Below are positions 1 through 62,080 of a DNA stretch of 62,080 bases, piece by piece. The notes beneath the pieces are model-generated. The model was not told where the DNA came from. It did no database searches and saw nothing but the letters and a program-made list of their open reading frames with translations. The translations under genes and the position numbers were made by a program. How positions within the stretch are numbered: the stretch's first letter is position 1; the number at the start of each line of letters is the position of its first letter. The DNA is from a virus, in the IMG/VR virus record IMGVR_UViG_3300031963_000147, positions 1-62,080 of that record. One strand, 5' to 3'.

Positions 1-2
1 GA

Positions 3-491
3 CGATCAGAAGTAGGCCGAAAGGGAGGACTTGCAAAAGCAGGGAAAACAGAGCCCAAGCCTGAGAAGATCAAGCCGAAAAAGAAGGAGAAGTATCAACC
101 ATCGAAGGACGGAGCAGCTTTTGCTGAATGGTTCCTGAAAACATACAAGCCTGAATCAGCCAACATAAATTCAGAAACTCTTCTCAAATGGGCATCCGTC
201 TATGACGATCTTATTACCAAAGACAAGAAGACAAAAGAAGACGTTGTGAACGCTGTGAAGTGGGCAAAAACAGACGAATTTTGGAAGACCAATTTTCTCA
301 GCCCATTGAAATTGAGAACCAAAAACAAAGAAGGAATTTACTACATTGACGTATTTATTCAGAAGGCCGTTGAGCACCTGAATTCAAAGAAACGATCAAA
401 ATCAGAACTTGCAGGTACAGCCCCGCTTCCTGGACAATTAAGACACCCGATCACCGGAGAATGGTATTTCCCTGATAAGAAGAAAGCATGA
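3..491 (+). CDS. Replisome-organizer-like protein, C-terminal part (5' end outside window)
   Basis: The reading frame is open from the left edge (162 residues visible), so the start lies outside the window. The visible N-terminal part is Lys/Pro-rich linker. The C-terminal part contains WAKTDEFWKTNFLSPLKLR, which resembles the conserved 'FW..N..SP.KLR' helix of phage replication initiator/replisome-organizer proteins that load helicase. The next gene is DnaB and begins inside this stop codon (ATGA overlap at 488), as expected for a loader-helicase pair. The role, delivering helicase to the phage origin, is inferred from family and context. A GTG at 246 is in frame but lies mid-domain and is not the likely start. 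Confidence 0.7.
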   Translation, partial: RSEVGRKGGLAKAGKTEPKPEKIKPKKKEKYQPSKDGAAFAEWFLKTYKPESANINSETLLKWASVYDDLITKDKKTKEDVVNAVKWAKTDEFWKTNFLSPLKLRTKNKEGIYYIDVFIQKAVEHLNSKKRSKSELAGTAPLPGQLRHPITGEWYFPDKKKA

Positions 492-1996
492 ACCAGCAGT
501 CACATAATAAGAGATACACCAAGAAAAAACCTTTGCCAGATATGTCAGAGGTAATGGGGAAGATGCCGCCTAACGCAATAGACTTGGAGGCTGGTGTCAT
601 TGGCGCGATCATGCTCGAAAAAAATGCAATCATTCAAGTTGCAGACGACCTGAAACCGGATGTTTTTTATGACGCAAAGCACAAACTGATTTACAGAGCA
701 ATATCAGAACTTCACAGAAAGCAGCAGCCGATTGATATTTTAACGGTAACACACCAGCTCCGGAAGTTTGGAGAACTAGAAGCAGCCGGAGGTCCTTTGT
801 ATGTATCACAACTGACAGACAGAGTTTCTTCCTCTGCAAACATTACAACGCATTCGAAGATCATCGTTGAGAAATACATTCTCAGGGAAATGGCATTATT
901 AGGAAGCCAAGTGCACGCAATGGCTATGGATGATATGACTGACGTTTTCGACGTTATGGATCACCACAACAGGGAGATAAATCGGATTTATTCAGAGAAC
1001 GTAAAAGCAGACGCCGTATCGGTTAAATCCCTGCTTAAAGCCATGCTTTCTGATGTTGAAGACAGAAACAAAGGAGGATCTGGAGGACAGTTGTTTTCGG
1101 GAATATCGGCAGTTGACAATATTACTTCTGGATGGGGAAGAGGTGAATTAATTGTGATAGGCGCCCGTCCTGGGATGGGGAAAACGGCATTTATCCTTTC
1201 TTGTGCACTGAATCAGGCACAACGAGGCGAGCCGGTGGCTATTTTCTCTTTGGAAATGACCAAACTTCAAATCTTGTACAGGCTGGCATCAATCGTTACC
1301 GGTATTGATCTGGAAACATTGTCAAAGAAAAAGCTGGATGATTCAAGGTGGATTCAACTGAGCCAAGCAATAGGCAAACTTGAATCACTTCCTATATTCA
1401 TTGACGATACTCCGGGTATCAACATTGTAGACCTTCGGGCCAAGTGTATGAGGCTGACGCAAAAAGAAGGCATCAAGTGCGTGTACGTTGACTACCTGCA
1501 GCTTATTACAATAAAACTAGCCGACAACAGAAGCAGAGAGAATGAAGTTTCTGAAATATCAAAATCCTTGAAAGTAGCGGCAAAAGAATGTGACATTCCT
1601 GTGGTGGCTTTGTCTCAACTTTCCAGACAGGTTGAAATGCGCCCCGTACATGATCGCAGACCCAAACTTTCGGATTTACGTGAATCAGGAAGCGTCGAGC
1701 AAGATGCAGACCAAGTGGCTTTCTTGTTCCGCCCAGAATACTACAACATCACCGAGGATGCCAACGGCGTATCTACTTCTGGGATAGGAGAATTCATTGT
1801 GACAAAAAACAGAAACGGCGGAACCGGAACAGCAATAATGAGATTTATCAATTATCTTGCACACTACTTGGATTACATTGCCGACACATGGACGCCAACA
1901 CAAAAAGTACGATTAGAAGAACATTCAGACGCTCGATCTGAATCAATCAAGCCTAACGACAGATGGGCAACATCAAACGAACCAGCACCTTTTTAA
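488..1996 (+). CDS. dnaB: Replicative DNA helicase DnaB
   Basis: This 502-residue protein has the full DnaB layout, close to the ~470 residues of bacterial DnaB. The N-terminal primase-interacting domain begins around residue 27 (PPNAIDLEAGVIGAIMLE). The RecA-like C-terminal domain carries Walker A GARPGMGKT at 225-233 (K232), FSLEM at 253-257, Walker B VDYLQLI at 334-340, LSQLSR at 375-380 and the DLRESGSVEQDAD arginine-finger region at 396-408. It should act as the hexameric ring helicase unwinding the phage fork. The start is fixed by a 4-base ATGA overlap with the upstream loader-like gene. The call is secure. Confidence 0.97.
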   Translation: MNQQSHNKRYTKKKPLPDMSEVMGKMPPNAIDLEAGVIGAIMLEKNAIIQVADDLKPDVFYDAKHKLIYRAISELHRKQQPIDILTVTHQLRKFGELEAAGGPLYVSQLTDRVSSSANITTHSKIIVEKYILREMALLGSQVHAMAMDDMTDVFDVMDHHNREINRIYSENVKADAVSVKSLLKAMLSDVEDRNKGGSGGQLFSGISAVDNITSGWGRGELIVIGARPGMGKTAFILSCALNQAQRGEPVAIFSLEMTKLQILYRLASIVTGIDLETLSKKKLDDSRWIQLSQAIGKLESLPIFIDDTPGINIVDLRAKCMRLTQKEGIKCVYVDYLQLITIKLADNRSRENEVSEISKSLKVAAKECDIPVVALSQLSRQVEMRPVHDRRPKLSDLRESGSVEQDADQVAFLFRPEYYNITEDANGVSTSGIGEFIVTKNRNGGTGTAIMRFINYLAHYLDYIADTWTPTQKVRLEEHSDARSESIKPNDRWATSNEPAPF

Positions 1997-2008
1997 ATAC
2001 TAAATGAC

Positions 2009-2194
2009 ATGATCTACCCAAATGAAACACCCGCATTTTCAGAAGCAATTTGCAATTCAATAAATGCAGACAAAGACCTGAAGCCAGGAGACAAAGTAAC
2101 CGTTCTCGCATGGATGAAAGACCGAGTACAAGTTTTTATCAGCGGACAAAAGCGCTGGGTAAAAGCATCTAACTTCAATCCAGTGAAACCATGA
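2009..2194 (+). CDS. Small hypothetical protein (61 aa), KOW/SH3-like
   Basis: The 61-residue product has the segment DLKPGDKVTVLAWMKDRVQV, with the look of a small beta-barrel (KOW or SH3-like) fold. I do not recognise a family. It sits 12 bases after dnaB, and its stop overlaps the next start (ATGA at 2191), so it is translated as part of the replication operon. Function is unknown; a small nucleic-acid or protein-binding accessory is possible. Confidence 0.65.
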   Translation: MIYPNETPAFSEAICNSINADKDLKPGDKVTVLAWMKDRVQVFISGQKRWVKASNFNPVKP

Positions 2195-2553
2195 GAATCA
2201 ACTTGACAAATCCGGCAAATCCAATGTTCCGAGCCGGACAGGACGTGATATGTATAGAAGGCCATCCGGATCCAAACGGCGTGAAAAAAGACGTGATTTA
2301 TACTATCAATGAAGTCCTTTGCCAGACGTGCGGATGTGGAATAAACTTCCTTGTAGATGTAGGCATAACGGACTATGTAAACACCGTCGGACACAACGCT
2401 CAGTGTCAAGGATGTCAACAGATTGTAGGAAAACACGACGGCAAGTGGTGGTTTTCCGAAAAACGATTTGCTCCGCTTCAAACACTTGGAGAAGAAGTTG
2501 ACCTGGAAGAATCACTTCGGGAGATATTCGAAAAAAAGCCTTTTGAACTTTAA
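2191..2553 (+). CDS. Hypothetical protein with Cys pairs and an RFAPL motif (120 aa)
   Basis: The protein has CQTCGCG around residue 45 and CQGC around 72, followed by WWFSEKRFAPL near residue 90. Paired CxxC motifs suggest a metal (zinc) site. The 'W..RFAPL' ending is common in small phage early proteins of unknown role. The start is fixed by the ATGA overlap with the upstream gene. It belongs to the replication operon. I give no function. Confidence 0.7.
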   Translation: MRINLTNPANPMFRAGQDVICIEGHPDPNGVKKDVIYTINEVLCQTCGCGINFLVDVGITDYVNTVGHNAQCQGCQQIVGKHDGKWWFSEKRFAPLQTLGEEVDLEESLREIFEKKPFEL

Positions 2554-2557
2554 TCAG

Positions 2558-2665
2558 ATGAAGAGACAATCAATCATATCCTACCTTAGCAACAATAGCG
2601 ACGGTACATTTCAAGCGGCCATGAATAGCTGGGCGCAACAACTTAATTCAGATTTACCAAGATGA
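2558..2665 (+). CDS. Very small hypothetical ORF (35 aa)
   Basis: The frame opens with ATG at 2558 (MKRQSIISYLSNN...) four bases after the previous stop, and closes in an ATGA overlap with the next small ORF at 2662. Its support is the unbroken chain of stop/start overlaps in this operon, not similarity. It could be a translated spacer that couples ribosomes to the downstream genes. Confidence 0.4.
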   Translation: MKRQSIISYLSNNSDGTFQAAMNSWAQQLNSDLPR

Positions 2666-2838
2666 AAAGACCAAGAATCAAAACAAGACCCCTCGCGGGA
2701 AGCAGCATGTTGAGAAAGGCTATGCTTGCACATGCGATCAATAATTCAAACAACAACTTCCGGGAAAACTACGCTCCGTCATTCATCCCAAATGACGAGA
2801 ATAGATCAATCGGAGATCAAGGAGAAGGAAAGGAATAA
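2662..2838 (+). CDS. Small basic hypothetical protein (58 aa)
   Basis: The frame MKRPRIKTRPLAGSSML... starts at 2662 in an ATGA overlap, and its TAA stop (2836-2838) shares a base with the NinG start (TAATG). The N-terminus is strongly basic and the C-terminus polar and acidic. No family is recognised. The overlaps at both ends make it more likely a real gene than a chance ORF. Confidence 0.5.
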   Translation: MKRPRIKTRPLAGSSMLRKAMLAHAINNSNNNFRENYAPSFIPNDENRSIGDQGEGKE

Positions 2839-3482
2839 TGCCCAAGTGTAAAGCCTGCAAAAAAGCATTCAATCCTCAGTACCCTAAACAGGCGTGCTGC
2901 TCTATTCGTTGTGCCATCGAACTTTCAAAGATCAAGGATGAAGTTCAGAAACAGGAAATGCGTCATGTAAGAGAATGGAAAAAAGCAAAGAAAACAGAGC
3001 ACAAAAAACATGGTCATTATGAATCTGACCTTCAGACCGAGATCAATGCGATCATCCGAATCATTGATAAAGGACAATACTGCATCAGTCATCAAGGACC
3101 TGGGAAAAAAATAAACGCTGGTCACTACCATTCAGTAGGGGCAAACAACTCTATCCGCTTTAACCTTCTCAACATTTGGCTGCAGTGTGAATCCTGTAAC
3201 GGATACAAATCATCCAACAGAAGCGGATACGATGTCGGTCTGGTGGCAATCTTCGGACAAGATCACTGGCTCTACATAAATCAGGGAATTGTCAGGGATT
3301 ATCCGATCATCAAAATGTCAATACCTGAACTGATTGAGAAAACCAAGCTGGCGCGAAGCATCAAGAACAGACTTCTTGCAAATCCTCCATTAATCATGTC
3401 AGACGAAGACCGGTGGAGAATCAGAGAAGAGATCAACGAAGAAATAGGAATTTATCATAAATCACAATTTTATCAGCCATGA
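2838..3482 (+). CDS. NinG/Rap-like recombination protein (HNH-type)
   Basis: This 214-residue protein follows the NinG pattern. It has an N-terminal zinc-knuckle-like region (C4, C7, C20, C21, C25) and a basic linker. A core around residues 85-125 contains AGHYHSVGANNSIRF followed by LQCESCNGYKSSN, the 'GHY...RF...N..QC..CN' signature of lambda NinG. In lambda, Rap/NinG is a structure-specific endonuclease that supports Red recombination. The same role is inferred here from the family. It is coupled upstream through TAATG and downstream through ATGA. Confidence 0.85.
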   Translation: MPKCKACKKAFNPQYPKQACCSIRCAIELSKIKDEVQKQEMRHVREWKKAKKTEHKKHGHYESDLQTEINAIIRIIDKGQYCISHQGPGKKINAGHYHSVGANNSIRFNLLNIWLQCESCNGYKSSNRSGYDVGLVAIFGQDHWLYINQGIVRDYPIIKMSIPELIEKTKLARSIKNRLLANPPLIMSDEDRWRIREEINEEIGIYHKSQFYQP

Positions 3483-3880
3483 GCAACAACCAGAGAAAAG
3501 TAACCATCACAGGAACCATTTATCGGATAGGCGAAGCAAAACAAGTGTCCGACAACTTCACTGTAAAACCGATCGTGCTTCAAGTCATAGAAACATACGG
3601 AAGCCCTCCAAAGCAAAAGAAGCACCTTATCGAGTTTCAGTTTGCCAATTCCAGAATATCTGAAATCAATCCATACACGGAGGGAGAAGAAGTGACTATT
3701 GAAGCTGAATTAACCGGAAGAGAATGGAACGACAAGATATTCCTGCAGCTTTCCGGGTGGGCCTGTAAACCAAGAGAAAGGCAGAACATATCTGATCTGC
3801 CGGCACAAACGCCATCCGCACCGACTGAATCAAGTCCGAGACAGGCGTACACACCTGCCGACGATGATCTTCCTTTCTGA
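3479..3880 (+). CDS. DUF3127-like OB-fold protein with SSB-type acidic tail
   Basis: The first ~100 residues resemble the DUF3127 family of Bacteroidota and their phages, a presumed OB-fold (KVTITGTIYRIGEAKQVSDNF... and ELTGREWNDKIFLQLSGW). A Pro/Ser-rich linker follows, and the protein ends in PADDDLPF. That ending mimics the acidic C-terminal tip of single-stranded DNA-binding proteins (consensus DDDIPF), which recruits replication partners. With no other SSB visible, this is the likely phage SSB. It overlaps ninG by ATGA and is the last gene before a strong terminator. Confidence 0.75.
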   Translation: MSNNQRKVTITGTIYRIGEAKQVSDNFTVKPIVLQVIETYGSPPKQKKHLIEFQFANSRISEINPYTEGEEVTIEAELTGREWNDKIFLQLSGWACKPRERQNISDLPAQTPSAPTESSPRQAYTPADDDLPF

Positions 3881-3884
3881 AACA

Positions 3885-3912
3885 AAAAAGCCCCTCCGTT
3901 GAGGGGCTTTTT
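3885..3912. terminator. Bidirectional rho-independent terminator
   Basis: A perfect hairpin (GCCCCTC, loop CGTT, GAGGGGC) is flanked by an A-run on the left and a T-run on the right, so it can stop transcription from both sides. It lies between the plus-strand replication operon (ending 3880) and the convergent late operon (ending 3971). Confidence 0.9.
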
Positions 3913-3970
3913 AAATTATGCCTAAACCTTTTCATGTGCTTGTCTACCAGTTAACAGACAAACGTGGGTG

Positions 3971-4438
3971 TCAAATATACACAGTATTTTTCTGCACAGC
4001 AATCATTCTTGCACGGCGGATCTCTTCGGATTTATTCACATTTGCCAAGTCACTGAATCTCCAATTATCCACCGTCACACCAACTTTGTTTTGTCTCCAA
4101 AGAACGCAGGCTTCATGCGGCAATTCTTCGGTGACAACAAACCGGTTTTCACTTCCTTGTGGAGCCTTGGAAAATACAATGCCTGCATATTTTCGAACCG
4201 CACCTTCCAGCCATGTGGCGATTGCGCAAAATCCCTGATTCTCTTCGTGAATCAAGTATTCATCTGCGGCAATATCCAACCGATCAGTAACGGTAAATTT
4301 AGAGCGCACCGATGATTCCGGTATCTGCGCGAAAGGAATGTTGTCTGACCCACACGGGAAAACAACGCCGATGTATGTTGTGGAGCCTGGAGAAACTTCA
4401 ATCTCCAACAGGTCTCCTTTGGGTGTAGCCTTTATCAT
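3971..4438 (-). CDS. Hypothetical protein at the end of the late operon (155 aa)
   Basis: No recognised family. The sequence is beta-rich in character, with FPCGSDNIPFAQIPESSV near residue 30 and a Lys/Arg-containing C-terminus. It is the last gene of the minus-strand block, 17 bases after the 259-residue unknown and close to the fibre gene. A tail-tip or host-recognition accessory is possible from position only. Confidence 0.6.
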   Translation of the reverse strand: MIKATPKGDLLEIEVSPGSTTYIGVVFPCGSDNIPFAQIPESSVRSKFTVTDRLDIAADEYLIHEENQGFCAIATWLEGAVRKYAGIVFSKAPQGSENRFVVTEELPHEACVLWRQNKVGVTVDNWRFSDLANVNKSEEIRRARMIAVQKNTVYI

Positions 4439-4455
4439 TTTGCTTCCTCCTTGAT

Positions 4456-5235
4456 TTAAAGTTTGAATTTGATTTCACCTGAATCAAGGTCGAGTTCAGA
4501 CCAAGATTCCCATTCCTTCGCCCCAAGGGGAGAATTGATAAACACCAAGCGGATCTTGCATCCAGGCGTTACTTGGAAAGAATGGCTTCCAACGTCATAT
4601 CCCGGAGCATTTGCCTGAACGATACCAACAGAAGACGCACTTGCATCCAAGATGGCGAAATGTTTCAATCGGGGCGTGTATGCCGGCTTTTGAAGCGCTG
4701 GTGATACGCATTCCCATTTTCCGCCATTAGCATCAATCATTTGCCAACTTACGGCAAAAGAGGACATGGATTCAGGACTGAAGGGCATCCTCCACTGAGA
4801 AAGAGGATTTGTCAGCAGAAAGTCTGAATAAAACATCTTCTGGATAAAAATGTTATTGTAAACCTTCGTTTCATCCTTTGTCATGTAGGAATGGATGGAG
4901 GAAAATTCCTTTTCCTTCCTTGGGCGCACCACATAATAACCGGTAGGAAACTTGATTTTGTACCCGCCATTAAACGGTTCAATTTCACAGTTTACTCCAG
5001 AGCGCAGTTCGCCGGAAAGAAGCAGATCAGTTCCCAAAGACTGTGCTCCGAGCTGTTCCATCCAAAGGCATTGCTTTTTCTCTGTGCGAACTACTCTTCC
5101 AGATGAAGATTCAATCACAGGCACGGTGAGAATTTCCGGCTTGTAATTCATCCTGGAGACCATCACGCAGTCTTCAAGGAAAACATTCTCAGGTATGATG
5201 CCCAGAATGTCGGGTGAATACTCTACTTTATTCAT
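4456..5235 (-). CDS. Hypothetical tail-region protein (259 aa)
   Basis: The 259-residue product has no signal peptide or membrane segment and no motif that I recognise. Aromatic and Gly-rich beta-type segments (GGYKIKFPTGYYVV; GYDVGSHSFQVTPG) suggest a beta-sandwich. It lies downstream of the tail fibre gene and a 96-residue protein, spaced 13 bases from the latter. That position suggests a baseplate/fibre-associated or receptor-contact protein, by inference only. Confidence 0.6.
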   Translation of the reverse strand: MNKVEYSPDILGIIPENVFLEDCVMVSRMNYKPEILTVPVIESSSGRVVRTEKKQCLWMEQLGAQSLGTDLLLSGELRSGVNCEIEPFNGGYKIKFPTGYYVVRPRKEKEFSSIHSYMTKDETKVYNNIFIQKMFYSDFLLTNPLSQWRMPFSPESMSSFAVSWQMIDANGGKWECVSPALQKPAYTPRLKHFAILDASASSVGIVQANAPGYDVGSHSFQVTPGCKIRLVFINSPLGAKEWESWSELDLDSGEIKFKL

Positions 5236-5248
5236 TGAGTTGGGGGAT

Positions 5249-5539
5249 TTACGGTATAGATTCCTCCGCAGGCGGTGTTTCCGCCGGAGGAATTACCAGG
5301 TTGTTTTCCATGCAAAAAGCGACAAACGCGAAGTCTGGGCTCCAGTCAAGGAGCTCGGCCAAACGATCTTTTTTTGCTTGATTGGACTGAATGAGGTCAA
5401 TCATCTGACCATGAACTCCAGCAACCGTGGTAGGTTGTCCTGAATCCAGCGCCAGTGTTGCTACCGATCCATTACTTGATCTGGTCACGTTCATTTGAAC
5501 GCGGGTTGGTGAAAGAACTGAGAATGTGTATTGTGCCAT
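5249..5539 (-). CDS. Hypothetical protein (96 aa), possible fibre-associated
   Basis: A short protein with a beta-like N-terminus (YTFSVLSPTRVQMNVTRSS), a helical middle and a Pro/Glu tail ending PAEESIP. It starts 3 bases after the fibre gene stop, so it is co-transcribed and probably coupled. Small proteins directly behind fibre genes often act as assembly chaperones or caps. Here that is position-based inference without sequence support. Confidence 0.55.
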   Translation of the reverse strand: MAQYTFSVLSPTRVQMNVTRSSNGSVATLALDSGQPTTVAGVHGQMIDLIQSNQAKKDRLAELLDWSPDFAFVAFCMENNLVIPPAETPPAEESIP

Positions 5540-5542
5540 TTT

Positions 5543-7234
5543 TTAGTATGTGCTTTCGAGTGATCCCCAGAAGGAAGATATTGGCGCTGATGGGGCGGCA
5601 GCATTGTTTTGAACCTTCATTGTAGCCCTGTCTCCGGCTGCATAGGTCGTTGTATTTACCAGGTCTGAATAAATACCAGCAGCACTTCCAGCGGCAATCG
5701 TAACCGATGTTGCTCCGTCAGAAAAAGCGCCCATTCCGGTTGCTGCTCTGGGATTAATGACAAGCGACCCTCCAGCGGACTGCGCTCCATTGATATAAAC
5801 ATACAACCTTTGATATACACCTCCGATACCGATCACGACTGCCCTGTTTACCTCCGTAGTGGAATCGGTTCCTATACCAAAGTAAAACGAGTAAAACGTA
5901 GTAGTAGATGCCGCCACTGTGTCTGAAAGTGGAGACATGAAAATAGGGGTGATGTTCTTAATCCCTAGCGTAGTTCTTTGAGCCGCAGCGTTAGCGTCAT
6001 CAAGTATGGCTCTTCCAGCAGCGGTGCAGTCTATTTCTTCAATCGTCCCCGCTCCGGCTGTTGACCTACCTAGAATCTTGTCCGTAGCCGATACGTTTTG
6101 AATCTTCGCGTAAGTCACTGCTTGGTCGGCAATTCCGTTGGTTGCAACCTTTGCGTATTCCGCTTCTCCGGTGGATGCGTTTTGAAGAATAAGAGGCAAA
6201 CCAACCGTGGCGGATCCTGCTGCAACATTCGGCGTTCCAATAAACAAAGCATTGGACAATACCTCGAAGAAAGTGCGGACACCGGCGCCAAATGCTTGAA
6301 GGACACCTTTGTATGTTCCTCCGCCCATATCATACGCCCTGGTTCCCGCATACTTTGTTCCAGTAGAGTTTATGATCGTTGTGGCTACCTCGGATGAATC
6401 AGCATGAATAATCCCGTCTTGGCTTCCGTTGGTAGAAACCACTTCGAATTCACCGGCAACGTTTATGTAGTAATTCAGGAATTTATCCCACGTAAAGCTA
6501 TTGCCGTCACCATCTACCGTATTGTCCTTGTCCATGGTGGCACCGGCGTCGATGGTCCCCTGCAGATCACTTCCTCCTGTGCCGCCTCCTGAGTTATCGA
6601 ACCAAACACAGAACTGTGCATTTGCATCGTAGGTGGTAAGCCCATCAATCACAGTGGCATCCCATGTCGCTACCGTACCGACAGCAGCATATCCGGTAAT
6701 CTCAAAAACAGTGAATTTCGTCTTGTCGGCCTTGGAAATAAAGTACACCCATGCCCCAGACACATAATGATGAAGCAGGTTGGTGAAGTCTTGTCCTATG
6801 TTCGACAGAAAAGAAACAGAAAGTTTTCCAGTTCCTGAATCATAATACCAGTCTCCATCACCAACAGGGGAATCATATTCGTACTCCGTCCAGCAGCAGT
6901 CTTGTGTATTTGGATTTGAATCGTCACAGCAACATCCTTTGAGAATATTGCCCACCAAGTATTGATAGATAAGCTGTGCACGGGTGTTGTAATCATCCGG
7001 AGTAGTCCGCGTAGTAGAAAGTGCCGTGTATGTTCTGGTGCTTACCCCGTCGCTGATCTCGGTTATCGCGTACACATAGAATTCAAACCATCCATCGTCA
7101 CAAAGCAGGCGGACCTTCCCGTTTGTCAGGTCCATTTCCTTAATTACAGTGATTGGCCGAATCAAATTTGATCCGTTCCAGAACAACACAAGGTTGCTGG
7201 CAATTTTCTGTATCTTGGTAACGGTGACTATCAT
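5543..7234 (-). CDS. Tail fibre protein
   Basis: This 563-residue protein has the composition of a trimeric fibre, rich in Gly, Ala, Ser and Thr. The segment QAVTYAKIQNVSATDKILGR followed by TAAGRAILDDANAAAQRTTL is a very common linker of phage tail fibres just before the receptor-binding tip. The N-terminus would attach to the virion. A Cys cluster (GCCCDD...QDCCW) occurs near residues 103-118, unusual for a fibre. The last ~130 residues are the likely receptor-binding part. The start overlaps the stop of the upstream gene (ATGA). Confidence 0.8.
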   Translation of the reverse strand: MIVTVTKIQKIASNLVLFWNGSNLIRPITVIKEMDLTNGKVRLLCDDGWFEFYVYAITEISDGVSTRTYTALSTTRTTPDDYNTRAQLIYQYLVGNILKGCCCDDSNPNTQDCCWTEYEYDSPVGDGDWYYDSGTGKLSVSFLSNIGQDFTNLLHHYVSGAWVYFISKADKTKFTVFEITGYAAVGTVATWDATVIDGLTTYDANAQFCVWFDNSGGGTGGSDLQGTIDAGATMDKDNTVDGDGNSFTWDKFLNYYINVAGEFEVVSTNGSQDGIIHADSSEVATTIINSTGTKYAGTRAYDMGGGTYKGVLQAFGAGVRTFFEVLSNALFIGTPNVAAGSATVGLPLILQNASTGEAEYAKVATNGIADQAVTYAKIQNVSATDKILGRSTAGAGTIEEIDCTAAGRAILDDANAAAQRTTLGIKNITPIFMSPLSDTVAASTTTFYSFYFGIGTDSTTEVNRAVVIGIGGVYQRLYVYINGAQSAGGSLVINPRAATGMGAFSDGATSVTIAAGSAAGIYSDLVNTTTYAAGDRATMKVQNNAAAPSAPISSFWGSLESTY

Positions 7235-7947
7235 TCTGCGGATGTTTGTGCTAATTCCTGAATCTCTTCATCAGTAGCAAATTTCGCAAACTCTTCCAGT
7301 GTCTTGAATGATTCAGCCCATTTTGTTTTGGAGAATTTATCCTCCGTCCATCCGTCAGCGGACAGATCATCGAAAACATCGAACCAGTTTTCCCTGGCTT
7401 CTCTCTTGGTTGTCTTACCGGTAGACGCCGGTTTTTTAGGCTTCTCGGTCACAGTGGTCAATCCGGATGATGCGGGGAAGAATCTCCGGGCGATCTCTTG
7501 GACGGTCAGCCGTTTGCCTGTTGCGGCCAATTCATTACGATACTGGATGAATGGGTCAACGTCTATTCCGGATTCAAGCATGCTGTCCAACAATCTTTCT
7601 ACTCCCTTGGTCTTGTACTCCATGACCTTCTTTCGGTTCCAGACAACGATCTCCTTTTCAGAAATAGGATCACCGGAATATTTCACTTCGACGGACTGTT
7701 CGAGAAGCAGCAAAAGCGCCTTCAGTTCTGCCAGGTCGTAAGCTGATTCAGACGATGTTTTATCGTGCACCCTTCCGCAATATTGCCTTCCCTGTGATTC
7801 TACCCAACATTCGATTATGTGTGGTGGGCTTGGGCGCGGAGGCGACACAAAAGAATACGGAACCGACAGCAGGTTAAGTTTTCCCCGCACTTCCTTGATG
7901 ACAAGGTGCGTCTTTGAGAATGGATTTGCGATGTTGATCTCAATCAT
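7231..7947 (-). CDS. Hypothetical late protein (238 aa)
   Basis: The 238-residue product has a beta-rich N-terminal ~90 residues, a helical middle (SGIDVDPFIQYRNELAATGK) and a charged, low-complexity region (KPKKPASTGKTTKREA) before a helical acidic end. It is bracketed by ATGA overlaps with the endolysin gene upstream and the fibre gene downstream. No family is recognised. A structural or tail-tip role is likely from context. Confidence 0.6.
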   Translation of the reverse strand: MIEINIANPFSKTHLVIKEVRGKLNLLSVPYSFVSPPRPSPPHIIECWVESQGRQYCGRVHDKTSSESAYDLAELKALLLLLEQSVEVKYSGDPISEKEIVVWNRKKVMEYKTKGVERLLDSMLESGIDVDPFIQYRNELAATGKRLTVQEIARRFFPASSGLTTVTEKPKKPASTGKTTKREARENWFDVFDDLSADGWTEDKFSKTKWAESFKTLEEFAKFATDEEIQELAQTSAE

Positions 7948-8462
7948 ATCTGTGCGAGCTGGAAGTGCATTGGATCGAGCCTTGAACGGAAATGTCCACC
8001 CCAGTCAAAGCCGGCGTCGGTGAAACATTTGACAAATTCAGGGCTGAACTTTCCTTTTGTTCCAAGCTGATTTTCAAAAGCATTGAAGTCTACTGCTATG
8101 GCCCACGCGTGCAGGGAAAGGAATTTCACCGCCTCTTCTAAATCCCCTCTGGTCACAGCGCTGTTGTATTCATCTTCATACCCGCGAATAGGACGAACGT
8201 TGAAGCATCCGTCGAAAGTGCACACCTCGGTAATGCAGTTGGTCTGAATCAAGTTTTCAAATGCGGCCCCAAGCGGAGCCACCAAGTCTTTGTTGCAGAA
8301 AATCTTTGCTGGAATCTGATTGATTTCATACTTGGAAGGAACATCCCACATAATCATGTGGCCTTTTACCTTTCCTGGGAAACCATATTTTTCAAAACAT
8401 TGCTGAGAATTAACCATAAATACCGGATTTTTATATATTTGTGCCCGTTCTGCTGCTGTCAT
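7944..8462 (-). CDS. Endolysin, peptidase M15 (VanY/L-Ala-D-Glu peptidase-like)
   Basis: The C-terminal half shows the M15 zinc peptidase signature: LSLHAWAIAVDFN with H118 and D125, and RLDPMHFQ with D163 and H166. Zinc would be held by H118, D125 and H166. The 172-residue length matches single-domain phage endolysins of this family (for example the T5 type), which cut peptide cross-links of peptidoglycan. No signal peptide is visible, so a holin would be needed; a holin-like gene lies two genes upstream. The gene is separated from the cupin gene by a terminator. Confidence 0.88.
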   Translation of the reverse strand: MTAAERAQIYKNPVFMVNSQQCFEKYGFPGKVKGHMIMWDVPSKYEINQIPAKIFCNKDLVAPLGAAFENLIQTNCITEVCTFDGCFNVRPIRGYEDEYNSAVTRGDLEEAVKFLSLHAWAIAVDFNAFENQLGTKGKFSPEFVKCFTDAGFDWGGHFRSRLDPMHFQLAQI

Positions 8463-8513
8463 TTACAGGCGGTTAGGGTCTAAAAGCCAGAAGGGATTCT
8501 CGGAACACTCTGG

Positions 8514-8550
8514 AAAAAGCGCCGGTCCATTCGACTTCCGGCGCTTTTTT
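8514..8550 (-). terminator. Rho-independent terminator
   Basis: The arms AAAAAGCGCCGG and CCGGCGCTTTTTT surround a 12-base loop. On the minus strand it follows the cupin gene stop (8554) and precedes the endolysin start (8462). Its A/T runs on both sides make it symmetric. It would reduce or separate expression of the endolysin/fibre genes. Confidence 0.85.
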
Positions 8551-8553
8551 CGT

Positions 8554-9066
8554 TTAGAGCGCCGAGTTTAAGTTAAACGACAGTGGATTAAGCTGATACT
8601 GAACCTTTTTACCTTTAAAGTAGTAGTCTCCTTGCTGAAGGATGTTTCGCGCAACTTCTTTATTGCTTGTGTTGAATACAATCACCCTGGCTCCGGCAGG
8701 CGATATAGCGTTGTGCATTTGATCTGGCCGGTAAAGAACCATTTCCCCGGATTCCATTACGTCACCATTGATTAAATCAACAATCGTTCCTCCGAGAACC
8801 TTTACAATACAGTAGTGAGGATGCTTGTGTTTGGGAATGAATGAATGATTTGTGAATACCAATTCTGTGATTCTGACGTGATCGTTGGCGTATCGCTCGG
8901 TTATCATCACACCTTCGGAGCCCCCATTCAAAATTGTGCTCTTCTCCGGTATTGCCATTGCGATGTTGTCAACAACCTCGTAGTGAGACTTCATTGGCTT
9001 CATTAATTCCAGTGAAGTTGCCATCTGGCGGGCAAACTCTTTTGCATACGGATTCTTTGTTCCCAT
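8554..9066 (-). CDS. Cupin-domain protein
   Basis: This 170-residue protein has a central cupin barrel. HKHPHYCIVKVLGG supplies H80, H82 and H84; a turn segment follows (INGDVMESGEMVLYRPDQMHN) with H118 as the fourth metal ligand. Cupins bind metal and act as enzymes or sugar-binding proteins. It sits between a holin-like gene and the endolysin, so a virion structural or glycan-related role is plausible. A catalytic role cannot be excluded. The start is the ATG at 9066, two bases from the upstream stop. Confidence 0.75.
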   Translation of the reverse strand: MGTKNPYAKEFARQMATSLELMKPMKSHYEVVDNIAMAIPEKSTILNGGSEGVMITERYANDHVRITELVFTNHSFIPKHKHPHYCIVKVLGGTIVDLINGDVMESGEMVLYRPDQMHNAISPAGARVIVFNTSNKEVARNILQQGDYYFKGKKVQYQLNPLSFNLNSAL

Positions 9067-9067
9067 C

Positions 9068-9346
9068 TTAATGAGTTTTGATGTATTCCTTGATGTCCTT
9101 GATGTCGCTGGAAAGCTGTCCGAAATTCCTGAGCGTTTCGTTTACTTGGGCAAACGTCTCCGCATAGGATCTGGTCATTTCCAAAAGCTGCTTATTGGCT
9201 TCCTTGCGGTCCTTTCGTTCCCTGGTAAGAAACAAGACAAGCACGATAAGCCCTACAAACATGAAGATAATTAGAATACCGTACACGGTATCCGGAGACG
9301 TTTGAAATGATTTATCAATCACCTGATTTACGGTATTCTCGTTCAT
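9068..9346 (-). CDS. Holin-like small membrane protein
   Basis: The 92-residue product has one clear transmembrane helix at about residues 21-40 (VYGILIIFMFVGLIVLVLFL), then a basic stretch (TRERKDRKEANK) and a coiled-coil tail. This is the layout of BhlA/UviB-type holins or of an inner-membrane spanin subunit. Position just upstream of the cupin and endolysin genes supports a lysis function. Which of the two it is cannot be told from sequence alone. Confidence 0.65.
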   Translation of the reverse strand: MNENTVNQVIDKSFQTSPDTVYGILIIFMFVGLIVLVLFLTRERKDRKEANKQLLEMTRSYAETFAQVNETLRNFGQLSSDIKDIKEYIKTH

Positions 9347-9365
9347 TACGGTATCAGTGTTTTCG

Positions 9366-9373
9366 CAAATTTA
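9366..9373 (-). promoter_or_regulatory. Bacteroidota-type -7 box TAAATTTG
   Basis: It matches TAnnTTTG exactly on the minus strand, 19 bases before the ATG of the holin-like gene. Its TAA is the stop codon of the giant polyvalent gene, so promoter and coding end overlap. A lysis-gene promoter is inferred. Confidence 0.45.
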
Positions 9374-12300
9374 TTGTGCTCGGCGTCTTCTCTCTCCATC
9401 CCTCATTTTCTTTTTCACAATGATTTCAGCTTTCTTTTGAAGCATGTTTTTTACTCCTTCGGGCACTTCTTCCCCTCCGTTTTCGTAGAGGTATTTGCCT
9501 TCCAGCTTCAATGTTTCCTTCTTCAACATGTCTGTGTATCCGCCATAAGTGTTGGTAGACACGCCGACAGAACCGATCAAAGTGAATACAGAAGCCAGTT
9601 CGGTAGACTGCTCTTGATAGTTTTCGACTACCGAGGCAATGTACATTGGAACAAACAGTTCGGTAAGCTGATCTTTGAGCAAGACAGGGTTGCCATATTC
9701 GTCGATCATCTGCCCATACTTGTTCTTTTCTGCCATTCCTTTTTCAAGTATGGCCGCTGCTGTTGGATGAAGTTTTCCCTGAAACAGTTTGTATGTAAGC
9801 CTCAGCCAATTAGTGTTTGCCCTTCCGGTCTCTTCGTTGTACTCTCCCATTTCAACAGTTTCGCCATACTGGTTCACAATTTCTTGGGTGTACATTCTGG
9901 CTTGGAAGGTGAGCATCTGTGATCTACCTCCCCATGGGTCAACCCTTGTGTCTCCAACTTTGATTTTGGCAAAGTCTGAAGATCGAGGATCCAGACTTAC
10001 CGAAACTCCGTCTTTATCATCGTCGTCATCCCCGCCAAACAGTGATCGGAACAAAAGCACGAAAGCCGCCGACGTTCCGTATGTAGCCAGCCAGTTTTCA
10101 AGCGCTACCCTTTGGGCAACACTTAATTTAGGACGGCCACTCTCCATGTCAGTTTTCTGCAGGAAGTAAATAAATCCGATCGGCGTAGTCTGCTTAATCA
10201 CCGAAGACCAGTTCTTTGCCGAGAACAAAAGGTATGACAACCCTTTTGTGAGGGCCGCTTTATACTTTGGGCTTCCTGGCACGGCTCCGCGTCCGGTGTA
10301 GGTGTTAATCACCTTGGCAAGATTCTCAAATTCGCGCTTGTTGTTCTGAATCGTGTATCCACGCGCCAACAGCATTTTACGTCCGCGCTCGTACTCCCGA
10401 ATCCGCAGGTAGTTCAGATATGCGGAAGCCCCGCGTTCCGTCACCTTCATCGGGTTCAATTCTTTGACGCGCTCCCCGACGCGCTCCCCGAATATCGCCT
10501 TTGCTGCTCCGCCAACAGGAACGTCATAAATTTTGTGACCAAGAGCACCAAAGACAAAGCCTTCCTCTGCCTTGCTGATGTCACCTCCGAATTCGGACAA
10601 TTCCAAACCAGCGACCATGGCTTCTGTGTACCACGGCAAGTCCTTCACCATGTTCTGAATCCGCTTGATCGTAGATTCATTAGCTGCAGCTATTCCAAGT
10701 TGCTTGATCGCCTGAAGAAGCTCTCCCTGCTGAGTAAGGGCGTATTTCATCGTAAGCGGTCCGCCTTGAATCAATATTGGCGAAAATTCCAGCGAAGCAC
10801 GAACTGTTTTTGGCAAATTCCACGCTTCATTGAACGCATTCCATCTAGCTTCTGAATTTTTGAAGTTTCTCAGTGAAGCATCCAAGATGTCCTGATCTAC
10901 CTTGTCTTTCAATTCCCGGAGACGGGCCCGTTTTCTAGCAAGTTCTGTATCTTCGACCAGCGGCGTTCTTTTCTTCGGAGCATAGTCCTTCTCTCGCAAT
11001 CTTCTCTCGTACTCCTGAATCAGCTTTTCGGTGTTCTTCTTCGCATTGGCTAGCCTTTGCGCCTCAATCACGCCAGCTTCCTTTCTTGCTTCCTTCAACC
11101 GTGCCTGAAGCGCTTTCAAAACTTCCCTTTTTGCCTCAATCTCCGGTGTGCTTACCTTTTCCTTTGACTTGAATTTAAGGTCGTTGCTGTCCAGCGCCTT
11201 TTGTGTGCTTTCAATAGCGTAGTCCAAAAGACGGATGGCAGCATTAATCCTGCGTGACTGGCTCATTTCTTCGCCAAACAGCGCATCGCGTTCCTTCCTT
11301 AATTCAGCAAGCCTTTCCTTCAGGTCTTTTACGGTCTGATCGTAGGCAACTCCACGCTTGGATTTTTCAATCCTCATACCGGTCTCGATCTCGCGCTCTA
11401 TGTCTTGAATCGCGTTTGTCAACCTGGTCTTGATAGCATCCAGCGCAGTTTTAAGCTGGCGTTCACTTGCTTCCTGATCTACCGGAAGATCCTTCATGGC
11501 CTCCCGAAGCTCCTTCATCTTCAATCGGATGTCCGGATCGGTAGGTTCCCTTTGAAGTCCTGAGCGCAGTGGTGAAAGTCCTGTTTGAACGTCTTCAAGG
11601 CCGGAAATGATACGACCAATATTCTTGGCTTTACGAAGTGCTTTCGAAATATCATCCGAAGCCATTTCGATAGTCCTTCCGTAACCAGTGATCGCATCGC
11701 GCACCTCCCGTTCACTGAATTTGTAGTCTGGGAACGCTTCGTCTACTACCAACCGAACCTGCTCGGTGATGTCTTCAATCGTTTCGTATCCTTCAGCAAC
11801 CAGTGAACGCAGGAATGAATTAGGAATGACCAGATTCCCTTCATCCGTCATGTACGGCTCCGGAACGCCTTCTTCTTGGTAATAGTCTGCAAACTTCTGT
11901 ATTGCCTCAGTCTTCTTTTCTGGATTAAGAGACTTGTACCACTCTGTGTTTTGCAGGTAATCAATCCCCTTTTTGACGGCCTGAGCAAGAGACTGTGTTG
12001 TATCAAATGTTGTGGCAACTATTTCAACTGCCGTATCCCATGCGATAACAGCCGGTGAAGCGGAATTGAAAACGTCTGGCCTGGCAAGTTTCGCCTTGCG
12101 GATACGGTCCGAGATTTTCTCTCTTTCCTTCTGAGGAAGTTTCCTGCCGGAAGTTTCCCTGGCAATGTTTTCCTTAATGATGGAAATTGCTACTTCTGCG
12201 TCCAGCCTTTCCTTGTCGGCGGCAAGCTGCTTGATCTCCTCCCGAAGTGAATTCATTTCCTCCTCGTACTCTCTCCACTTCTTCTCTACCAGTTCAGGAA

Positions 12301-15300
12301 TATTGCTGTCACCGGATGCCGTTCTGTATTCGCTGAATTTCTTCTCGATGTCAAAGCCGATGTCGTAATTTTCGTAGATGTACTTGTAGATGTTCACCCC
12401 ACGACCGGCATTGGTTCCTCTTTCAGAAAGGATCCGCAACAAATCAGGAACAGCCTTTGTGTCTCCAAGCATATCCGGATTCATCATGGCCTTGGCAATT
12501 ACGATCGCTCCGATGTCGTCAGGAACCAGACGGCTTACAACAGCTTCTTTGAATGCTGTTGCCATACCAACTGAATCAATAAAGTCTTGCGCGATAATAT
12601 CTGCCTCGTATGCTGTGCGCACATGGTATTGGTCAAAGCCCATTTTCTCAATGGACTGCTTCAGCGCATCCTCGGCCATTCCGCGCATAGCTCTTCCGGC
12701 AACGGAAGCCTCTCTTACGTCTCCGCTTCCGCTGATATTGAAGTCATAGTCAACTGACCCAGAAACCGGTTGTTCTTTGGTTGATTCAACAGGATCTGGA
12801 CCAACGGTGAGCGCGGCATCTATAAAGTCCTGAATCGTGCCTTGTGATTCAATTACCTGTTTTACCGTAGGTTCCTCATTAATCAGGCGGATAATATCTT
12901 CCCGTGAATAACCGGTATTGTACGCTCCGACAACTGCAGCACGAACCTTGTCCATCATTTGTTCTTCCGGTGAAAGCTGGTATTCAGCTCCTCCGCGAAC
13001 TACCTTTTGGTATGAATTTGCCACCGGTGTACCCGTGCGTACCGCTTCAGCAAACTTTCCGGCGAAGGTTTTCAGTTCGGATACGTTATCCAGGTTGATT
13101 TCAAAAGTGTCCTTTCCGGTAAAGAACTTGATTAATGAATTGAAGAAAGCCTTGATCTTATCCCAAAGAGGTGTGTTTTTGTACCCGTCCAGTTTACCGG
13201 CAGCTACTGCAGCAAGGAATTCAATCACCGCTTCTTTTTTCTGCTGGTTAGGGTCTGCATAACGACTACCGAAAGCAACAAACTTTGACAGCGTCGGGTC
13301 TGATTCAATTTGAGAATACAGTCCGTCGAGCAATTCTGGATTCATCTCAATCATTATCGCCATGATCGGGTGTGCCGCTTCATGGAACAATGTGGTGTCT
13401 CCAATTTTATTTACGTTCAAATGAATTTCACCACTGATCGGGTCGTATGCGGCAGAAGTATCTGCATTTGCAGGATCTTCTCCCATTGCTTCCAGTGCGC
13501 TTGCATAGCTTTCCGCATCATTATGAATTACTACACGCGCTCCAGGATCAACATTTTTCAATGCTGATACTACCTTGTCAATCTGTGCACGCAGCTTTTC
13601 ATCCGTGATCGTAGCAACGTCTCCGGTGGCCTTTTGGTATTCCGCAGCGGCGTCGTCAAGGTCTTCCTCTGGGTTAGCGTTTTGCCCTTGATTTCTCTCC
13701 CTTTCTTCGCGTGCCTTTTCTTCTTCTTCAAGTTCTTTCAGGATGGCGTCTCTCTTTTCTTTTGCCTGCTTTAATCCCTCGATGTCTTTTGGGTCCGCAA
13801 CTAAATCTGGTTGCGCTTCATATTCAGCGATATTTTTTTCAATGCCAGACTTTACGCGCTCGTAGTAATTTATGTCTTCCAAAACATTTTCACGAAGCGA
13901 TGATATAGCCCGCAATATCGTCCACCATTCAAACTCTCTTCCTGACCTAACAATGGTCTTTATTGTCTTTCCTTTATATTCAAGATACAGGCTTCGGTAA
14001 CCTTTGTCGTTACTAGGGGCGCTTGTAACAATCTCAATTCCTCCTATTTCACCAATCTTTACAACTTCGATTGAACCCCTATCAAGAAGGCTTTTTATTC
14101 TATTAGCAATTTCCTTGTAAAACTCTTTGCTCTGTTCCGTGGATTTTGTGTCAAACTGCTTTCCGGAAACGGTTGCCGTAAACACGGGGAAGTTAGGAAC
14201 TGTTATTTCTTTTTGCTTTTCTTTACCGTTTTCATCAACAGTAATTTCTATAATTTTTCTGTCACCTTCATTGTTTATTGTGGATTTGGCAATTTCAGCA
14301 ACCTCTTTGCTTATATCAATCCACCGATTATATGAATTAAGGCTTGACTTTTCGTTTTTAATCCTTTCGTCTCTCAGCGCATTCGCTCTCTTGGCAGATT
14401 CAATCCTGTTCTCAAACTTCCGTATCTGGCCGCCGAGCTTTTCAATATCCAACAGCCTTGTGTCTCCACTTATCGCCGCTGCAATTTCGCTGAGCGTCAT
14501 GCTTTCACCATCTTCAAAGTCCATTTCACGCACACCTCTACCTCCGGCGCGGAACGAATCTATCCCCGCTTGCTTTTTAGCAAGAAGCCCAAATCTGTAC
14601 GCGTCGATCGTTTCTTCTGTCCCGTAATAGTAGATGGCAACCTCTTCGTTCATATTTCCCTGGCGAATACCCCGTCCATTGCGCTGCTCCATATCTGACG
14701 GCCTCCACTGAGCGTCTAAGTGGTGCATAGCAACTACTCTTCTCTGAACGTTTACTCCGGTTCCCATTTTTTTGGTAGAGCCAATCAACACCCGGACTTC
14801 CCCGTTGTTTACCTTTAAGAAAAGCTCTTCCTTCTTCGCTTTTGTTGGAGCATCGTGAATGAAGGCTATTTCATTTTCAGGTATGCCCATTCGAACCAGC
14901 TTTTTCTTCATTTCGGCATAAACACTAAACGATTCAGTGTCTTCTGCTTGGAAAATAACGCTTTCTGCTTCTGAAGGAGACATTTCAAAAACAGTAACAA
15001 GCGCCTCTTTAATTTGAGCTCTGTCTTTCAGTTTCCAAATGGCGTCAGCTCCAGAATATTCAGCAATGGATTCTTCACCCATTCTTTCTACCATTTCGTC
15101 ATAAACCCTTTTGCCGATAGGAGCCGCTTTATCTTTTGGAACACCCAAGTCAGAAAATATGAGTTGCGTGCCTTTTATGTCTTGTGAATCAATATAATGC
15201 TGGTACACCTTGTCGGCAGCTACCTGTATTTTACCTCCGTCTTCCGGCATTTTTGGAAATACCATTCGAGGATCAATACTTGCCTTTGACCCAAGCGTAG

Positions 15301-18300
15301 TAAGATTAATGCCTAATGATTTTTCCCATGAATCAGGAACATCTATTCCCACCGCCAAAAGCGGCCCCACACTTCCTGTTCTTGACGCCTCATAAATCGC
15401 GTCGGTAATTGCTCTTTGGCTTTCTGATTGCTTGATAAGTACAACTTCTGGTTTGCCTCCCTTGATTTTTGGTCGTGGCAACTGAAGATTATGAACGGCC
15501 CTGATGTCTGATACTTCAGTGTACATCGTGGCAAGTTCAGTGACGTTGACGAACTTATTTAGCCTTGTTTTACTCTTAATAACTCCGGCAACGTTCTTTT
15601 CCATTGTAGCACTTACAATTCCAAACGTATTTATGAACTGGTCGATGCTATTCATGCCTAGTTTCTTCAGCAAGGACGGGCGAATAAACTGAAATATGTT
15701 GTAAAGCTCGGTAAGCGAGTTTGATATTGGTGTTCCAGAAGCAAAACATACTCCTTTATCGCCACTATGAATATACTGCAGGTAACGGCAGATCATTTTC
15801 AGGTTTGCTGCCTTATTTGATCCCGCAGGATTTCCTAATCCTGAAACATTTCTCATGCCTGTGTGAAAGGCAAGGTTTTTAAACTCTTGGCTCTCATCAA
15901 TAAAGAGCATATCAAGCCCCATATCACCCATGTTGATCTTGGTGGCATACTCTCCTTTGTCTTGCAGTTTGTTGAGCTTAGTGGTCATGTTTTCAATCTT
16001 TTCTTGCAGTGCTTTAAGCTGTTTCTTTGAAAACATGTCTCTTTCCCCACTAGAATTTCCTTTGATTTCAGCAATAGCATCCATGAGTTCTTCAATCTCA
16101 TTCTGAATGTACTTTTCTTCGAAATCAGGAGGCAGAGTGAGTGTGCCCAAATTCTCATGAGAAATAATCACAAGGTCCCAGTCATTGTTTGCTACCTGAG
16201 AAAAGAATCGCTGTCTGTTTGCTGCTGAAAAATCAGTTTCTTTTGGAGCAAGAATTTTCAATCCAGGATATGCTTGCGTAAGCTCTTTGTACATACCTGG
16301 GATTACAGATTTCATAGTACAGATAACAGGCTTATTTACAAGCCCCATCTGCTTCATCTTGATCGCCGCCGATCCAAGAACCAGTGTTTTTCCGGCCCCA
16401 ACAATATGATCGACCATTCCGCCCATCTTCTGAACCAACAGCATCACCGCGTCTTTTTGGTGAGGGCGAAGTTCTATCCCTTGAAGCCCAGGGAACGTCA
16501 GTGTGCTTCCACTGTATTCCTTGATTACGGTCCCGTTAAATACCCTGTTGTAAATCTCGGCAAGCTCTTTTTTGAATGTTGGATCGGTAACAACAAGCTG
16601 TGAAAACGCATCTTGAAGTTTTTCTACCTTATCTCTTACTGATTGCTCCAAAACAGGCAGCGGAGTTTTTGAGTCGTCTCTGCTATTTGTCATGAAGTAA
16701 GGCCCAATTTTTTTAGTGAATGCTGCCTCAATTACGTCGCCCACCTGCTTTTTTGTTCCGTGTTCTCCAAGCGCCTCATATTCTCCGCCGACCACCGAAG
16801 AAACAATATTGTATTTGTCTGTGGCTTTTGAGTATGTGACTTTTACTTTCCCTGAACCGAAAACAACATCCAGAAAGGACTGATAATAATTTACCGGTAT
16901 CCAACCCGCGCCAAGAGTAAATGTGATGTCTTCGGCTGGAATTGGGTCTGGAATAACTTTGGACAGGGCTTCTGCGTTTCGATCATACTTGGAGCTTATC
17001 TTTCTCCATTCATTCGCCTGATCGAGTTTTTCCCGTACGTTTCCAGAAAGGTATTCAGATGCTTCAATTACGCTTCCGTCTGGTGTTTCAAAGACTAAAT
17101 CGCCCATTGCCTTCACTGCTTCTTCATCGCTGGAAAGATCCATGACCTCCCGAACAAATGGAACGTTGACGTGACCAAAGGCATTGATTGAATAAGCAAT
17201 GGCATCCGCAGGATTGTTTGTCCTCTCAAATGCGGGACGATCTGCCCCTGCGGACTTATAGACTACATCAGCAAACTTTCCGTCAGGGCGAATAAGTCCA
17301 AGAACAGCAAACGCGTCTGGGTCTTTCTGAATGATTTGTGAAATAACGGATCTTCCACTAAGTAGTGAAGTGATGTTCTGCACTTTTACCCGCTTCACAA
17401 AGGAATTCAATAAATCAAGTATCTCAACCCTTTGAGCAGAAGCGTCTTCCGACGCCCTGTCCTTTGACAGAATATCAAAATACAGATTTTTCAGATTAAT
17501 GAAATCGTCGAGGGTCTGGCGGTCCTTGTCTGGCGGAAGTCTTGTAATCTCCACAACATTGTGTACGCCCTGCAGTTTGTCGTAATCAATAACCGTAAAA
17601 TACTTGCCACCCTTCTTAATGACACCACCGGAAACCATTCTTCCATCCGGTGTCATCTGCAAAATTTCATCAACCTCTTTTTCCTTGTGCTTATATGGTT
17701 GAATAGGCATTTTAGATGCCAGTTCCTGAAGTTTTGCCGCTACTTGTTCTGGTTCCGGAGCGCCGGTAAGGGTGTATCCCCTGTCCTCGCTGTACAGACC
17801 GCCTGCCAGATACTTTTCTCCAAAAACGTTTTCTTTGTTCTTGGCAAAATATTCGTTGTATTCAATAAATTGTTTTGGTCTGTCCGGCTTGTTATGCGGA
17901 GCAAGTTCTTTTACAATCTTGCTGATTGGATGATCTTCGCCGGATGGCAACCCGATTGGCTCCTGTCTTTTTCTGAGCAGAATAATATCCGTCACAACCT
18001 GTGTGCCGGCATCCGCATTGAAAGCCTGTTCACCAAGCCTAACCGCGCCAACAAATTCGCATGTTTGCAGAATAAGGTCTCTGGTTGACTGGTTTTCTCT
18101 TGTGTCAAGAGTATTTGCTGTTGTGAGGATAGCAATATATCCTCCGGGGCGAACTACATCAATGGCTTTTGCGAAGAAGTATGTATGCAGTTTTTTCTGC
18201 GATGCCTTCCAAAGCCCTCCTTTCTTATCCAAAACTGGATCGTAAATGTCCTGCTTTCCAAAAGGAATGTTCGAAATAAACAGGTCAAACGAATTTGAAG

Positions 18301-21300
18301 GCAATGAAGCGCGTTCAATCGGACTGTTTTTAATCAGAGAATTCGGATATAGATACTTGGACACAAGTGCGCTGACTACATCCATGTCAACCCCAGTAAT
18401 ACGGCTGTTGCTCATGGTTGTTTTAGGCATTCCGCCAATAAAGCGACCACTTCCAACAGAGCCCTCCAATATCCGTCCTCCGGTGAATCCAGCAGCGGTC
18501 ACTCCCTCCCACATTGCCCGGATAATCGGCAAAGAGGTGTAGTACGCACTTCGGGTAGAGGACTTGGCTGTTGCCAGTGGGTTTGTCTTGGTCTTTTTGC
18601 CGATTGAATCCAGAAGCGATATGATCCTGCGGGATTCATCATAAAACTGAAGACTTGATTTATTCCACCTTTCACGATCATCATCCAGAAGTATTTCCGA
18701 AAGCGGACCTAATCCATTGTACTTGGAAAGTGCCTCCTTTTGTTCGTCTGTGGCAAACTGATCTGGATTGTCTAGCAGTGAATCAATTATTTCCAATGCA
18801 GCAATATTGTCTTCATACGCCTGCTTTTTGGAGAACGTTTTGTTCGCTGTCCTTTCCCAGTTTTCCGGATAGACAAAGTTCTGCTGAATGTCGGGGTCTA
18901 GTCTGTCAGGCTGAACAAGCTCTGTATTGCCTGTGCCTGCGCCTCCTGTTCCTGCATTGTCGGCAGGTACATCTCCAGGTATTGTTGATAGAGATCCACC
19001 ATTATTTTCATTCGCTTTTCCGCCTCCTGTGGTGCTACCTCGTTCACCTCCTTGCGTTCCTGCTCCGGCATTGATTCCAGTATCAGAGCCACCGGCCCCT
19101 CTACCGTCTTGATTAATTGTTTCTCCAGACTGGTCATTTTGTTCGGCATTAAATTCATATTCATCCACGACGGATTCTGAATCCATCTGTTTTTTCTGCT
19201 CTGGTGTTGCCCCCGTCATTTTGAATGACATATAGGCCGCTTTCATTGCGGGAATAATAGCTTCTCCCATCCTGGCAACAGCGTCTTCAGCTACCTCTGC
19301 AAATGTCAGTATTCCAAGTTCTGCGTATTTGGCAATGATTCTTACGGCTATTTCAAGCTGCTTGGGATTCAGACCTGCGTTGAGGTTGCCCATTTCATTT
19401 CCGAGCTCTCCCCATAAATCATCAAGGTCTTTGTTCTTGATCTTGCTGATTCGCTCTTGGCGCTTGGTTGGTTTCTCCGCCGGTTTTTCTTGTGGTTTTG
19501 GCATTTTGCCAATAACGACGTTTGGCGCGGGTATCCCTGATTGTTCAACGATGTCCTTAATCACTTCCTGCGGTGTCTTTTCGCCAGAAAGAAGATCCTG
19601 AACGTCTTTTACCTCTTGTGAAGGTGAATTTTTATTTATGTAGTCAACAACATACGGGATGGCCTCTTTAGCAAAAATGGTAGCAAGCTCTTTGGATGTT
19701 GGAGCAGGTGATTTTGGAGCTCCCCATCCATACGGCGCCCCCGTTCCTGATATGTTTATTCTCTGGTTCGGACCTACATACTGATCCCGACCCTTTTTTG
19801 TCCTGTCTTCTACTCGGTAGAAAATCTCACTGAGCGTGTAGTTGTCGTATGACCGGTTGTATTCTGGTTCATACTTAAATGCCGCATACAGGGTAAGAGG
19901 TGTGCCTGGAATAGAAAGTTCAACATACACATCACCACCTGCGGGAGCAATGTTTGCTCGAACTCCATTTTTACCAATTTCCCATCCGGTCATTTGGGCA
20001 ATATCCTTCATAAATGAAGTTATTTCCCGCTTGGCCTTTTTGCCAATTTCGTAGCTGGGTATCTCGTGGTCAATGTCGTCTGTTGTATAAACCTCGGTCA
20101 GCTTTTTGATCTTTTTGCCTACCGCGTTTATCTGCGCCTCTATTTTTTCGAGGGCTTCCCGAACTGTTTCTGGCGTTCTAGCAGCTCCTGCCTCTTTGAT
20201 TGCAGATTCTGCATCACTTTCGACAGTCTCGATAGATCGTTCGTCGATTGCTTCTGATTGTTCTTCATTGTCTTGGGTTTCTTGGGTTTCTTCCTCCCTG
20301 ATCGCTGATTTTACCCGACCATAGGTTTCATTGATAAGGTCTACTGCCTCGTCTCCGATAATCTTGCGGACACCTTTTTCGTTGTCGGCAATTTGTTCCT
20401 GAATTTCCTTTATCGCTGCGTCTGGATTCTCTTTGATTCCTTCTTTCCATGCAGTAGCCTGGATTGACTTCGATGGTGAATCAAGTACGAGCTGCGTGAT
20501 CTTGTCTTTGGGAGAAGCGTTTTTGGATTCTTTGCCGGCATTTAGCGCATTCTGAATATTTGCATTTAATTCATCCAAATGATCGGCAAGCGGAGCAAGT
20601 GCCTTTGGTGATTGGCTTTGTGGGGCCGTAGTCAGTGCTTCTGGCGCATACTTTTTAACGTATTCAGTATATACGCCTTCTACAATACGAGCGATTTTTT
20701 GAGCATCGCTTTTTGATGCATTCGCAGGCAGTATGATTCCAACACCAGCGGCAGTAGTTCTGCCTGCTGTTTTGCCCATGATACCAACATGAATTTCCTT
20801 TCTTCCGTCTGCGTACTGATGAATTCGTTCTTTCACAAACACTCCTGCAGTACCGATTTTGTCCCTTTCTCCACCGCGAGCGTCTACTTCAAGCCCAACG
20901 TCGTTGAAATGCAGTTTAGAATCGTTTACATACGGAACAATTTTAACGTCCTTCGTGTTTATGGGCGCTGGATTTTTATTGCCGCTTTCAATCTGTGCTG
21001 CAGGAACCTCTTCTGCCTGTGCTTCTTCTCCTTGGAATTCTTTTTCACCGGCGTTTGCTACGTCAGAAGTAAGAGCGTCACCAATGGCTCCTTCAAGCCT
21101 GGAAGCAAGGTCAATGAATTGCTGAACAAGCGGATTAATGTTGTCCGGAATGTCTTCTTTGTCAACGATGTTTCCTTTTGAATCAACCAAGTTGAATTCT
21201 TCTCCACTCATATCAACTTCGAACTTGTATCCCAGATTGGAAAGTTCATTGTTGATCTCTGCAAGTCTTCTGCCTATTGGCGATGCAGTTCGGAGAATGT

Positions 21301-24300
21301 CTTCGTTGGTGATCTCGTTGGTAGCAGGCGTAGACTTACCTTCTAAAGCAGCAAGCTCCGCGTCGTATTCGGCGTCGGTTGGTAAAACAACTTCAACATC
21401 AGATGTAAATATTTGCGGAAGCGCAGCATTAACATTGTATTCTCCGTTGGCTCTTTTTTCTGTTATTGCTATGCCTGACGTGTTTTCTTCCCATACGTCG
21501 TTTTCATTTAAAAACAACGGTATCAACTGGTAAGATTCTGTTCCCCTTTTCGTCGTTTTTTTTCTGACTATTAAGGCATCTCCATCCTCGTTTTTAAATA
21601 TTGTTCCTTCTGGTATGCTTTCTAAAAATTCAAATTTTTCTTGCGGCGTTGATTTTCTACTAATTATGTCTTTTCTTCTGCTTTCTATATCCGCCTTTTT
21701 ATCTGCCGTGTCGATTGAATCAACATTACCGGCAGACGTGTCGATTTTTTCGCCTGTTTTCGACGTGTCGGGTGTTTTATTCCCTTCAATCTCCCGTGCA
21801 ACAGCAGAAAACGGATTGAACACCGGCTGCGCGATCATAGAAGGTCCCTGCGGATTCACCGGAGCTTTCCCCTCTTCTACTTCTTCGATCTCGGGAATAT
21901 ATCCTTCCTGAACTTGCTGAATGATCTTTGCCTTTTCTTCGTCGCTTTCTACGCTCTCTACCGGGGTATTCATCAATGCTTCTACATCCGGCTTCTCTTC
22001 CGTATTCTCTGAATCAGTTGCCTGCGGCTTAACCGCCGCTTTTGCAGCCTTTCTCTTCTCGAAAAAGCCCTTGATTCCTTCATTCAGATGATTCAGCATA
22101 GTAGCCGCACCCTTGCCAAATGCGGCAATACGAACCCTTTTTGTAGCTACCTGAGCAACTAAATCAGGATTGGTAAATACTTGCTCAGCATCCGCCGTTG
22201 AAAACAGATACTCGCTTCCGTCCGCATACTTGATTGAGAAGAATTCAGGATCCTTTCCATTAATGAAGTCTGCCGCCTGCTGCTGGTAGTCTTTTGCTTG
22301 TTCTTCGAAGACTTTTGCCAATACCGGATCGTCCGCGTACTGCGCTGCCTTAGCAAGTGCTTCATCTGCCCTGGATGAAATCCATGAATAAATCGAAGCA
22401 TCATTCGGGCTCAACTTCAGAGCTTTTGCCTTTTCCTGATATTTCTCAGCCTGAAGTACGTCGGCAATCATGCCGTCACGCTGCGCCTTGTCGATCTGTC
22501 CAGAAGTAAAAAGGTTGTCAATGGCGGCCTTTGTGAATTTAGACCCCTTATTGAATACTGTGTTGTAGACAAACTGGGTAGATTGGCCCTCAATCACATT
22601 GGAAAGAACGTCTTTGGATGCCTGTGCAGTAATGGCGTTTACCATTTCCTGCTTGTTACCGGTAGAATTTACCTGACCGGCCATCCCAAGAATAGCCACC
22701 GGAGCGATCGGCACAAACGTGTCCTGTGCCTGCTTGATAAAGTCACCGAAATTCATAGGACGCGTCCCAACCTTTCCGTCAGTCATGTCCACCATTTCCC
22801 ATGCGTTTCTGCCTTCGGAAATATTCTTCTCTGCGATGTTCTGCAGGGTTTCCTGAATCAATTCAGTTGAAAGTTCGATACCTCCGCCGACAAGCATACG
22901 TCCGCCAACGGTAGGAACCATTGAAAGACCTTTTGAAATAAACGGAAGACCCTCGAAGGCATACGCCCACATAATATCAAGCTGTGAATCAAAGCTCTTC
23001 TGCGCTGCTTCCTTGGCCTTGGCTACATTTCCGCCGGAGCGTTCAAATGCGTCGTTGTATGCGCGGCCAGCAATATCGGCGGATTCAGCAGTGAATCCAG
23101 CAACCGAAGCGGCAAGCATTTGAACCGAAGCGCCCATTCCAAGTCCGCCGGTTGTCATCGCTGCCGTTGTGCTTGCCAAAATGCTTGGCGTCATTCCTCC
23201 TCCAAGCTGTCCGGTCAGCGTCATCAGGTTTTTCAGATCAAAAAGGTCTGAAACTTTGTCGCTCTTCGGCGTGGCAACCATGTTCTTTTGAGCAAGGTAG
23301 TCACCGTACATTTCCAGTTCAGGAATATCCATGGAAGTAGCAAGTGCCTTCAGGCTTCCTCCAAATCCATTCATAAATGACCTTCCAAGCTGCGCGAATG
23401 GAGCCGTGAGAAGACCGGCTTCAAATGCCTGTCTTTCGGTGGCGTCCATAGATGCCATTCTCTCTTCCGCCGCCTGCTTGTAAGCATCCGAATACTTCTG
23501 TGAAAATTCAGCAGCCTTCTCTGGAGACACTTGGTATTCGGCAAGAAACTTCTCCTCGGCCTGCTTAATGCGTGCATCAGCCTGTTTTTTCAGGGCTTCT
23601 GCCGCTTGCTTGTATTGGTTCTGATACCGGGAATTGATCTCGTTCAGCTTTGTTGTGGCCTGATCGTATAGTGTCGAACTCGCTTTCTGAATTTCCGCGA
23701 TCTTGGCGTCACCTTCATTTTTGATCTGGTCAAATGTCGTTTTGTACTGATCCAACGGAATAGCACCGGCCTGAAATTGCTTGTTCAGCTCTTCCAGTCT
23801 GGCATTGTACTCCGCGTTCAGCGCATTTGCCTGTTGCTGCAGTTGCTCCTTTGCCTTTTTCTGTTGCTCAAATACTGGCAGTGCTTCTGATTCAGCCTGC
23901 TTCTGTATTTGATTAAAAAGAGCGCCGGTGGCGGCATCATATTTCAGCCTCTCCGCTTCGTCGGTAGTGAATTTCGCATCCATGTCGGCATTCACTTCTT
24001 TTTTGAACGCCTTTTCATACGGACTGAAAATTTCTTTTGCCCTCGGCTCGATCATCTTCATGTCTACCGTGGCGATCATGGTGTTGTAAAGCAACTTCTT
24101 GAAGCTGCTGTTTTCACCAAGCCCATACATGGCTGCCTGTCTGGTGGCGTATTCGTCCACAACCTCTGGATTCACAACGACGTGCCCGCTTTTGGACTTC
24201 ATGGTGAATTTGCCGACGTCGTTTCCGATCATGCTCTCAGCAAGTTCGTTGACAATAGGGCCCATCTTCTTTGTGTTGGATTCAGCCCATGTCTTTGCCG

Positions 24301-24907
24301 GCGTAACCAAACGATCAATCTCCTCGTTGGCCTTGCGGATCTGTTCTCTCTGCTCGTTTACGGTAGGCGCCCATGCTCCGGGAACACCGGCATAGGAAAT
24401 AAACCTTTCCACTTCCTTCTGGCCTTTTGCCTCGAAGTTTGTCTTCAGGCTCATAGCGTTACTAGCGCCTATCTGAGCATTTTCGTACTGGTTGGCAAGC
24501 GCCTTAATTTCAGCCTGCTTCTGCTGGTATTGCTGTTCGCTGAATTTCCCCAGTTCATTCCTTCCCTCGGCTTTGTTTCGCGCAACAATCTTGTCCGCAT
24601 GACTAGCAATTTCTTCTCCACTCGGAATAGAAGGCTTTTGCGGCGCGTTTGAACCTTGACCAGACCCCGCCGCGCTGCCTGGTTCCGCCCCCTTTAGCTT
24701 TTCGACAAATGATTCGGGGGTGTGCGTGAATTTGTCCCCGTAGGCGTCTTTCATTACGCCGTATATCTTCTTTTGATATTCCGGATCATTGCTGATCTTT
24801 TCATCAAATGATTCAGGTGTATGGGTGAATTTGTCTCCATACGCTTCTTTCATAATACCATAAAGTTTTTGGCTGTATGGCTGTCCGGTTTCTACCTTTT
24901 TTCCCAT
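9371..24907 (-). CDS. Giant polyvalent protein: adenine methylase, SNF2 helicase and zincin (5,178 aa)
   Basis: One uninterrupted ORF of 5,178 codons, a quarter of the window. Order of parts: two N-terminal repeats (about 12-38 and 45-71, each with AYGDKFTHTPESF); coiled coils; hydrophobic stretches near 490-600 and 728-743, possibly for membrane passage; a long linker; an N6-adenine methylase (GRILEGSVGSGRF, catalytic NIPF at 2213-2216); an SNF2-type helicase (GAGKT with K2840, DESQ box, SGTPISNS, MEQRNGRGIRQGN); an HEAAH zinc peptidase site (H3842-H3846); coiled coils; and a C-terminal domain of the large polyvalent-associated type (DPRSSDFAKIKVGDTRVDPW). DarB-like and other polyvalent proteins are packaged and injected to protect DNA from restriction. 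Two internal-virion-like genes precede it. Anti-restriction is inferred. Confidence 0.9.
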   Translation of the reverse strand: MGKKVETGQPYSQKLYGIMKEAYGDKFTHTPESFDEKISNDPEYQKKIYGVMKDAYGDKFTHTPESFVEKLKGAEPGSAAGSGQGSNAPQKPSIPSGEEIASHADKIVARNKAEGRNELGKFSEQQYQQKQAEIKALANQYENAQIGASNAMSLKTNFEAKGQKEVERFISYAGVPGAWAPTVNEQREQIRKANEEIDRLVTPAKTWAESNTKKMGPIVNELAESMIGNDVGKFTMKSKSGHVVVNPEVVDEYATRQAAMYGLGENSSFKKLLYNTMIATVDMKMIEPRAKEIFSPYEKAFKKEVNADMDAKFTTDEAERLKYDAATGALFNQIQKQAESEALPVFEQQKKAKEQLQQQANALNAEYNARLEELNKQFQAGAIPLDQYKTTFDQIKNEGDAKIAEIQKASSTLYDQATTKLNEINSRYQNQYKQAAEALKKQADARIKQAEEKFLAEYQVSPEKAAEFSQKYSDAYKQAAEERMASMDATERQAFEAGLLTAPFAQLGRSFMNGFGGSLKALATSMDIPELEMYGDYLAQKNMVATPKSDKVSDLFDLKNLMTLTGQLGGGMTPSILASTTAAMTTGGLGMGASVQMLAASVAGFTAESADIAGRAYNDAFERSGGNVAKAKEAAQKSFDSQLDIMWAYAFEGLPFISKGLSMVPTVGGRMLVGGGIELSTELIQETLQNIAEKNISEGRNAWEMVDMTDGKVGTRPMNFGDFIKQAQDTFVPIAPVAILGMAGQVNSTGNKQEMVNAITAQASKDVLSNVIEGQSTQFVYNTVFNKGSKFTKAAIDNLFTSGQIDKAQRDGMIADVLQAEKYQEKAKALKLSPNDASIYSWISSRADEALAKAAQYADDPVLAKVFEEQAKDYQQQAADFINGKDPEFFSIKYADGSEYLFSTADAEQVFTNPDLVAQVATKRVRIAAFGKGAATMLNHLNEGIKGFFEKRKAAKAAVKPQATDSENTEEKPDVEALMNTPVESVESDEEKAKIIQQVQEGYIPEIEEVEEGKAPVNPQGPSMIAQPVFNPFSAVAREIEGNKTPDTSKTGEKIDTSAGNVDSIDTADKKADIESRRKDIISRKSTPQEKFEFLESIPEGTIFKNEDGDALIVRKKTTKRGTESYQLIPLFLNENDVWEENTSGIAITEKRANGEYNVNAALPQIFTSDVEVVLPTDAEYDAELAALEGKSTPATNEITNEDILRTASPIGRRLAEINNELSNLGYKFEVDMSGEEFNLVDSKGNIVDKEDIPDNINPLVQQFIDLASRLEGAIGDALTSDVANAGEKEFQGEEAQAEEVPAAQIESGNKNPAPINTKDVKIVPYVNDSKLHFNDVGLEVDARGGERDKIGTAGVFVKERIHQYADGRKEIHVGIMGKTAGRTTAAGVGIILPANASKSDAQKIARIVEGVYTEYVKKYAPEALTTAPQSQSPKALAPLADHLDELNANIQNALNAGKESKNASPKDKITQLVLDSPSKSIQATAWKEGIKENPDAAIKEIQEQIADNEKGVRKIIGDEAVDLINETYGRVKSAIREEETQETQDNEEQSEAIDERSIETVESDAESAIKEAGAARTPETVREALEKIEAQINAVGKKIKKLTEVYTTDDIDHEIPSYEIGKKAKREITSFMKDIAQMTGWEIGKNGVRANIAPAGGDVYVELSIPGTPLTLYAAFKYEPEYNRSYDNYTLSEIFYRVEDRTKKGRDQYVGPNQRINISGTGAPYGWGAPKSPAPTSKELATIFAKEAIPYVVDYINKNSPSQEVKDVQDLLSGEKTPQEVIKDIVEQSGIPAPNVVIGKMPKPQEKPAEKPTKRQERISKIKNKDLDDLWGELGNEMGNLNAGLNPKQLEIAVRIIAKYAELGILTFAEVAEDAVARMGEAIIPAMKAAYMSFKMTGATPEQKKQMDSESVVDEYEFNAEQNDQSGETINQDGRGAGGSDTGINAGAGTQGGERGSTTGGGKANENNGGSLSTIPGDVPADNAGTGGAGTGNTELVQPDRLDPDIQQNFVYPENWERTANKTFSKKQAYEDNIAALEIIDSLLDNPDQFATDEQKEALSKYNGLGPLSEILLDDDRERWNKSSLQFYDESRRIISLLDSIGKKTKTNPLATAKSSTRSAYYTSLPIIRAMWEGVTAAGFTGGRILEGSVGSGRFIGGMPKTTMSNSRITGVDMDVVSALVSKYLYPNSLIKNSPIERASLPSNSFDLFISNIPFGKQDIYDPVLDKKGGLWKASQKKLHTYFFAKAIDVVRPGGYIAILTTANTLDTRENQSTRDLILQTCEFVGAVRLGEQAFNADAGTQVVTDIILLRKRQEPIGLPSGEDHPISKIVKELAPHNKPDRPKQFIEYNEYFAKNKENVFGEKYLAGGLYSEDRGYTLTGAPEPEQVAAKLQELASKMPIQPYKHKEKEVDEILQMTPDGRMVSGGVIKKGGKYFTVIDYDKLQGVHNVVEITRLPPDKDRQTLDDFINLKNLYFDILSKDRASEDASAQRVEILDLLNSFVKRVKVQNITSLLSGRSVISQIIQKDPDAFAVLGLIRPDGKFADVVYKSAGADRPAFERTNNPADAIAYSINAFGHVNVPFVREVMDLSSDEEAVKAMGDLVFETPDGSVIEASEYLSGNVREKLDQANEWRKISSKYDRNAEALSKVIPDPIPAEDITFTLGAGWIPVNYYQSFLDVVFGSGKVKVTYSKATDKYNIVSSVVGGEYEALGEHGTKKQVGDVIEAAFTKKIGPYFMTNSRDDSKTPLPVLEQSVRDKVEKLQDAFSQLVVTDPTFKKELAEIYNRVFNGTVIKEYSGSTLTFPGLQGIELRPHQKDAVMLLVQKMGGMVDHIVGAGKTLVLGSAAIKMKQMGLVNKPVICTMKSVIPGMYKELTQAYPGLKILAPKETDFSAANRQRFFSQVANNDWDLVIISHENLGTLTLPPDFEEKYIQNEIEELMDAIAEIKGNSSGERDMFSKKQLKALQEKIENMTTKLNKLQDKGEYATKINMGDMGLDMLFIDESQEFKNLAFHTGMRNVSGLGNPAGSNKAANLKMICRYLQYIHSGDKGVCFASGTPISNSLTELYNIFQFIRPSLLKKLGMNSIDQFINTFGIVSATMEKNVAGVIKSKTRLNKFVNVTELATMYTEVSDIRAVHNLQLPRPKIKGGKPEVVLIKQSESQRAITDAIYEASRTGSVGPLLAVGIDVPDSWEKSLGINLTTLGSKASIDPRMVFPKMPEDGGKIQVAADKVYQHYIDSQDIKGTQLIFSDLGVPKDKAAPIGKRVYDEMVERMGEESIAEYSGADAIWKLKDRAQIKEALVTVFEMSPSEAESVIFQAEDTESFSVYAEMKKKLVRMGIPENEIAFIHDAPTKAKKEELFLKVNNGEVRVLIGSTKKMGTGVNVQRRVVAMHHLDAQWRPSDMEQRNGRGIRQGNMNEEVAIYYYGTEETIDAYRFGLLAKKQAGIDSFRAGGRGVREMDFEDGESMTLSEIAAAISGDTRLLDIEKLGGQIRKFENRIESAKRANALRDERIKNEKSSLNSYNRWIDISKEVAEIAKSTINNEGDRKIIEITVDENGKEKQKEITVPNFPVFTATVSGKQFDTKSTEQSKEFYKEIANRIKSLLDRGSIEVVKIGEIGGIEIVTSAPSNDKGYRSLYLEYKGKTIKTIVRSGREFEWWTILRAISSLRENVLEDINYYERVKSGIEKNIAEYEAQPDLVADPKDIEGLKQAKEKRDAILKELEEEEKAREERERNQGQNANPEEDLDDAAAEYQKATGDVATITDEKLRAQIDKVVSALKNVDPGARVVIHNDAESYASALEAMGEDPANADTSAAYDPISGEIHLNVNKIGDTTLFHEAAHPIMAIMIEMNPELLDGLYSQIESDPTLSKFVAFGSRYADPNQQKKEAVIEFLAAVAAGKLDGYKNTPLWDKIKAFFNSLIKFFTGKDTFEINLDNVSELKTFAGKFAEAVRTGTPVANSYQKVVRGGAEYQLSPEEQMMDKVRAAVVGAYNTGYSREDIIRLINEEPTVKQVIESQGTIQDFIDAALTVGPDPVESTKEQPVSGSVDYDFNISGSGDVREASVAGRAMRGMAEDALKQSIEKMGFDQYHVRTAYEADIIAQDFIDSVGMATAFKEAVVSRLVPDDIGAIVIAKAMMNPDMLGDTKAVPDLLRILSERGTNAGRGVNIYKYIYENYDIGFDIEKKFSEYRTASGDSNIPELVEKKWREYEEEMNSLREEIKQLAADKERLDAEVAISIIKENIARETSGRKLPQKEREKISDRIRKAKLARPDVFNSASPAVIAWDTAVEIVATTFDTTQSLAQAVKKGIDYLQNTEWYKSLNPEKKTEAIQKFADYYQEEGVPEPYMTDEGNLVIPNSFLRSLVAEGYETIEDITEQVRLVVDEAFPDYKFSEREVRDAITGYGRTIEMASDDISKALRKAKNIGRIISGLEDVQTGLSPLRSGLQREPTDPDIRLKMKELREAMKDLPVDQEASERQLKTALDAIKTRLTNAIQDIEREIETGMRIEKSKRGVAYDQTVKDLKERLAELRKERDALFGEEMSQSRRINAAIRLLDYAIESTQKALDSNDLKFKSKEKVSTPEIEAKREVLKALQARLKEARKEAGVIEAQRLANAKKNTEKLIQEYERRLREKDYAPKKRTPLVEDTELARKRARLRELKDKVDQDILDASLRNFKNSEARWNAFNEAWNLPKTVRASLEFSPILIQGGPLTMKYALTQQGELLQAIKQLGIAAANESTIKRIQNMVKDLPWYTEAMVAGLELSEFGGDISKAEEGFVFGALGHKIYDVPVGGAAKAIFGERVGERVKELNPMKVTERGASAYLNYLRIREYERGRKMLLARGYTIQNNKREFENLAKVINTYTGRGAVPGSPKYKAALTKGLSYLLFSAKNWSSVIKQTTPIGFIYFLQKTDMESGRPKLSVAQRVALENWLATYGTSAAFVLLFRSLFGGDDDDDKDGVSVSLDPRSSDFAKIKVGDTRVDPWGGRSQMLTFQARMYTQEIVNQYGETVEMGEYNEETGRANTNWLRLTYKLFQGKLHPTAAAILEKGMAEKNKYGQMIDEYGNPVLLKDQLTELFVPMYIASVVENYQEQSTELASVFTLIGSVGVSTNTYGGYTDMLKKETLKLEGKYLYENGGEEVPEGVKNMLQKKAEIIVKKKMRDGERRRRAQ

Positions 24908-24910
24908 GCT

Positions 24911-26449
24911 TTAGTTCGGGTCTATTTCGGGGTTAAAGTTTCCTTTTTCTTGTGACGACGCTCCTTTCTTCTTCAGGTCTGCGATCACCTCTTCTACTCT
25001 CTTAATCGCTTTCGCAACACTTTTGCTTTCATTGTCGTCCATGATCGACGCTTTCGGGTCGAGCTTTTTCAGGCTGGAAAGATATGCTTCATTTGTAGCA
25101 AGCGCCTCTGCCATTTTTGATTTTTGCTCCCCAGAATATGCTGATGCCTTTTGCTTGTTTGCCGAAAGGTCGGTCTGCGCTTCCCAGTTTTTTACCCCGC
25201 CATAAAAGTCCGCATTTCCGGATGCCGCCTTGAATGACGCCTCGTTGCGATCAAGATCAACTACTTGCATTGTTCCTGAGCCATACGCGGTCAAAACACC
25301 TTTATCGGCGATCACTTTGTCTTCTGATACGCCGTATTTGGCCGCCATCTCTGCCTTCTGTTGATATAAATCAACTCCCTCTCTTATGGGTGATTGACCG
25401 ACAACCTTCATGGATTCACCTTGAAGATGCCACTTGCCATCATTTCCGACAAATGCGTTTACCTGTCCTCCTAGTATCAGGTTTCCTCCATCTGGCGTCT
25501 CGTATCGCTGCGGTGTAAGACCTTCAAATGCCACGTAGTCTGCCCGTCCTTCACTTGTTGGATACTTGGACTGAGGAACCATGGTGAATTTCTTTGAACC
25601 ACCGGCACCGAAGTTTCTTGCGGCCAGTTTTGCTTCTTTGGCTGCTTCACTGTTGTTCGTTTTTCCGGGCTTGTAGTTCCTGTAAAACTCGTCCTCGTTT
25701 GATTTATAGATGTATTCTGCCGCGTCCTGAACGGTTTCGTGTGGCATACCCGCGTCCTTGGCCTGTTTCAGTGCTGAATCAAGTTCTGCTTTGTTTCTGG
25801 ATAATTTCATCACTGCCGGTCCCATAAAATCTTCCTTGGAAACTTCGGTATATGCTCCGTTGGTTTCTGGTTTCGGGATCAATTCAGCGGCCCATTCTAC
25901 CGGGTCAAACTTGGGTGTGAAAAATTCAGCAAATGCGCCCTGAAGGTATTCTTTCTTTTTAGACGGATCTGGAATAGCCACCGCGTTCTGCAGGATGCTT
26001 GTGTAATCATTGTAGTTGAACTGGTCTGGATTCTCTTCCACGATCTTACCGGCGGCCTCTGTCATGTCCTGAATTTCCTTTCCGGCGGATTGAAGCCCCA
26101 AAATCCTTGCGCGGGTATTGGCAAACTCCTTTTCAAATTCCGGATTCTGATAAAGGTCTATTCCGGAAGATTCCAGTTCAGCCTTTCTTTTGGCTAAATC
26201 GTCGATTTCTTTTACAACTTGGTCGCGTGTCGGCGCATACAGTTCCTTTGGATAAAGTTTGTCCAGGCTGTAATTTTCCCGGAAGGCTTTTCGGTTTGCT
26301 GCCTGCTGGTTAGCCTGCTGCACCATCATGTTCATTTTTCGCGTGTTGTACGCGCTCCAAAACTGGTCAATATTAAATGACCCGCCAAGCATCGGACTTG
26401 GAACCGGAGATTTTATCCCGCGATATGGTGAATTAGGTTCTAGTGCCAT
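24911..26449 (-). CDS. Internal-virion-like protein (512 aa)
   Basis: The 512-residue product is mainly helical and charged, with a Gln/Asn-rich helix near residues 40-55 (MVQQANQQAANRK) and a Lys/Glu-rich C-terminal coiled coil. It has no enzymatic motif that I recognise. It lies 3 bases before the giant polyvalent gene and 2 bases after another internal-virion-like gene. In podoviruses this slot, after the tail tube/ring genes, encodes ejected core proteins. Packaging and ejection are inferred from that order. Confidence 0.6.
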   Translation of the reverse strand: MALEPNSPYRGIKSPVPSPMLGGSFNIDQFWSAYNTRKMNMMVQQANQQAANRKAFRENYSLDKLYPKELYAPTRDQVVKEIDDLAKRKAELESSGIDLYQNPEFEKEFANTRARILGLQSAGKEIQDMTEAAGKIVEENPDQFNYNDYTSILQNAVAIPDPSKKKEYLQGAFAEFFTPKFDPVEWAAELIPKPETNGAYTEVSKEDFMGPAVMKLSRNKAELDSALKQAKDAGMPHETVQDAAEYIYKSNEDEFYRNYKPGKTNNSEAAKEAKLAARNFGAGGSKKFTMVPQSKYPTSEGRADYVAFEGLTPQRYETPDGGNLILGGQVNAFVGNDGKWHLQGESMKVVGQSPIREGVDLYQQKAEMAAKYGVSEDKVIADKGVLTAYGSGTMQVVDLDRNEASFKAASGNADFYGGVKNWEAQTDLSANKQKASAYSGEQKSKMAEALATNEAYLSSLKKLDPKASIMDDNESKSVAKAIKRVEEVIADLKKKGASSQEKGNFNPEIDPN

Positions 26450-26451
26450 CG

Positions 26452-27192
26452 TTAATCAAGTTGAATCTCCGCAGCGTCGTATATTGGTGTAGATGCAGTA
26501 ATGTTTCCGTAGTCCGAGGGAACGTATGCGCTAAACACTCCGTAGTTCTCCACCGGCGCTGCCGTCAGTGGATTGTTATTGGTGTTTCCTGTTGTGGACT
26601 TGTTCAATGAATTCAGGTAAGCGTCAATTTGCTTGTTCTGCGCATATCCTCCCAGTGCACTCATAGCCTGAGAAGATCCGCCGCCGATCAAATTGTTCCC
26701 GTTTCCGATCATGTTGTACGCCTGATCCATCTTGCGCATAAACGGCTGCATGGTATTGATGTCGAAAAGACGTTTTTCCTCTTCGCCCATTCTCCAAAGT
26801 TCCTGATTCAAGAAACTCTGGCGCCCCATGTAGTTTTCAGCCGCTCTGAATCCAATTTCATTTTGGCTTCTCATTCTGTTTCCAAAAAGACGAAGAGCTG
26901 CATTCATGTAGTCAGCACTTCCGGAAGCACCTGGAGCCATTGTGCTCATGCCGCTGGAAAGTGACATATCAAGGTTGTTTTCCAGATAGTCTTGGCCTGG
27001 CATGCTGAATGAAGCAGCAAGGTTGCGTGCCCTTGCTAGTGCTTCTTTGGATGAATCAGGAATGGTGGCCTGCGGATCAATCAATCCTTCGAGCATGTCT
27101 TTTCCCACGCGTCGATCTCTGATTCCCATCCCCATATTTATCGCGCTCATACCAAGCTGAGCGATCATCATTGCTGTCATCGGATCTATCAT
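26452..27192 (-). CDS. Internal virion protein-like (246 aa)
   Basis: The N-terminus is a Met-rich hydrophobic segment (MTAMMIAQLGMSAINMGMGI), typical of small podoviral ejection proteins that enter the host envelope. The rest is helical with Gly/Asn/Ser-rich low-complexity runs (MIGNGNNLIGGGSSQ). It follows the muzzle-like gene and precedes the other internal proteins. A TAAATTTG box lies 4 bases ahead of its ATG, so it may begin a separate transcript carrying the ejection genes. Confidence 0.6.
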   Translation of the reverse strand: MIDPMTAMMIAQLGMSAINMGMGIRDRRVGKDMLEGLIDPQATIPDSSKEALARARNLAASFSMPGQDYLENNLDMSLSSGMSTMAPGASGSADYMNAALRLFGNRMRSQNEIGFRAAENYMGRQSFLNQELWRMGEEEKRLFDINTMQPFMRKMDQAYNMIGNGNNLIGGGSSQAMSALGGYAQNKQIDAYLNSLNKSTTGNTNNNPLTAAPVENYGVFSAYVPSDYGNITASTPIYDAAEIQLD

Positions 27193-27196
27193 GTGG

Positions 27197-27204
27197 CAAA
27201 TTTA
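27197..27204 (-). promoter_or_regulatory. TAnnTTTG box before internal virion genes
   Basis: TAAATTTG on the minus strand, 4 bases before the ATG at 27192. The TAA is at the same time the stop codon of the upstream muzzle-like gene. It matches the Bacteroidota -7 element. Transcripts would be nearly leaderless. Confidence 0.45.
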
Positions 27205-30200
27205 TTTAGGTTCACGTTGTAAATCGAATTCAATGTTTGCTGAAAATATCACGCATTCTGCTTCTGCATCATCAGCGGTGATCTTGTGTGTAATCGAAGA
27301 GCCTATCAGGTCTCTTCCGGAAACAAGTGCTTTATCTGCTGAATCAAGGTCCGGAATCTCCGGAACAATATTGCTCTTGTCTTTCAGGTACGGAGCCCAG
27401 ATAAATTCTTCAATCGGACGGAAGACTGCGGATGGTATTTCGCTGGTCATTCCATTTGGGTAATTTATGGTAGCCGGCACAGTGATCTCCTCCGCTTTCC
27501 AAAGAGCATTTGTCTTCAGGCCAATCGCCAATGGCTTTTTCATCACGTTTGGACCCTGATTAAACACAAAGGTCAAAGAAGGTGGACCATAAACGGTTCC
27601 GTAGAAATTCAGATTCTCTCCCTGATTGTGCTTGTACAACTGCCATTCGTCCGTTGAAATCAAAGTAGAAAGAAGTGTTTCTCCCCATTCCATCGGGTAA
27701 TCTATCCTATGAGACCACTGATTTTTTTCGTAGTTGAATACAATGGCGTTTATCTGCCCGAAGAACGGCTTGTAAAATGTGATGTACTCCTTGTTTAATG
27801 GGTCAATCACCGAAAATACCTTTGGCTGGAAAAATGACACAGACGAAAACTGATCGCTCCATTCAAAAGCAAATTTGGAGAACTTGAATTGACCGTCACA
27901 TATTGAATAGTGTCCGCCGTCGGTAAGTTTGGCCCAAGTCTTCCGCCATAAATCAAAGAAAAATAGCTGGTTGTCGATCAAACGCACAGTTCTTGGATGA
28001 ACAGTTCCATACGGCACCTCTTTGCCTGGAGCGCCGAAGGTCGTGCTTACAAACGCGGGCTGAGAAACAGCGCCGTCGGCCCCAACACTGTACGTTCCGG
28101 TGTAGACCGGCGTAGTAACAATATCCTGAATTACATGCAGTGTTTTACCACTGTATTTCATTGCCCTGATCGTGCCGTTCTTTTCATTCAGGCTGATCCG
28201 GTTCTTTGTGCCGTTGAAATTGCACAGGTTATTCAGCAGGGTCTGGTCGATGATCGTTCCGCTGTGAATTGCGTCTGCTTTGTAATGATACCTCCTGTTT
28301 TCTGGGTTTTCTACCGCCAGTCTTCCCAAATGATAAAAGTCCGAAATGTAAAAATCAGACCTTGCAGGATCCTCGATGTATGAATACGCGGCAACCAAGA
28401 ACGAACCGGAAAGGGCTGAATCATTCAGTCTTTGGCGATAATACACGTTGCCCCAGTCAAGCGCCACAACCGCCGGAGCAGCGGATGATTCTGATACGTT
28501 GATCTGGTCTAGAACAAATTCAATTTTGCCCCCTGCTGTGTCAGAAAAATCATACAAAGTAGCGTCAGCAAGAGCAGAATAATACTGTCCGGGCGCACCT
28601 TCCAAAATATAAGGAATTTCAATAATTTGAACGTCTCCGTTAGAGTTTGTCAATCGGATTGTTGTGGCCCTTGGGTTTCCCACATAAGCGCCCATGTTTA
28701 GGTATGCCACTAACGTGCTTCCGACCGGACACCCTCCAAGAACGTCTTGCATAGTGCTGAATCCTCCGCCTTTGTGATACCTGGTTGTCAGGTGAGCATC
28801 ACCTATTTCTCCATCATAAATTTCCCACCACGGAGCGTTTTCATCAATCACCGGTGGCTGGAAAATCTCAAATATCTGTGATGTGTACCCTAATTCATTG
28901 GATGTTTCTGAGCCGAGAATGCCTAAATCAAACTGAGAAACCCAGATACACGGACGATCTCCTACTCCTTCTGAAAGACTAGCCTTCAATACCTGCATTT
29001 CATTGTAGCTGTCTGTGTATGGCGCGGGATCTGTTGTCGCTGAATTCAGGTTTTTCCGGATGAACCGGACAATATCGCCTACCTGCGGAACATAATCGTA
29101 TTTGGCACCGTATTGTTTCTGATACAGGTCGTCGTAGGTGATCTTGTATGCGTTTTGGAATCCAGGGTCAACCTCCAAGCGGAACAGCGATAACTGAACG
29201 CCTCTGAATGGAGCAAAGCGAACTACGATCTGATATGAATCAGCCCAGATAGGCGGAAGATTATTGATCGTCATGTTCACCGTCACGTAATACGGATTGT
29301 CCCGATTCACAAAAGCATCTCTGGCCTCCTCCAGTGAAGGAAACGGAATGTTTATCAAAACATCTTCCTGCCTGGCTTCTTTTTGAACTGTCCCGTCTCT
29401 TAATCCGCGATCATAATACTGAAGAGCCAAGTAATAGTTCCAGCCCTGTTTGACTTCTCGTTGTAATCCAGAGCGACGGGTTGGCCGGTTTTTGTTTGAT
29501 GGGTCATTAAGAGCGACTACACCAAACGGAACAATCACAAAAGTCTGTGTGGCTGGATTTATTGCCTGAACAGTAGAAAAAAGACCGCCAAAAGTGTTGT
29601 TTTTCTCAACAAACACAATCCCAAACTCTTCATTGATCTGATTCGCCCACGCTTCCGCAATTATGTCTTGAACCGCTGTTACCTGAAGCGCAACAGTAGG
29701 CTGAGTAAGCGCATCGGCAATGTTTTGCTCTGTAAGCGTATAGGTTAAAAGAACAAAGCCAAGGTTCGGAGTTGTTATTTCAACCTGAAGAGTATAGGTG
29801 TCTCCTGGAGAAAAATTAAATGTTGTGTACCCAGCCGTCACTTCGCTTCCTATCACTATTTCTGCGGAAGAAAGAGGCATATCATTCAGACCGTAGATAT
29901 AAAGGGTCTGAAAATTCCACCTGTAATTCTTTATTTCATGGCACGTATGCGAAAGCGTATAATCAACCTCTACATTGTCGTAGTTCTGCCAAAAGTCTCC
30001 ATACGCAAGTTCGTTGGTCTGCATGTACTCCTGAGCACCTACCACCTGCGGCATGTTGCTGTTGTTGTACAAAATACCAAGCTCATTGATCTCCGAAGTA
30101 ACCGGCTTCAGTGCGTTGTTGTTGAAGAACTTGTATTCATAAACATCATCGTCAGGGGTTCCGGTTATCACCTTATCAAGTTCAAAACATACCAACCATG

Positions 30201-31038
30201 GTCCGCCATTTGTCCGAACCGCTATTCTCAGCTTCTTCACCCGGTAAGGACCGGTCTGAATAGTCACCCCAATGTAGTTGTCATTCCACGGAGTAGCGTA
30301 ATCCGGCCCCTGTACCCAGTCCTGATTTACCGGAAGGGCCATATCTGATATAGGTGAATAAGTTGACCATTCGCCGTCGGCATAACCAAATTGATAGGCA
30401 AACTCGAATGAAAGCTGCTTGATAAAGTTCGGCTTATCCGGTTCCGTTCCGTAAGCAACTGCCGGCCCCTTCCATGGCGGCCACTTCAGTGCTTCAATGC
30501 TTCTTAAATCAATGTAGTTGTACAGGCCGTCAAGAGCATCCTGCACATTTATTCGCATCGGCGGATTGAACAGCCTGCCGGTATTCAGCGGCTCCGGATC
30601 GTCAAAGAAAAACTGAGAATCTTCCCGGCCATCAGTCCACGAAAGAAGATTGTTGGAAATATGCGCCCAGATAATCGGGTAATTCAGATCAAAGTTGAGC
30701 TGCGGACCACTTATCAGCGCATAATACAGGTTCATCTCATTGAAAAACACAATGATGCTGTGAAACCCGTTTGAATTATGGTAGAAAACAACCATGGCCT
30801 TTTGTTCTACCCATGGCGCCATGCCAATACATGTATTTGTGCCATTGGGTAAAAAGTCTGCGCTGATCTCTACGCTTTCATTTCCCAGAAAGGATGTGCG
30901 TGCACCGTCAGCGGACTTTTCAATAGACCCTACGCGCAGGTAATATGCGTCTCGAAGGTCTCCGTTGGGAATAACCCTGTCTTCATCATCTGAATTCAGT
31001 TTGCCCCCAAAGTATATGTCAACGTTTCTTCCTGCCAT
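27202..31038 (-). CDS. Large stabilization/muzzle-like tail protein (1,278 aa)
   Basis: This very large beta-rich protein opens MAGRNVDIYFGGKLNSDDED and has a segment FEFAYQFGYADGEWSTYSPI around residue 225. That segment resembles the big tail 'stabilization' or muzzle proteins of Bacteroidota podoviruses, including crAss-like phages. Many 'Y.DGE.S.YSP'-type repeats and Trp/Tyr-rich strands suggest tandem beta domains or a propeller. It would form the tail tube end through which DNA and ejection proteins pass. The true start is taken as the ATG at 31038, two bases after the upstream stop; the longer frame begins with TTG. The family link is by eye. Confidence 0.65.
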   Translation of the reverse strand: MAGRNVDIYFGGKLNSDDEDRVIPNGDLRDAYYLRVGSIEKSADGARTSFLGNESVEISADFLPNGTNTCIGMAPWVEQKAMVVFYHNSNGFHSIIVFFNEMNLYYALISGPQLNFDLNYPIIWAHISNNLLSWTDGREDSQFFFDDPEPLNTGRLFNPPMRINVQDALDGLYNYIDLRSIEALKWPPWKGPAVAYGTEPDKPNFIKQLSFEFAYQFGYADGEWSTYSPISDMALPVNQDWVQGPDYATPWNDNYIGVTIQTGPYRVKKLRIAVRTNGGPWLVCFELDKVITGTPDDDVYEYKFFNNNALKPVTSEINELGILYNNSNMPQVVGAQEYMQTNELAYGDFWQNYDNVEVDYTLSHTCHEIKNYRWNFQTLYIYGLNDMPLSSAEIVIGSEVTAGYTTFNFSPGDTYTLQVEITTPNLGFVLLTYTLTEQNIADALTQPTVALQVTAVQDIIAEAWANQINEEFGIVFVEKNNTFGGLFSTVQAINPATQTFVIVPFGVVALNDPSNKNRPTRRSGLQREVKQGWNYYLALQYYDRGLRDGTVQKEARQEDVLINIPFPSLEEARDAFVNRDNPYYVTVNMTINNLPPIWADSYQIVVRFAPFRGVQLSLFRLEVDPGFQNAYKITYDDLYQKQYGAKYDYVPQVGDIVRFIRKNLNSATTDPAPYTDSYNEMQVLKASLSEGVGDRPCIWVSQFDLGILGSETSNELGYTSQIFEIFQPPVIDENAPWWEIYDGEIGDAHLTTRYHKGGGFSTMQDVLGGCPVGSTLVAYLNMGAYVGNPRATTIRLTNSNGDVQIIEIPYILEGAPGQYYSALADATLYDFSDTAGGKIEFVLDQINVSESSAAPAVVALDWGNVYYRQRLNDSALSGSFLVAAYSYIEDPARSDFYISDFYHLGRLAVENPENRRYHYKADAIHSGTIIDQTLLNNLCNFNGTKNRISLNEKNGTIRAMKYSGKTLHVIQDIVTTPVYTGTYSVGADGAVSQPAFVSTTFGAPGKEVPYGTVHPRTVRLIDNQLFFFDLWRKTWAKLTDGGHYSICDGQFKFSKFAFEWSDQFSSVSFFQPKVFSVIDPLNKEYITFYKPFFGQINAIVFNYEKNQWSHRIDYPMEWGETLLSTLISTDEWQLYKHNQGENLNFYGTVYGPPSLTFVFNQGPNVMKKPLAIGLKTNALWKAEEITVPATINYPNGMTSEIPSAVFRPIEEFIWAPYLKDKSNIVPEIPDLDSADKALVSGRDLIGSSITHKITADDAEAECVIFSANIEFDLQREPK

Positions 31039-31039
31039 A

Positions 31040-31825
31040 TTATCTGATCGCAAATCCGGATGATCTCCATACCATATCCTGACCCTCGTTTTCCGTCAGC
31101 ATTTTCGCCAATGAGTTTGAATCAAACAGCCTTCTTTCGTAATCGTCTTTGAATACGGCAACCATATCTTTTGCCAATGCACGCACTTTCGGGCGAAGCT
31201 GGCATATACGGTAGATCAAAAACGCTTCAAACGCAGCGCGATATGCTTGCGGAACCAATGTGCCTGGATTAACGTCGGCGCCGGAAGACAGGTATTCAAT
31301 AAACGTATCTCCCACGCGAAGATTCTCAGAAAACCGGATGCAGTTGTTCTGGTAATCTGGGCGGTAGTAATTCAAGGCATATCCGCCGCCTTGTCCATAC
31401 AGAACCGGAACCCATGTGCTTGTTCCGTTCAATCCGTATGGAGACAGGTAAAATCCAAGATTCTGATTTGGTGAATCCTGGGTGATCTCCGTTTCACATT
31501 TGGCAATCGGCTGAGAAAGGTCAATGTCCTCATTCAATCCGAGGATATGAATCATGCCGGCATTCCACCCGGCCATGCGGTATGCAATTTTGGTGTACCG
31601 GATATAATCCGAGGGAAAAGACCATACGCGTGTTTTCAGCGTGATGGGAAAATGTACCGTCTTCAGTGATGGCATGTGAAAGCCCCGGAGACGATCTGAA
31701 TAATACGCCATGGCAATATTCATCAACCATGCACTGTCACTTCCAGACATGCCGTATTCAGTCATTTGATCTATGACTGAATCACAAATGCTCTGTATGT
31801 TGGATATTCTTACTGCGTTGTTCAT
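31040..31825 (-). CDS. Head-tail adaptor/ring protein-like (261 aa)
   Basis: The 261-residue product contains VWSFPSDYIRYTKIAY near residue 68, like the 'W.LP.DY' motif of podoviral adaptor (T7 gp11-like) and ring proteins. The C-terminal third is helical (AYRAAFEAFLIYRICQLRPK), as in proteins that build portal-proximal rings. Gene order (capsid, fibrous protein, three mid-size proteins, muzzle) supports a ring/adaptor role. It overlaps the previous gene by ATGA. Confidence 0.6.
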   Translation of the reverse strand: MNNAVRISNIQSICDSVIDQMTEYGMSGSDSAWLMNIAMAYYSDRLRGFHMPSLKTVHFPITLKTRVWSFPSDYIRYTKIAYRMAGWNAGMIHILGLNEDIDLSQPIAKCETEITQDSPNQNLGFYLSPYGLNGTSTWVPVLYGQGGGYALNYYRPDYQNNCIRFSENLRVGDTFIEYLSSGADVNPGTLVPQAYRAAFEAFLIYRICQLRPKVRALAKDMVAVFKDDYERRLFDSNSLAKMLTENEGQDMVWRSSGFAIR

Positions 31826-32394
31826 CTGCGTGCTTTAGCTTGCATCATATCTCTGTGTGAATCATTCTGCTTTTCAGGCAGTGATTGAACCCTCATGCGC
31901 TGAACAACAAGATCCAGCCATTTTGTTTCGTTGCCCTGAAGAATCACCGGCGCATCATAGTCCAATTCACTGAAATTCGGAATGTACAATACGCTGGCGG
32001 TCGAATTTACCGGTGTAGTAGAAAACGAGATATATTCTCCTTCAACTTTTGCTACCGGTATTCCAGGTGACATGGATTGATATACAAAGAACTTTGCCGC
32101 CGGAACGATATTGAAGCGCTGAACGCCGCTAGAAATGTAAAAAACACCTTTTGGACCAATCGGGGGATATGCCAGCGCTGTTTTGTTGTACGCTGCAGTT
32201 GTGCTGACAGTAATATCCTCGGTGATCGCCATTGCTTCCGCAGCGGCGGGGTTGTCCGAAACCAGATCGTCATAAACCACACCAAGAGCAGCCTCGATTG
32301 ATTGAGGATGATAGGTTCCCCGAATATCCGCTGGCGCGTCACCTCCGGCAAGGTAAATCTGAACAAGTTCTATTGCTGCCTGCTTTACTATCAT
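31822..32394 (-). CDS. Ring/adaptor structural protein-like (190 aa)
   Basis: The protein begins with a helix (VKQAAIELVQIYLAGGDAPA), followed by beta-rich sequence and a basic helical C-terminus. The design is shared with mid-size structural proteins in this slot of Bacteroidota podoviruses. It overlaps both neighbours by 4 bases, indicating translational coupling among the three adaptor-like genes. The specific position in the virion is not known. Confidence 0.55.
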   Translation of the reverse strand: MIVKQAAIELVQIYLAGGDAPADIRGTYHPQSIEAALGVVYDDLVSDNPAAAEAMAITEDITVSTTAAYNKTALAYPPIGPKGVFYISSGVQRFNIVPAAKFFVYQSMSPGIPVAKVEGEYISFSTTPVNSTASVLYIPNFSELDYDAPVILQGNETKWLDLVVQRMRVQSLPEKQNDSHRDMMQAKARR

Positions 32395-33125
32395 TCAGTT
32401 CCTTGTCTTGATTGTTGAACAAATGAATTTTGAAGATCCTGCTGAGAATGGATGCTTCTGGAAATAACTCGAACCAGCGCTTCTACATAATCATCCAAAG
32501 CTGATTCAGGCCAGTCAGGTTGAGTAGATGTTGTCGGATCATAAATCACAGTACCGTTTGAAACTGTATATCCGAGAACCGCCGGAACCGGACGGCGCAG
32601 GATGGTAAGACCAATCTGCTTGATGTTGGCCGGAGCCACCATAAGAGCCGGTACATATTCTTCATTTCCCTGCAAATCTTGCTGGAAAACAGTGGTGTAA
32701 CAAGCAATCGGATATTTGGCCTTTGGCTTCAGGACTTTTGTTGATCTCCGGTAATTAAAGGTAGCATCATCCAAAAATTCCAAGTTGTTGAACTCCCTAG
32801 ATGCCTGACAGTTCTTATTCAGGAACGTGGATGAATACCCGCTGGATGGATAGTAAAAATCATCCGGAAGAATCACCCTGCCGAAGCTGTCTACTGATAG
32901 TTTTGGAGTTTCCGGTGTTCCGTATGTCTTGAACAAATGAATCAGGTTCGTGGAAAGTATCCTGGTCTTTTCGTAGTCCTTGATGTACCCGTCCAAAACC
33001 TCGATGTCTGCCCATGGCAATGATTGATTGAACTTCATCGGAGAAAACGCCTGTCCATACTGATCTTTTCCGATCAATAGCAGAACTCGGTTCCAAACGT
33101 CACCTATGTTAATCAGGTTAGCCAT
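32391..33125 (-). CDS. Ring/adaptor structural protein-like (244 aa)
   Basis: The N-terminal part is helical (INIGDVWNRVLLLIGKDQYG). The middle has the beta segment IKQIGLTILRRPVPAVLGY, and the C-terminus ends in an acidic helix (WPESALDDYVEALVRVISR). This 'I..L.Y.R.P...WPE....+.+..' ending is frequent in Bacteroidota phage ring proteins. It starts one base from the stop of the 936-residue gene. The role as portal-proximal ring is inferred from order and texture. Confidence 0.58.
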   Translation of the reverse strand: MANLINIGDVWNRVLLLIGKDQYGQAFSPMKFNQSLPWADIEVLDGYIKDYEKTRILSTNLIHLFKTYGTPETPKLSVDSFGRVILPDDFYYPSSGYSSTFLNKNCQASREFNNLEFLDDATFNYRRSTKVLKPKAKYPIACYTTVFQQDLQGNEEYVPALMVAPANIKQIGLTILRRPVPAVLGYTVSNGTVIYDPTTSTQPDWPESALDDYVEALVRVISRSIHSQQDLQNSFVQQSRQGTE

Positions 33126-35935
33126 TAATAGTGTTCAACAAAAAATCTCCATTTAAAACCTGTCAAAACTTGGTTGTTTCTGAAAAAGACGCCAAGTGCG
33201 CCGGAAATCCATTGGTCAACTGTTTGCCCCGGATTGTAAGGGTTGTCTATTTGTCCTTGGTAGACATTACCAATGACAGAAATTCCTCCAATTTGAGCGC
33301 TGTTGTAAAACACTTCGCCCCAAACGGTTCCTGCATCACCAACATTAGCAGTCAAATCACCCACCCCTAATGTTGCTCCAGCCATAGCGTATGTATTTCC
33401 TCCGCTTGCGGGCAAAGTACCCGCAGACATTCCATCTACCGTAACAAAAGCGCCGGTAGACGGGTCGTAAAGGTTTTTTGCTGTTGCCATACTTGTAAGA
33501 AGGCCTCCTGTAAATCCCGTTGCGCTCAAATTTGTGTACCACTTAATTTTGGTAATACCAAGCCACGGAGTACCTTCTTTAAACATAACAGATTGAAGTC
33601 CTGGAGGTGTTGTTGGTGCCGGATCAATCATTATGTTTGGAGTAAGAAGCCCGTTATAGGCATATCCCGTTCCTGCATAAACGCTTGTTCTTTCAACTTG
33701 ATTGGCATTGTTTGCGGCCATAATCATATTGAAGCCACCAGACGTGTTTGAAATAATGTCTCCACTGTCATACTGCGCTGTTGCGGGTGGCGTCCAAGTC
33801 CAAGCGCCAGGCAGAGGATTCTCGATGCAAATAAACTCGTAGCTTTTCCCATCGGGCGGAACCAGTACAGGCGTGTCTATTGGCAAATTGTTTATCTGCC
33901 CACCTGGGTTCGAGGGATAAAGGACAAGCATAGCGTTTGTCATATTTACAACGATCGTTGACTTTCCTGTTACTGGTTGTGGCAGTTTTGTACAGTAATC
34001 AGAAGCCGTAATGGTCCTGAATACGTTTACTCCATACTGCATAACAGATGTTGTCGAACTGTTTGTTCCTTCAGCAACAAGATTGTCATAAACAGAAAGA
34101 ACCTGTGCTGGCGACGCAGAAGGAATCCACTCTGCATCCCCGATATTGTTTCCTATACATTCATATCTTGTTCCATTATATTCTACAATAGCTCCTATTG
34201 CCCATCCATGAGCAACATCCCAATCAATCGTAGGCGCTGAAGAAACAATGCTAAAGTTGTATCCTTTTGTAACTGTTTTGTTTTCACCTGCTTGCGTTGG
34301 ATGAAAAACTTGAATGCTAGAACCGTTGTCTGCAGAATTTGTGTCTTCACTTGCAGACTTATACGTTGTTTGAGGCGTATTAATTCCTGAATTTCCAGAC
34401 GTAAAAACAGCTTCTTCGCCGTTGTTGTTTTGAATGGTTCCTATTTGCTGACCGGCTTCATTTTGGAAAATAGCATATTTAGCCCCAAACGAGTCCGAAA
34501 CTTTAGCCTCATTTCCCGCATCAATGACTTGTTGCAAATTAGGGCCGGAAACAGTATAAACCTCCCAAACCGCCGCGCCGGTGGTCGGGTCTGTGCATCG
34601 GTATGAAATGCCGCTTTGTTTGTCCGTCCACACCGCGTAAATCTGAACACCCGCAGAAGCATCATCGTTTACCGTCGGAGGGTTGCCGCCACCGTCGTAA
34701 AGTCTCCACTGAATCAATGAATTCAGTGTCTCCAAGTAGGTGATCTCGTCGGAAGGAAGGTTCTGAATCTTCTTATACGTGCTTTCATCGCATCCGCAGG
34801 AACAACCAAGCGACCCGATCGCCTCATTAATAAGGTCAACCATTTCCTTGTACTTCACCCAGTCTGAGCAGTCCTGAGATACCCATGCCATATTCAGCCA
34901 GGTAAGGATATTGATAAGTGAAGCAAGGTTGGCAGATGTTCCGCCGGAGGAAAGGTCCTGTTGTGTTTTTGCCAAAAGTTCCAGAACACATTTTTGAATC
35001 CCGCAAAGGCTGGAAGAGCAAATGACTGTTTCAGTGACAATTTTCGTGAATGAATAAGTCACAATCAGCCCGTCATTCTGCGTGTACGTCACGGTTCCGG
35101 ACAACTGAATTTGCCATGGTCCTTCATACAATTCACTTACCGTTCCAGTCACCGGAGCATCCGTGCCGTTGAAAACAACGTCGGAAGTATTGTATGGAAT
35201 CTTTGTCCACTGCGGGTGCATGAATCGCAGTGAAGAGGAAACAAGCTGCTGATCTCCATAAACGGTTTCGTCTGAAGAGGTGATGTATCCATAAAGGCCG
35301 GAACGACAACTGTACTGTGTGTTGAGAACCGGAACAACCTGAACGCATGGGTTCCATGTGTATGCCTGAGACCATGCATCATGTGCAATAGTAAATGCAA
35401 TGCCAGGTCCGCCGATGGATTCAGTTGTCAGTGTGTTTGAAACATAAATCCGAGACTGCGGATCTGAATATTCAGTAGACGCCACAACCCTTGCGCCGTT
35501 GTTTCCTGGGTTCGCTGCACCAGATACCGTGAATGCGTCACCGGCTTCCAAGAACTGATAAAGCCAGTTGTTGTTTGCAAAATACCGGTTATCCGGAGCA
35601 CCAGTCACACCAACGTTGATGTTTGCTGGATTCAGGTAAAGCTGAAGATTCAGCGTGTATTCTCCGGGAGCAATGCTGTCAACACCGGCATTCTCTACCG
35701 TTGGAAGATCAATCGGGGCCGACTGTGTTGCGCCGCCTCCAAGATTGATACACGGAGCCGCCGGCGTCCATGTTATTACGGCAGTACCGTCGGGACCCAA
35801 AAGAGACCCTATGATTTTGGCTCCAAGTGTCGCCAAATTCATTCCGTAATCAGTGAGGTAATCGGTGAGCGCGGTAACAACGCCTGTATTGTCGTTGTCG
35901 TTGAATTCCAGACTAAAAGATTGTGATAGTGCCAT
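33125..35935 (-). CDS. Large fibrous or decoration structural protein (936 aa)
   Basis: The product is 936 residues, rich in Thr, Asn, Gly and Ser, with the texture of an appendage or head-fibre protein. A Cys-rich stretch (ICSSSLCGIQKC, then LGCSCGCDESTY) lies in the middle and may hold metal or disulfides. A carbohydrate-binding-like beta segment with YRCTDPTTGAAVWEVY follows, and the C-terminus is Gly/Val-rich, resembling a fibre tip. It lies between the capsid cluster and the ring proteins and has its own TAnnTTTG box. A head-fibre or side-fibre role is inferred; I cannot decide. Confidence 0.55.
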   Translation of the reverse strand: MALSQSFSLEFNDNDNTGVVTALTDYLTDYGMNLATLGAKIIGSLLGPDGTAVITWTPAAPCINLGGGATQSAPIDLPTVENAGVDSIAPGEYTLNLQLYLNPANINVGVTGAPDNRYFANNNWLYQFLEAGDAFTVSGAANPGNNGARVVASTEYSDPQSRIYVSNTLTTESIGGPGIAFTIAHDAWSQAYTWNPCVQVVPVLNTQYSCRSGLYGYITSSDETVYGDQQLVSSSLRFMHPQWTKIPYNTSDVVFNGTDAPVTGTVSELYEGPWQIQLSGTVTYTQNDGLIVTYSFTKIVTETVICSSSLCGIQKCVLELLAKTQQDLSSGGTSANLASLINILTWLNMAWVSQDCSDWVKYKEMVDLINEAIGSLGCSCGCDESTYKKIQNLPSDEITYLETLNSLIQWRLYDGGGNPPTVNDDASAGVQIYAVWTDKQSGISYRCTDPTTGAAVWEVYTVSGPNLQQVIDAGNEAKVSDSFGAKYAIFQNEAGQQIGTIQNNNGEEAVFTSGNSGINTPQTTYKSASEDTNSADNGSSIQVFHPTQAGENKTVTKGYNFSIVSSAPTIDWDVAHGWAIGAIVEYNGTRYECIGNNIGDAEWIPSASPAQVLSVYDNLVAEGTNSSTTSVMQYGVNVFRTITASDYCTKLPQPVTGKSTIVVNMTNAMLVLYPSNPGGQINNLPIDTPVLVPPDGKSYEFICIENPLPGAWTWTPPATAQYDSGDIISNTSGGFNMIMAANNANQVERTSVYAGTGYAYNGLLTPNIMIDPAPTTPPGLQSVMFKEGTPWLGITKIKWYTNLSATGFTGGLLTSMATAKNLYDPSTGAFVTVDGMSAGTLPASGGNTYAMAGATLGVGDLTANVGDAGTVWGEVFYNSAQIGGISVIGNVYQGQIDNPYNPGQTVDQWISGALGVFFRNNQVLTGFKWRFFVEHY

Positions 35936-35943
35936 GATGGGTT

Positions 35944-35951
35944 CAAATGTA
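35944..35951 (-). promoter_or_regulatory. TAnnTTTG box before the 936-aa gene
   Basis: TACATTTG on the minus strand, 8 bases before the ATG at 35935 and immediately after a terminator hairpin. The terminator-then-promoter arrangement suggests a new transcription unit. Confidence 0.55.
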
Positions 35952-35955
35952 AAAG

Positions 35956-35981
35956 AAAGGGCGGCATAATCGCCGCCCTTT
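35956..35981 (-). terminator. Rho-independent terminator
   Basis: A perfect 10-bp stem (AAAGGGCGGC / GCCGCCCTTT) with a 6-base loop, followed on the minus strand by a TTTCTTTT tract. It follows the stop of the 312-residue gene (36008). Confidence 0.88.
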
Positions 35982-36007
35982 GATAATTTATTTTCAGCAG
36001 TTTTTTC

Positions 36008-36946
36008 TTACGAATTCACCACGGCAGAAACCTCTTCGAAAAGAGCCGGATTCAGGGAAAGTTCTTCTCCCAGATTGAACTTCTTCTCTTTATCAGTATC
36101 TCCTTTTACCAGGCACAAATCAATGGAAAGAACGTCGGATTTTTTCAATTTCCACTTTCCTTCTTCTTCATAAATCACGCCTGATTTCACACCGGCATTC
36201 ACGCAAGAAGAAACTTCTTTTGACCCAATCTTCGGCATTTCCTTAATGGCAGATGCTTTTGCTTTTTCGTATGCGCTACGATCTTTCATCGCTTTCACAT
36301 ATTCAAAGAGATTGTCGCGGTCGAGGTCTTCGTTTCCTGCAGACTTCAAGTGGAGAATTTGCATGATCGCAAGAGCATGTTCGTACTTCATGCAGCTTTC
36401 TTCAAACAGGATTTCCTGCTCCAGAATGCGTTCCGGAGACGGACGGCGCTTGGTGGCGGCTTTCTTCTCAGGATGCACAAATTCAAAACGCGAATTGTGA
36501 TTTACGTGAGATCCGCCATGAATTCCCGGAAACATGCAATACACAAAAATTGCCTTTTCAACTTCTTCTTTGCCGAAACGTGCTCCGTCATAAATGACGA
36601 TGGGCGTTGAAACGGCATCAAAGTCTGGAATACCTGCGGCATTGAAGCGCGGAGGAACATCGGAATAGAAAACAGTCTGTTTTTGATTCAGATCATCCAG
36701 ATAAAAACCATCATTGGTAAGCGTTTGCGGTCTTGGCGCTGACTTGGATGATCGCACCATCTTTGATTCTTCCGTGGACTTTCCGCCGGCATAAATCTGC
36801 CTGGTGATTCGAGCACTGTCTTTGGCCTCGATAATTACCGATGCCTTTCCGTCTTTGAAACCTGGGTAATCCTGCTCGATTTTTTCCAAAAACGGTTTCA
36901 GTTCTTTGTCCAGAGTAAGCCGGACGCCTTTTTCATTGTAAATCAT
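36008..36946 (-). CDS. Hypothetical capsid-neighbour protein (312 aa)
   Basis: The 312-residue product has an N-terminal beta part, a middle with a His/Asn-containing stretch (GIHGGSHVNHNSRFEF), a basic linker (KKAATKRRPS) and a helical Lys-rich C-terminus. No family is recognised. It lies just downstream of the major capsid gene and is framed by two terminators, so its dosage is set independently. A head-completion or minor capsid role is possible from position. Confidence 0.6.
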   Translation of the reverse strand: MIYNEKGVRLTLDKELKPFLEKIEQDYPGFKDGKASVIIEAKDSARITRQIYAGGKSTEESKMVRSSKSAPRPQTLTNDGFYLDDLNQKQTVFYSDVPPRFNAAGIPDFDAVSTPIVIYDGARFGKEEVEKAIFVYCMFPGIHGGSHVNHNSRFEFVHPEKKAATKRRPSPERILEQEILFEESCMKYEHALAIMQILHLKSAGNEDLDRDNLFEYVKAMKDRSAYEKAKASAIKEMPKIGSKEVSSCVNAGVKSGVIYEEEGKWKLKKSDVLSIDLCLVKGDTDKEKKFNLGEELSLNPALFEEVSAVVNS

Positions 36947-36974
36947 AGCTTATTTGCTGTGTTTAATGAAAAAA

Positions 36975-36996
36975 GGAGGGGCTTTTATACCCCTCC
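36975..36996 (-). terminator. Terminator after major capsid gene
   Basis: Stem GGAGGGG / CCCCTCC with an 8-base loop. On the minus strand it is followed by a T6 run. It is placed 18 bases past the capsid stop, a common arrangement for a highly expressed gene. Confidence 0.88.
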
Positions 36997-37013
36997 CGTT
37001 TTCAGGTTGATAA

Positions 37014-38414
37014 TTACGGTTTCTGCAAATACACGCACTGAGAAAGAGCGCGTTGTCCGAAGCCCATGAATGAGCGCATACCGAATGCGCGTTCATTAGC
37101 CTCGTTGGTAGGTCCGCCGTCAGCCAACCATCCAAGTGTACCAGTATTACCGATCAGGTTGTACTTGCCAAGAGACTTGTACCCCATTTCGATGATACCC
37201 ACAGGATTGTTGTTTCCGTCCTTCACGCGAACTGCTGGTGCTACAAAGCCCGCAGTAAGGAAAAGGTTGTTTGTCGGGTCAACACCAAACACACGATTTG
37301 CATCGTAGGAGATGTTGAGCTGACGGTTGTTCAGCGTCACGCCGTCGAGGATGGCCGTGTTCACGTCGAAACGACGGAGCAAACCATTACCAGACTGAGG
37401 AACGTTTTCGAACAGCAACTGCTCGGTGTGAGCAATAGACTGATTTACGTTCAGGTCGGTCACGGCAGACTGAGACACAAACATGCCTTGGAACGCACGG
37501 TAAGTGGTCTTTGGGTACATGTTCATAATTGGACCGAAAACGCCATTGGCTTTTACGGTGTCAATCACAGTGCGCTGCTGAGCGAGGGTGGCTGCGCCGG
37601 CGGTGTAGTTTACCAGTGTAGCGTCGGTGGAGAAGGCGTCCCACATACCGCGTGTGGTCATTGCCTGACCAGTTGCAGAAGTGTAGGCTCCGAGCCACAT
37701 TGCGCCTGCCTGCTGAACTGCCATGCGGCGTTCGCAGTCCATAACCTGCTTGTCTCCCCACATGGCGATAGCGTTTCCGTTTTCGTCAGTGTTGATCCAG
37801 AGCTGGTCGGTGAGAACGTCGGCAGTGGTTTTGATCTTTTCAGCAAAGCGCTGGAGCTTGGCAGACTGCTTTTCCACGTAGCTGTCCTTAGCATCTGGAA
37901 GTGACTGCGCGTCTTCCTGTTCTGCCAGGGTGTAGATCGCGTATTCCTTACCGGCTGAAGGCACAGTCCAGTTTGTGCCCTGAGAAGACACTGCTGTAAT
38001 TGTGAAGTCAGTACCGCCGTCAACGATGTTGGTGATTTGACCACGATTGACAGTTGGACCCATATCAATGATACGGTCGCCAATACGAGGGTAAATGCTT
38101 CGTTGTGATCCCAGGGTGTTAATCAGGGATGTGTTGATCGTAAACACCAGTGTGGTTGTCGCTGTTCCTGCGTCAGCCTTAACAACGATTTTCTCGTTGA
38201 AAGGAAGTTCGTCGAACCAGTTCCATCCGTCGGAGTTGTTTACAATGCGTCGTGCGCCCTGCATTTTCCAGAACACAAGTTCTTTGTAATACGGGTCGTT
38301 ACCGTAAGCGTCAATCATTTTTGACGCAAACTGCGGAGTAACGATGTCCAGACCTGTCATCCAAGTGTGCTGGTTGACCTGGCCGGAGTATGAGTTTGCG
38401 GGTTGAATTGCCAT
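37014..38414 (-). CDS. Major capsid protein
   Basis: The 466-residue product follows scaffold and portal in canonical order and is closely followed by a terminator. The sequence is consistent with an HK97-fold capsid subunit. It has an N-terminal arm, a long helix region (DSYVEKQSAKLQRFAEKIKT) around residue 180, a Gly/Thr-rich P-domain and an aromatic C-terminus (FMGFGQRALSQCVYL). I assign it by order, size and texture rather than by a diagnostic motif. The start is the ATG at 38414. Confidence 0.82.
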   Translation of the reverse strand: MAIQPANSYSGQVNQHTWMTGLDIVTPQFASKMIDAYGNDPYYKELVFWKMQGARRIVNNSDGWNWFDELPFNEKIVVKADAGTATTTLVFTINTSLINTLGSQRSIYPRIGDRIIDMGPTVNRGQITNIVDGGTDFTITAVSSQGTNWTVPSAGKEYAIYTLAEQEDAQSLPDAKDSYVEKQSAKLQRFAEKIKTTADVLTDQLWINTDENGNAIAMWGDKQVMDCERRMAVQQAGAMWLGAYTSATGQAMTTRGMWDAFSTDATLVNYTAGAATLAQQRTVIDTVKANGVFGPIMNMYPKTTYRAFQGMFVSQSAVTDLNVNQSIAHTEQLLFENVPQSGNGLLRRFDVNTAILDGVTLNNRQLNISYDANRVFGVDPTNNLFLTAGFVAPAVRVKDGNNNPVGIIEMGYKSLGKYNLIGNTGTLGWLADGGPTNEANERAFGMRSFMGFGQRALSQCVYLQKP

Positions 38415-38454
38415 TTTCGTTTAAAGTTGTGTGGTTTTTGGCGGAAATTTTCAA

Positions 38455-39612
38455 TCAGGATCCAAACGCTTGTTCGAATGCTGACTGGCCGACAGGGGCC
38501 GCCGTTCTTCCCAGCGACGCAAACGGATCACCTCCGTTCGCTGCGATTTTTTTCGCCTCTGCCAAGTAATGACCTTTCACCTTGTCTTTCAGGGCAGAAA
38601 GGTTATCTTGGAGAAACTTTGCGATGCCTGCCTCGTCCATTGCGCTACGGAGTATGGCCTGCTGCACGATGTTAATGCCTTTTTCATCAGGCTTTGTTGA
38701 TACGAACAACTGATTCATGGCTCTCAGAGCATTTTTTACCGTGTCTTCACCGACTGCTACTGACAGCGATAATTCTCCGAGTTCTGGATCAGTTATTTTT
38801 ATCGTCCGAGGTGCTGAACTTTCGGAAAGAACTTTTTGAACCACCGGTTTCCATTGTTCAAAATTCTCTCCGGCCAGCTTATCTGCCTCTGCTTTTTGCT
38901 CTTGCAAAGATGAATAAAAATCTTTTGGCGACTTTATTGCCTCCAATTTTTGTTCAACATTTTTAAACAGGCCAATAGCCTTGATCTGAAGAGTGTCTTT
39001 TTCCTCTTCGTCAAGCAGGCTGGCATCCTCAATGTTGGGATTTACGCCGTGCTCTTTGGCAACTGCTTTGTAAACTTTGTCCCATCCCATTTCGGCAAGC
39101 TCAGGACTTTCCAAAAGCCTTGCTGCTGTAATAACAGCCAGCGGATTTTGTTTTACAGTATCCTTGCTCATGCCAACAATGTTCTTCATGGCTTTTTCAT
39201 CCTCAATCCCTGTTTGATTGTAAAAGTTAATCATGGGAGCAAACTTCTCCGGAATAGGATTCTTCGCGGACTGAAGTGTTGAAAAAGTTGATTCGATCTC
39301 AGTTTTCTTTGACCGGTATTCGCGGGCGTCATTTACATACGCCAACAGGTCGTCTTTTGATTTGATGTCTTCTCCAAATTCTGAGAAGTTGAATTCAGCA
39401 CTTGCGCCGGCATTGGCCGCCGGAGCCGCAGCACCTTCTCCAGCAGGTTTTTGTGCCCCGCCGTTACCTTCGCCTCCATCTCCGCCTGGAGCCTGTCTCT
39501 TCTCCGGATTGGCGGTGTAATATTCTTCAACCTTTGTGGCGGTTGTTTGCTCGTCCCATCCTTCCATCTGGTGTGAGAACTTCAATTCATCAGGTATCTG
39601 AGTGTTTTCCAT
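38455..39612 (-). CDS. Capsid scaffolding protein
   Basis: A 385-residue, highly charged, helical protein with an acidic N-terminus, a Gly/Ala/Pro-rich linker at about 42-72 and Lys/Glu-rich coiled coil through most of the rest. It has a basic, flexible C-terminus. These are the usual marks of a scaffolding protein, whose C-terminus contacts the capsid protein. Its place between portal and major capsid genes is the classical scaffold position. No protease motif is visible. Confidence 0.75.
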   Translation of the reverse strand: MENTQIPDELKFSHQMEGWDEQTTATKVEEYYTANPEKRQAPGGDGGEGNGGAQKPAGEGAAAPAANAGASAEFNFSEFGEDIKSKDDLLAYVNDAREYRSKKTEIESTFSTLQSAKNPIPEKFAPMINFYNQTGIEDEKAMKNIVGMSKDTVKQNPLAVITAARLLESPELAEMGWDKVYKAVAKEHGVNPNIEDASLLDEEEKDTLQIKAIGLFKNVEQKLEAIKSPKDFYSSLQEQKAEADKLAGENFEQWKPVVQKVLSESSAPRTIKITDPELGELSLSVAVGEDTVKNALRAMNQLFVSTKPDEKGINIVQQAILRSAMDEAGIAKFLQDNLSALKDKVKGHYLAEAKKIAANGGDPFASLGRTAAPVGQSAFEQAFGS

Positions 39613-39632
39613 AGCTATAAATTAATTGTTGT

Positions 39633-41885
39633 TTACGCGGCTGGTTGGTTTACGCCTTCAAGAGACTTTTCCAAGACAATTTTCTCTTTGTCTCCCTGAA
39701 GTTGTTGCTGATTAACGGTCAGGTCTGCTTCCATCTGCTTTTGAATCTTGCTGCCATTAATCATTTCAAGCAGTTGGGCTTTCATCTGTTCGGTTTTCTG
39801 TTTTTGCTGTTCGGCTACGGCTGCTGACTGCTGCTGACCCTGGAATGTTTCCTGTGCCGCTGCGGATCTTTCCTCTGCCTGTTTTCTTGCTGCGCGTTCT
39901 TCAGATACAGCGAGCATCCATGCTGCCATCTGCATGTTTCCGTTTTCAAGTTCGTTCTTGATTGAAATGGCATCCGAAGTAGAAACTCCAGCGTATCCGT
40001 TTTTACCGGCTTTAATAGATTCAGCCAAAAGCGTTTCAATGAACTGCTTATCCCTTGCGCTCGGCTTGGCAATGATCTTTGTACCAATTTCATTCAGTGA
40101 ATGTGCTTCTTCTTCCATCACCGCACGCACGTATTGTGAGCCAACGGTGCGGGAATAGTATTCCTGTGCGGACTTTACATACTTGATCTTCTGAATCAGT
40201 TTGGCTGCAATTTTCTGAGCCAGTCTTGTCTTCAAGCGATTGTATGTGCTGATAAGGACGTAAAGAGCGCCCTGTGTAGCGGCGATTTCCTGTTCTCCCA
40301 ATCGAACAAGCTCTGGTCTTTGATCTGGATTTGCAGCTACTGCGTTGGTAAGGCCGGCAAGCGACTGAATCTGCATGGTGCAAATGTCAATTTGCCTTTG
40401 AATCACTTCCAGACCCTGTTGACCTACCGGCGGAATGTGGAAAATACCGGATTTAGGGTCAATTCTACCAAGCGTATCGCCTCTGGTGGCAATGAATACG
40501 TTTCCGGTGTCTTCCGCCAACTGAACAACGTCTGCGCCTTTCAGTATTCCATGGCCGAAGTCCATGTTTGCCAAAATACCAACGTCAAAAACGGTTTTTT
40601 CGCCTTTTACGCTCTGGCGTAGCGCTCTTTGTTTAAGAACGCACATCTGAATTTCATCCAGCCATGGTTTCCATGCCTGAACAATAGAAATGTCCCCAGT
40701 GTAGACCTGAACATAAGGGAAGGCAGGGCATCCGTCAGGTAAAAATGTTAGGTTTTTCTCCTGTCCATAGTCTACTACATACGGGAAGCCGCAAACCCTG
40801 ATACCGCAATAAATCTTGGTGTAATCGTAGGTCTCGGTCTTCTTGTTTTCCTTGTTAACTACCTTTCCGTATTCCTCTGGGAACATTTTGCCATCACTGG
40901 TCTTTGTCCAGTATTCGGTGTCAATGCTTTTGAAATAAAAACGGAATACACGCACCATCATGTCATAGTACGGGAACCGCTGAGTAACCGGATCTCGATT
41001 TACATAATTGTCGAGATTGTACCCTTTGTTGTTTTGGAAATTTGACCTGGCAATTTTCAGAATTTCTTCATCAGTCATGCCCGGATATGCCTCTTTGAGC
41101 TTTGGAATAAGCTCTTCCATGGTCATCCATTCGTAGTTTCCGGCATACGGCGGCTCTACTGTTTCATCTTTGATATAGGCCGTTTTAAAATCAAGAGCCG
41201 GAATGACCGTAAATCCTAACGAACCGTCTTTGTTGTCGTGAATCCGCGCATAAACGTGACTGGTAAGCAGCATTTCATCAATCGCTACTCCGCTTTGATA
41301 GTCTTCCCAGTTTGAAATAGCAAAAGCGTTTTCAACCATCTTGCTTAGGCCGGTTTCAAACTGAAGGTTGAATCCGCCCATTTTCTCATACATAGCAAGT
41401 TCGGGCAGGCTCTCCGGTGTCCAGTAGTGGTTTTTCAGCGGAACGCCCACCTGCTGACGGAGGGCGTTTTCCTGTGAATCATGCCACAGAAAAGATTTCA
41501 GGTATGACTTTTTTCCTCTGGCTTGCTTTGAAAGTGATTCAATCTGAATGTTGTATTCATTCTTTTTGATTTCAGAATGAAGCGTCGATCTGTGCTTTCT
41601 GGCTTCGGGGTGAATCTCCATCGAGATATTGTTGTATCCCCGGCGGAGCGTTCCGTCTTTTTTGGTTCCCCTGAATCGCTTTTCGTACTGAGTAGGATCT
41701 TGTCTTCCTTCCAGGTAAGTTCTCATTACCGAATAGAAGTTCATGTAGTCATTTCCTCCCCACTGCCAGCGAAGGTCTCGTTGGTCGTTCAAAAGAGCCT
41801 CAGAGACTTGAAGCCCGTATTCCTTTGACGCCTTTACTTTAGGGTCAACGTTTGAACTGGGGTAAGCGGTAATAACTGTATCCAT
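39633..41885 (-). CDS. Portal protein
   Basis: This 750-residue protein directly follows terminase, as portals do. It has the long helix-rich C-terminus (Gln/Lys/Glu repeats such as EERAARKQAEERSAAAQETF) that forms the portal barrel or crown. An N-terminal clip/wing part contains WGGNDYMNFYSVMRTYLEG. Twelve copies would form the DNA-entry ring at one capsid vertex. The ATG at 41885 is used; the frame extends upstream to a TTG, but a TAnnTTTG box lies there. Confidence 0.82.
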   Translation of the reverse strand: MDTVITAYPSSNVDPKVKASKEYGLQVSEALLNDQRDLRWQWGGNDYMNFYSVMRTYLEGRQDPTQYEKRFRGTKKDGTLRRGYNNISMEIHPEARKHRSTLHSEIKKNEYNIQIESLSKQARGKKSYLKSFLWHDSQENALRQQVGVPLKNHYWTPESLPELAMYEKMGGFNLQFETGLSKMVENAFAISNWEDYQSGVAIDEMLLTSHVYARIHDNKDGSLGFTVIPALDFKTAYIKDETVEPPYAGNYEWMTMEELIPKLKEAYPGMTDEEILKIARSNFQNNKGYNLDNYVNRDPVTQRFPYYDMMVRVFRFYFKSIDTEYWTKTSDGKMFPEEYGKVVNKENKKTETYDYTKIYCGIRVCGFPYVVDYGQEKNLTFLPDGCPAFPYVQVYTGDISIVQAWKPWLDEIQMCVLKQRALRQSVKGEKTVFDVGILANMDFGHGILKGADVVQLAEDTGNVFIATRGDTLGRIDPKSGIFHIPPVGQQGLEVIQRQIDICTMQIQSLAGLTNAVAANPDQRPELVRLGEQEIAATQGALYVLISTYNRLKTRLAQKIAAKLIQKIKYVKSAQEYYSRTVGSQYVRAVMEEEAHSLNEIGTKIIAKPSARDKQFIETLLAESIKAGKNGYAGVSTSDAISIKNELENGNMQMAAWMLAVSEERAARKQAEERSAAAQETFQGQQQSAAVAEQQKQKTEQMKAQLLEMINGSKIQKQMEADLTVNQQQLQGDKEKIVLEKSLEGVNQPAA

Positions 41886-41891
41886 TGGATG

Positions 41892-41899
41892 CAAAACTA
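41892..41899 (-). promoter_or_regulatory. TAnnTTTG promoter before portal
   Basis: TAGTTTTG on the minus strand, 6 bases before the portal ATG. A TTG lies about 21 bases further upstream, the spacing expected for the Bacteroidota -33 element. This is the best-matched promoter in the late region. Confidence 0.6.
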
Positions 41900-41903
41900 T
41901 AAA

Positions 41904-44384
41904 TTATTCTCCATCAAGTGCAAAATCGTATAAATCAGTTCCGTCAAACACATTTGAGCTCTGATCCATTACGTCTGCATAATGTGATTCAGACCCCATC
42001 AGCGCAACTCCAAGCGCCGCCACAAGGTCGTTCTTTGGAAGATCATCTGGTGTTTCAACTTGGGAAATTTGTTCACACAGTTCCAGTGATGATTCTCTTT
42101 GGATGTCATATCTCACATAGTCACGCACTGAATTAAGAAGACGTTGCTTTTCTTCTCCCTGTGTTCGAACTCCGGGAAAATCGTTCAATCTTCCGGTGAC
42201 TGGATCAATCAAGTAGAGAATGTATCCCCAAACTTTCCATTCCCTGAATTTCTTCAGGATGACGGTCACGTTTGTTTCTGTTGATACATAAGAGCCATAC
42301 AATACGGCTGCCATCAACATATCTTCTGCATATTCATCCGTAGTGTCTGGCCTGTACAGATAGGTAAGGGCCGTGGTCCGGCTTTTCCAAATGTTACGTG
42401 GTGTACCGTCCGGATCTGCTTGGAAGTCTCTTTTGTAGTGCATTACGCCGCCTCCTTTGGACAGCTTTTTACTTCGGGTATCTTTCAGGTCGTATGCAAA
42501 CGGGTCAGTACCAAGAACAAATCGGTGGCGGACCGATTGTGATGGTCCCCACCATCCAGAAATTGAATCGTATTCCTTTTTGTTTTTCCATTCATCCGCC
42601 GGCTGGATATACATTTTGAATTTTCCTTTGCCTGGCTCTGCATCCTTGATTAAAACATTGGAAAGTTCATTTGTCTTCAGAAGAATGCCGTTTACTTCTT
42701 TGTGCTTAAACATGCTTCCGCCTTCCCATTCCAGATTCACTTCTCTTCCCTGCGGAGCTTCAGTGTCAAATTGCAAATACTCAATTTGCTTATTTAAACC
42801 CTCCATGTCCCATGTGTCTTGCGCTTGCGGAGGTCGGCTTGCTTCTCGAATATTGAAAGGATTGTTTCGAACTAAATAATCATACGTTTCGTAGTCTCCT
42901 ATCTCTTTAGCGGCAAGGCGTTCGCCGTTCAAATACGTTCTGCCTCCAATGTGCATTAATTCTCCCTTCAGATTGATATACGGCTCTTCCGGATCTTCAA
43001 TGATTGATTCTCCAAATTCATCAATACACTTGTCAAATCCATCAAAAGCAGGATTGAACAATGCAACAAGCCACGAAGGTGTTCTGCCTATATCAGTCCT
43101 TTTGTGATTGACCGACATCATAAATAACTGGAAGAATTCCCTTCCACCACCGGTAAACTGACCAAATGTGGAGAAGTACATGGCAAAACCAATGATCTCG
43201 TTGGAAACAGAAAGCGTCTCCCTGATCGTCCCCATGTGATCTTCTACAATACCTCCCTGCTCGTCCTTTCCGGATTCATCATTTCCATAGGTCCATAATC
43301 TGTTTCCGTCTACTGAAGTCATCTTCGAAGTACGAATAAGAATCTGGCCGTTGTGAGGACTTAATCCCAGATCAATAGCGCCTCTGTTCTTCGGTGAAAA
43401 GACTATCTTCTCTTCATAAACTCTGTGAGACGGCTTAAAGAAAAAAGGAACCGCCAAAAATGGAATCTTGACTTTCTCGGTATAAACGTCATCTTTTGCA
43501 GTGGTTTCTGATCTGGCCTGAATGATAAACCTTTCGCCTTTTGCCCGGAGCGTGCGGCAAACTCCTTTGCATCCCATGATGTAGGTCTTACCCTGTCCGC
43601 GCCTGGTTGCCCATACTACTCCGGCAATCGTTCTCTCTCCTTTGACTGTGCCTCCTTTTGAAGTATCAATCACATAAAATCCTTCATCCAGCTCGTAGTA
43701 GTTAATTCCCATGCGCTTTACATACATCAGCGCTGAGTTTTTCAAATTGAAATAACGTTCTACAATTTTGCCTTTTTCTTTACATGTCAGCTTGAATGTG
43801 TAATAGGCATCGGTAGTTGTTTCTGCCCACTTCAGGAATATGAATGTTCTTCGATCAATGTCACGATAAAACGGAAGCCCGTCTTCGCGTGATCGGTTCA
43901 TAATCGGATAGAATCCCAGGTAGAAATAGTGATCTCCGTCTATGTACGTTGGTCTGCCATTGATAAAACAGAACCATCCGTCTATCCACCTGTTTTTGGT
44001 CGTCTTAATCCATTGCAGTTCTGATTCATATTCTGCGGGATTCTCTTCAATCGCGTCCCAGATTTGTTCAGGCTCAGGAAATACCGGTTTCTTTTCTTTT
44101 CGACTTAATTCATCTGCCAGTGTTTGAACAAGCGTCTGAATTTTTGCCGGAACCTCAAAAATTTTCATCTTGTCCCGGTAGTAGTCAAACTTCTGTTTCT
44201 TCGGGCTCAGCCCATATCCGGGAATTTCTTTGATTAACTCTTCGTATGGAAGATTCTTGTACGCAAAAAAGGATTCAACAGTGGGAATTTCAAGACAAAT
44301 AGCAAATTCTCCATTTTTCCCTCCTAAATCAGCATCGTACTGATTGTAGTAGATATGCGTTTGCTCTTTCTTGTATTCAAACAT
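41904..44384 (-). CDS. terL: Terminase large subunit
   Basis: The 826-residue protein contains the packaging ATPase and nuclease. Walker A is RRGQGKTY at 261-268 (K266), inside GVVWATRRGQGKT. A likely Walker B/catalytic acid pair is at D369-E370 (NRLWTYGNDESGK). The RNase H-like nuclease begins near VLGTDPFAY at 623-631 (D627), with further acids toward the C-terminus (PKNDLVAALGVALM). It pumps DNA into the prohead through the portal. Its size fits Bacteroidota podovirus terminases. The start is the ATG at 44384; the codon before it is TTG. Confidence 0.92.
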   Translation of the reverse strand: MFEYKKEQTHIYYNQYDADLGGKNGEFAICLEIPTVESFFAYKNLPYEELIKEIPGYGLSPKKQKFDYYRDKMKIFEVPAKIQTLVQTLADELSRKEKKPVFPEPEQIWDAIEENPAEYESELQWIKTTKNRWIDGWFCFINGRPTYIDGDHYFYLGFYPIMNRSREDGLPFYRDIDRRTFIFLKWAETTTDAYYTFKLTCKEKGKIVERYFNLKNSALMYVKRMGINYYELDEGFYVIDTSKGGTVKGERTIAGVVWATRRGQGKTYIMGCKGVCRTLRAKGERFIIQARSETTAKDDVYTEKVKIPFLAVPFFFKPSHRVYEEKIVFSPKNRGAIDLGLSPHNGQILIRTSKMTSVDGNRLWTYGNDESGKDEQGGIVEDHMGTIRETLSVSNEIIGFAMYFSTFGQFTGGGREFFQLFMMSVNHKRTDIGRTPSWLVALFNPAFDGFDKCIDEFGESIIEDPEEPYINLKGELMHIGGRTYLNGERLAAKEIGDYETYDYLVRNNPFNIREASRPPQAQDTWDMEGLNKQIEYLQFDTEAPQGREVNLEWEGGSMFKHKEVNGILLKTNELSNVLIKDAEPGKGKFKMYIQPADEWKNKKEYDSISGWWGPSQSVRHRFVLGTDPFAYDLKDTRSKKLSKGGGVMHYKRDFQADPDGTPRNIWKSRTTALTYLYRPDTTDEYAEDMLMAAVLYGSYVSTETNVTVILKKFREWKVWGYILYLIDPVTGRLNDFPGVRTQGEEKQRLLNSVRDYVRYDIQRESSLELCEQISQVETPDDLPKNDLVAALGVALMGSESHYADVMDQSSNVFDGTDLYDFALDGE

Positions 44385-44390
44385 CAATCA

Positions 44391-44398
44391 CAAAAGTA
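44391..44398 (-). promoter_or_regulatory. TAnnTTTG box before terL
   Basis: TACTTTTG on the minus strand, 6 bases before the terL ATG. A non-coding gap with a terminator lies upstream, so terL probably starts its own transcript. Confidence 0.55.
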
Positions 44399-44810
44399 TG
44401 TGATTTTTTTTTAGACTTTAACTGTAAAGATTATTGTTATGAATAAAGAACTTCGGGTGTTTGATGCTGAGGAAAAGCACAGTTGTCCCATCCTTGCGTA
44501 AACAAGTCTGGACTGTACTTGATCCGGATAACTTCGGTATGTCTCGACGCCTCGGATTCGCACATTCATGTATGCAGAACATGAAATTTGCATCCATCGT
44601 TGAGCGTTATCTGCCTCGCTCCTGCTTCGGGTCTGATGCTTGTCTTCCCGCCTGAATTTCGCAGATCCAACAGTTTCAGGTTGTGTGCTATACCGCTGCT
44701 GTTAACCAACCGGCCTCACCCGCCTTACGTGACGGTTTATTGTTTAAGCTCACTTTCTTGCTGCTGTTTCTTTGGCTCAAAGTGCGCAGAGAACCAAAGT
44801 TCAGGGCAAC

Positions 44811-44835
44811 AAAAAAGCCCGTGTGGAGACCGGGC
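44811..44835 (-). terminator. Rho-independent terminator
   Basis: On the minus strand GCCCG-GTCTCCACA-CGGGC is followed by TTTTTT. It ends the folding/small-gene transcript before terL. Confidence 0.82.
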
Positions 44836-44876
44836 CTTTCTGCTTATCGTTTCGGAGAAGTCTTTTAACTCTCCTC

Positions 44877-44907
44877 CACTTAGTCATCTCTCCACAATGA
44901 GTAAGTG
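44877..44907. other. Imperfect 11-bp hairpin
   Basis: CACTTAGTCAT and ATGAGTAAGTG pair except for one central G/G mismatch, around a 9-base loop. It lies between the 60-residue gene (stop 44990) and the terminator. It may stabilise mRNA 3' ends or be a protein site. Confidence 0.45.
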
Positions 44908-44989
44908 TTCGATTGTATGTTTAAAACACATTCCGCTGAATGATCGGGACAAATATAAATCTCAATTTTTATTCAAAGCAAATTTATTT

Positions 44990-45172
44990 TCAAAAACCTC
45001 TGTCATACTTGGAAGTAAAATGCCAAAGGCCGCATTTTTCGCACAAATACGGGCGGATAGGTATTTTATCCTTCCGGAACCGCTGGCCTCTGTTTTTGGG
45101 GTGCTTCTTGTATTGATTCAGCACTGTGCGGGCCTCTTTTTCAGAAACAAATCCTTTTTTCGAGCAAGCCAT
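44990..45172 (-). CDS. Small zinc-ribbon-like protein (60 aa)
   Basis: The 60-residue protein is basic (KKGFVSEKEARTVLNQYKKH) and ends with YLCEKCGLWHFTS, a CxxC...H pattern like a zinc knuckle. Similar short CxxCxxWH proteins are widespread in phages and mobile elements, with unknown roles. It is preceded by an exact TACCTTTG box 5 bases from its ATG. It lies at the end of the small-gene cluster before the terminator. Confidence 0.72.
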   Translation of the reverse strand: MACSKKGFVSEKEARTVLNQYKKHPKNRGQRFRKDKIPIRPYLCEKCGLWHFTSKYDRGF

Positions 45173-45177
45173 AGGCG

Positions 45178-45185
45178 CAAAGGTA
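45178..45185 (-). promoter_or_regulatory. TAnnTTTG box before the zinc-ribbon gene
   Basis: TACCTTTG on the minus strand, 5 bases before the ATG at 45172 and just after the upstream stop at 45188. No clear -33 TTG is visible. Confidence 0.45.
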
Positions 45186-45187
45186 AA

Positions 45188-45763
45188 TCACTTCCTGTAC
45201 TTCTGGTATTTTGCCGTTAGCCGGTGACTGTACCTGGATGGAACATCCTTTTTGGTGTAATCCCACATGATCTGAACCCACAGCCTGTCTTCAATGGTGT
45301 GTTTTCCGGAAAGTATGCGCTTGATCCGCATGTGCCTGGTTACAAAGTTTGGCTCCAGAGCAATAAAAAGGTGGTCGATCATCAACGCCCGGTATTTCGG
45401 CATGTGCACCGACTTGAAAAATTGTGATTCACCTATTTTGTCGATTGTGGCCTGCATCAATCCGCGTATGCGAAGATCTTCGGCCACAGACAACAGTTTT
45501 GAAGCCCGTCTTTTTTTTGCCTTCCTGTGCATGATGGTGATTGCGTTTTTCTTTTTCCTGTATTCCTGTTTGCGCAGGACTTTTTCCCACATATCTACCA
45601 CTGAGTGATCCCAGTTTATGTTCCCTTTGCGTAAAATATTCGCATACCGGTCTCTTGGCCTTCTGCCATTGTACATTTTGAACAACGACCGGATAGAATA
45701 GCGATTTATAGCTACTCTCTTCACTATTGCAGCGGCCTTATGGTAATCTTTTGCGCTTGGCAT
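45188..45763 (-). CDS. Basic hypothetical protein (191 aa)
   Basis: Very basic throughout (RKQEYRKKKNAITIMHRKAKKRRAS and similar, rich in Lys/Arg), with helical character and no catalytic motif. This suggests nucleic-acid binding. The ATG at 45763 (MPSAKDYHK) is taken as start; the frame extends upstream only to a TTG. It overlaps the end of the 72-residue gene by 26 bases. No family recognised. Confidence 0.6.
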   Translation of the reverse strand: MPSAKDYHKAAAIVKRVAINRYSIRSLFKMYNGRRPRDRYANILRKGNINWDHSVVDMWEKVLRKQEYRKKKNAITIMHRKAKKRRASKLLSVAEDLRIRGLMQATIDKIGESQFFKSVHMPKYRALMIDHLFIALEPNFVTRHMRIKRILSGKHTIEDRLWVQIMWDYTKKDVPSRYSHRLTAKYQKYRK

Positions 45764-45956
45764 ATACCCTGTATGAATCAGCAAACCTTATGTGCTCCGG
45801 AACGCAGATAAAAACCGTTCCCTCAGTGGATTCAATGATGCCAATAGTGTTGCCATTGAAAACACCCCATTTATGGAATATTCCGAGGTGAGCGCCCATA
45901 AAATTGGCTTTGCGCTGCTCGTCCATTTTGTAAAAAAGAACTCGTCTGCCTGTCAT
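45738..45956 (-). CDS. Small hypothetical protein (72 aa)
   Basis: The protein MTGRRVLFYKMDEQRKANFM... has a beta-rich middle (GIIESTEGTVFICVPEHIRF), like a small SH3 or barrel domain. The ATG at 45956 gives an ATGA overlap with the upstream gene stop; a longer TTG-initiated frame is less likely. No family recognised. Confidence 0.55.
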   Translation of the reverse strand: MTGRRVLFYKMDEQRKANFMGAHLGIFHKWGVFNGNTIGIIESTEGTVFICVPEHIRFADSYRVYAKRKRLP

Positions 45957-46633
45957 GCGCTTGCGTCTTTGTAAACGGATTGTGATTTTGCCCTGGATGG
46001 AACCGCCGGAACTTTTGGGATGATCGCCCAAGTTTCTTCCGGGCGAACATTCAGGTATGATTGAGCGACAAAAACTTCCAACTGGTATTCCTCAATGATC
46101 TTGGCCTCCTTCTGCATTAACCTGTCTTTGGCTTCCTCGTACTGCTTTCTTGTCTGCTCGATAAGCTGGCGCAGCTTCAATGAATCTTCCACGGTGAGAT
46201 CCTTGTAATCGTCCGTCTGGGAGAATTCGAGCCATTTATGCAGCTCTGATTCAGCGTGAATCATAATCTGGAAGTCAATCGGGTATTGCAGAGACCTGAA
46301 TACAACCGACTTCTTATTCACCGACGGAACCTTGTTCAACAACATGAATTCTATTGCCGGAGGATACCTGCCCTCTGGTCCTGTTTCTATTCCCAATTCC
46401 TTCATTACCCAGTTTTTCCGCTTACCAACGTGCTTTTGCTGGTCAATAGCCGGTGATCCTGGAGAATACATCAGTATGAGATACTTTAGGACAAACGCCG
46501 GATCGAGACTTTTCCCGTCCGGCGTTTGAAATAGTTCTTTGAACGGAACAAGGTCCGGAAATTCAAATACCTCTTCATCTGATTTAATCAGGTGAATCGG
46601 GTACTTAATTTTTTTGTACAGGTTCTTGTCCAT
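45953..46633 (-). CDS. Hypothetical protein linked to the chaperonin genes (226 aa)
   Basis: The 226-residue product starts MDKNLYKKIKYPIHLI and has a helical, acidic C-terminal coiled coil (LIEQTRKQYEEAKDRLMQKE). It has no recognisable motif. Its start lies inside the 3' end of the GroES gene (29-base overlap), so translation is coupled to the chaperonin cassette. A client or assembly factor is conceivable by position only. Confidence 0.6.
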   Translation of the reverse strand: MDKNLYKKIKYPIHLIKSDEEVFEFPDLVPFKELFQTPDGKSLDPAFVLKYLILMYSPGSPAIDQQKHVGKRKNWVMKELGIETGPEGRYPPAIEFMLLNKVPSVNKKSVVFRSLQYPIDFQIMIHAESELHKWLEFSQTDDYKDLTVEDSLKLRQLIEQTRKQYEEAKDRLMQKEAKIIEEYQLEVFVAQSYLNVRPEETWAIIPKVPAVPSRAKSQSVYKDASA

Positions 46634-46892
46634 TCTCTTCTGTGATGATTCCAATCAGCCCCAATTCATCCTGAAACAGCAGAAAATCTGCTCCGTCGAT
46701 CTGAATTTCCTGTCCTGTTCCCGATGGAAACAGAACGCGGTCTCCTACCTTGTAGTCATTGACTTCCGGACCAACACTGTAAACGTGCCCCAGACTTGGA
46801 GCCTTTTTAGATCCGTCCGGAATGTCAATTCCTATTTCACTGAGTGTTGGCTGAGGTGTGACCAGCACTTTTTTTCCTTTTACCTGTATCAT
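46605..46892 (-). CDS. groES: GroES-like co-chaperonin (Cpn10)
   Basis: The 95-residue protein keeps the Cpn10 order: KGKKVLVTPQPT, a mobile-loop-like segment SEIGIDIPDGSKK, LGHVYSVGPEVNDYKVGDRVLF and an end DELGLIGIITEE. The mobile loop retains the short hydrophobic IGIDI that binds the GroEL apical domain. The length matches bacterial GroES (~97). It starts in an ATGA overlap with groEL, giving a phage groEL-groES operon in reversed order. It would cap the phage-encoded chaperonin. Confidence 0.85.
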   Translation of the reverse strand: MIQVKGKKVLVTPQPTLSEIGIDIPDGSKKAPSLGHVYSVGPEVNDYKVGDRVLFPSGTGQEIQIDGADFLLFQDELGLIGIITEENGQEPVQKN

Positions 46893-48469
46893 TTTTGATC
46901 GTTGTTTACAATAAGGGTGTCTGTGATTAAGAAAAGCGCCGCTACCGATGCTGCATTCTGCAAAGCTACTCGAAGCACTTTTGCTGGGTCAATAATTCCC
47001 AGTGAAGTGAGGTCTGAAACAAACCTTTTGGAGCGCATGTCGTAACCTTCATTCATTGCTGAAGGAAAACGCGGCGTATCTATTCCTCCGTTTGAAGTAT
47101 TCTTCATGTACGGAACCGCAAGAGCATTGTACACGATGTTTCTTCCCATGGATTCATCCACAGACAAATTGTTTTCTGATTGAAGGCATTCACGAAGAAT
47201 GAAGAACGTTGAACCTCCGCCTGGAAGATACCCTTCTTCAAATGCCGCCCGTGTAGCATTGATCGCGTCGTCTACGCGGTCAATTTTTTCGTTCAGTTCA
47301 CTACTGGTCTGTCCGCCGACTTTGAGAACGGCTACCTTACCAGACAAACGGGAAACCCGGTTTCTCATTTGATGATGTGTAGGAGAATCCCCGTCAATTT
47401 CAGCCATTTGCCGGCGAATACCGTTGATTCTTTCATCAGGATTTCCAGCACCTTCAAAAAGAATGGTGTTTTTCTCAGAAACCGTGACCTTTTTGACAAA
47501 TCCAAGTTTCTTGATGTCCTTTTGCGCCCGTTCTCCGGAATCTTTTGAATAGAAGTGTGCACCGGTGTACGCGCAAATATCCATGGCGATTTCCTTTCTC
47601 AAACTACCGTATTCCGGAAGCATCACTACGGATGCACGGATCAATCCTTTCAGGTGGTTGCCCAGAACTGTTGCCAGGGCCTCTCCTTCCATTCCGGAAC
47701 AAAAGAAGATGATTGGCTTGGGCTGCACTTCTTTCTCAGCAGCTTCTTTGATAACCGGCGTCAGGATGGATTCAATGTCAACGAATGAGTTGATGATTGA
47801 ATCTGTGACAAAAACGTAACAGTTTTCGGCTTCAAACGTTTGCTTTTGCTCGTTGTTTACCAGTTGAAAATGGAACCATCCGGACCCTACTTTCATGCCG
47901 GAAACAATTTCGGTGTACGTTTTTGTCGTTTCAGACGGCTCGTAAGCGACTTCTCCGCCCTTACCAACCGACCAGAACGCCTTTCCGATCAATTCCCCAA
48001 GCTCCCGATCATTGTTTGCTGATATGGTGGCAATATCAATCAGTTGTTTTTCCGTTTCGATCTGCATAGATGATTCAGAAATAGCCTTCACCACACGATC
48101 AACCGCATCTTCAATTCCGGACTTGACAAATACCGGTGAAGCACCTTCAGAGATCATCTTAAATCCTTCTTCAATGATGGCGTGTGTCAGCACGCAAGCC
48201 GTTGTGGTTCCGTCTCCGGCCATGTTCACTGTTTTTACGGCTGCTTCTTTAATGATAAGCGCTCCTTGATTTTCCGCGTGGTCCGCAAGCTCGATATGAC
48301 GAGCAACAGTCACCCCGTCTTTTGTGTTTTTGGGAACGCCGGCAGGCATTTCTATTACCACGTTTCTTCCTGCAGCACCAAGCGTGCTACCAACGGCAGT
48401 GGCTACCGTTTTCATTCCGGAGAACAGCTTTTTTTTGGCTTCTACGGAGAACAATACTGTTTTGCTCAT
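46889..48469 (-). CDS. groEL: Phage-encoded GroEL chaperonin (Cpn60)
   Basis: The 526-residue protein aligns by eye with GroEL along its length. It keeps TLGAAGRN at 29-36, the ATP-site DGVTVA at 51-56, AGDGTTTA at 84-91, GGG at 417-419 and RVDDAINATRAA, where D401 corresponds to the catalytic D398 of E. coli GroEL. The apical domain is much more diverged (GSGWFHFQLVNN in place of the usual GYLSPYF region; PEYGSLRKE in place of PGFGDRRK). The Gly-Gly-Met tail is absent. It would fold phage proteins, probably together with the adjacent GroES-type proteins. Confidence 0.94.
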   Translation of the reverse strand: MSKTVLFSVEAKKKLFSGMKTVATAVGSTLGAAGRNVVIEMPAGVPKNTKDGVTVARHIELADHAENQGALIIKEAAVKTVNMAGDGTTTACVLTHAIIEEGFKMISEGASPVFVKSGIEDAVDRVVKAISESSMQIETEKQLIDIATISANNDRELGELIGKAFWSVGKGGEVAYEPSETTKTYTEIVSGMKVGSGWFHFQLVNNEQKQTFEAENCYVFVTDSIINSFVDIESILTPVIKEAAEKEVQPKPIIFFCSGMEGEALATVLGNHLKGLIRASVVMLPEYGSLRKEIAMDICAYTGAHFYSKDSGERAQKDIKKLGFVKKVTVSEKNTILFEGAGNPDERINGIRRQMAEIDGDSPTHHQMRNRVSRLSGKVAVLKVGGQTSSELNEKIDRVDDAINATRAAFEEGYLPGGGSTFFILRECLQSENNLSVDESMGRNIVYNALAVPYMKNTSNGGIDTPRFPSAMNEGYDMRSKRFVSDLTSLGIIDPAKVLRVALQNAASVAALFLITDTLIVNNDQK

Positions 48470-48472
48470 AAT

Positions 48473-49423
48473 TTATCTGATGGTTTTTGATTTACTGAAT
48501 GAAACTGATTCCTCCTCGATGGACAAAAGAGCGTATTCCTTTTTGAAATAGTAATACTCAGTGTCCAGGGTCCTGATCGCGTCGGGTTCCAAAATTATTG
48601 GAGGAATGGCGGGATTTATCACAAGCCTTTCTCCTTTTACAAACCCGTCTGGCGTGCTGCAGGCAGACCGGTAAATGTCAATTCCATGCCTGCGGGCACG
48701 ATCATTTGGAGCCCAAAGCAGTTTTTTGATCTCGTTTTCTTCCTTGGTGCACACCATGTACCCGTTCAGTGGAACCAGACCAGAAGAAGTGTTTTTGCAG
48801 ATCAATTCTTTGTAAGGAATGGTCACATACATGTTTCCGTCTACATCGTAAAAAAATGAATCAAAAATGTAGCTTCCTTCCCGGATTGTGTTGATGACGT
48901 ATTCACTGAAAAACACCTGATCGCCTTTTTTTATGTCAACCCAAGTGGATTTATCGAAATAAGAAGACACGATCATGTCTTTCTCGTTGTATGCGGATCT
49001 TGGTGCTTTTACCACAATCCCTTGGCGAACGGTGACGCGTGCATTTCCTTCGGTAGAATTCAGTTTCCCGATATTCATCCCGTTTTTGGATACTTCTGCG
49101 GTGACGTATGGAATTTTTATCAATACCCACCCGTCGTGCATCAGCATGTGGGATGCTTTACTTGGGTTTCCGCGAAACATCTTGTAGCAAAAGCGCTCAG
49201 GAATAACCGCATGTCTTCCGTTGTCGATCAAATTGAGCGACCCAAGCAAAAACATGACGTGATCTCCATACATGCACTGGCAGTCTCTTCCGGACATCAC
49301 TACACGGCCAAAATGAGGTGTTTTTACCTTGTCTTGCGGAATATAAAGCCCTGATTCACCTATTTCCTGAGTAGGAGCAACTGCAATTACAAGAGAATCT
49401 CTGGATGGATTTACAAAACTCAT
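48473..49423 (-). CDS. Fusion of three GroES-like domains (316 aa)
   Basis: The protein reads as three consecutive Cpn10-like units. Unit 1 (about 1-88) has SLVIAVAPTQ, the mobile-loop-like GESGLYIPQ and FGRVVMSGRDCQCMYGDHVMF. Unit 2 (about 92-212) has DGWVLIKIPYVTAEVSKNGM, VRQGIVVKAP, KKGDQVFF and VTIPYKELIC. Unit 3 (about 214-305) has LVPLNGYMVCTKEE, WAPNDRARRHGIDIY, VKGERLVINP and YFKKEYALLSIEE. Each ends in the strand that closes a Cpn10 barrel. It starts just before groEL (3-base gap), so it probably works on the same chaperonin. Similarity in units 2 and 3 is weaker and is my inference. Confidence 0.68.
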   Translation of the reverse strand: MSFVNPSRDSLVIAVAPTQEIGESGLYIPQDKVKTPHFGRVVMSGRDCQCMYGDHVMFLLGSLNLIDNGRHAVIPERFCYKMFRGNPSKASHMLMHDGWVLIKIPYVTAEVSKNGMNIGKLNSTEGNARVTVRQGIVVKAPRSAYNEKDMIVSSYFDKSTWVDIKKGDQVFFSEYVINTIREGSYIFDSFFYDVDGNMYVTIPYKELICKNTSSGLVPLNGYMVCTKEENEIKKLLWAPNDRARRHGIDIYRSACSTPDGFVKGERLVINPAIPPIILEPDAIRTLDTEYYYFKKEYALLSIEEESVSFSKSKTIR

Positions 49424-49596
49424 TCTTTTACCTCCTTCTTTGCTCTTTTAAGCGCACGGCGAATTTCATCGTCCAGTTTTTCCTGCACAAATTCTTTTAC
49501 TGCTTCTTCTCCTCCAAGAAGTTCAATATCGCATTTACGAATGCCGTAAGTCAGTGTTTTTTTCGCCTTGTGATCCGGCAGTTTTGTTCTTGACAT
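49420..49596 (-). CDS. Small charged protein, first gene of the late block (58 aa)
   Basis: MSRTKLPDHKAKKTLTYGIR... is followed by an acidic/basic helix (EEAVKEFVQEKLDDEIRRAL). The ATG at 49596 is chosen; the longer frame begins with TTG. It overlaps the triple-GroES gene by ATGA and is the first minus-strand gene after the divergent intergenic region. No family recognised. Confidence 0.6.
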   Translation of the reverse strand: MSRTKLPDHKAKKTLTYGIRKCDIELLGGEEAVKEFVQEKLDDEIRRALKRAKKEVKE

Positions 49597-49655
49597 AATG
49601 ACTGTTTGAAGATGCAATGTTAATAATAAATATGTTTTATTTATGAATTAATATT

Positions 49656-49663
49656 TATATTTG
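49656..49663 (+). promoter_or_regulatory. TAnnTTTG promoter for the plus-strand early genes
   Basis: TATATTTG lies 9 bases before the ATG at 49673, in an AT-rich 76-bp divergent region between the late and early blocks. The sequence is a full match to the Bacteroidota -7 consensus. Confidence 0.6.
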
Positions 49664-49672
49664 TCCACAGAT

Positions 49673-49891
49673 ATGCTGTTCAATTTTAAATCAGAGCCGG
49701 TGACAAAAAAAGACGTGGCTTGTCCGTGTAGCGATTTTGTCGTTTCAATAGGTGCTTGTGCTTGCGCCAACATATCGGTAGAAAACCAGCAGCAAATGAG
49801 ATACAGGCACATGCTTTACAAGCCAAAATCAAATCTCGGAACCAAGCCAAAATCACTGGAACAAATTTTAAATCACGATAAACAGCCATGA
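49673..49891 (+). CDS. Small Cys-containing protein (72 aa)
   Basis: MLFNFKSEPVTKKDVACPCS is followed by GACACAN, then a basic C-terminus with a tandem KPKS motif. The Cys spacing (C.C...C.C) suggests metal binding. The ATG at 49673 is preferred to the upstream TTG. The stop overlaps the exonuclease start by ATGA. No family is recognised. Confidence 0.6.
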   Translation: MLFNFKSEPVTKKDVACPCSDFVVSIGACACANISVENQQQMRYRHMLYKPKSNLGTKPKSLEQILNHDKQP

Positions 49892-50646
49892 GCAGAACAA
49901 AACTTTTCTTTGACTTCGAATTTACCGGCCTTCACCAGAAAACTACACCTATATCTCTGGGCATCATGTCGGAACAGGGCCATTCGTTTTACGCTGAATT
50001 TTCCGATTATGATTCAGGGCAGTTAAATCAATGGATCATCGACAACGTAATGCCTCACTTGTCGGAAAAAGCAAAAATCAAATCAGGAAGTTTTGAAACA
50101 GTAGAAGTAAGCGACAAAAGTTTTGTTGTTTATGGAGACAAGATACGAATTGCCAACTGTTTAAACGGGTGGATTCAGCAATTTGAATCCGTTGAAATGT
50201 GGGGAGATTGCTTGGCCTATGACTGGGTATTGTTCTGCAATCTTTTTGGCGGAGCCCTTAACGTGCCACCAAACGTGTACTACATTCCTTTTGATTTGTG
50301 CACGCTTTTTCTGCAGAACGACATTGACCCTAATGTTGACCGGATTGAATGGGTTAAAAAACAATCTAGCTTCGGAAGTAATTTAGAAGGAAAAAAGCAC
50401 AACGCACTGTTTGACGCATCAATCATCGCTCAATGTGTAACAACAATACTACAAATAAAAGATCGCGTAGATCACTATCAGAACGAGATCCGGAAAATGA
50501 TGGATGTTATTGTTTACAACGGAGAAAACTATGCTGTTTTTGGCGGATTCATAAGCATGCGCATAAAAGATGGCAATAAGCCAACGGCAACAGTTTCTCG
50601 CGCAGCTCAAAACCAGTGCGTAAAAGAAATTTTGCCTGAAGGTTAG
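49888..50646 (+). CDS. DEDDh-type 3'-5' exonuclease
   Basis: The 252-residue protein has the three exonuclease motifs. Motif I is LFFDFEFTGL with D9 and E11. Motif II lies near GDCLAYDW (D107 or D112). Motif III is HNALFD with H171 and D176 spaced as in the DEDDh class. It would trim DNA or RNA from the 3' end, perhaps in phage DNA metabolism or host nucleic-acid breakdown. The nearest relatives are probably small phage exonucleases of the Rv2179c/RNase T type; the exact subgroup is not clear. Confidence 0.85.
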   Translation: MSRTKLFFDFEFTGLHQKTTPISLGIMSEQGHSFYAEFSDYDSGQLNQWIIDNVMPHLSEKAKIKSGSFETVEVSDKSFVVYGDKIRIANCLNGWIQQFESVEMWGDCLAYDWVLFCNLFGGALNVPPNVYYIPFDLCTLFLQNDIDPNVDRIEWVKKQSSFGSNLEGKKHNALFDASIIAQCVTTILQIKDRVDHYQNEIRKMMDVIVYNGENYAVFGGFISMRIKDGNKPTATVSRAAQNQCVKEILPEG

Positions 50647-50748
50647 CCTGCATGCGAACAATATTTTTCAAATATGAACGACGGCCTGAAAAACAAAATT
50701 TCAAACCACATTTTTCAATATCTCGAAACTTTTAAATCCTCAAATACA

Positions 50749-50997
50749 ATGCAAGACAACAACGCCACATCCAGAGCACTGACCTTTGGTGAAAAAGCAG
50801 CCGGAATCACTTTCAATCCCGGAAACAACCCCGAAGTAGACCACATCAAGCGAATGGTTGCTGATTTTATCGACCTCTGTAACGACGCCAGAGCAAATGC
50901 CACGGACCCTGAAAAGTCTAACTACTACTCCAAAGCCATCAACGAAATGGAGAAAGCTCAGATGCTTGCTGTGAAGGCCGCAACCTGGAGCCACTAA
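50749..50997 (+). CDS. Acb2-like cyclic-oligonucleotide sponge (anti-CBASS)
   Basis: The 82-residue product reads MQDNNATSRALTFGEKAAG..., then FNPGNNPEVDHIKRMVADF, and ends EMEKAQMLAVKAATWSH. This matches by eye the Acb2/Tad1-type small helical family (short 'LTFGEKA.G..FNP', 'V..IK...AD.ID.CN', 'E.AQM.AVKA..W'). Acb2 assembles as a hexamer and sequesters cyclic di- and trinucleotides, blocking CBASS effectors. Binding here is inferred from the family. An upstream ATG at 50674 would add 25 residues that look unrelated, so 50749 is preferred. It sits two genes before another nucleotide-sponge-type gene. Confidence 0.72.
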   Translation: MQDNNATSRALTFGEKAAGITFNPGNNPEVDHIKRMVADFIDLCNDARANATDPEKSNYYSKAINEMEKAQMLAVKAATWSH

Positions 50998-51002
50998 AAA
51001 AA

Positions 51003-51052
51003 TGCCGGCAAAGCTGAATGGCAGTGAACAGGGATCATCACCCTTGCCGGCA
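51003..51052. repeat. Pair of TGCCGGCA palindromes
   Basis: TGCCGGCAA (51003-51011) and TTGCCGGCA (51044-51052) form an inverted pair 32 bases apart, between the Acb2-like gene and the 90-residue gene. There is no T-run, so it is not a standard terminator. It could be a regulator site or an mRNA stem. Confidence 0.35.
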
Positions 51053-51075
51053 CCAAACAAATACCCAACATCAAC

Positions 51076-51348
51076 ATGAAAAAAGAAGGCTCAATCCAAA
51101 TTCACGACGCAAAGAAGTCAAAGAAAAACCCAAACGCCATGTACGAAGTAAAGTGTTTGGCCCCGAACAGCGAACCTCTTCAGGACGGAGAAACGGTCAA
51201 CGATGAAAAGGCCGTAAGAACTCACATCAAGTCTATGGCCGCCCTTTGGAAAACTCCGGACATCAGTCTGCTGAACATCATTGACTTCACCAAAGGTCAA
51301 AAGTTCTGCAAGCCAGGAGCAAGAAGAATTGCCAAACCAGCAAAATAA
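51076..51348 (+). CDS. Hypothetical protein in the anti-signal operon (90 aa)
   Basis: A 90-residue, basic protein (IHDAKKSKKNPNAMYEVK) with a helical middle and a Lys/Arg C-terminus. I do not recognise a family. Its ATG follows an AAATACCCAACATCAACATG leader that is repeated before two later genes of the same cluster. Co-expression with the Acb2-like and RyR-Tad2 genes suggests a counter-defence or early-takeover role, inferred from context only. Confidence 0.6.
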   Translation: MKKEGSIQIHDAKKSKKNPNAMYEVKCLAPNSEPLQDGETVNDEKAVRTHIKSMAALWKTPDISLLNIIDFTKGQKFCKPGARRIAKPAK

Positions 51349-51354
51349 CCGGCC

Positions 51355-51849
51355 ATGAACATATTCAAAAAGAAAAAGACCGAGGCAAACACAAAGCCGT
51401 TGGTCAAAAGGCTCATTCCAGAATTGGAAGGCTTAGGCAACATGTCCGCCGAAGAGCAAAGAAAAGTCTACCATCGTATCACAAACGATTTCCAGACCAT
51501 TCAAATACTCAACCGGCTCAACCGGCAAAAGGATGACTTCATGGGGCAAATAGCCAACCTGGAAAGGATCCTCAACCAAAAAGCCGGCTCAGAAGATGCG
51601 CTTCGGGCGGAAATTGAAGCCCTAAAAGCTGATCTCGACACCGAAAAAACTGTCAAAGCCGCAATTCAGTCAGAACACAGAGACTTGATTAAGTTCCTTG
51701 AAGAAAAAAACGGCGAGATACGAAGGCTTCAACGCTCTTGTGAAAGACTGAGCGAAACACCCAAAACCCAATCGCTCAGCGCAGAACTCAACGGAGCAAA
51801 AATCAAAATTGAGGTCCCCGCGCAAAACAATCAACCATCAATCTCTTAA
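51355..51849 (+). CDS. Coiled-coil hypothetical protein (164 aa)
   Basis: Residues ~55-135 form a strong heptad-repeat coiled coil (DALRAEIEALKADLDTEK and neighbouring Lys/Glu blocks). The N-terminus is basic (FKKKKTEANTKPLVKR), and the C-terminus is polar and disordered. No enzyme motif is visible. It may be an oligomerisation or scaffold protein. It starts 6 bases after the previous stop. Confidence 0.65.
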   Translation: MNIFKKKKTEANTKPLVKRLIPELEGLGNMSAEEQRKVYHRITNDFQTIQILNRLNRQKDDFMGQIANLERILNQKAGSEDALRAEIEALKADLDTEKTVKAAIQSEHRDLIKFLEEKNGEIRRLQRSCERLSETPKTQSLSAELNGAKIKIEVPAQNNQPSIS

Positions 51850-51864
51850 TACCCAAGAATCAAA

Positions 51865-52524
51865 ATGACAGCAAGAGCCCCAGAACAAAGCGAAATAATC
51901 GCTCGAATCTGCCACCAAACCAACAAGGCATGGTGTGAAGCAAATGGAGATTTTACCCAAAAAGACTGGGAAAATGCCGAACAATGGCAACGAGACAGCG
52001 CCATTAAAGGCGTTGAATTCAGAATCCAAAACCCAGATTCCGGACCAGACGCTCAACACAACGCCTGGATGAAGGAAAAAACAGAACAGGGATGGATATT
52101 CGGAGAAACAAAAGACGCCGAAGCAAAAACTCACCCGTGCATTATCCCATACGAGCAGCTCCCCGAATTCCAAAGAAAAAAAGACGCCCTCTTCTGTGCC
52201 ATCGTAGACGCATTGAAATTTGAAATCAAAAGCCCCAAAAACAAAAACTTTGGAGAAGCACTCAAAGCTATTCAATCAGGAAAACGAATCGCCAGAGAAG
52301 GATGGAATGGAAAAGGAATGTTCGCCGTACTCTCTCCCGGAAAAAAGGACAACCCAAGTGAAAACTTCTGGAACGAGCACCTGAAAAAATATGCTCAGCT
52401 CACAGGAGGAACAATGACCGTCCGACCAGCATTTATGCTCAAAACAGCGCAGGAAGATGTCGCATATTGGACGCCATCAACAAGTGACATCCTCGCCGAA
52501 GACTGGATCATCCTGGAAGATTAA
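51865..52524 (+). CDS. RyR domain fused to a Tad2 (DUF2829) domain
   Basis: Two domains are visible. Residues ~10-115 are an RyR (ryanodine-receptor-type) domain: ICHQTNKAWCEANGD, HNAWMKEKTEQGWIFG, then THPCIIPYEQLPEFQRKKD. Residues ~128-219 are DUF2829, the Tad2 family: NFGEALKAIQSGKRIAREGW, WNGKGM, and SDILAEDW at the end. Tad2 proteins bind the TIR-made signal gcADPR and shut off Thoeris; some bind other nucleotides. The RyR part may bind a second ligand, but that is inference. It is cytosolic, with no signal or membrane segment. A terminator follows. Tad2 is normally a short stand-alone protein, so the fusion is notable. Confidence 0.88.
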   Translation: MTARAPEQSEIIARICHQTNKAWCEANGDFTQKDWENAEQWQRDSAIKGVEFRIQNPDSGPDAQHNAWMKEKTEQGWIFGETKDAEAKTHPCIIPYEQLPEFQRKKDALFCAIVDALKFEIKSPKNKNFGEALKAIQSGKRIAREGWNGKGMFAVLSPGKKDNPSENFWNEHLKKYAQLTGGTMTVRPAFMLKTAQEDVAYWTPSTSDILAEDWIILED

Positions 52525-52568
52525 ACCCTACATTTGTTTCGGCTAATAAGTGCTCAAGCCAAAAAAAG

Positions 52569-52605
52569 AAGCCCCAACGATTTTAAAGTCAACGGGGCTT
52601 TTTTA
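52569..52605 (+). terminator. Rho-independent terminator after the RyR-Tad2 gene
   Basis: Stem AAGCCCC / GGGGCTT encloses a 16-base loop with further partial pairing (GATTTTAAAGTC), and is followed by a T6 run. It closes the 49.67-52.5 kb operon. Confidence 0.8.
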
Positions 52606-52650
52606 CCTTTACACCCTCAATAACAACACAATAAATACCCAACAATCAAA

Positions 52651-53058
52651 ATGAAAATCCTCACCCACTCCCAAAAACTCAACGCCTTCCAACTCAATCC
52701 AGAATCACCATCTTACTTCTCCCTGGATCAAAACGGAAACTCCAACCTGTCCGCCGAAGCAACCCAAATCAAAAACCAAATCCTCAGAATCCACCCAACA
52801 GCTCAAATCAAATTCCTACCAATCGACAACGGCGGATCTATACTCATCGACAGCCAAAAACTCAACCCTACCGACTGGCTCGTCAAAACTTCAGAAAACA
52901 ACTGCTCTATCTTCTCTAACTCAGAAGTAAACGCCCTATTCACCATCGAAGACGCTCCTGAAGAAGACCAACAACAACCCACCCCTCAAATACCCCAGCC
53001 AAGTCAATCCTCAGAATCAGAAAACACTTCTCAACCCGAACCCGACCCAATCAACTAA
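52651..53058 (+). CDS. Hypothetical protein with a disordered acidic Pro/Gln tail (135 aa)
   Basis: The first ~95 residues look folded (LSAEATQIKNQILRIHPTAQ), and residues ~100-135 are disordered (EEDQQQPTPQIPQPSQSS...). The gene is extremely poor in G on the plus strand (A+C rich), unlike most neighbours. It has the same AAATACCCAACAATCAAAATG-type leader as two other genes of the cluster. No family is recognised. Confidence 0.6.
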   Translation: MKILTHSQKLNAFQLNPESPSYFSLDQNGNSNLSAEATQIKNQILRIHPTAQIKFLPIDNGGSILIDSQKLNPTDWLVKTSENNCSIFSNSEVNALFTIEDAPEEDQQQPTPQIPQPSQSSESENTSQPEPDPIN

Positions 53059-53085
53059 CACCACATCCACTCTCCAATAACCCCC

Positions 53086-53114
53086 AAAAGAGCCCCAAAA
53101 AGGCTCTTTTTTTT
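53086..53114 (+). terminator. Rho-independent terminator
   Basis: AAAAGAGCC / GGCTCTTTT with a 7-base loop and a T8 run, 28 bases after the stop of the 135-residue gene. Confidence 0.85.
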
Positions 53115-53532
53115 ATCCCATAACCCAAGCCACCACCCACAATTTCAAAACCCCTAAAAACAACCCCAAAACAGCACACAACCACAACCCTAAACCCTAA
53201 CCAAAACCCAAAAACCAAAATAATAGTAACCAGGAAGAACGGAGCAGGCCCACCCCCTATCGCCGATTCCCGCATTTTGGAAAACGGATTTTTACGGATG
53301 GGGTGGGTTCGTTCGGTTCATTTTCGTTTTCAGGGTCGATTTTGGCAGGTCGATCATCTGCTGTTTGGAAAGGTGAAGTCAGGATCGAGGCATCGTGTTG
53401 CAAAATGGATGATCGAGGGGCAAATACGTCGTCTGCCTGCGCTGAAGGTGTGTTAATGATCGCTGATGACAGGGTAAAAAACGCACAAATGGGGCAAAAT
53501 AGCGCTGCATCTATCTGTCCTTCAATGCGTTG

Positions 53533-53601
53533 TAGCAATTGCTACCAATTGCTAGCATTTGCTACGTTTGCTAGGATTTGCTACGATTTTCTAGCAATTG
53601 C
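53533..53601 (+). repeat. Seven tandem 10-bp repeats (iteron-like)
   Basis: Seven head-to-tail units with the pattern TASSAWTTGC: TAGCAATTGC, TACCAATTGC, TAGCATTTGC, TACGTTTGC (one base shorter), TAGGATTTGC, TACGATTTTC, TAGCAATTGC. Units start alternately with TAG and TAC. Period 10 places each unit on the same DNA face, as in initiator or regulator binding arrays. Confidence 0.75.
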
Positions 53602-54157
53602 CACAATACACGGCAGCACACCGCCACCGCCACCGGCGAATCAGCCGAAGCAGCCCCCAAACACACCGCTAAACACAGCCAGAATTTCACCACCAAGCCA
53701 CAAAACACAACGCGCTGGTAATCAACCAAAACACACCGCACAACAGCCCCGAATTATTGTATTCCCAGACAAATAAACCCAAAACATAACTGCCTGATCC
53801 TCAGATTCACCTTCCATTTTGCCCCCGACTGAAGACCAAAAAATCATTGGAAACCTAACCACACAACACAACACAACGCTGCAAATTCAGTCAAGAGCCT
53901 GGAATTCAGTACTTTATATGATCGTGAAAATCTCATGCATCTACACAATAAAATGATACTGAAAATCAATGTGTTAGGGGGTGCAATTTTTTGTTATGCG
54001 TGCATAATTCTTTAAAATCTATTCTCGTAAGTGCTTGATTTTATTGGTGTTTATTGTTGCGCGCGGGAATGTATTATAATTTTTTTGGTTGTGTGATAAA
54101 AACGGCTTCGCCGTTGGTGTGTGTGTTGTTGTATGAGTGTTGATAGCCTTTGGTATG

Positions 54158-54213
54158 AATCAAGTTTGGGCGCTTTTTTCCGGCCTATTTCGCATAAATC
54201 AGGTTTGGGCACT
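54158..54213 (+). repeat. Pair of direct repeats AATCARGTTTGGGCRCT
   Basis: Two 17-base copies (54158-54174 and 54197-54213) differ at two positions and start 39 bases apart, just upstream of the promoter of the 54.3-kb gene cluster. They could be operator sites. Confidence 0.55.
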
Positions 54214-54276
54214 ACCTTCTGAATCCCTTGTCAACAGCGGATTTAACAAAATAAATCTACGATATTTAAAAATAAA

Positions 54277-54309
54277 TTTGGAATAAGTATCTAAATCGTT
54301 GTAGTATTG
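54277..54309 (+). promoter_or_regulatory. Candidate Bacteroidota-type promoter
   Basis: A TTTG at 54277-54280 and TAGTATTG at 54302-54309 (one mismatch from TAnnTTTG) are separated by 21 bases, the expected -33/-7 spacing. The first gene starts at 54335. Confidence 0.45.
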
Positions 54310-54334
54310 TCGGCAGATTTCAAACACACAAACT

Positions 54335-54526
54335 ATGTTCAAAACTTCTTCAAACAAAATCGCATCAGCCGCCTTCTGTGTGGCTGTTTTCTGCGTGGCC
54401 TGCTTCGTAGGCATTATGTGCTACGGCATGGCGACAGACGTTCGCATGAATTACCCGATGGGGTATTCCCTCACCGCAGGCGCTTCGCTCCTGTTGGTTG
54501 TTCTGTATTCTATCCGTCCTCGTTAA
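54335..54526 (+). CDS. Small membrane protein with two TM helices (63 aa)
   Basis: MFKTSSNKIASAAFCV opens a first transmembrane helix (about 11-31) and a second is at about 43-60 (YSLTAGASLLLVVLYSIRP). Both termini are short. It is the first gene after the origin-like tract, and its product is likely in the inner membrane. Superinfection exclusion or takeover roles are possible; nothing specific is visible. Confidence 0.7.
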   Translation: MFKTSSNKIASAAFCVAVFCVACFVGIMCYGMATDVRMNYPMGYSLTAGASLLLVVLYSIRPR

Positions 54527-54544
54527 CTCTCTAAATCAAGCACA

Positions 54545-55000
54545 ATGAACACACAAGGACAGCAAATCTTTTTCGTCACCATCTTCAATGAGGACGGCAC
54601 ACAGAACACTGTGACATGCACTAGGAATGAATTCGCTAAAGTTGCATGGGACAACACGCTGTGCGAGCGCCGCTACACTGTGAGCAATGGCAATGAGCAG
54701 GATAATTACCCTCAATCAATCATGGAACGCATAGTGAACGACGGCTGCGTAGATGCTGCTACCATGAATTTCGGATGCGACGCTATTGCCGACCTGTATA
54801 GCATGATCGAGACTATTGGCATGGGATTCCACCCCGACACACCATTCGCCGACTATGTTACATACACCGGAAATCCTACCTTCACTACTGAAGAAGTTGA
54901 GAGGCTGAGCGCCATGCTTCAGGGCTGCTTCGATGAATTAGGCGACGATGTTTACAGCATCTGTATTAGCCTGAACGATCTAATCAACGCGGCAGAATAA
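54545..55000 (+). CDS. Hypothetical protein (151 aa)
   Basis: An acidic 151-residue protein with a beta-rich start (QQIFFVTIFNEDGTQNTVTC) and a helical C-terminal half. Cys residues are scattered, not in a zinc pattern. No family recognised. The CACAATG start context resembles other genes in this cluster. Confidence 0.6.
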   Translation: MNTQGQQIFFVTIFNEDGTQNTVTCTRNEFAKVAWDNTLCERRYTVSNGNEQDNYPQSIMERIVNDGCVDAATMNFGCDAIADLYSMIETIGMGFHPDTPFADYVTYTGNPTFTTEEVERLSAMLQGCFDELGDDVYSICISLNDLINAAE

Positions 55001-55019
55001 TCCCCTAAACCACGTACTA

Positions 55020-55340
55020 ATGAGCAGAATCGACCAATTCGAAGATATGTTAGAGACATGGGTTTCTAACCACGCAGCCGACATGCTTGGCTGTGAGATC
55101 CTCAAATCAACGCTTCCTGAGACCAATCCTGAGCAGACCGATGATATGGCGCTTACAATAGTTTCGGTGACTGTTCCTGAATCAGAGATCAATCGCATTA
55201 ACGACGCAATGGACGCTGATTATAACGGGTTTTGCGCCTTGTTCATTGAGGCGGAAGAGTTTCATTTTATGTGGGAAAAGTCGGTTTTAATAGATACTGA
55301 ATCCTGCACTATCACATTCGACGTTCAATATTTCATCTAA
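55020..55340 (+). CDS. Acidic hypothetical protein (106 aa)
   Basis: The protein is acidic, with a helical N-terminus (DQFEDMLETWVSNHAADMLG) and a beta-rich end. It has no recognisable motif. It starts 20 bases after the previous stop and is probably co-transcribed. Function unknown. Confidence 0.6.
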   Translation: MSRIDQFEDMLETWVSNHAADMLGCEILKSTLPETNPEQTDDMALTIVSVTVPESEINRINDAMDADYNGFCALFIEAEEFHFMWEKSVLIDTESCTITFDVQYFI

Positions 55341-55353
55341 CACACAACACAAC

Positions 55354-55632
55354 ATGTACACACAAGCACAATTTTTTCTCGGTGAATCAGCCATTTATCA
55401 GGGCATTCACAACAGCACGCAGTCATGGAATGGCTTTGCTTGCCCCGCATTCGATCTGCCTACCGTTAAGCAGATGATGAGAGACGGGTATATTCAGGGC
55501 ATTGAAACAGCAATGGTTGATGGCGTTGAGCGCGTCTACTTCGAATCGGTTGAGACCTGCCCCATACAGCACGAAGGAGTGAATTATTACCATATCGGAT
55601 TCGACGAATTGACATGGGAAATTGAAGAATAG
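55354..55632 (+). CDS. Hypothetical protein (92 aa)
   Basis: A mixed alpha/beta protein with ESAIYQGIHNSTQSWNGFAC near the N-terminus and an acidic C-terminus. No family recognised. It precedes the first of three related RNA hairpins. Confidence 0.6.
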   Translation: MYTQAQFFLGESAIYQGIHNSTQSWNGFACPAFDLPTVKQMMRDGYIQGIETAMVDGVERVYFESVETCPIQHEGVNYYHIGFDELTWEIEE

Positions 55633-55649
55633 CGCCTCCCACATTCAGG

Positions 55650-55695
55650 CCGCCGCCCCGCGTTTAACTGTGACAAGTTGCGCGGGGATTGGCGG
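55650..55695 (+). ncRNA. Structured leader hairpin, copy A
   Basis: Outer stem CCGCC/GGCGG, a one-base 5' bulge against ATT on the 3' side, inner stem CCCCGCG/CGCGGGG, and an apical AACT/AGTT stem. It ends 15 bases before the ATG of the DUF3560-like gene. Confidence 0.7.
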
Positions 55696-55710
55696 TTAAA
55701 AACACACACA

Positions 55711-56763
55711 ATGAATACTACTATTAATCAAGAAAAAGGCTTTGAAAACGCCTATTACATTCTCAATTCCGACAACAAGGTAGAGCTGCATTTGAGTGGG
55801 TTAGAATCCTACCGCTCTTTATCTGAAACAGCCAAGACAGCCGTAAAACGAGCGTTTGTATGGGGTAGACAGCGCGGCGCTTGGGTGTCACGCTCAAAAG
55901 ACAGTGGAATACCGTATTCAATGAAGCACTACGGAATTCCTTTCCACGGAGAGCAAGAGCGCACAACCTACGAGGATGCGCGTGAGCGCAGAATAGAGAA
56001 GGCTGAACATAAGGCTGAACGCCACGAAGAATGGGCGGCGGCACGCGAAAGAAACGCCGTAAGCCTTCAGTCTGAATTCAACAAACTGCGTAAAGACTGG
56101 GCGTGGCTTACACAGCCAAACGTAAACACTTCGGGCGGCCGATCATTCACCAATAGTCGCAATAGCGTTATAGCAAGATACGACAAAGGCTTTGAGGAAA
56201 TGAAAGCCGCACAAAGACATGAAGAAAGAGCCGCTCACTTTCTTAAAATCGCATCTGAATCAGAACTGAAGTCGGAGAGTTATCTTATAAATCGGGTCAA
56301 AGAGAATGAGAAAAACGTGCGTGAATTTGCTCGGTTTACCGAAAACTATTCGGACAGACTGGAAACTATTGACGAGCAAAGCGACGATTGGAAGATTTGG
56401 TTAAAGGCTCGGATGAATTTTTACCAAACATGTTTTGAAAAACTAGAGTTCTTCATTTCTGCTTTGCGCGAATTGACGGCGCAGAAAAAAGAGGCGGGAG
56501 TTATGTGTGCGGAAGATATTCAGGAAAAGGTAGCAGGAAACGTAAAAGGAGATGTTAAGAAGTACCTGAAGGAAAAATACGGGGTGGACTTGGTTTCTTT
56601 TTCAAAAGCCTTTGGAGTAGGCGTAAATACATACTACTACATCAAGACGAAACAGCCGCTTCCGCTGGAATACCATTCGGGATGGGCTTCTGACTGCTCC
56701 GCGCAGATACGTCTTGCAAAAATTATAGCTGACATGGACGCGTTCAATCAGCAAAAAGCGTAA
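55711..56763 (+). CDS. DUF3560-like protein (350 aa)
   Basis: The N-terminal half has LHLSGLESYRSLSETAKTAV, FVWGRQRGAWVSRSKD and GIPYSMKHYGIPFHGEQER, the pattern of DUF3560 proteins on plasmids and phages, followed by a long coiled coil of Glu/Arg-rich helices (RERRIEKAEHKAERHEEWAA). The last ~80 residues may be a helical DNA-binding region (DLVSFSKAFGVGVNTYYYIK). The function of DUF3560 is unknown. The ATG at 55711 is used, right after RNA copy A; the longer frame runs through that RNA. Confidence 0.78.
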   Translation: MNTTINQEKGFENAYYILNSDNKVELHLSGLESYRSLSETAKTAVKRAFVWGRQRGAWVSRSKDSGIPYSMKHYGIPFHGEQERTTYEDARERRIEKAEHKAERHEEWAAARERNAVSLQSEFNKLRKDWAWLTQPNVNTSGGRSFTNSRNSVIARYDKGFEEMKAAQRHEERAAHFLKIASESELKSESYLINRVKENEKNVREFARFTENYSDRLETIDEQSDDWKIWLKARMNFYQTCFEKLEFFISALRELTAQKKEAGVMCAEDIQEKVAGNVKGDVKKYLKEKYGVDLVSFSKAFGVGVNTYYYIKTKQPLPLEYHSGWASDCSAQIRLAKIIADMDAFNQQKA

Positions 56764-56778
56764 TACGTTTGATTAAGG

Positions 56779-56824
56779 CCGCCGCCCCGCTGTTAGGTTG
56801 AAACCTGAAGCGGGGATTTGGCGG
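56779..56824 (+). ncRNA. Structured leader hairpin, copy B
   Basis: Outer CCGCC/GGCGG, one-base bulge against ATTT, inner CCCCGC/GCGGGG, and an apical AGGT/ACCT stem. The apical sequence differs from copy A but pairing is kept. It ends 26 bases before the ATG at 56851. Confidence 0.7.
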
Positions 56825-56850
56825 CAGAAACAAACAAATACACAAACACA

Positions 56851-57489
56851 ATGGCAACAAAAACACACCGCATGAGCATCGACGACTTGGCAGATGCTTA
56901 TCACCTCCAGTTAATCCACGCAGCAACCGAAAAAACCGTTCGCGGGTTCGGGCTTCCCTCCATGAATTCACCGAAGCATGTCATCGGCTTCAAGTCCTAC
57001 GAGCAGGCCGTGCAGTTTGTGAAGGAATGGGGCGGCGTCATATCGCTCTATGAACGCAGAGACGGAGCCAGCATGTACACGAACAGAGGGGAGCAGAACC
57101 GCGCACTGACGTATGAAGATTACCTTCAGGACGCTGGCGACAATTACCGCGTGTACGCGAATACCGCAGAAGACATTCAGGCGCGGAAAGAACATCTTCT
57201 CATATTGCTTGAAGAAGAAGACTTCGCGGGCGTATCAGATTACATTCTGCAGGCTGAAGAACTTGTGCGTGCCGCTGAAAATCTTCCTGACGAGGACTTC
57301 GTTTGCATCGCCAAGTATTCGCCGAGTAAATCAGATGCCGGAAACAATTTGTTTCCATGGGTATTTCATGTCTACATGCCACACGAGACAATGACCTACA
57401 AAGAAGACGTTACCACATACTATGTAGGCGTTGATCTTACCGACGTAGAGTTTGATGAATTCGGCGAAGAAGAGGAGGCAGAAGTATGA
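56851..57489 (+). CDS. Acidic hypothetical protein (212 aa)
   Basis: The 212-residue product has a helical middle (ARKEHLLILLEEEDFAGVSD) and an Asp/Glu-rich end (DEFGEEEEAEV). An ATG at 56851 following the CACAAACACA stretch is preferred to an upstream TTG inside RNA copy B. No family recognised; DNA mimicry is conceivable from the acidity but not demonstrated. Confidence 0.62.
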   Translation: MATKTHRMSIDDLADAYHLQLIHAATEKTVRGFGLPSMNSPKHVIGFKSYEQAVQFVKEWGGVISLYERRDGASMYTNRGEQNRALTYEDYLQDAGDNYRVYANTAEDIQARKEHLLILLEEEDFAGVSDYILQAEELVRAAENLPDEDFVCIAKYSPSKSDAGNNLFPWVFHVYMPHETMTYKEDVTTYYVGVDLTDVEFDEFGEEEEAEV

Positions 57490-57558
57490 CCAAAACAATC
57501 GACTGTTCAAACCCTAACCATTCAATAGTTTCAATAACCGTTTATCTCAATTAATCCG

Positions 57559-57702
57559 ATGAAAAAGAAACCCATATCATTCCTGCCCGAATCAGATCCG
57601 CGCAACAATACCATTGCGATGATCGAGGGCATAATGTTCCTTGCAATGGTGGCCGGAGCTGCCATTGCCCTGATCGGTTGCCTTATCTGGCAGCCATCGT
57701 AA
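57559..57702 (+). CDS. Very small membrane protein (47 aa)
   Basis: MKKKPISFLPESDPRNN is followed by one strong transmembrane helix (about 25-45, FLAMVAGAAIALIGCLIW). It sits between the acidic protein and RNA copy C. The start context and uninterrupted hydrophobic helix support it as real. Function unknown. Confidence 0.5.
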   Translation: MKKKPISFLPESDPRNNTIAMIEGIMFLAMVAGAAIALIGCLIWQPS

Positions 57703-57723
57703 GACTGTTTGTGTGTTAATCTG

Positions 57724-57766
57724 CACCGCCCCGCTGCCTGGCTGATACCAAGCGCGGGGATTGGTG
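57724..57766 (+). ncRNA. Structured hairpin, copy C
   Basis: Outer stem CACC/GGTG replaces CCGCC/GGCGG of copies A and B with pairing kept. The bulge is again one base against ATT; the inner stem CCCCGC/GCGGGG is identical, and the apical part is TGG/CCA. The next gene start is about 195 bases away. Confidence 0.65.
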
Positions 57767-57786
57767 TATAGAGACGACGGTATAAA

Positions 57787-57916
57787 TCAATGAATTAACC
57801 CTAATTAGCCGTTATCCTATAAATTAGCCGGATAGCTCATGAAGCAGGGAAAGCCTAGCATAACCACATCCGTATGAACGGACATTAAGTTATGGAAGGC
57901 AGCCGTAATTCATTGA
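57787..57916 (+). other. Candidate structured element closed by an 11-bp stem
   Basis: TCAATGAATTA (57787-57797) pairs perfectly with TAATTCATTGA (57906-57916). Inside, TCCGT-ATGA-ACGGA and TATCC/GGATA can form further hairpins, and AATTAGCCG occurs twice. The 258-bp gap 57703-57960 has no gene. It may be an untranslated leader or ncRNA for the downstream cluster. Confidence 0.45.
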
Positions 57917-57960
57917 ATAACCGTAAATTGTGCCTATAAACCTCAATAAATTAACAGAAA

Positions 57961-58242
57961 ATGGAAACATCGCTGACTTTCACTGCTCGAAAAAAGCATT
58001 CGATGGTAGTTTATGAAGGAGAAATTGAATTTGACAAGGTATATTCCTACGAACTGGAAGCGAAGGTATCTTTAGACGGTCAACTAGCCGAAGCTAGTTT
58101 ATACGTCCGGAATGTGTGGGAAAAAGGCAGCGATCCGGAAGAGGATTCGGTAGGGGATGCTGTTTTCAAAATTGAGGAGGCAATAAAACGTGCGTTTATC
58201 AAGGCAAGAGTTAAAGAAGCAACACAAGCCGCGCAGCCATGA
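57961..58242 (+). CDS. Hypothetical protein (93 aa)
   Basis: A beta-rich start (YEGEIEFDKVYSYELEAKVS) and a helical Lys/Arg C-terminus (FKIEEAIKRAFIKARVKEAT). No family recognised. The stop overlaps the next start by ATGA, and it leads a tight cluster of small genes. Confidence 0.6.
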   Translation: METSLTFTARKKHSMVVYEGEIEFDKVYSYELEAKVSLDGQLAEASLYVRNVWEKGSDPEEDSVGDAVFKIEEAIKRAFIKARVKEATQAAQP

Positions 58243-58484
58243 GCCTGAATCATCTCTTTTGGAAACCTGAATGTCCGATATGCGGCGAAGAGTATTCGGG
58301 CGATCATTGTCCAGGATGTTACGTCCGGTGCGAAGGATGCTTGAATTACTTCAACCGCGAAGACCTGCACCCGAACATTCAGACGGCAACTTACTTTTTA
58401 AAATTCTGCTGCGATAGATGCCTGAGAGAAGAGATAGAAGAATTAAATAACCCAAACTGCGAATACAATGAAAGCAACCAATGA
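58239..58484 (+). CDS. Zinc-ribbon-type protein (81 aa)
   Basis: Three to four Cys pairs are visible: PECPICGEEY, HCPGC, RCEGC and FCCDRC. This looks like tandem zinc ribbons. Coupled by ATGA to the gene before. Likely binds nucleic acid or protein; no family named. Confidence 0.7.
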   Translation: MSLNHLFWKPECPICGEEYSGDHCPGCYVRCEGCLNYFNREDLHPNIQTATYFLKFCCDRCLREEIEELNNPNCEYNESNQ

Positions 58485-58671
58485 GTTCAGAAAGTTTGCC
58501 ACAGATGAGCAAATTTTAGAATGTCTCATTTTATTTGAGACTCGTAAAATGGACGCGGCTAAACTATTGTCTGCATACGTCGCGCCTAAGTGGGGAATAA
58601 CCACACTAGAAGCCGTTGCCTTTCTTAAGAAAATGGCAGAAGAATTAAATCAACCAACATCAATAATTTAA
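58468..58671 (+). CDS. Small helical hypothetical protein (67 aa)
   Basis: A helical 67-residue protein with no motif, overlapping the preceding gene by 17 bases. Its 3' end lies in a 25-base sequence that is repeated after the next gene. Confidence 0.55.
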   Translation: MKATNEFRKFATDEQILECLILFETRKMDAAKLLSAYVAPKWGITTLEAVAFLKKMAEELNQPTSII

Positions 58672-58678
58672 GACAATG
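58654..58678 (+). repeat. 25-bp direct repeat at a gene junction, copy 1
   Basis: It runs from CCAACATC through AATTTAAG to the ATG of the next gene, and is identical to 58852-58876. The two copies cover stop codons in different frames. Confidence 0.7.
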
Positions 58679-58864
58679 AGCCATACGATTGAAGTAAAAC
58701 ATATTAATAAAGATAGAATCAGTATTCTTGGAAAAGAATATTGCTCAGAAGAATATTTGATAGAAATGATGCGAAGGGAATACTTAAGAGGCAGAGAAGA
58801 AGGAAGTCGTATTCATATTGCTCAAATACAATCTTGCTCAAATTGTGCAACCCAACATCAATAA
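58676..58864 (+). CDS. Small hypothetical protein (62 aa)
   Basis: A short basic protein (MMRREYLRGREEGSRIHI) ending with CSNCATQHQ. Its start and end both lie in copies of the same 25-base junction repeat, as if the gene had been inserted as a module. No family recognised. Confidence 0.55.
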   Translation: MSHTIEVKHINKDRISILGKEYCSEEYLIEMMRREYLRGREEGSRIHIAQIQSCSNCATQHQ

Positions 58865-58876
58865 TTTAAGACAATG
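58852..58876 (+). repeat. 25-bp direct repeat at a gene junction, copy 2
   Basis: Identical to 58654-58678, ending in the ATG at 58874. Confidence 0.7.
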
Positions 58877-59134
58877 GAAATTCAATTTAACCCGAAAGAA
58901 GACAGTGGTAGCTTTAATTGGGAAACAGATTATTATCATCCCGATAACGCATTCACTATGCGGGATTTTTTAGACAACCATTTGCCGCCTGATTTTGAAG
59001 TGATACTAGATGATGGAAGTTATGCAGAAGTACAACATCACGCCACGGATGCTATTTTCTGTATTGCCGCAAAAGGCAACGGAGATTGTTTTCATCACGT
59101 AGTTGAGTGGCACATAATTTCACGTAACCATTAA
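58874..59134 (+). CDS. Hypothetical protein (86 aa)
   Basis: An acidic protein with the segment FTMRDFLDNHLPPDFEVILD and a His-containing end. No family recognised. It starts at the ATG of the repeated junction. Confidence 0.58.
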   Translation: MEIQFNPKEDSGSFNWETDYYHPDNAFTMRDFLDNHLPPDFEVILDDGSYAEVQHHATDAIFCIAAKGNGDCFHHVVEWHIISRNH

Positions 59135-59157
59135 TCCAACCTCAATACTGAAATAAG

Positions 59158-59523
59158 ATGGAAGAAAAAAACACACTATACTGTGGCCTAGTTACTGAGA
59201 ACGAGATTTTATTGGCGGCTCAGAACGACAAGGATAAACAAACAAAATACGACAACGCATACGATAGAAAAAAAGGATTTATAGAGGGTGCTAAATGGGC
59301 TATTCGCCATATAAGAGAAGACGATAAACAACGCGTTAAATTGTACCGTGTAGAATTTGAAGGTTTATATCCAGCTGGAAACTGTCTTGTGCTTTTAGCA
59401 TATTCGCAACAAGAAGCTGAAATAATTGCAGGAAAAACGATAAGGCACACTAGTGAATTTGTGGTAAACGAAATCGCTATGAACGAGCCTAAGATTATCG
59501 AATATCTGTCAGGAGATTATTAA
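59158..59523 (+). CDS. Hypothetical protein (121 aa)
   Basis: A mixed protein with a helical KKGFIEGAKWAIRHIREDDK region and a C-terminal helix. No motif recognised. Function unknown. Confidence 0.58.
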   Translation: MEEKNTLYCGLVTENEILLAAQNDKDKQTKYDNAYDRKKGFIEGAKWAIRHIREDDKQRVKLYRVEFEGLYPAGNCLVLLAYSQQEAEIIAGKTIRHTSEFVVNEIAMNEPKIIEYLSGDY

Positions 59524-59556
59524 GTCTTCCATACATCTGCCAAAACCAATACAGCT

Positions 59557-59763
59557 ATGAACAATCCGCACTTAATGATTATGCCGGAGGAAGACACAGA
59601 ACTACTGTGTAGCGTCCTGTTTCAACGATTTACCGAAGTAATGGCCGCGAACAAAGCGCCAGACGCGGTAATTAATAAAGACTTGGAGGACAAACTCCGC
59701 AGCCTGTACTACCGCATGGTAGATCACCGTCGCAAACTCAATAAAATCAATAATAAGCTATGA
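59557..59763 (+). CDS. Small helical protein (68 aa)
   Basis: A helical, basic-ended protein (DKLRSLYYRMVDHRRKLNKI). It overlaps the ATPase gene by ATGA, so they are translated together, perhaps as partner subunits. No family recognised. Confidence 0.6.
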   Translation: MNNPHLMIMPEEDTELLCSVLFQRFTEVMAANKAPDAVINKDLEDKLRSLYYRMVDHRRKLNKINNKL

Positions 59764-61088
59764 AAATTGAATCAATTTCAGTCCGGAATCTGAAGGCTAT
59801 TTCAGAAATGGACGCTAACTTCGGCGGATGCACCGCCATCATCACCGGAAGCAACAACAAGGGAAAGTCCTCTTTCCTCACCGCCATCGCTGACCGCATT
59901 CGCGGACTTTCGCCTGAACATATCCTGAAGGAAAATGAATCCGAAGGAAAAGCCGAAATGATCCTGACCAGCGGAGATAAATTCATCTGGGAATTCGATG
60001 ATGAAAAGAAAGACAAGCTCACCTTTATTTCCCGTGACGGACTGAAGACCCGAAGCACAAAGGAAATCAATGAGCGTTTCTTTAAGCCTGTATTCGACAT
60101 TGATAAATTCCTGAACTCATCACCGAAGGAACAAAGCAAGATGCTCCAGGCTATTGCAGGAATTGACCTTACCGATATTCTTGCAGAATACAAGGCAGCA
60201 TACGATCACCGAACCGGATGCAATGCTGTTTACAAACAGGCAAGCGCCGCAGTCACCAGCCTAGGGACCGTTGATCCGGTGGAGACGGTTGACACTGAAT
60301 CAATCAAGGCCAAGATCAAGGAAGAAGAAGCGATACTAACCTCACTGGCAGAAGAGGCCCGTCAGAAGAATGAAGAAGCCATGCAGAAGTGGGAAGCTGA
60401 AAACAAGGTGCACCTCACCCGACTTGCTTCTGAAAACACGCTGAGGCAGAGCCAACGGGAGAAAAGGGACCAAGCGCAAGAACTGTCCCATAAACTGTTT
60501 CTGCTTGGGTACGAAAGTGAAGACCTTACAAAATGGATTGAATCACTTCCTTACTTGGATCCCCTGCCGATTGAACCACTTGAATCCCCATCATTCGGAT
60601 TGCTCATGCAGGACCGCACCAAGATCGAAGAGCTTCAGGCGCAACTTGATTCAGCGGAACAGACCAACACAAAGGCAGCCGAATACCTGAAATACCTGTC
60701 CGCAGTACAGGCCGTGGACGCCGCAGCGCTGAAGGCAAAAGAAGCAGACACCAAAGTGAAAGAAGTGGAAGCCCGCAAACAGCAAATGCTGCAGGAAGCT
60801 AAATTCCCAGACGGCATCGAATTGACCGAAGAAGGAATTACCGTTGAAGGTCTTCCGCTGGATAAAAAGCAGATCAGCACGAGTAAACTGTATTGCGCAG
60901 CCCTGAAGATTGCATCCATGCAGCTTGGCGTAGTGCGATCACTTCACTTCGATGCTTCTCCACTTGATCGTAATACCCTGAATGATATTCAGAAGTGGGC
61001 AGAGAACAACGACCTTCAGTTGCTCATTGAGCGTCCGTCATTTGAAGAGCAGGAAATTCAGTACGAGATCATTCATTCCCATGAATAA
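59760..61088 (+). CDS. SbcC/SMC-like AAA ATPase (442 aa)
   Basis: The N-terminus is RecF/SbcC-like (MKIESISVRNLKAISEMDAN, then Walker A GSNNKGKSS at 30-38). The middle is coiled coil, and the C-terminus returns to an ATPase half with a signature-like KLYCAALKIASM and a degenerate Walker B (VRSLHFDASPLDRN). At 442 residues it is much shorter than SbcC (~1,050), as in phage SbcC-like ATPases. It probably works in recombination or DNA end processing, perhaps with a partner nuclease outside the window. Confidence 0.78.
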   Translation: MKIESISVRNLKAISEMDANFGGCTAIITGSNNKGKSSFLTAIADRIRGLSPEHILKENESEGKAEMILTSGDKFIWEFDDEKKDKLTFISRDGLKTRSTKEINERFFKPVFDIDKFLNSSPKEQSKMLQAIAGIDLTDILAEYKAAYDHRTGCNAVYKQASAAVTSLGTVDPVETVDTESIKAKIKEEEAILTSLAEEARQKNEEAMQKWEAENKVHLTRLASENTLRQSQREKRDQAQELSHKLFLLGYESEDLTKWIESLPYLDPLPIEPLESPSFGLLMQDRTKIEELQAQLDSAEQTNTKAAEYLKYLSAVQAVDAAALKAKEADTKVKEVEARKQQMLQEAKFPDGIELTEEGITVEGLPLDKKQISTSKLYCAALKIASMQLGVVRSLHFDASPLDRNTLNDIQKWAENNDLQLLIERPSFEEQEIQYEIIHSHE

Positions 61089-61341
61089 CCTGGTTCAGAA
61101 CCTTCGCTTTGAGGAAGTCCGGGGCTTTTTATTGCCCCGGCTTTCTTACAGTTCTCAGGGATGCAGATATTACCACGCACGAAACCTTTCTGTGTTTTCA
61201 ATCTGGAAGCACGAGGTAAGGACCAAGTTAGGTGATGAGTGCCGGTATGAAATCATCCAACAAACCAAGCATCATCAATTTGAAATTAAACTCTTATCAG
61301 AAAATGGTACAGATCAACAACAGGCCGCACAAGAAGTCTGA
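61081..61341 (+). CDS. Hypothetical protein overlapping the ATPase (86 aa)
   Basis: MNNLVQNLRFEEVRGFLLPR..., mixed alpha/beta, with the ATG at 61081 overlapping the ATPase stop by 8 bases. A GC hairpin resembling a terminator lies inside its first codons (61119-61140). No family recognised. Confidence 0.55.
   Translation: MNNLVQNLRFEEVRGFLLPRLSYSSQGCRYYHARNLSVFSIWKHEVRTKLGDECRYEIIQQTKHHQFEIKLLSENGTDQQQAAQEV
61119..61140 (+). other. Terminator-like hairpin inside a coding start
   Basis: CCGGGGC / GCCCCGG with an 8-base T-rich loop, then CTTTCTTA. It could lower read-through from the ATPase gene into the next genes, or be chance coding sequence. Confidence 0.35.
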
Positions 61342-61570
61342 GCACTACTCCGGCAAAATCATTATGGCATTTCCAAACATGGAAAATGTAGAGTGGGAAT
61401 TTGAACTGGTTCGCACCACAAATGGAGTGGTAAAGGATCAGATCATATTTCCAGAGACAGAAGCCCTTCAAAGACTGGGCAAAACCGAAAGGGATTGTAT
61501 GACCCGCACCATATTAGAGTGCATCAAGCGCCAAAAAATCGACCAAACAGAACTGGAAAACACACACTGA
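61304..61570 (+). CDS. Hypothetical protein (88 aa)
   Basis: MVQINNRPHKKSEHYSGKII... has an alpha/beta pattern with EFELVRTTNGVVKDQIIFPE. The ATG at 61304 overlaps the previous gene; longer frames start at GTG. No family recognised. Confidence 0.52.
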   Translation: MVQINNRPHKKSEHYSGKIIMAFPNMENVEWEFELVRTTNGVVKDQIIFPETEALQRLGKTERDCMTRTILECIKRQKIDQTELENTH

Positions 61571-61572
61571 AC

Positions 61573-61878
61573 ATGAAGCCATTCTCCGAAATGACCCAAG
61601 AGGAAATAAACAGCATGACCACAGAAGAGTTTTTGTCTGTTTCTCCCTTTGAAAAAAAGAGCTGCGCTGATTGCGCGCATTGCAAAGCCTCCATGTCATT
61701 GTGGTGCAGAAATGCAGAAGCCATAGCATATCGCGGCACATCTATTCCAGGTGTGATTAAATGCAAATTCTGGAAACCCAACTGGAGGTACATTGACCGA
61801 AAGTACAGAACTCCGGAGAACGGATATGTAAAGCCTACTTTCATTCAGAAAATCATTTCATACTTCACAAATTACTAA
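61573..61878 (+). CDS. Small Cys-rich protein (101 aa)
   Basis: CADCAHC and a later C...KC supply a likely zinc site (SCADCAHCKASMSLWC and VIKCKFW). The ATG at 61573 is chosen; the longer frame starts elsewhere. No family recognised. Confidence 0.55.
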   Translation: MKPFSEMTQEEINSMTTEEFLSVSPFEKKSCADCAHCKASMSLWCRNAEAIAYRGTSIPGVIKCKFWKPNWRYIDRKYRTPENGYVKPTFIQKIISYFTNY

Positions 61879-61884
61879 ATCATC

Positions 61885-62080
61885 ATGGATTCAGAAGACT
61901 ACAAAGAACTCCGGGAGCGTGCTACCGCACTGAAAGCATCCAACAGAGCATCGGCAACGGAAGAAATACTAGCCCTGGCAACCCTGAGCCAGTACAAAGT
62001 CACCAAGTGCGATGAATATCACTACCGCGTGAATGATGAATACGATCTGTATCCGACAACGCGAAGGATATTCAAGATGG
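61885..62080 (+). CDS. Hypothetical protein, cut by the right edge
   Basis: MDSEDYKELRERATALKASN... is a helical start followed by TKCDEYHYRVNDEYDLYPTT, open to the window edge (65 residues seen). It starts 6 bases after the previous gene. Family not recognised. Confidence 0.55.
   Translation, partial: MDSEDYKELRERATALKASNRASATEEILALATLSQYKVTKCDEYHYRVNDEYDLYPTTRRIFKM

What the first reader, a model, noticed from the sequence alone, without database searches (positions are those of the whole stretch)
9371..24907. 5,178-residue polyvalent protein with methylase, helicase and peptidase in one chain
The ORF is uninterrupted for 15.5 kb and carries an NIPF adenine methylase, a complete SNF2-type helicase, an HEAAH zincin, hydrophobic segments and a large-polyvalent-type C-terminal domain, directly after ejection-protein genes. 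The size and the combination suggest an injected multi-enzyme that modifies and scans incoming DNA. The zincin may process it or attack a host protein. Roughly 2,000 N-terminal residues have no clear family and may hide new domains.
Basis: partly seen in the sequence, partly recalled or inferred. Interest (0 to 1): 0.7.

Follow-up and report, generated by a model that had tools for sequence, protein, structure and literature searches.

The report
Giant DarB-like phage virion multi-enzyme
One very large phage gene encodes a DNA-methylating, DNA-tracking enzyme that is probably injected with the phage's DNA to shield it from the host's defences; it is a new, divergent member of an already described family rather than a new kind of system.

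Summary
The ORF is real: 5,178 codons without a stop, but on the minus strand (9371-24907, ATG). The central ~1,700 residues are a DarB-like LPD36-methylase-SNF2 core (PHROG 'DarB-like antirestriction', E=0). The combination and its injection were predicted by Iyer et al. 2017; a 4,515-aa homologue was found by mass spectrometry in JC1 virions. Size is not exceptional: eight relatives fetched here are longer (5,553 to at least 6,802 aa). NIPF is ordinary for this branch (NVPF in 14 of 15 genome-derived loci). TM-grade hydrophobic segments and an LPD38 C-terminus were not confirmed. The zincin is likely but unproven. New details: an unnamed domain at aa ~1525-1728 (NIAPAGGD motif), found in nine other loci, in exchanged order with a second small module (~1829-1930); a core that forms a deep lineage with one IMG/VR relative whose ends are unrelated, so core and ends are swapped; and a gene order (246-512-giant) matching a block annotated by MS/MS as virion-borne in Cellulophaga phage phi18:3, without sequence homology. 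Verdict: new member of a known kind; modest interest.

The parts
9371..24907 (-). the 5,178-aa DarB-like polyvalent protein gene
   Evidence: phrog_10089 'DarB-like antirestriction' E=0, 1106 bits
24689..24907 (-). aa 1-73: two copies of a 33-aa unit (21 of 28 residues identical); resembles, but is not shown to be homologous to, the N-terminal tag of other Bacteroidota phage giants
   Evidence: repeat; leave-one-out HMM does not find it
22598..23230 (-). aa 560-770: Gly-rich, mildly hydrophobic stretch after an Ala/Gln-rich, coiled-coil-like region
   Evidence: maximum KD 1.29 at aa 589
19724..20335 (-). aa ~1525-1728: unnamed domain with motif NIAPAGGD; predicted helix + four strands in its second half
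   Evidence: phmmer from G alone E 1.5e-8 to 0.011 in six loci (L026 0.051); alignment A5; AF2 pLDDT 65-89 in that part
19118..19423 (-). aa ~1829-1930: short module in front of the methylase, shared with giants of Bacteroidota and Pseudomonadota phages
18578..18880 (-). aa ~2010-2110: LPD36-like segment, GLGP in place of GXG(G/A/S)
   Evidence: position and invariant G-x-G in A1; definition from Iyer section 14
17948..18550 (-). aa ~2120-2320: gamma-class N6-adenine methylase, motif IV NIPF
14408..16510 (-). aa ~2800-3500: SNF2-type helicase/translocase
13013..13630 (-). aa ~3760-3965: probable zincin, HEAAH at 3842-3846, candidate third ligand E3896
   Evidence: BLAST to elemo structural protein E 4e-12; hhalign to Lessievirus-type domains 92%, E 7.5e-7, to HExxxH domains 72%, E 3e-5
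9542..10444 (-). aa ~4822-5122: C-terminal domain shared with an unnamed 1,582-aa protein of phage ctf1B273, downstream of its capsid genes
   Evidence: BLAST E 7e-16; not LPD38 by profile
24911..26449 (-). 512-aa protein just upstream; position of phi18:3 gp121 (499 aa, annotated from MS/MS)
   Evidence: order and size only; no homology
26452..27192 (-). 246-aa protein; position of phi18:3 gp120 (227 aa, annotated from MS/MS)
   Evidence: order and size only
27202..31053 (-). virion structural protein
   Evidence: phrog_14478 'virion structural protein' E 2.6e-22
41904..44387 (-). terminase large subunit
   Evidence: phrog_6681 E 1.5e-49; nearest phages infect Flavobacterium and Cellulophaga
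7944..8462 (-). M15 endolysin
   Evidence: PF13539 E 1.8e-12

Best explanation
It is a DarB-like polyvalent protein of a tailed phage of Bacteroidota. Steps supported by homology: the late-gene cluster makes one chain with an LPD36-like/methylase/SNF2 core, a probable zincin and virion-type flanks. Inferred from relatives: it is packaged in the capsid and ejected with the DNA at the start of infection. Inferred from enzyme families: the SNF2 motor travels along the entering double-stranded DNA and presents adenines to the methylase, or simply occupies the DNA, so that type I-like restriction enzymes cannot act on it. The zincin most likely trims the chain during assembly or after entry. The N- and C-terminal regions most likely dock the cargo in the virion and help it through the envelope.
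For: PHROG DarB-like family E=0 from aa 1922 through the end of the piece at 3500, with a further match to aa 3401-3777. tblastn: 103 phage records match aa 2301-3500, 26 with at least 80% cover. Colinear match to a 2,258-aa frame in P1, the size recalled for DarB. Same core with a HExxH or HExxxH motif after it in LASTA, POI1126, JC1, PEp14, VvAW1 and BKO1, and in 7 of 15 genome-derived loci. JC1 gp69 in CsCl virions, 51 peptides. Late-gene position between virion proteins and endolysin, matching phi18:3 where the 227-aa, 499-aa and 1,935-aa neighbours are annotated from MS/MS.
Against: No virion data for this phage. Motif IV is NIPF, not NPP(Y/F), although a similar substitution is normal in this branch. 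The zincin is not found by Pfam, nor by HMMs built without it, and the fold search is inconclusive. No DarA-type partners were sought. The N-terminal ~1,520 residues have no detectable relatives in the material searched.
Confidence: 0.78

Rival explanations
1. A virion structural or ejection protein first of all: the giant chain forms an ejection conduit or internal core, and the methylase-helicase is passenger cargo that gives a minor or conditional benefit.
For: In related phages the giant next to the same kind of genes lacks the core: phi19:3 gp129 is a 'virion structural protein' family member with no DarB hit, and the elemo giant shares only the zincin region. IMG4 keeps the core but not the flanks.
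Against: The core is the best conserved part (52% to IMG4) and keeps its catalytic motifs, so it is under selection as an enzyme.
Confidence: 0.35
2. The methylase-helicase acts against the host, for example by methylating or remodelling host DNA or displacing nucleoid or defence proteins, rather than protecting the phage in cis.
For: Iyer et al. allow host-directed roles for polyvalent domains; HMM matches to SNF2 helicases of defence systems exist but are weak.
Against: P1 DarB protects phage DNA in cis (Iyer section 14).
Confidence: 0.12
3. The gene is a decayed or chimeric relic, with a long ORF but inactive enzymes.
For: Motif IV and LPD36 motif substitutions (NIPF, GLGP).
Against: Uninterrupted 15.5 kb with coding-phase composition throughout, and the same substitutions in the nearest relative.
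Confidence: 0.04

Closest known systems
Bacteroides phage BKO1-TP3 gp55, annotated DarB-like antirestriction, 5,553 aa
   Same: core in the same order, zincin-type motif (HEAVAH) after the helicase, next to virion genes, Bacteroidota host
   Different: 26% identity in the core; zincin motif of the HExxxH type; true LPD38 at the C-terminus
Lessievirus and relatives: JC1 gp69 (4,515 aa), LASTA, POI1126, PEp14
   Same: core, HExxH downstream, late-gene position; JC1 gp69 found in virions
   Different: 27-32% identity in the core; NPPF; the CSP3 and DC1 products are annotated with a transglycosylase; none was detected here
P1 DarB (2,258-aa frame)
   Same: methylase-SNF2 order, colinear matches
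   Different: less than half the size; the matches are four separate segments at 25-33% identity
IMG/VR contig IMGVR_UViG_3300031962_000002, 3,843-aa protein (L004)
   Same: nearest core, 52% over 1,873 aligned columns
   Different: no HExxH; no BLAST match of the N- and C-termini; followed by the terminase instead of lysis genes
Flavobacterium phage elemo giant 'structural protein', 3,667 aa
   Same: zincin region (E 4e-12); terminase related
   Different: no methylase or helicase match

Membership tests
DarB-like methylase-helicase dyad (Iyer et al. 2017; phrog_10089) | adenine methylase fused N-terminally to LPD36 and C-terminally to an SF2 (SNF2-clade) helicase | tested here: met
DarB-like methylase-helicase dyad (Iyer et al. 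2017; phrog_10089) | motif NPP(Y/F), TP motif and LPD36 GXG(G/A/S) | tested here: inconclusive
   NIPF, YTS and GLGP in their places; Asn, second Pro, Phe and both Gly kept; NVPF in 14 of 15 genome-derived loci, NPPF in 7 of 7 Pseudomonadota phage giants
DarB-like methylase-helicase dyad (Iyer et al. 2017; phrog_10089) | presence in the virion | not testable with these tools
   relative JC1 gp69 found by mass spectrometry
DarB-like methylase-helicase dyad (Iyer et al. 2017; phrog_10089) | cis protection against type I restriction | not testable with these tools
   none here
Polyvalent proteins | several enzymes of unrelated activity in one chain, encoded by an invasive element among late genes | tested here: met
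   methylase and helicase clear, peptidase likely; late-gene context
Zincin-like metallopeptidase of polyvalent proteins | HEXXH on one helix, glutamate on the next, three strands and a helix before | tested here: inconclusive
   HEAAH and E3896 conserved with elemo; predicted order helix, strand, helix, two strands, helices (mean pLDDT 65); hhalign 92% and 72%; HMMs built without G miss it; Foldseek no E below 0.001; VIA-align Z 3-4.4 to zincin-fold entries such as PPEP-2 and selecase, among unrelated rows of equal Z
LPD38 (PF18857) C-terminal domain | match to the Pfam model | tested here: not met
   no hit; hhalign 0.2% against an alignment whose first row hits LPD38
N-terminal tandem tag of Bacteroidota phage giants (phrog_24532) | detectable by a profile built without this protein | tested here: not met
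   not found at E<1 among 3,921 ORFs; 35 of 2,000 shuffles scored at least as high

The most novel reading that the evidence does not exclude
The giant is a modular delivery chassis: phage-group-specific N- and C-terminal docking parts carry an interchangeable anti-restriction core. G and its nearest core relative have unrelated ends, while giants in the same gene position of other flavobacterial phages carry other cargo. The NIAPAGGD domain and the 1829-1930 module, whose order is exchanged between G and gut Bacteroidota giants, would be DNA-handling or coupling parts specific to this cargo.
Probability: 0.35. Interest if true: 0.55.

Novelty: new member of a known kind. Interest (0 to 1): 0.33.

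Why it matters
Giant DarB-like proteins take up about a quarter of their phage genomes (25% here), yet outside P1 their role rests largely on prediction. This member adds a deep lineage with one relative, and a pair of conserved unnamed modules next to the core that make good small targets for structure and DNA-binding tests. It also shows that such proteins are often longer still in Bacteroidota phages and prophages, so length is not a sign of novelty there.

Tried and rejected
Size as a novelty: rejected. BKO1-TP3 gp55 5,553 aa; L015 5,645, L016 6,655, L017 5,786, L020 6,340; incomplete L019 at least 6,802, L022 5,999, L028 6,792 (15 of the 16 loci read, the 3.4-kb L024 dropped). Iyer et al. 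cite a 12,242-aa plasmid protein.

N-terminal tag: at first an HMM that included G appeared to tie its 33-aa repeat to the tag of IMG4, BKO1, gut Bacteroidota giants and Cellulophaga phages. Built without G it misses G. Scores against shuffles were 35 of 2,000 and 121 of 5,000 (full tag; not every shuffle got a score: 1,954 and 4,917 did) and 913 of 5,000 (unit model; 3,802 scored) at least as high. hhalign gave about 1%. I rejected the homology claim. The shuffle numbers printed are stale, because an option clash left an old table in place; one search replaces them.

NIPF as an unusual active site: rejected, see Membership tests. Host-genome distribution of the tag: 1 of 395 and 2 of 295 genomes, the query's own genome G002 included in both; the one further hit is a 208-aa host membrane protein. 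Relatives of the N-terminal 1,100 aa, C-terminal 578 aa and 73-aa start in viral contigs: none. First genome scan with the two-row alignment: none. Solved structures for both ends: none. Foldseek for the NIAPAGGD model: nothing with E below 0.001; some of the better shapes are designed cystatin-like sheets. The VIA-align list for the zincin is too weak to name a family. Searches that did not give the elemo proteomics or a paper on this architecture in Bacteroides phages. Two papers recalled as relevant are not held.
Full report
OBSERVATION. The window is the whole of a virus record of 62,080 bases. ORF 9371-24907 is on the minus strand, starts with ATG and runs 5,178 codons without a stop. Codon-phase GC stays in a coding pattern along its length. 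It begins three bases after the stop codon of a 512-aa gene. Three side claims are weaker: no 19-residue window reaches a hydropathy of 1.3; the C-terminus is not LPD38 by Pfam or by profile comparison; and the upstream 'ejection proteins' have no significant family match.

WHAT IT IS. PHROGs places the central part in 'DarB-like antirestriction' (model length 4,647, E=0) and in a 2,269-position 'DNA methyltransferase' family (E=3e-181). Pfam sees Helicase_C above cut-off and Eco57I, SNF2-rel_dom and ResIII just below theirs. tblastn with aa 2301-3500 matches 103 of 50,697 phage records, 26 with at least 80% cover, all under 60% identity. Against P1 the core gives four colinear segments in one 2,258-aa frame. 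The nearest protein found is in an IMG/VR contig (L004, 'IMG4'): 3,843 aa, 52% identity over G 1911-3759, with no BLAST match elsewhere.

SIZE AND ARCHITECTURE IN CONTEXT. Of 16 loci found in genome contigs (mostly Bacteroidota, but L018 is labelled Clostridia and L024 Lentisphaeria), 15 were read. Four complete ORFs (L015, L016, L017, L020) and three incomplete ones (L019, L022, L028) are longer than G, as is BKO1-TP3 gp55. L017 is nearly identical to BKO1 in core and C-terminus. Motif IV is NVPF in 14 of the 15; the ORF of the fifteenth (L025) starts inside the methylase. A HExxH or HExxxH motif follows the helicase in L015, L017, L018, L019, L020, L022 and L028, 7 of 15; several others are cut by contig ends. 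Among seven Pseudomonadota phage giants, HExxH follows the helicase in five (LASTA, POI1126, JC1, PEp14, VvAW1) and was not found in Atu_ph08 and Y7. BKO1 has HEAVAH. The three-activity chain is therefore common.

PHYLOGENY. A tree of 21 cores puts G and the IMG/VR protein on one long branch apart from both the seven Pseudomonadota phage proteins and the other 12 (BKO1 and 11 genome-derived ones); the forks concerned have support of 98/98 or more, but the program warns that long branches meet. G is thus a deep lineage. Its terminase is nearest to Flavobacterium and Cellulophaga phages (87 records match; about 26% identity in the rows shown).

THE N-TERMINAL HALF. Databases name nothing above threshold in aa 1-1800. 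phmmer with G aa 1480-1760 alone finds L028, L022, L021, L016, L029 and L014 (E 1.5e-8 to 0.011), with L026 at 0.051. The seven-row alignment A5 shares an invariant N-x-APAGG stretch at 28-35% identity; an HMM from A5 also finds L020 and L019, nine other loci in all, L020, L021 and L026 being close to one another. No Pfam model fits the L022 or L028 copies; all E-values are 0.03 or worse. AlphaFold2 gives a helix and four strands for aa ~1618-1720 at pLDDT 65-89; the rest of that model is poor (mean 57.7). A second module, aa ~1829-1930, is found in both Bacteroidota and Pseudomonadota giants. In L014, L016, L022 and L028 it comes before the NIAPAGGD domain; in G it comes after. The first ~1,520 residues remain without relatives. 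The start holds two 33-aa units, 21 of 28 aligned residues identical.

THE TAG THAT FAILED. Other giants (IMG4, BKO1, L015, L017, L020, L026, L034) start with a ~60-aa tandem tag, also found in Cellulophaga phages phi18:3, phi19:3 and phi46:3 just before a giant virion protein. I first took G's repeat for the same thing. A profile built without G does not find it and shuffle tests are not convincing, so I make no such claim. What stands is position: in phi18:3 the 227-aa, 499-aa and 1,935-aa proteins, annotated 'based on experimental MS/MS proteomics analysis', lie in the order that the 246-aa, 512-aa and 5,178-aa proteins have here, without sequence homology of the two smaller ones to their phi19:3 and phi46:3 counterparts.

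ZINCIN. G and the elemo giant share HE-x-x-H, a GEIH strand and a downstream glutamate (BLAST 4e-12). Profile comparison of this pair with the Lessievirus-type domain gives 92% (E 7.5e-7) and with the HExxxH type 72% (E 3.4e-5). HMMs built from those groups do not find G. The predicted element order fits Iyer's description, but Foldseek has no hit with E below 0.001 and VIA-align Z stays under 5. I hold the zincin as likely (about 0.8, a judgement), not proven.

MECHANISM. Shown here: enzyme-family membership, conserved catalytic motifs and late-gene position. Shown elsewhere: P1 DarB is a head component protecting DNA in cis (stated in Iyer section 14), and JC1 gp69 is in purified virions (passages and tables of PMC9144972). 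Inferred: packaging and ejection of G, tracking of the entering DNA by the SNF2 motor, methylation or shielding, and proteolytic trimming.

LITERATURE. Iyer et al. 2017 (PMC5512222; abstract, sections 6, 8, 14, 29, 32 and passages read) describe the methylase-SNF2 dyad, a prophage protein that holds both this dyad and a zincin (Acetonema), and processing or host attack by the peptidase as options. CSP3 (PMC10269572, passages) has a 13,994-bp DarB-like gene with a transglycosylase. No paper on this protein came up; the searches were in one open-licence library, so absence elsewhere is not shown. Passages only of PMC8241571, PMC7077304, PMC8008677 and PMC7886860 were seen and gave nothing on this protein.

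VERDICT. A real, intact and divergent member of a known kind. Interest 0.33: the surprise in size and combination disappears against relatives, while the deep core lineage, the unnamed modules and the module reordering are useful but modest.

Noticed in passing
window 46889-49423, minus strand: A phage GroEL (526 aa, phrog_5725 E 3e-121) next to a 316-aa protein with a GroES/Cpn10 match (PF00166 E 2e-6, two stretches), about three times the usual co-chaperonin length. It may hold more than one Cpn10-like unit; an alignment of three arbitrary parts was not convincing.
   Followed up: partly
L040:8004-8324, L041:8004-8324, L042:3998-4321: In three Cellulophaga phages the tag and the following giant virion protein lie in two frames that meet at a run of nine A. 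The IMG/VR relative L004 has a run of ten A at the same place and is in one frame. This may be programmed slippage making two products, or a homopolymer sequencing error.
   Followed up: partly
L033:1285-1911: A 208-aa bacterial protein with two likely membrane helices (by eye) carries the same tandem tag between them (E 2.8e-12), so the tag is not confined to phages.
   Followed up: no
L025:663-5336: In Dysgonomonas sp. 521 a 1,558-aa frame starts with a sequence that looks like a small internal virion protein (by eye) and continues into the DarB-like core.
   Followed up: no
L004:18349-21612: The terminase of the IMG/VR relative lies directly after the DarB-like gene and contains a long insert that looks like an intein (by eye).
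   Followed up: no
L026:545-12238 and 12115-19611: In Duncaniella muris the giant is split: the core breaks off at 12238 and the zincin lies in the next, overlapping frame, while the near-identical L020 has one 6,340-aa ORF.
   Followed up: no
window 8557-9066, minus strand: A small cupin/AraC-binding-like protein (PF02311 E 5.6e-5) lies between the giant and the endolysin, an odd place for such a protein.
   Followed up: no

Follow-up and report, generated by a model that had tools for sequence, protein, structure and literature searches.

A rare phage protein joining RyR and Tad2 domains, a candidate composite anti-Thoeris protein

Introduction

One open reading frame of an IMG/VR virus record (IMGVR_UViG_3300031963_000147) appears to join two domains, RyR and Tad2, and raises the question of whether a single phage protein can take up more than one Thoeris signal. 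The window analyzed here is the entire record of 62,080 bases. Phage RyR domains were reported to degrade or sequester 2'cADPR and 3'cADPR, shielding phages from Thoeris (PMC13232231). The mycobacteriophage protein RyDEP, a member of PF02026, is a glycosidase that opens both isomers and defeats Thoeris (PMC13232231, a preprint of May 2026); its residues H75 and D117 are catalytic, W78 and H100 contact the ligand, and Q54 was among the residues mutated in the active-site panel (PMC13232231). Eight other phage RyR domains were tested, of which six bound signals, two bound neither isomer, and none hydrolyzed them (PMC13232231). The ligand is His-ADPR for MoTad2 (ModTad2) and gcADPR for SPO1 Tad2 (PMC13299392). 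Some Tad2 proteins bind cyclic dinucleotides, and long insertions have been linked to such binding (PMC12043709).

Domains and predicted structure of the fusion protein

The gene was recovered with exactly the coordinates, strand, and frame of the first-pass annotation, which had also assigned residues 10–115 to RyR and residues 128–219 to Tad2 (DUF2829); both assignments were borne out, by matches far stronger than chance would give (Table 1). PF02026 matched with 45.1 bits (E = 1.3e-11, curated cut-off 27.4, core residues 64–108), and PF11195 matched with 81.9 bits (E = 5e-23, cut-off 25) over residues 128–216 and positions 2–72 of the 73 in the profile. RyR families of PHROG span residues 8–148 and 11–126, and its Tad2 families span about 118–218; together with RyR homologues, the PHROG profiles widen the RyR region to about residues 8–118. 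An NCBIfam search gave no match. The PDB sequences matched were ModTad2 (E = 2.2e-20 to 2.2e-21), SPO1 Tad2, SptTad2, animal RyR, and the phage protein RyDEP (35tm, E = 3.5e-11).

Table 1. Positions of the fusion gene, its domains and key codons, and the genes upstream of it in the window
Feature	Residues	Position	Strand	Basis or remark
Acb2/Tad1-hairpin gene		50674..50997	+	PF24729, 27.5 bits against a cut-off of 27 (marginal)
90-aa ORF, function unassigned		51076..51348	+	No Pfam or PHROG match, no relative in the fetched loci
164-aa coiled-coil-like ORF		51355..51849	+	Stops 15 bases before the fusion gene
RyR-Tad2 fusion gene	219 aa	51865..52524	+	Open frame, ATG start, 219 codons and a stop
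RyR (RyDEP-type) domain	about 10-118	51892..52218	+	PF02026, PHROGs, 35tm match, model
H65 codon (RyDEP catalytic H75)	65	52057..52059	+	Alignment with Aegeus gp81 (near-identical to 35tm)
W68 codon (RyDEP adenine-stacking W78)	68	52066..52068	+	Alignment with Aegeus gp81
H90 codon (RyDEP phosphate-binding H100)	90	52132..52134	+	Alignment with Aegeus gp81
D107 codon (RyDEP catalytic D117)	107	52183..52185	+	Alignment with Aegeus gp81
Linker	119-127	52219..52245	+	No stop, no internal ATG
Tad2 domain	128-219	52246..52521	+	PF11195, PDB matches; insertion helix 171-179

The AlphaFold2 model was computed from a checked 50-row alignment of relatives; a 95-sequence MAFFT alignment was dropped, as it overlaid Tad2 rows on RyR. 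The model contains two well-formed domains with a short linker, and both halves are confident (mean pLDDT 93.1), with a block of lower pLDDT at residues 121–130 around the linker. The relative placement of the halves is uncertain, because the pTM is 0.66. Four helices (residues 8–26, 40–55, 61–74, and 101–117) form the RyR half, for which Foldseek retrieved 3nrt, 6uag, and 6uhi, including bacterial and human RyR domains. The best PDB match of the Tad2 half was SptTad2 with cGG (8wjd, E = 4.5e-8), beside ModTad2 with hisADPR (9eib, E = 5.6e-8, 48% identity), HgmTad2 with 1',2'-cADPR, and SPO1 Tad2 with gcADPR. The Tad2 fold is present, and the integrity of its pocket was judged by this fold match and by residue conservation. 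Among the matches listed from predicted viral structures, none exceeded a TM of 0.51 by query length, which is expected because each match spans one half; the best was the Sulfitobacter phage RyR protein M4PQN8.

The RyR half is probably a sponge

All four ligand-binding or catalytic residues of RyDEP are kept in the fusion protein with a constant offset of ten (Table 1). Their columns are invariant across 78 RyR proteins, and they therefore indicate family membership and say nothing on hydrolysis. Identity of the RyR half is about 23% to RyDEP and 45% to an RyR from a Ruegeria phage, the type that was assayed as a sponge and possibly the very protein. The first-pass annotation had supposed that RyR binds a nucleotide or related ligand, and the published binding of 2'cADPR and 3'cADPR (PMC13232231) agrees with this at the family level. 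As two of the eight published homologues bound neither signal, membership is no guarantee of binding.

The RyR half could instead be an active 2'/3'cADPR glycosidase as in RyDEP, with Tad2 raising the local signal concentration or handling signals that cannot be cut. The catalytic pair H75/D117 is kept as H65/D107, which speaks for such an enzyme; the same pair is nevertheless invariant among the 78 proteins, while none of the eight tested homologues showed hydrolysis. RyDEP Q54 is replaced by A46 in the fusion protein and by A, S, or I in other relatives (the alignment is less sure there), and the RyDEP-type Aegeus gp81 forms a distant, very long outlying branch in the RyR tree; these two observations lean toward a sponge. 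Aegeus gp81 is flanked on one side by a phosphoribosyl-pyrophosphate transferase and on the other by a nicotinate ribosyltransferase, as expected for NARP1, whereas phmmer searches for the NARP1 operon genes (Adps and Namat) with Aegeus gp80 and gp82 retrieved nothing in the window, a record that may be a fragment. We consider a cleaving RyR half unlikely, and this half is probably a sponge and not a glycosidase.

Other RyR proteins showed features of their own. One of the 78 RyR ORFs also matches the T7 gp5.9 RecBCD-inhibitor family (E = 1.7e-13). RyR lies near a PnuC-like nicotinamide riboside transporter in Arthrobacter phage GantcherGoblin (L014, 586–1426) and between two NARP1-like genes in Mycobacterium phage Aegeus (L009, 1952–4721), which is in line with an NAD-related role. 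The RyR proteins of Pseudomonas phage vB_Pae_BR228a (L007, 3989–4861) and 11 relatives are annotated as alanyl-tRNA synthetase; Pfam finds only RyR in them, and the annotation is probably erroneous.

The Tad2 half and its candidate ligands

The Tad2 half agrees with the Tad2 alignment at each of its 16 invariant columns, with the core motifs FGxA, RxGWNGxxM, and WxxSxxDxxAxDW. It is about 48–52% identical to ModTad2, about 36–39% to SptTad2, and about 33–39% to SPO1 Tad2, and its longer insertion with the helix at residues 171–179 resembles viral relatives and SptTad2. The first-pass annotation had named gcADPR as the signal sequestered by Tad2. This ligand stands for SPO1 Tad2; for the fusion protein it is less certain, since the closest solved relative, ModTad2, holds His-ADPR and the insertion is like that of SptTad2 solved with cGG.

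A target outside Thoeris, such as the cyclic dinucleotides of CBASS or a host protein to be regulated, would suit this insertion, the cyclic dinucleotide binding of some Tad2 proteins (PMC12043709), and the Acb2-family gene in the neighborhood. The ligands of RyR and ModTad2 have so far all been ADP-ribose derivatives (PMC13232231, PMC13299392), however, and we regard such an action as very unlikely.

It is also conceivable that one half alone binds a signal, while the other serves dimerization or stability or is decaying. The two RyR homologues that bound neither cADPR isomer (PMC13232231) illustrate this case. The conservation of the key RyR residues together with all 16 invariant Tad2 columns, and the re-fusion of both families in a second contig (see below), favor two working halves, and a protein with a single binding half appears quite unlikely.

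The earlier statement that Tad2 normally occurs alone was too strong: about half of the 79 viral Tad2 ORFs sampled carry long extra N-terminal regions (38 such ORFs were selected), hardly ever RyR and mostly without a Pfam match. By eye, Acidovorax phage AP1 (L197, 1983–2483) and Pectobacterium phage Nepra (L011, 379–930) share a similar N-terminal YLVEY...WSP...F, which is followed by Tad2 in one and by RyR in the other.

The fusion is very rare and probably arose twice

A survey of how often the fusion occurs, proposed in the first-pass annotation, found it to be very rare. Motif and profile scans of 2.9 million IMG/VR contigs revealed one other RyR-Tad2 fusion, L175 (IMGVR_UViG_3300033076_000347). 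The strict DNA motif for the fusion returned nothing in IMG/VR, and relaxed motifs returned L175 and the gene pair of L179. A search with the full protein matched 585 of 50,697 named phage records, in none of which RyR and Tad2 are joined; coverage reached at least 80% in 12 records, all with Hollowayvirus-type proteins. The fusion was found in none of 262 plasmids, nor in one scan of bacterial genomes, and window positions 40001–62000 had no DNA match among named phages. Because these searches pick up only exact motifs or clearly similar sequences, the counts are lower bounds, and records of the window's own genome may be absent from the results.

Several candidates were rejected. L199, the sole result of a motif with a longer linker, is a Tad2 gene in which the second motif matched by chance. 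Of the Hollowayvirus proteins of Pseudomonas phages (81% of the query covered), the one examined has RyR and no Tad2 match. Acidovorax phage AP1 (79% of L175 covered) carries Tad2 with a different N-terminal domain, and the bacterial-genome match L181 (Pacificibacter) was a false positive in which neither domain was found.

The L175 protein is 46–48% identical overall to the window fusion and shares its domain order, short linker, and upstream hairpin gene; it differs in that its Tad2 half belongs to another clade and that an in-frame ATG is kept exactly at the Tad2 start. This ATG would fit a fusion that does not exist in the cell, with Tad2 made separately from an internal start or with neighboring genes joined by a sequencing or assembly error, as would the TTG codon at residue 117 in the window and the occurrence of RyR and Tad2 as separate adjoining genes in other phages. 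In the window, nevertheless, the linker contains no stop, and after M69 the next ATG is that of M152, which already belongs to the Tad2 core; L175 is a second contig with the same order and a similarly short linker. An artefact or separate translation is, in our judgment, very improbable.

In the Tad2 tree, the window half groups with the standalone or differently extended Tad2 proteins of L002, L003, L004, and L019 (support 100/91). The L175 half lies in another clade, and a tree uniting both halves was rejected (AU p = 0.002); thus, the fusion probably arose twice, which is the simplest reading of these phylogenies. A single fusion followed by replacement of Tad2 is the alternative to two events. 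In a quick tree of modest support, the RyR halves of both fusions share a broader clade with numerous standalone proteins. The terminases of L104 (nearest RyR) and L019 (nearest Tad2) are related to that of the window at about 30% identity, and no terminase related to it was found in the L175 record.

Clustering with sponge-family genes

The window fusion lies downstream of an Acb2/Tad1-hairpin gene (Table 1), whose product is related to that of the hairpin gene upstream of the L175 fusion (1219–1482; PF24729, 32.8 bits) and had no sequence match in the PDB. RyR and Tad2 are also encoded by consecutive genes in L117–L120 and L166 and by overlapping or abutting genes in L179 (three contig groups). 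When 36 RyR-encoding records were searched whole, Tad2 was found in five (three lineages), always fused to or adjoining RyR. A rough estimate from phage prevalence gave 0.06 RyR-plus-Tad2 loci expected among 80 and P of about 3e-5 for three, a value that is indicative only because the sample is biased toward relatives of the query.

RyR was also fused to the Acb2/Tad1 hairpin (PF24729), above the cut-off in Sulfitobacter phage phiCB2047-B (L012, 571–1137), L121 (2450–3112), and L130 (2480–3085) and below it in L139 (2480–3112). Judged by their domain content, these proteins are a second kind of composite, putatively signal-capturing protein. Hairpin-like genes adjoin RyR in L126, L132, L153, and L170 and adjoin Tad2 in L015, L032, and L044, some of their scores resting solely on a small home-made profile; this arrangement suggests clusters of sponge genes.

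Elsewhere on the minus strand of the window, positions 46605–49423 encode phage chaperonins, namely GroEL (46889–48469), a long GroES-like protein (48473–49423), and a short one recognized by eye (46605–46892); the closest Tad2 gene (L019) likewise adjoins a GroEL gene. A single ORF of 5178 aa (9371–24907, minus strand) contains helicase- and methyltransferase-like stretches by eye and is possibly a giant injected protein.

Discussion

We favor the reading, with a probability of roughly 0.6, that the fusion protein is a composite two-pocket anti-Thoeris protein, in which RyR and Tad2 each take up a signal. The RyR module would take up 2'cADPR/3'cADPR, most likely as a sponge, and the Tad2 module would capture another signal made by TIR proteins (His-ADPR or gcADPR), its insertion perhaps adding the capture of a cyclic dinucleotide. 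With the signals kept from their effectors, the phage would escape abortive infection triggered by more than one Thoeris type. The analysis establishes the two domains with their folds and conserved ligand residues, and the rarity, recurrence, and clustering of the fusion; for the fusion protein itself, we infer the ligands, the choice between sequestration and hydrolysis, the assembly state, and the anti-Thoeris effect. The only moderate identity to the tested proteins, like the two RyR homologues without binding, counts against the two-pocket reading. The first-pass proposal of a two-ligand counter-defense protein is plausible; its other suggestion, a ligand-tuned sponge, found no specific support, and two parallel pockets are simpler.

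A doubtful extension is that phages join signal-capture domains in varying pairs (RyR-Tad2 and RyR-hairpin) and that single proteins bind three signal classes, countering Thoeris I, II, and VI and CBASS together. Under this extension, RyR would hold cADPR isomers in its pocket, while Tad2 would hold His-ADPR or gcADPR in its own pocket and a cyclic dinucleotide at its insertion.

The fusion unites in a single chain two anti-Thoeris families that had been discovered separately, and it leads to the prediction that phages encounter hosts using more than one type of Thoeris signal. That RyR has repeatedly been fused to, or paired with, Tad2 and the hairpin is independent genomic support for a counter-signaling role of phage RyR, and inspecting the fusion partners of known sponge domains offers a route to new ones.

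Comparison with known systems

The RyR-Tad2 combination was not described in the searchable literature, which covered few subscription journals, and the text of the preprint PMC13232231 mentions neither Tad2 nor such a fusion. RyDEP (DyoEdafos gp78, PDB 35tm) and the sponge-type homologues share PF02026, the four-helix fold, and H75/W78/H100/D117 with the fusion protein, which differs from RyDEP in its low identity, the lack of conservation at Q54, the added Tad2 domain, and the lack of detected NARP1 neighbors. The closest solved Tad2 is ModTad2 of a Myroides odoratus prophage (9eib with hisADPR, 8v3e apo), which is standalone, shorter, and without the insertion helix. SptTad2 (8wjd with cGG) and HgmTad2/AcrIIA7 (8kbj and 8kbk) have the Tad2 fold with a long insertion, as in the fusion protein, although the SptTad2 chain has no RyR domain. 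SPO1 Tad2 (gp34.65; 8smf and 8smg) shares the fold and is an anti-Thoeris sponge; unlike the RyR-Tad2 fusion, it is standalone and binds gcADPR. Functional Tad2 is tetrameric and functional RyDEP dimeric, two assemblies that may or may not be compatible within one chain, which weighs against the two-pocket reading. Each module, with its anti-Thoeris role, is already known from these systems, and what is new is their joining in one protein.

Follow-up and report, generated by a model that had tools for sequence, protein, structure and literature searches.

The RNase III hairpins of phage T7, of which R1.1 is one, lie between consecutive phage genes of one polycistronic transcript and contain an asymmetric internal loop. 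In the T4-like phages, stem-loops known as PeSLs (promoter early stem-loops) were reportedly located at module boundaries by Arbiol in 2010 and by Comeau in 2014, and the title of the latter work is said to describe them as composite promoter-terminator motifs. The host RNase III cuts the T7 early region at five sites, and the R1.1 substrate, a 60-nt RNA, undergoes a single cut that yields products of 47 and 13 nt (PMC4858673). The PeSLs are presented as repeated intergenic stem-loops that border exchanged gene modules (PMC4503421). A third kind of phage hairpin is the translational operator, such as that of T4 gene 43, which lies about 40 bases upstream of the start codon (PMC3014915).

The element described in the present work occurs three times in the window, which is the whole stretch of DNA that was analysed, a 62,080-base IMG/VR virus record that encodes a DnaB helicase, a terminase and a GroEL-like protein. 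Within the phage collection the terminase is related at 26% identity to proteins of Flavobacterium elemo phages and, more weakly, to proteins of Cellulophaga, Tenacibaculum and Maribacter phages, and the host of the virus is therefore likely to belong to the Bacteroidota. No IMG/VR relatives of the window's own terminase or of the 350-aa protein downstream of copy 1 were found with the peptide patterns used. The GroEL-like gene (phrog_5725, E 3e-121; 46889-48469, minus strand) adjoins a weakly GroES-like gene (phrog_3188; 48473-49423, minus strand), and GroEL is also encoded by Cellulophaga phage phi38:1; a single open reading frame of 5178 codons (9371-24907, minus strand) takes up a quarter of the 62-kb genome. 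All three hairpins are situated inside a rightward cluster of small genes without assigned function (Table 1). Neither the 350-aa nor the 212-aa protein of this cluster has a PHROGs or Pfam match, and the former has no phage relative. The neighbouring genes were called early in the earlier note, a label that can be inferred from their layout only.

Table 1. Features of the hairpin locus in window coordinates, with scores under covariance model R1 (see text) and folding z-scores.
Feature	Position	Strand	Structure or context	R1 score (bits)	Fold z-score
Hairpin copy 1	55648..55697	+	outer stem 55648-55655/55690-55697, inner stem CCCCGC/GCGGGG, apical stem AACT/AGTT	37.5	-3.9
A-rich leader, copy 1 to start codon of ORF 55711-56763	55698..55710	+	from sequence		
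350-aa protein, function unassigned	55711..56763	+	downstream of copy 1		
Hairpin copy 2	56778..56825	+	outer stem GGCCGCC.../GGCGGC..., inner stem, apical stem AGGT/ACCT	43.9	-5.7
A-rich leader, copy 2 to start codon of ORF 56851-57489	56826..56850	+	from sequence		
212-aa protein, function unassigned	56851..57489	+	downstream of copy 2		
Hairpin copy 3	57722..57768	+	outer stem TGCACC/GGTGTA, inner stem, apical stem TGG/CCA	31.5	-3.8
150-nt structured stretch, multi-branched, apparently non-coding	57776..57925	+	directly 3' of copy 3, before ATG 57961		-4.9

The earlier note had reported one architecture in three copies, composed of an outer stem, an inner stem, a G opposite ATT(T) and three different apical stems, and this description holds in every part, with pairing that extends slightly further than was noted. 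It had also placed the copies in front of genes, which is correct for copy 1 (15 nt past the stop of ORF 55354-55632 and 13 nt before ATG 55711) and for copy 2 (14 nt past stop 56763 and 25 nt before ATG 56851), but not for copy 3, which lies 19 nt past the stop of a 47-aa ORF (57559-57702) and leads into a structured stretch, the next ATG being that at 57961. A-rich leaders similar to those behind copies 1 and 2 also trail hairpin copies in other phages. The pattern CCCCGC-N3..25-GCGGGG occurs exactly three times in the window, whereas in shuffled sequences it averages 0.02 occurrences and never exceeds 1. When 60-nt folds from both strands of the entire window are ranked by stability, copy 2 is first and copy 1 fourth. 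By structure alone, matches are not rare: the plus strand has 6, against 2.9 in shuffles, and the structure-only search was rejected as not discriminating. Taken by themselves, the three window copies are weak evidence of covariation, and the case is carried by their sequence together with the wider family.

The structured stretch that follows copy 3 has an 11-bp closing stem (TCAATGAATTA/TAATTCATTGA) and inner arms of the form GCCT..AGGC. It has no match in Rfam and no relative in phages or in the loci compared, and it may be a small RNA of the phage or a further leader. A Bacteroidota -7-type promoter box, TACGTTTG, occurs at 56764-56771 (plus strand), before copy 2 only, and is unenriched before the other copies.

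The wider family was collected by scans of IMG/VR in which chance matches in G+C-rich coding DNA were set aside. The clear set that results comes mostly from low-G+C phage contigs and has the consensus 5'-CCRCCG-CCCC-stem/loop-GGGG-AUU(U)-GGYGG-UA. A search with the covariance model R1, which was built from 27 copies, returns 55 copies in 43 stretches, and the element is present in about 40 further phage records, which form about 24 groups that are not closely related at the protein level. There are at most five candidate matches per record, and several records have two or three copies between successive genes. The search of other phages that the earlier note suggested yielded many further copies, and its remark that no named family shows this pattern is borne out by Rfam 15, which gives no match at gathering score in the window and none at E<=5 for positions 54500-59000. 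The carriers encode varied tailed-phage proteins, among them terminases and portal proteins of several PHROGs families, a major head protein and various helicases; no gene family is common to more than four of the 24 carrier groups, in contigs which are fragments. Since no common phage gene is seen, the partner of the element, if it has one, is probably the host's.

The element occurs in none of 395 Bacteroidota genomes, for which reason an origin as a host-derived cellular RNA element was rejected, and in none of 19 cultured Bacteroidota phage genomes; BLASTN of the short element against phage and plasmid collections, a method nearly blind at such length, gave no match. Among 84,980 species genomes there are ten pattern matches, of which one looks genuine (L131), on a contig that has a terminase and is binned with a Peregrinibacteria MAG; the other nine were discarded because the flanking stem is missing, because they lie inside apparent coding sequence, or both. 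The 43-kb contig C119 (genome G039, a Candidatus Peregrinibacteria MAG), which has a terminase gene, carries two copies (L181 7938-7982, minus strand, and L182 2004-2046, plus strand); it is either phage DNA that was binned in error or the sequence of a phage with an unexpected host. Sites such as L054 11718, L057 3447 and L078 1085, with the core CGCCCCGC..GCGGGGATTTT, fit the short pattern too and were left out as ordinary terminators or chance matches. Pairing antisense to host rRNA was also rejected as an explanation, because TACCRCCAAATCC is found in only 14 of 61 genomes and rRNA would be universal. The hairpin is a phage element, found so far only in uncultured phages, and it is a real, uncatalogued RNA element that constitutes a new sequence family.

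Selection on an RNA structure must be separated from the similarity that copies share by relatedness. In alignment A1 (27 sequences) the covariation score is 0.224, compared with 0.102 in shuffled alignments, none of 500 shuffles reaches it, and it collapses when the partner is slid by one column. When relatedness is removed by taking one copy per unrelated group (n=22), 81% of cells are paired, against 72% in shuffles, and 32 cells are doubly changed, where shuffles average 12.4 and reach 22 at most; pairing and compensatory change both exceed all 2000 shuffles. The folded structure is under selection, as the earlier note had maintained, with inner and outer stems that vary while the complement is kept. 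The inner stem had been called invariant, which it is not, since the forms CCCCGC, CCCCCCG, CCCCGATA, CCCCAGYAC, CCCCGG and CCCGACG all occur with their complements. The outer stems include CCACC/GGTGG, CCGCC/GGCGG and CCCTC/GAGGG, in addition to TGCACC/GGTGTA in the window. The prospect that the copies would prove to be recent mobile repeats with random apical loops does not hold overall, because from group to group the apical parts covary and remain paired. Among the related phages of a single group, copies are near-identical and travel with gene modules.

The two arms of the outer stem are not conserved alike. Conservation of the 3' arm (GGYGGUA) goes beyond what the 5' arm requires, in part through search bias, and the longer segment GGGGAUUUGGYGGUA is kept even where the 5' arm varies. 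Some 5' arms (CCAAA, CACCAA and CCATCAAC) find their partners in an unchanged 3' arm by a shift of register. In an energy test of non-canonical 5' arms the individual results are weak, and for 25 of 27 the pairing is better than that of the median random arm. The persistence of the 3' arm would suit a reading in line with the protein-binding site that the earlier note had raised as a possibility, namely that the hairpin is the operator of a regulatory RNA-binding protein which would read the G/AUU(U) loop and the 3' arm and would repress or activate the downstream genes; the two or three copies before successive genes would then form a small regulon.

Most copies were gathered by patterns that demanded CCCC, GGGG and ATT, and the invariance of those bases therefore cannot be claimed. 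Because of this bias a search was made via the downstream protein family A3, and invariance was checked in the resulting protein-anchored set together with the model-found copies. At the 56 junctions before the A3 family, 13 have the studied hairpin, 14 have a different hairpin and 29 have neither. The first bulge base in the 13 hairpins is A in 6, T in 6 and C in 1, and the stem of variant L245 is paired throughout and lacks an internal loop. The ATT bulge is therefore common and not essential, and it is no invariant recognition feature. The different hairpin has the form GGCGRCCC-GAAA-GGGTCGCC, lies 20-60 nt before the anchored gene and is unrelated in sequence to the studied element (L214, L219-L222, L230-L232, L244, L247, L250, L252, L256 and L259). 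Given the variable bulge base and the other hairpin, or none, at the same junction, a dedicated protein-binding bulge is unlikely. The carriers, moreover, share no phage gene that could encode the protein, as far as a search limited by fragment contigs can tell, and a binding site for a phage-encoded protein loses ground on both counts. The known translational operators resemble the element in being hairpins upstream of a start codon; they differ from it in that they overlap the ribosome-binding site of one gene and answer to a known phage protein, whereas the studied element precedes many unrelated genes whose carriers have no common protein. An operator is the least probable of the readings considered here.

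The position of the element relative to genes is highly regular. For 46 of the 55 copies, a stop codon precedes at no more than 60 nt and an ATG follows at no more than 60 nt, both on the same strand; this context is found for none of the 55 on the opposite strand and for 6.6% of random positions. The median distance from stop codon to element is 12 nt (quartiles 10-15), and that from element to ATG is 19 nt (quartiles 14-23). The genes on either side are diverse, small and mostly without assigned function. Promoter motifs upstream of the copies, of Bacteroidota as well as sigma-70 type, are at background level (TAnnTTTG in 3 of 55, against 5%; the full -33/-7 motif in 0 of 55), phage-specific promoters being outside the motifs used, and in the window itself sigma-70-like sites are fewer than in shuffles; a promoter-associated element was rejected on the strength of the motif counts. 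With an ATG so close behind, the downstream gene would usually be read from an upstream promoter, and the hairpin would be contained within the message.

A hairpin in this position might also reduce transcription. An intrinsic terminator of the classical kind was rejected, since there is no T-run: five T in a row occur in only 1 of 55 copies, and none of the three window copies is in the window's terminator list. What can be entertained instead is a leaky intrinsic terminator, or a pause or attenuation site, in which the G+C hairpin and the short NUUU would lower onward transcription and not stop it. The element is like intrinsic terminators in having a strong G+C-rich stem followed by a few U, and certain U-rich variants in related junctions do look terminator-like (CGGGGGG-TTTT-GG in L228, L240, L241, L245, L246 and L248; GGGG-TTTTT in L187), L245 even having a complementary A-tract on its 5' side, as bidirectional terminators do. 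The U-stretch of the studied element, however, is of 3-4 bases broken by GG, with a conserved stem beyond it and a location inside operons. The outer 3' arm, which is conserved and covaries, lies past the U-stretch, so that a terminated RNA would lack it; terminator-like sites of the window itself, for example at 53086-53110 and 36946, have proper T-runs; and at most copies there is no space for a downstream promoter. A leaky terminator or pause site is unlikely, although the U-rich variants leave it some probability.

The boundaries of similarity between phages bear on a different possibility. Phages that have the same hairpin and downstream gene often have unrelated upstream genes, and their similarity sets in where the inner stem begins at its base or immediately past the upstream stop codon. 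The element therefore appears to move with the downstream gene, although the likeness of all copies to one another hides the true cross-over point. These module boundaries, and the presence of several near-identical copies per record, are what would be seen if the element were a joint at the DNA level, i.e. a short island of shared sequence for the recombination of modules, as proposed for the PeSLs, with the fold secondary. Such a joint accounts for the repeats within groups and not for the compensatory changes between groups, which are needless for homology-driven exchange and would reduce it; the uniform orientation of every copy relative to both genes also speaks against it, and the hairpin is not required for the shuffling, which occurs at these junctions in its absence too. 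A DNA joint is very doubtful on this evidence. The element resembles the PeSLs in being a stem-loop at the boundaries of shuffled modules, and it differs from them in that no early promoter coupled to it is seen among Bacteroidota and sigma-70-type motifs and that it shows no enrichment of promoters or T-runs. The T7 RNase III hairpins offer a comparable layout, since the studied copies likewise lie between cistrons of a predicted read-through transcript, as judged from the co-directional genes at 46 of 55 copies and the lack of a promoter motif. The likeness is one of layout and of the asymmetric internal loop; no sequence relation is known, and the copies here have about 12-19 bp in all. By the tests run, the studied element is a member of neither the T7 RNase III sites nor the PeSLs.

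The explanation that best accommodates these results, to which a probability of about 0.52 is assigned, is that the element is a cis-acting hairpin between the cistrons of polycistronic phage mRNAs that acts post-transcriptionally and works with host machinery. The hairpin would be transcribed as part of a read-through message and would fold just 3' of the stop codon of one gene and just 5' of the A-rich ribosome landing site of the next. There it might mark or protect an mRNA end, through processing by a host nuclease or as a stability barrier, or it might insulate the translation of one gene from that of the other and hold the leader open, or both. The action on the mRNA, the choice among processing, stability and insulation, and the use of a host factor are all putative. 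The distances of about 13 nt from the stop to the first pair and of about 20 nt from the last pair to the ATG would place the hairpin between a ribosome that is terminating and one that is initiating, a reading that rests on general knowledge of the ribosome footprint.

The replacement of the element by another hairpin at one junction is as expected of a structural spacer and speaks for a hairpin acting between cistrons. Several observations count against this explanation: 29 of the 56 junctions before one gene family lack a hairpin, which is dispensable there; with 12-13 bp in all, the short copies seem undersized as RNase III substrates; no gene directly follows copy 3; and the additional conservation of the 3' arm, which a plain spacer does not explain, hints at sequence-specific recognition. 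Such recognition would be central if the element were a phage-specific module whose conserved 3' arm, GGGGAUUUGGYGGUA, captured a host factor, be it RNA polymerase (by analogy with the cis-acting antitermination RNAs), an RNase or the ribosome, and which had spread laterally among unrelated phages as a portable expression part without need of a phage protein. This reading is quite unlikely.

Descriptions of regulatory RNA elements from Bacteroidota phages are few so far, and the present one is easily searched for with covariance model R1. Bacteroidota ribosomes are described as working without Shine-Dalgarno pairing (PMC9976891), and the element sits exactly between genes in the packed operons of such bacteria. 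If the hairpin between cistrons does set mRNA ends or insulate translation, it would provide a handle on the expression of neighbouring genes in these phages, as well as a ready-made part for bicistronic constructs. Its spread over unrelated phages suggests that RNA elements, besides genes, move between unrelated phages.
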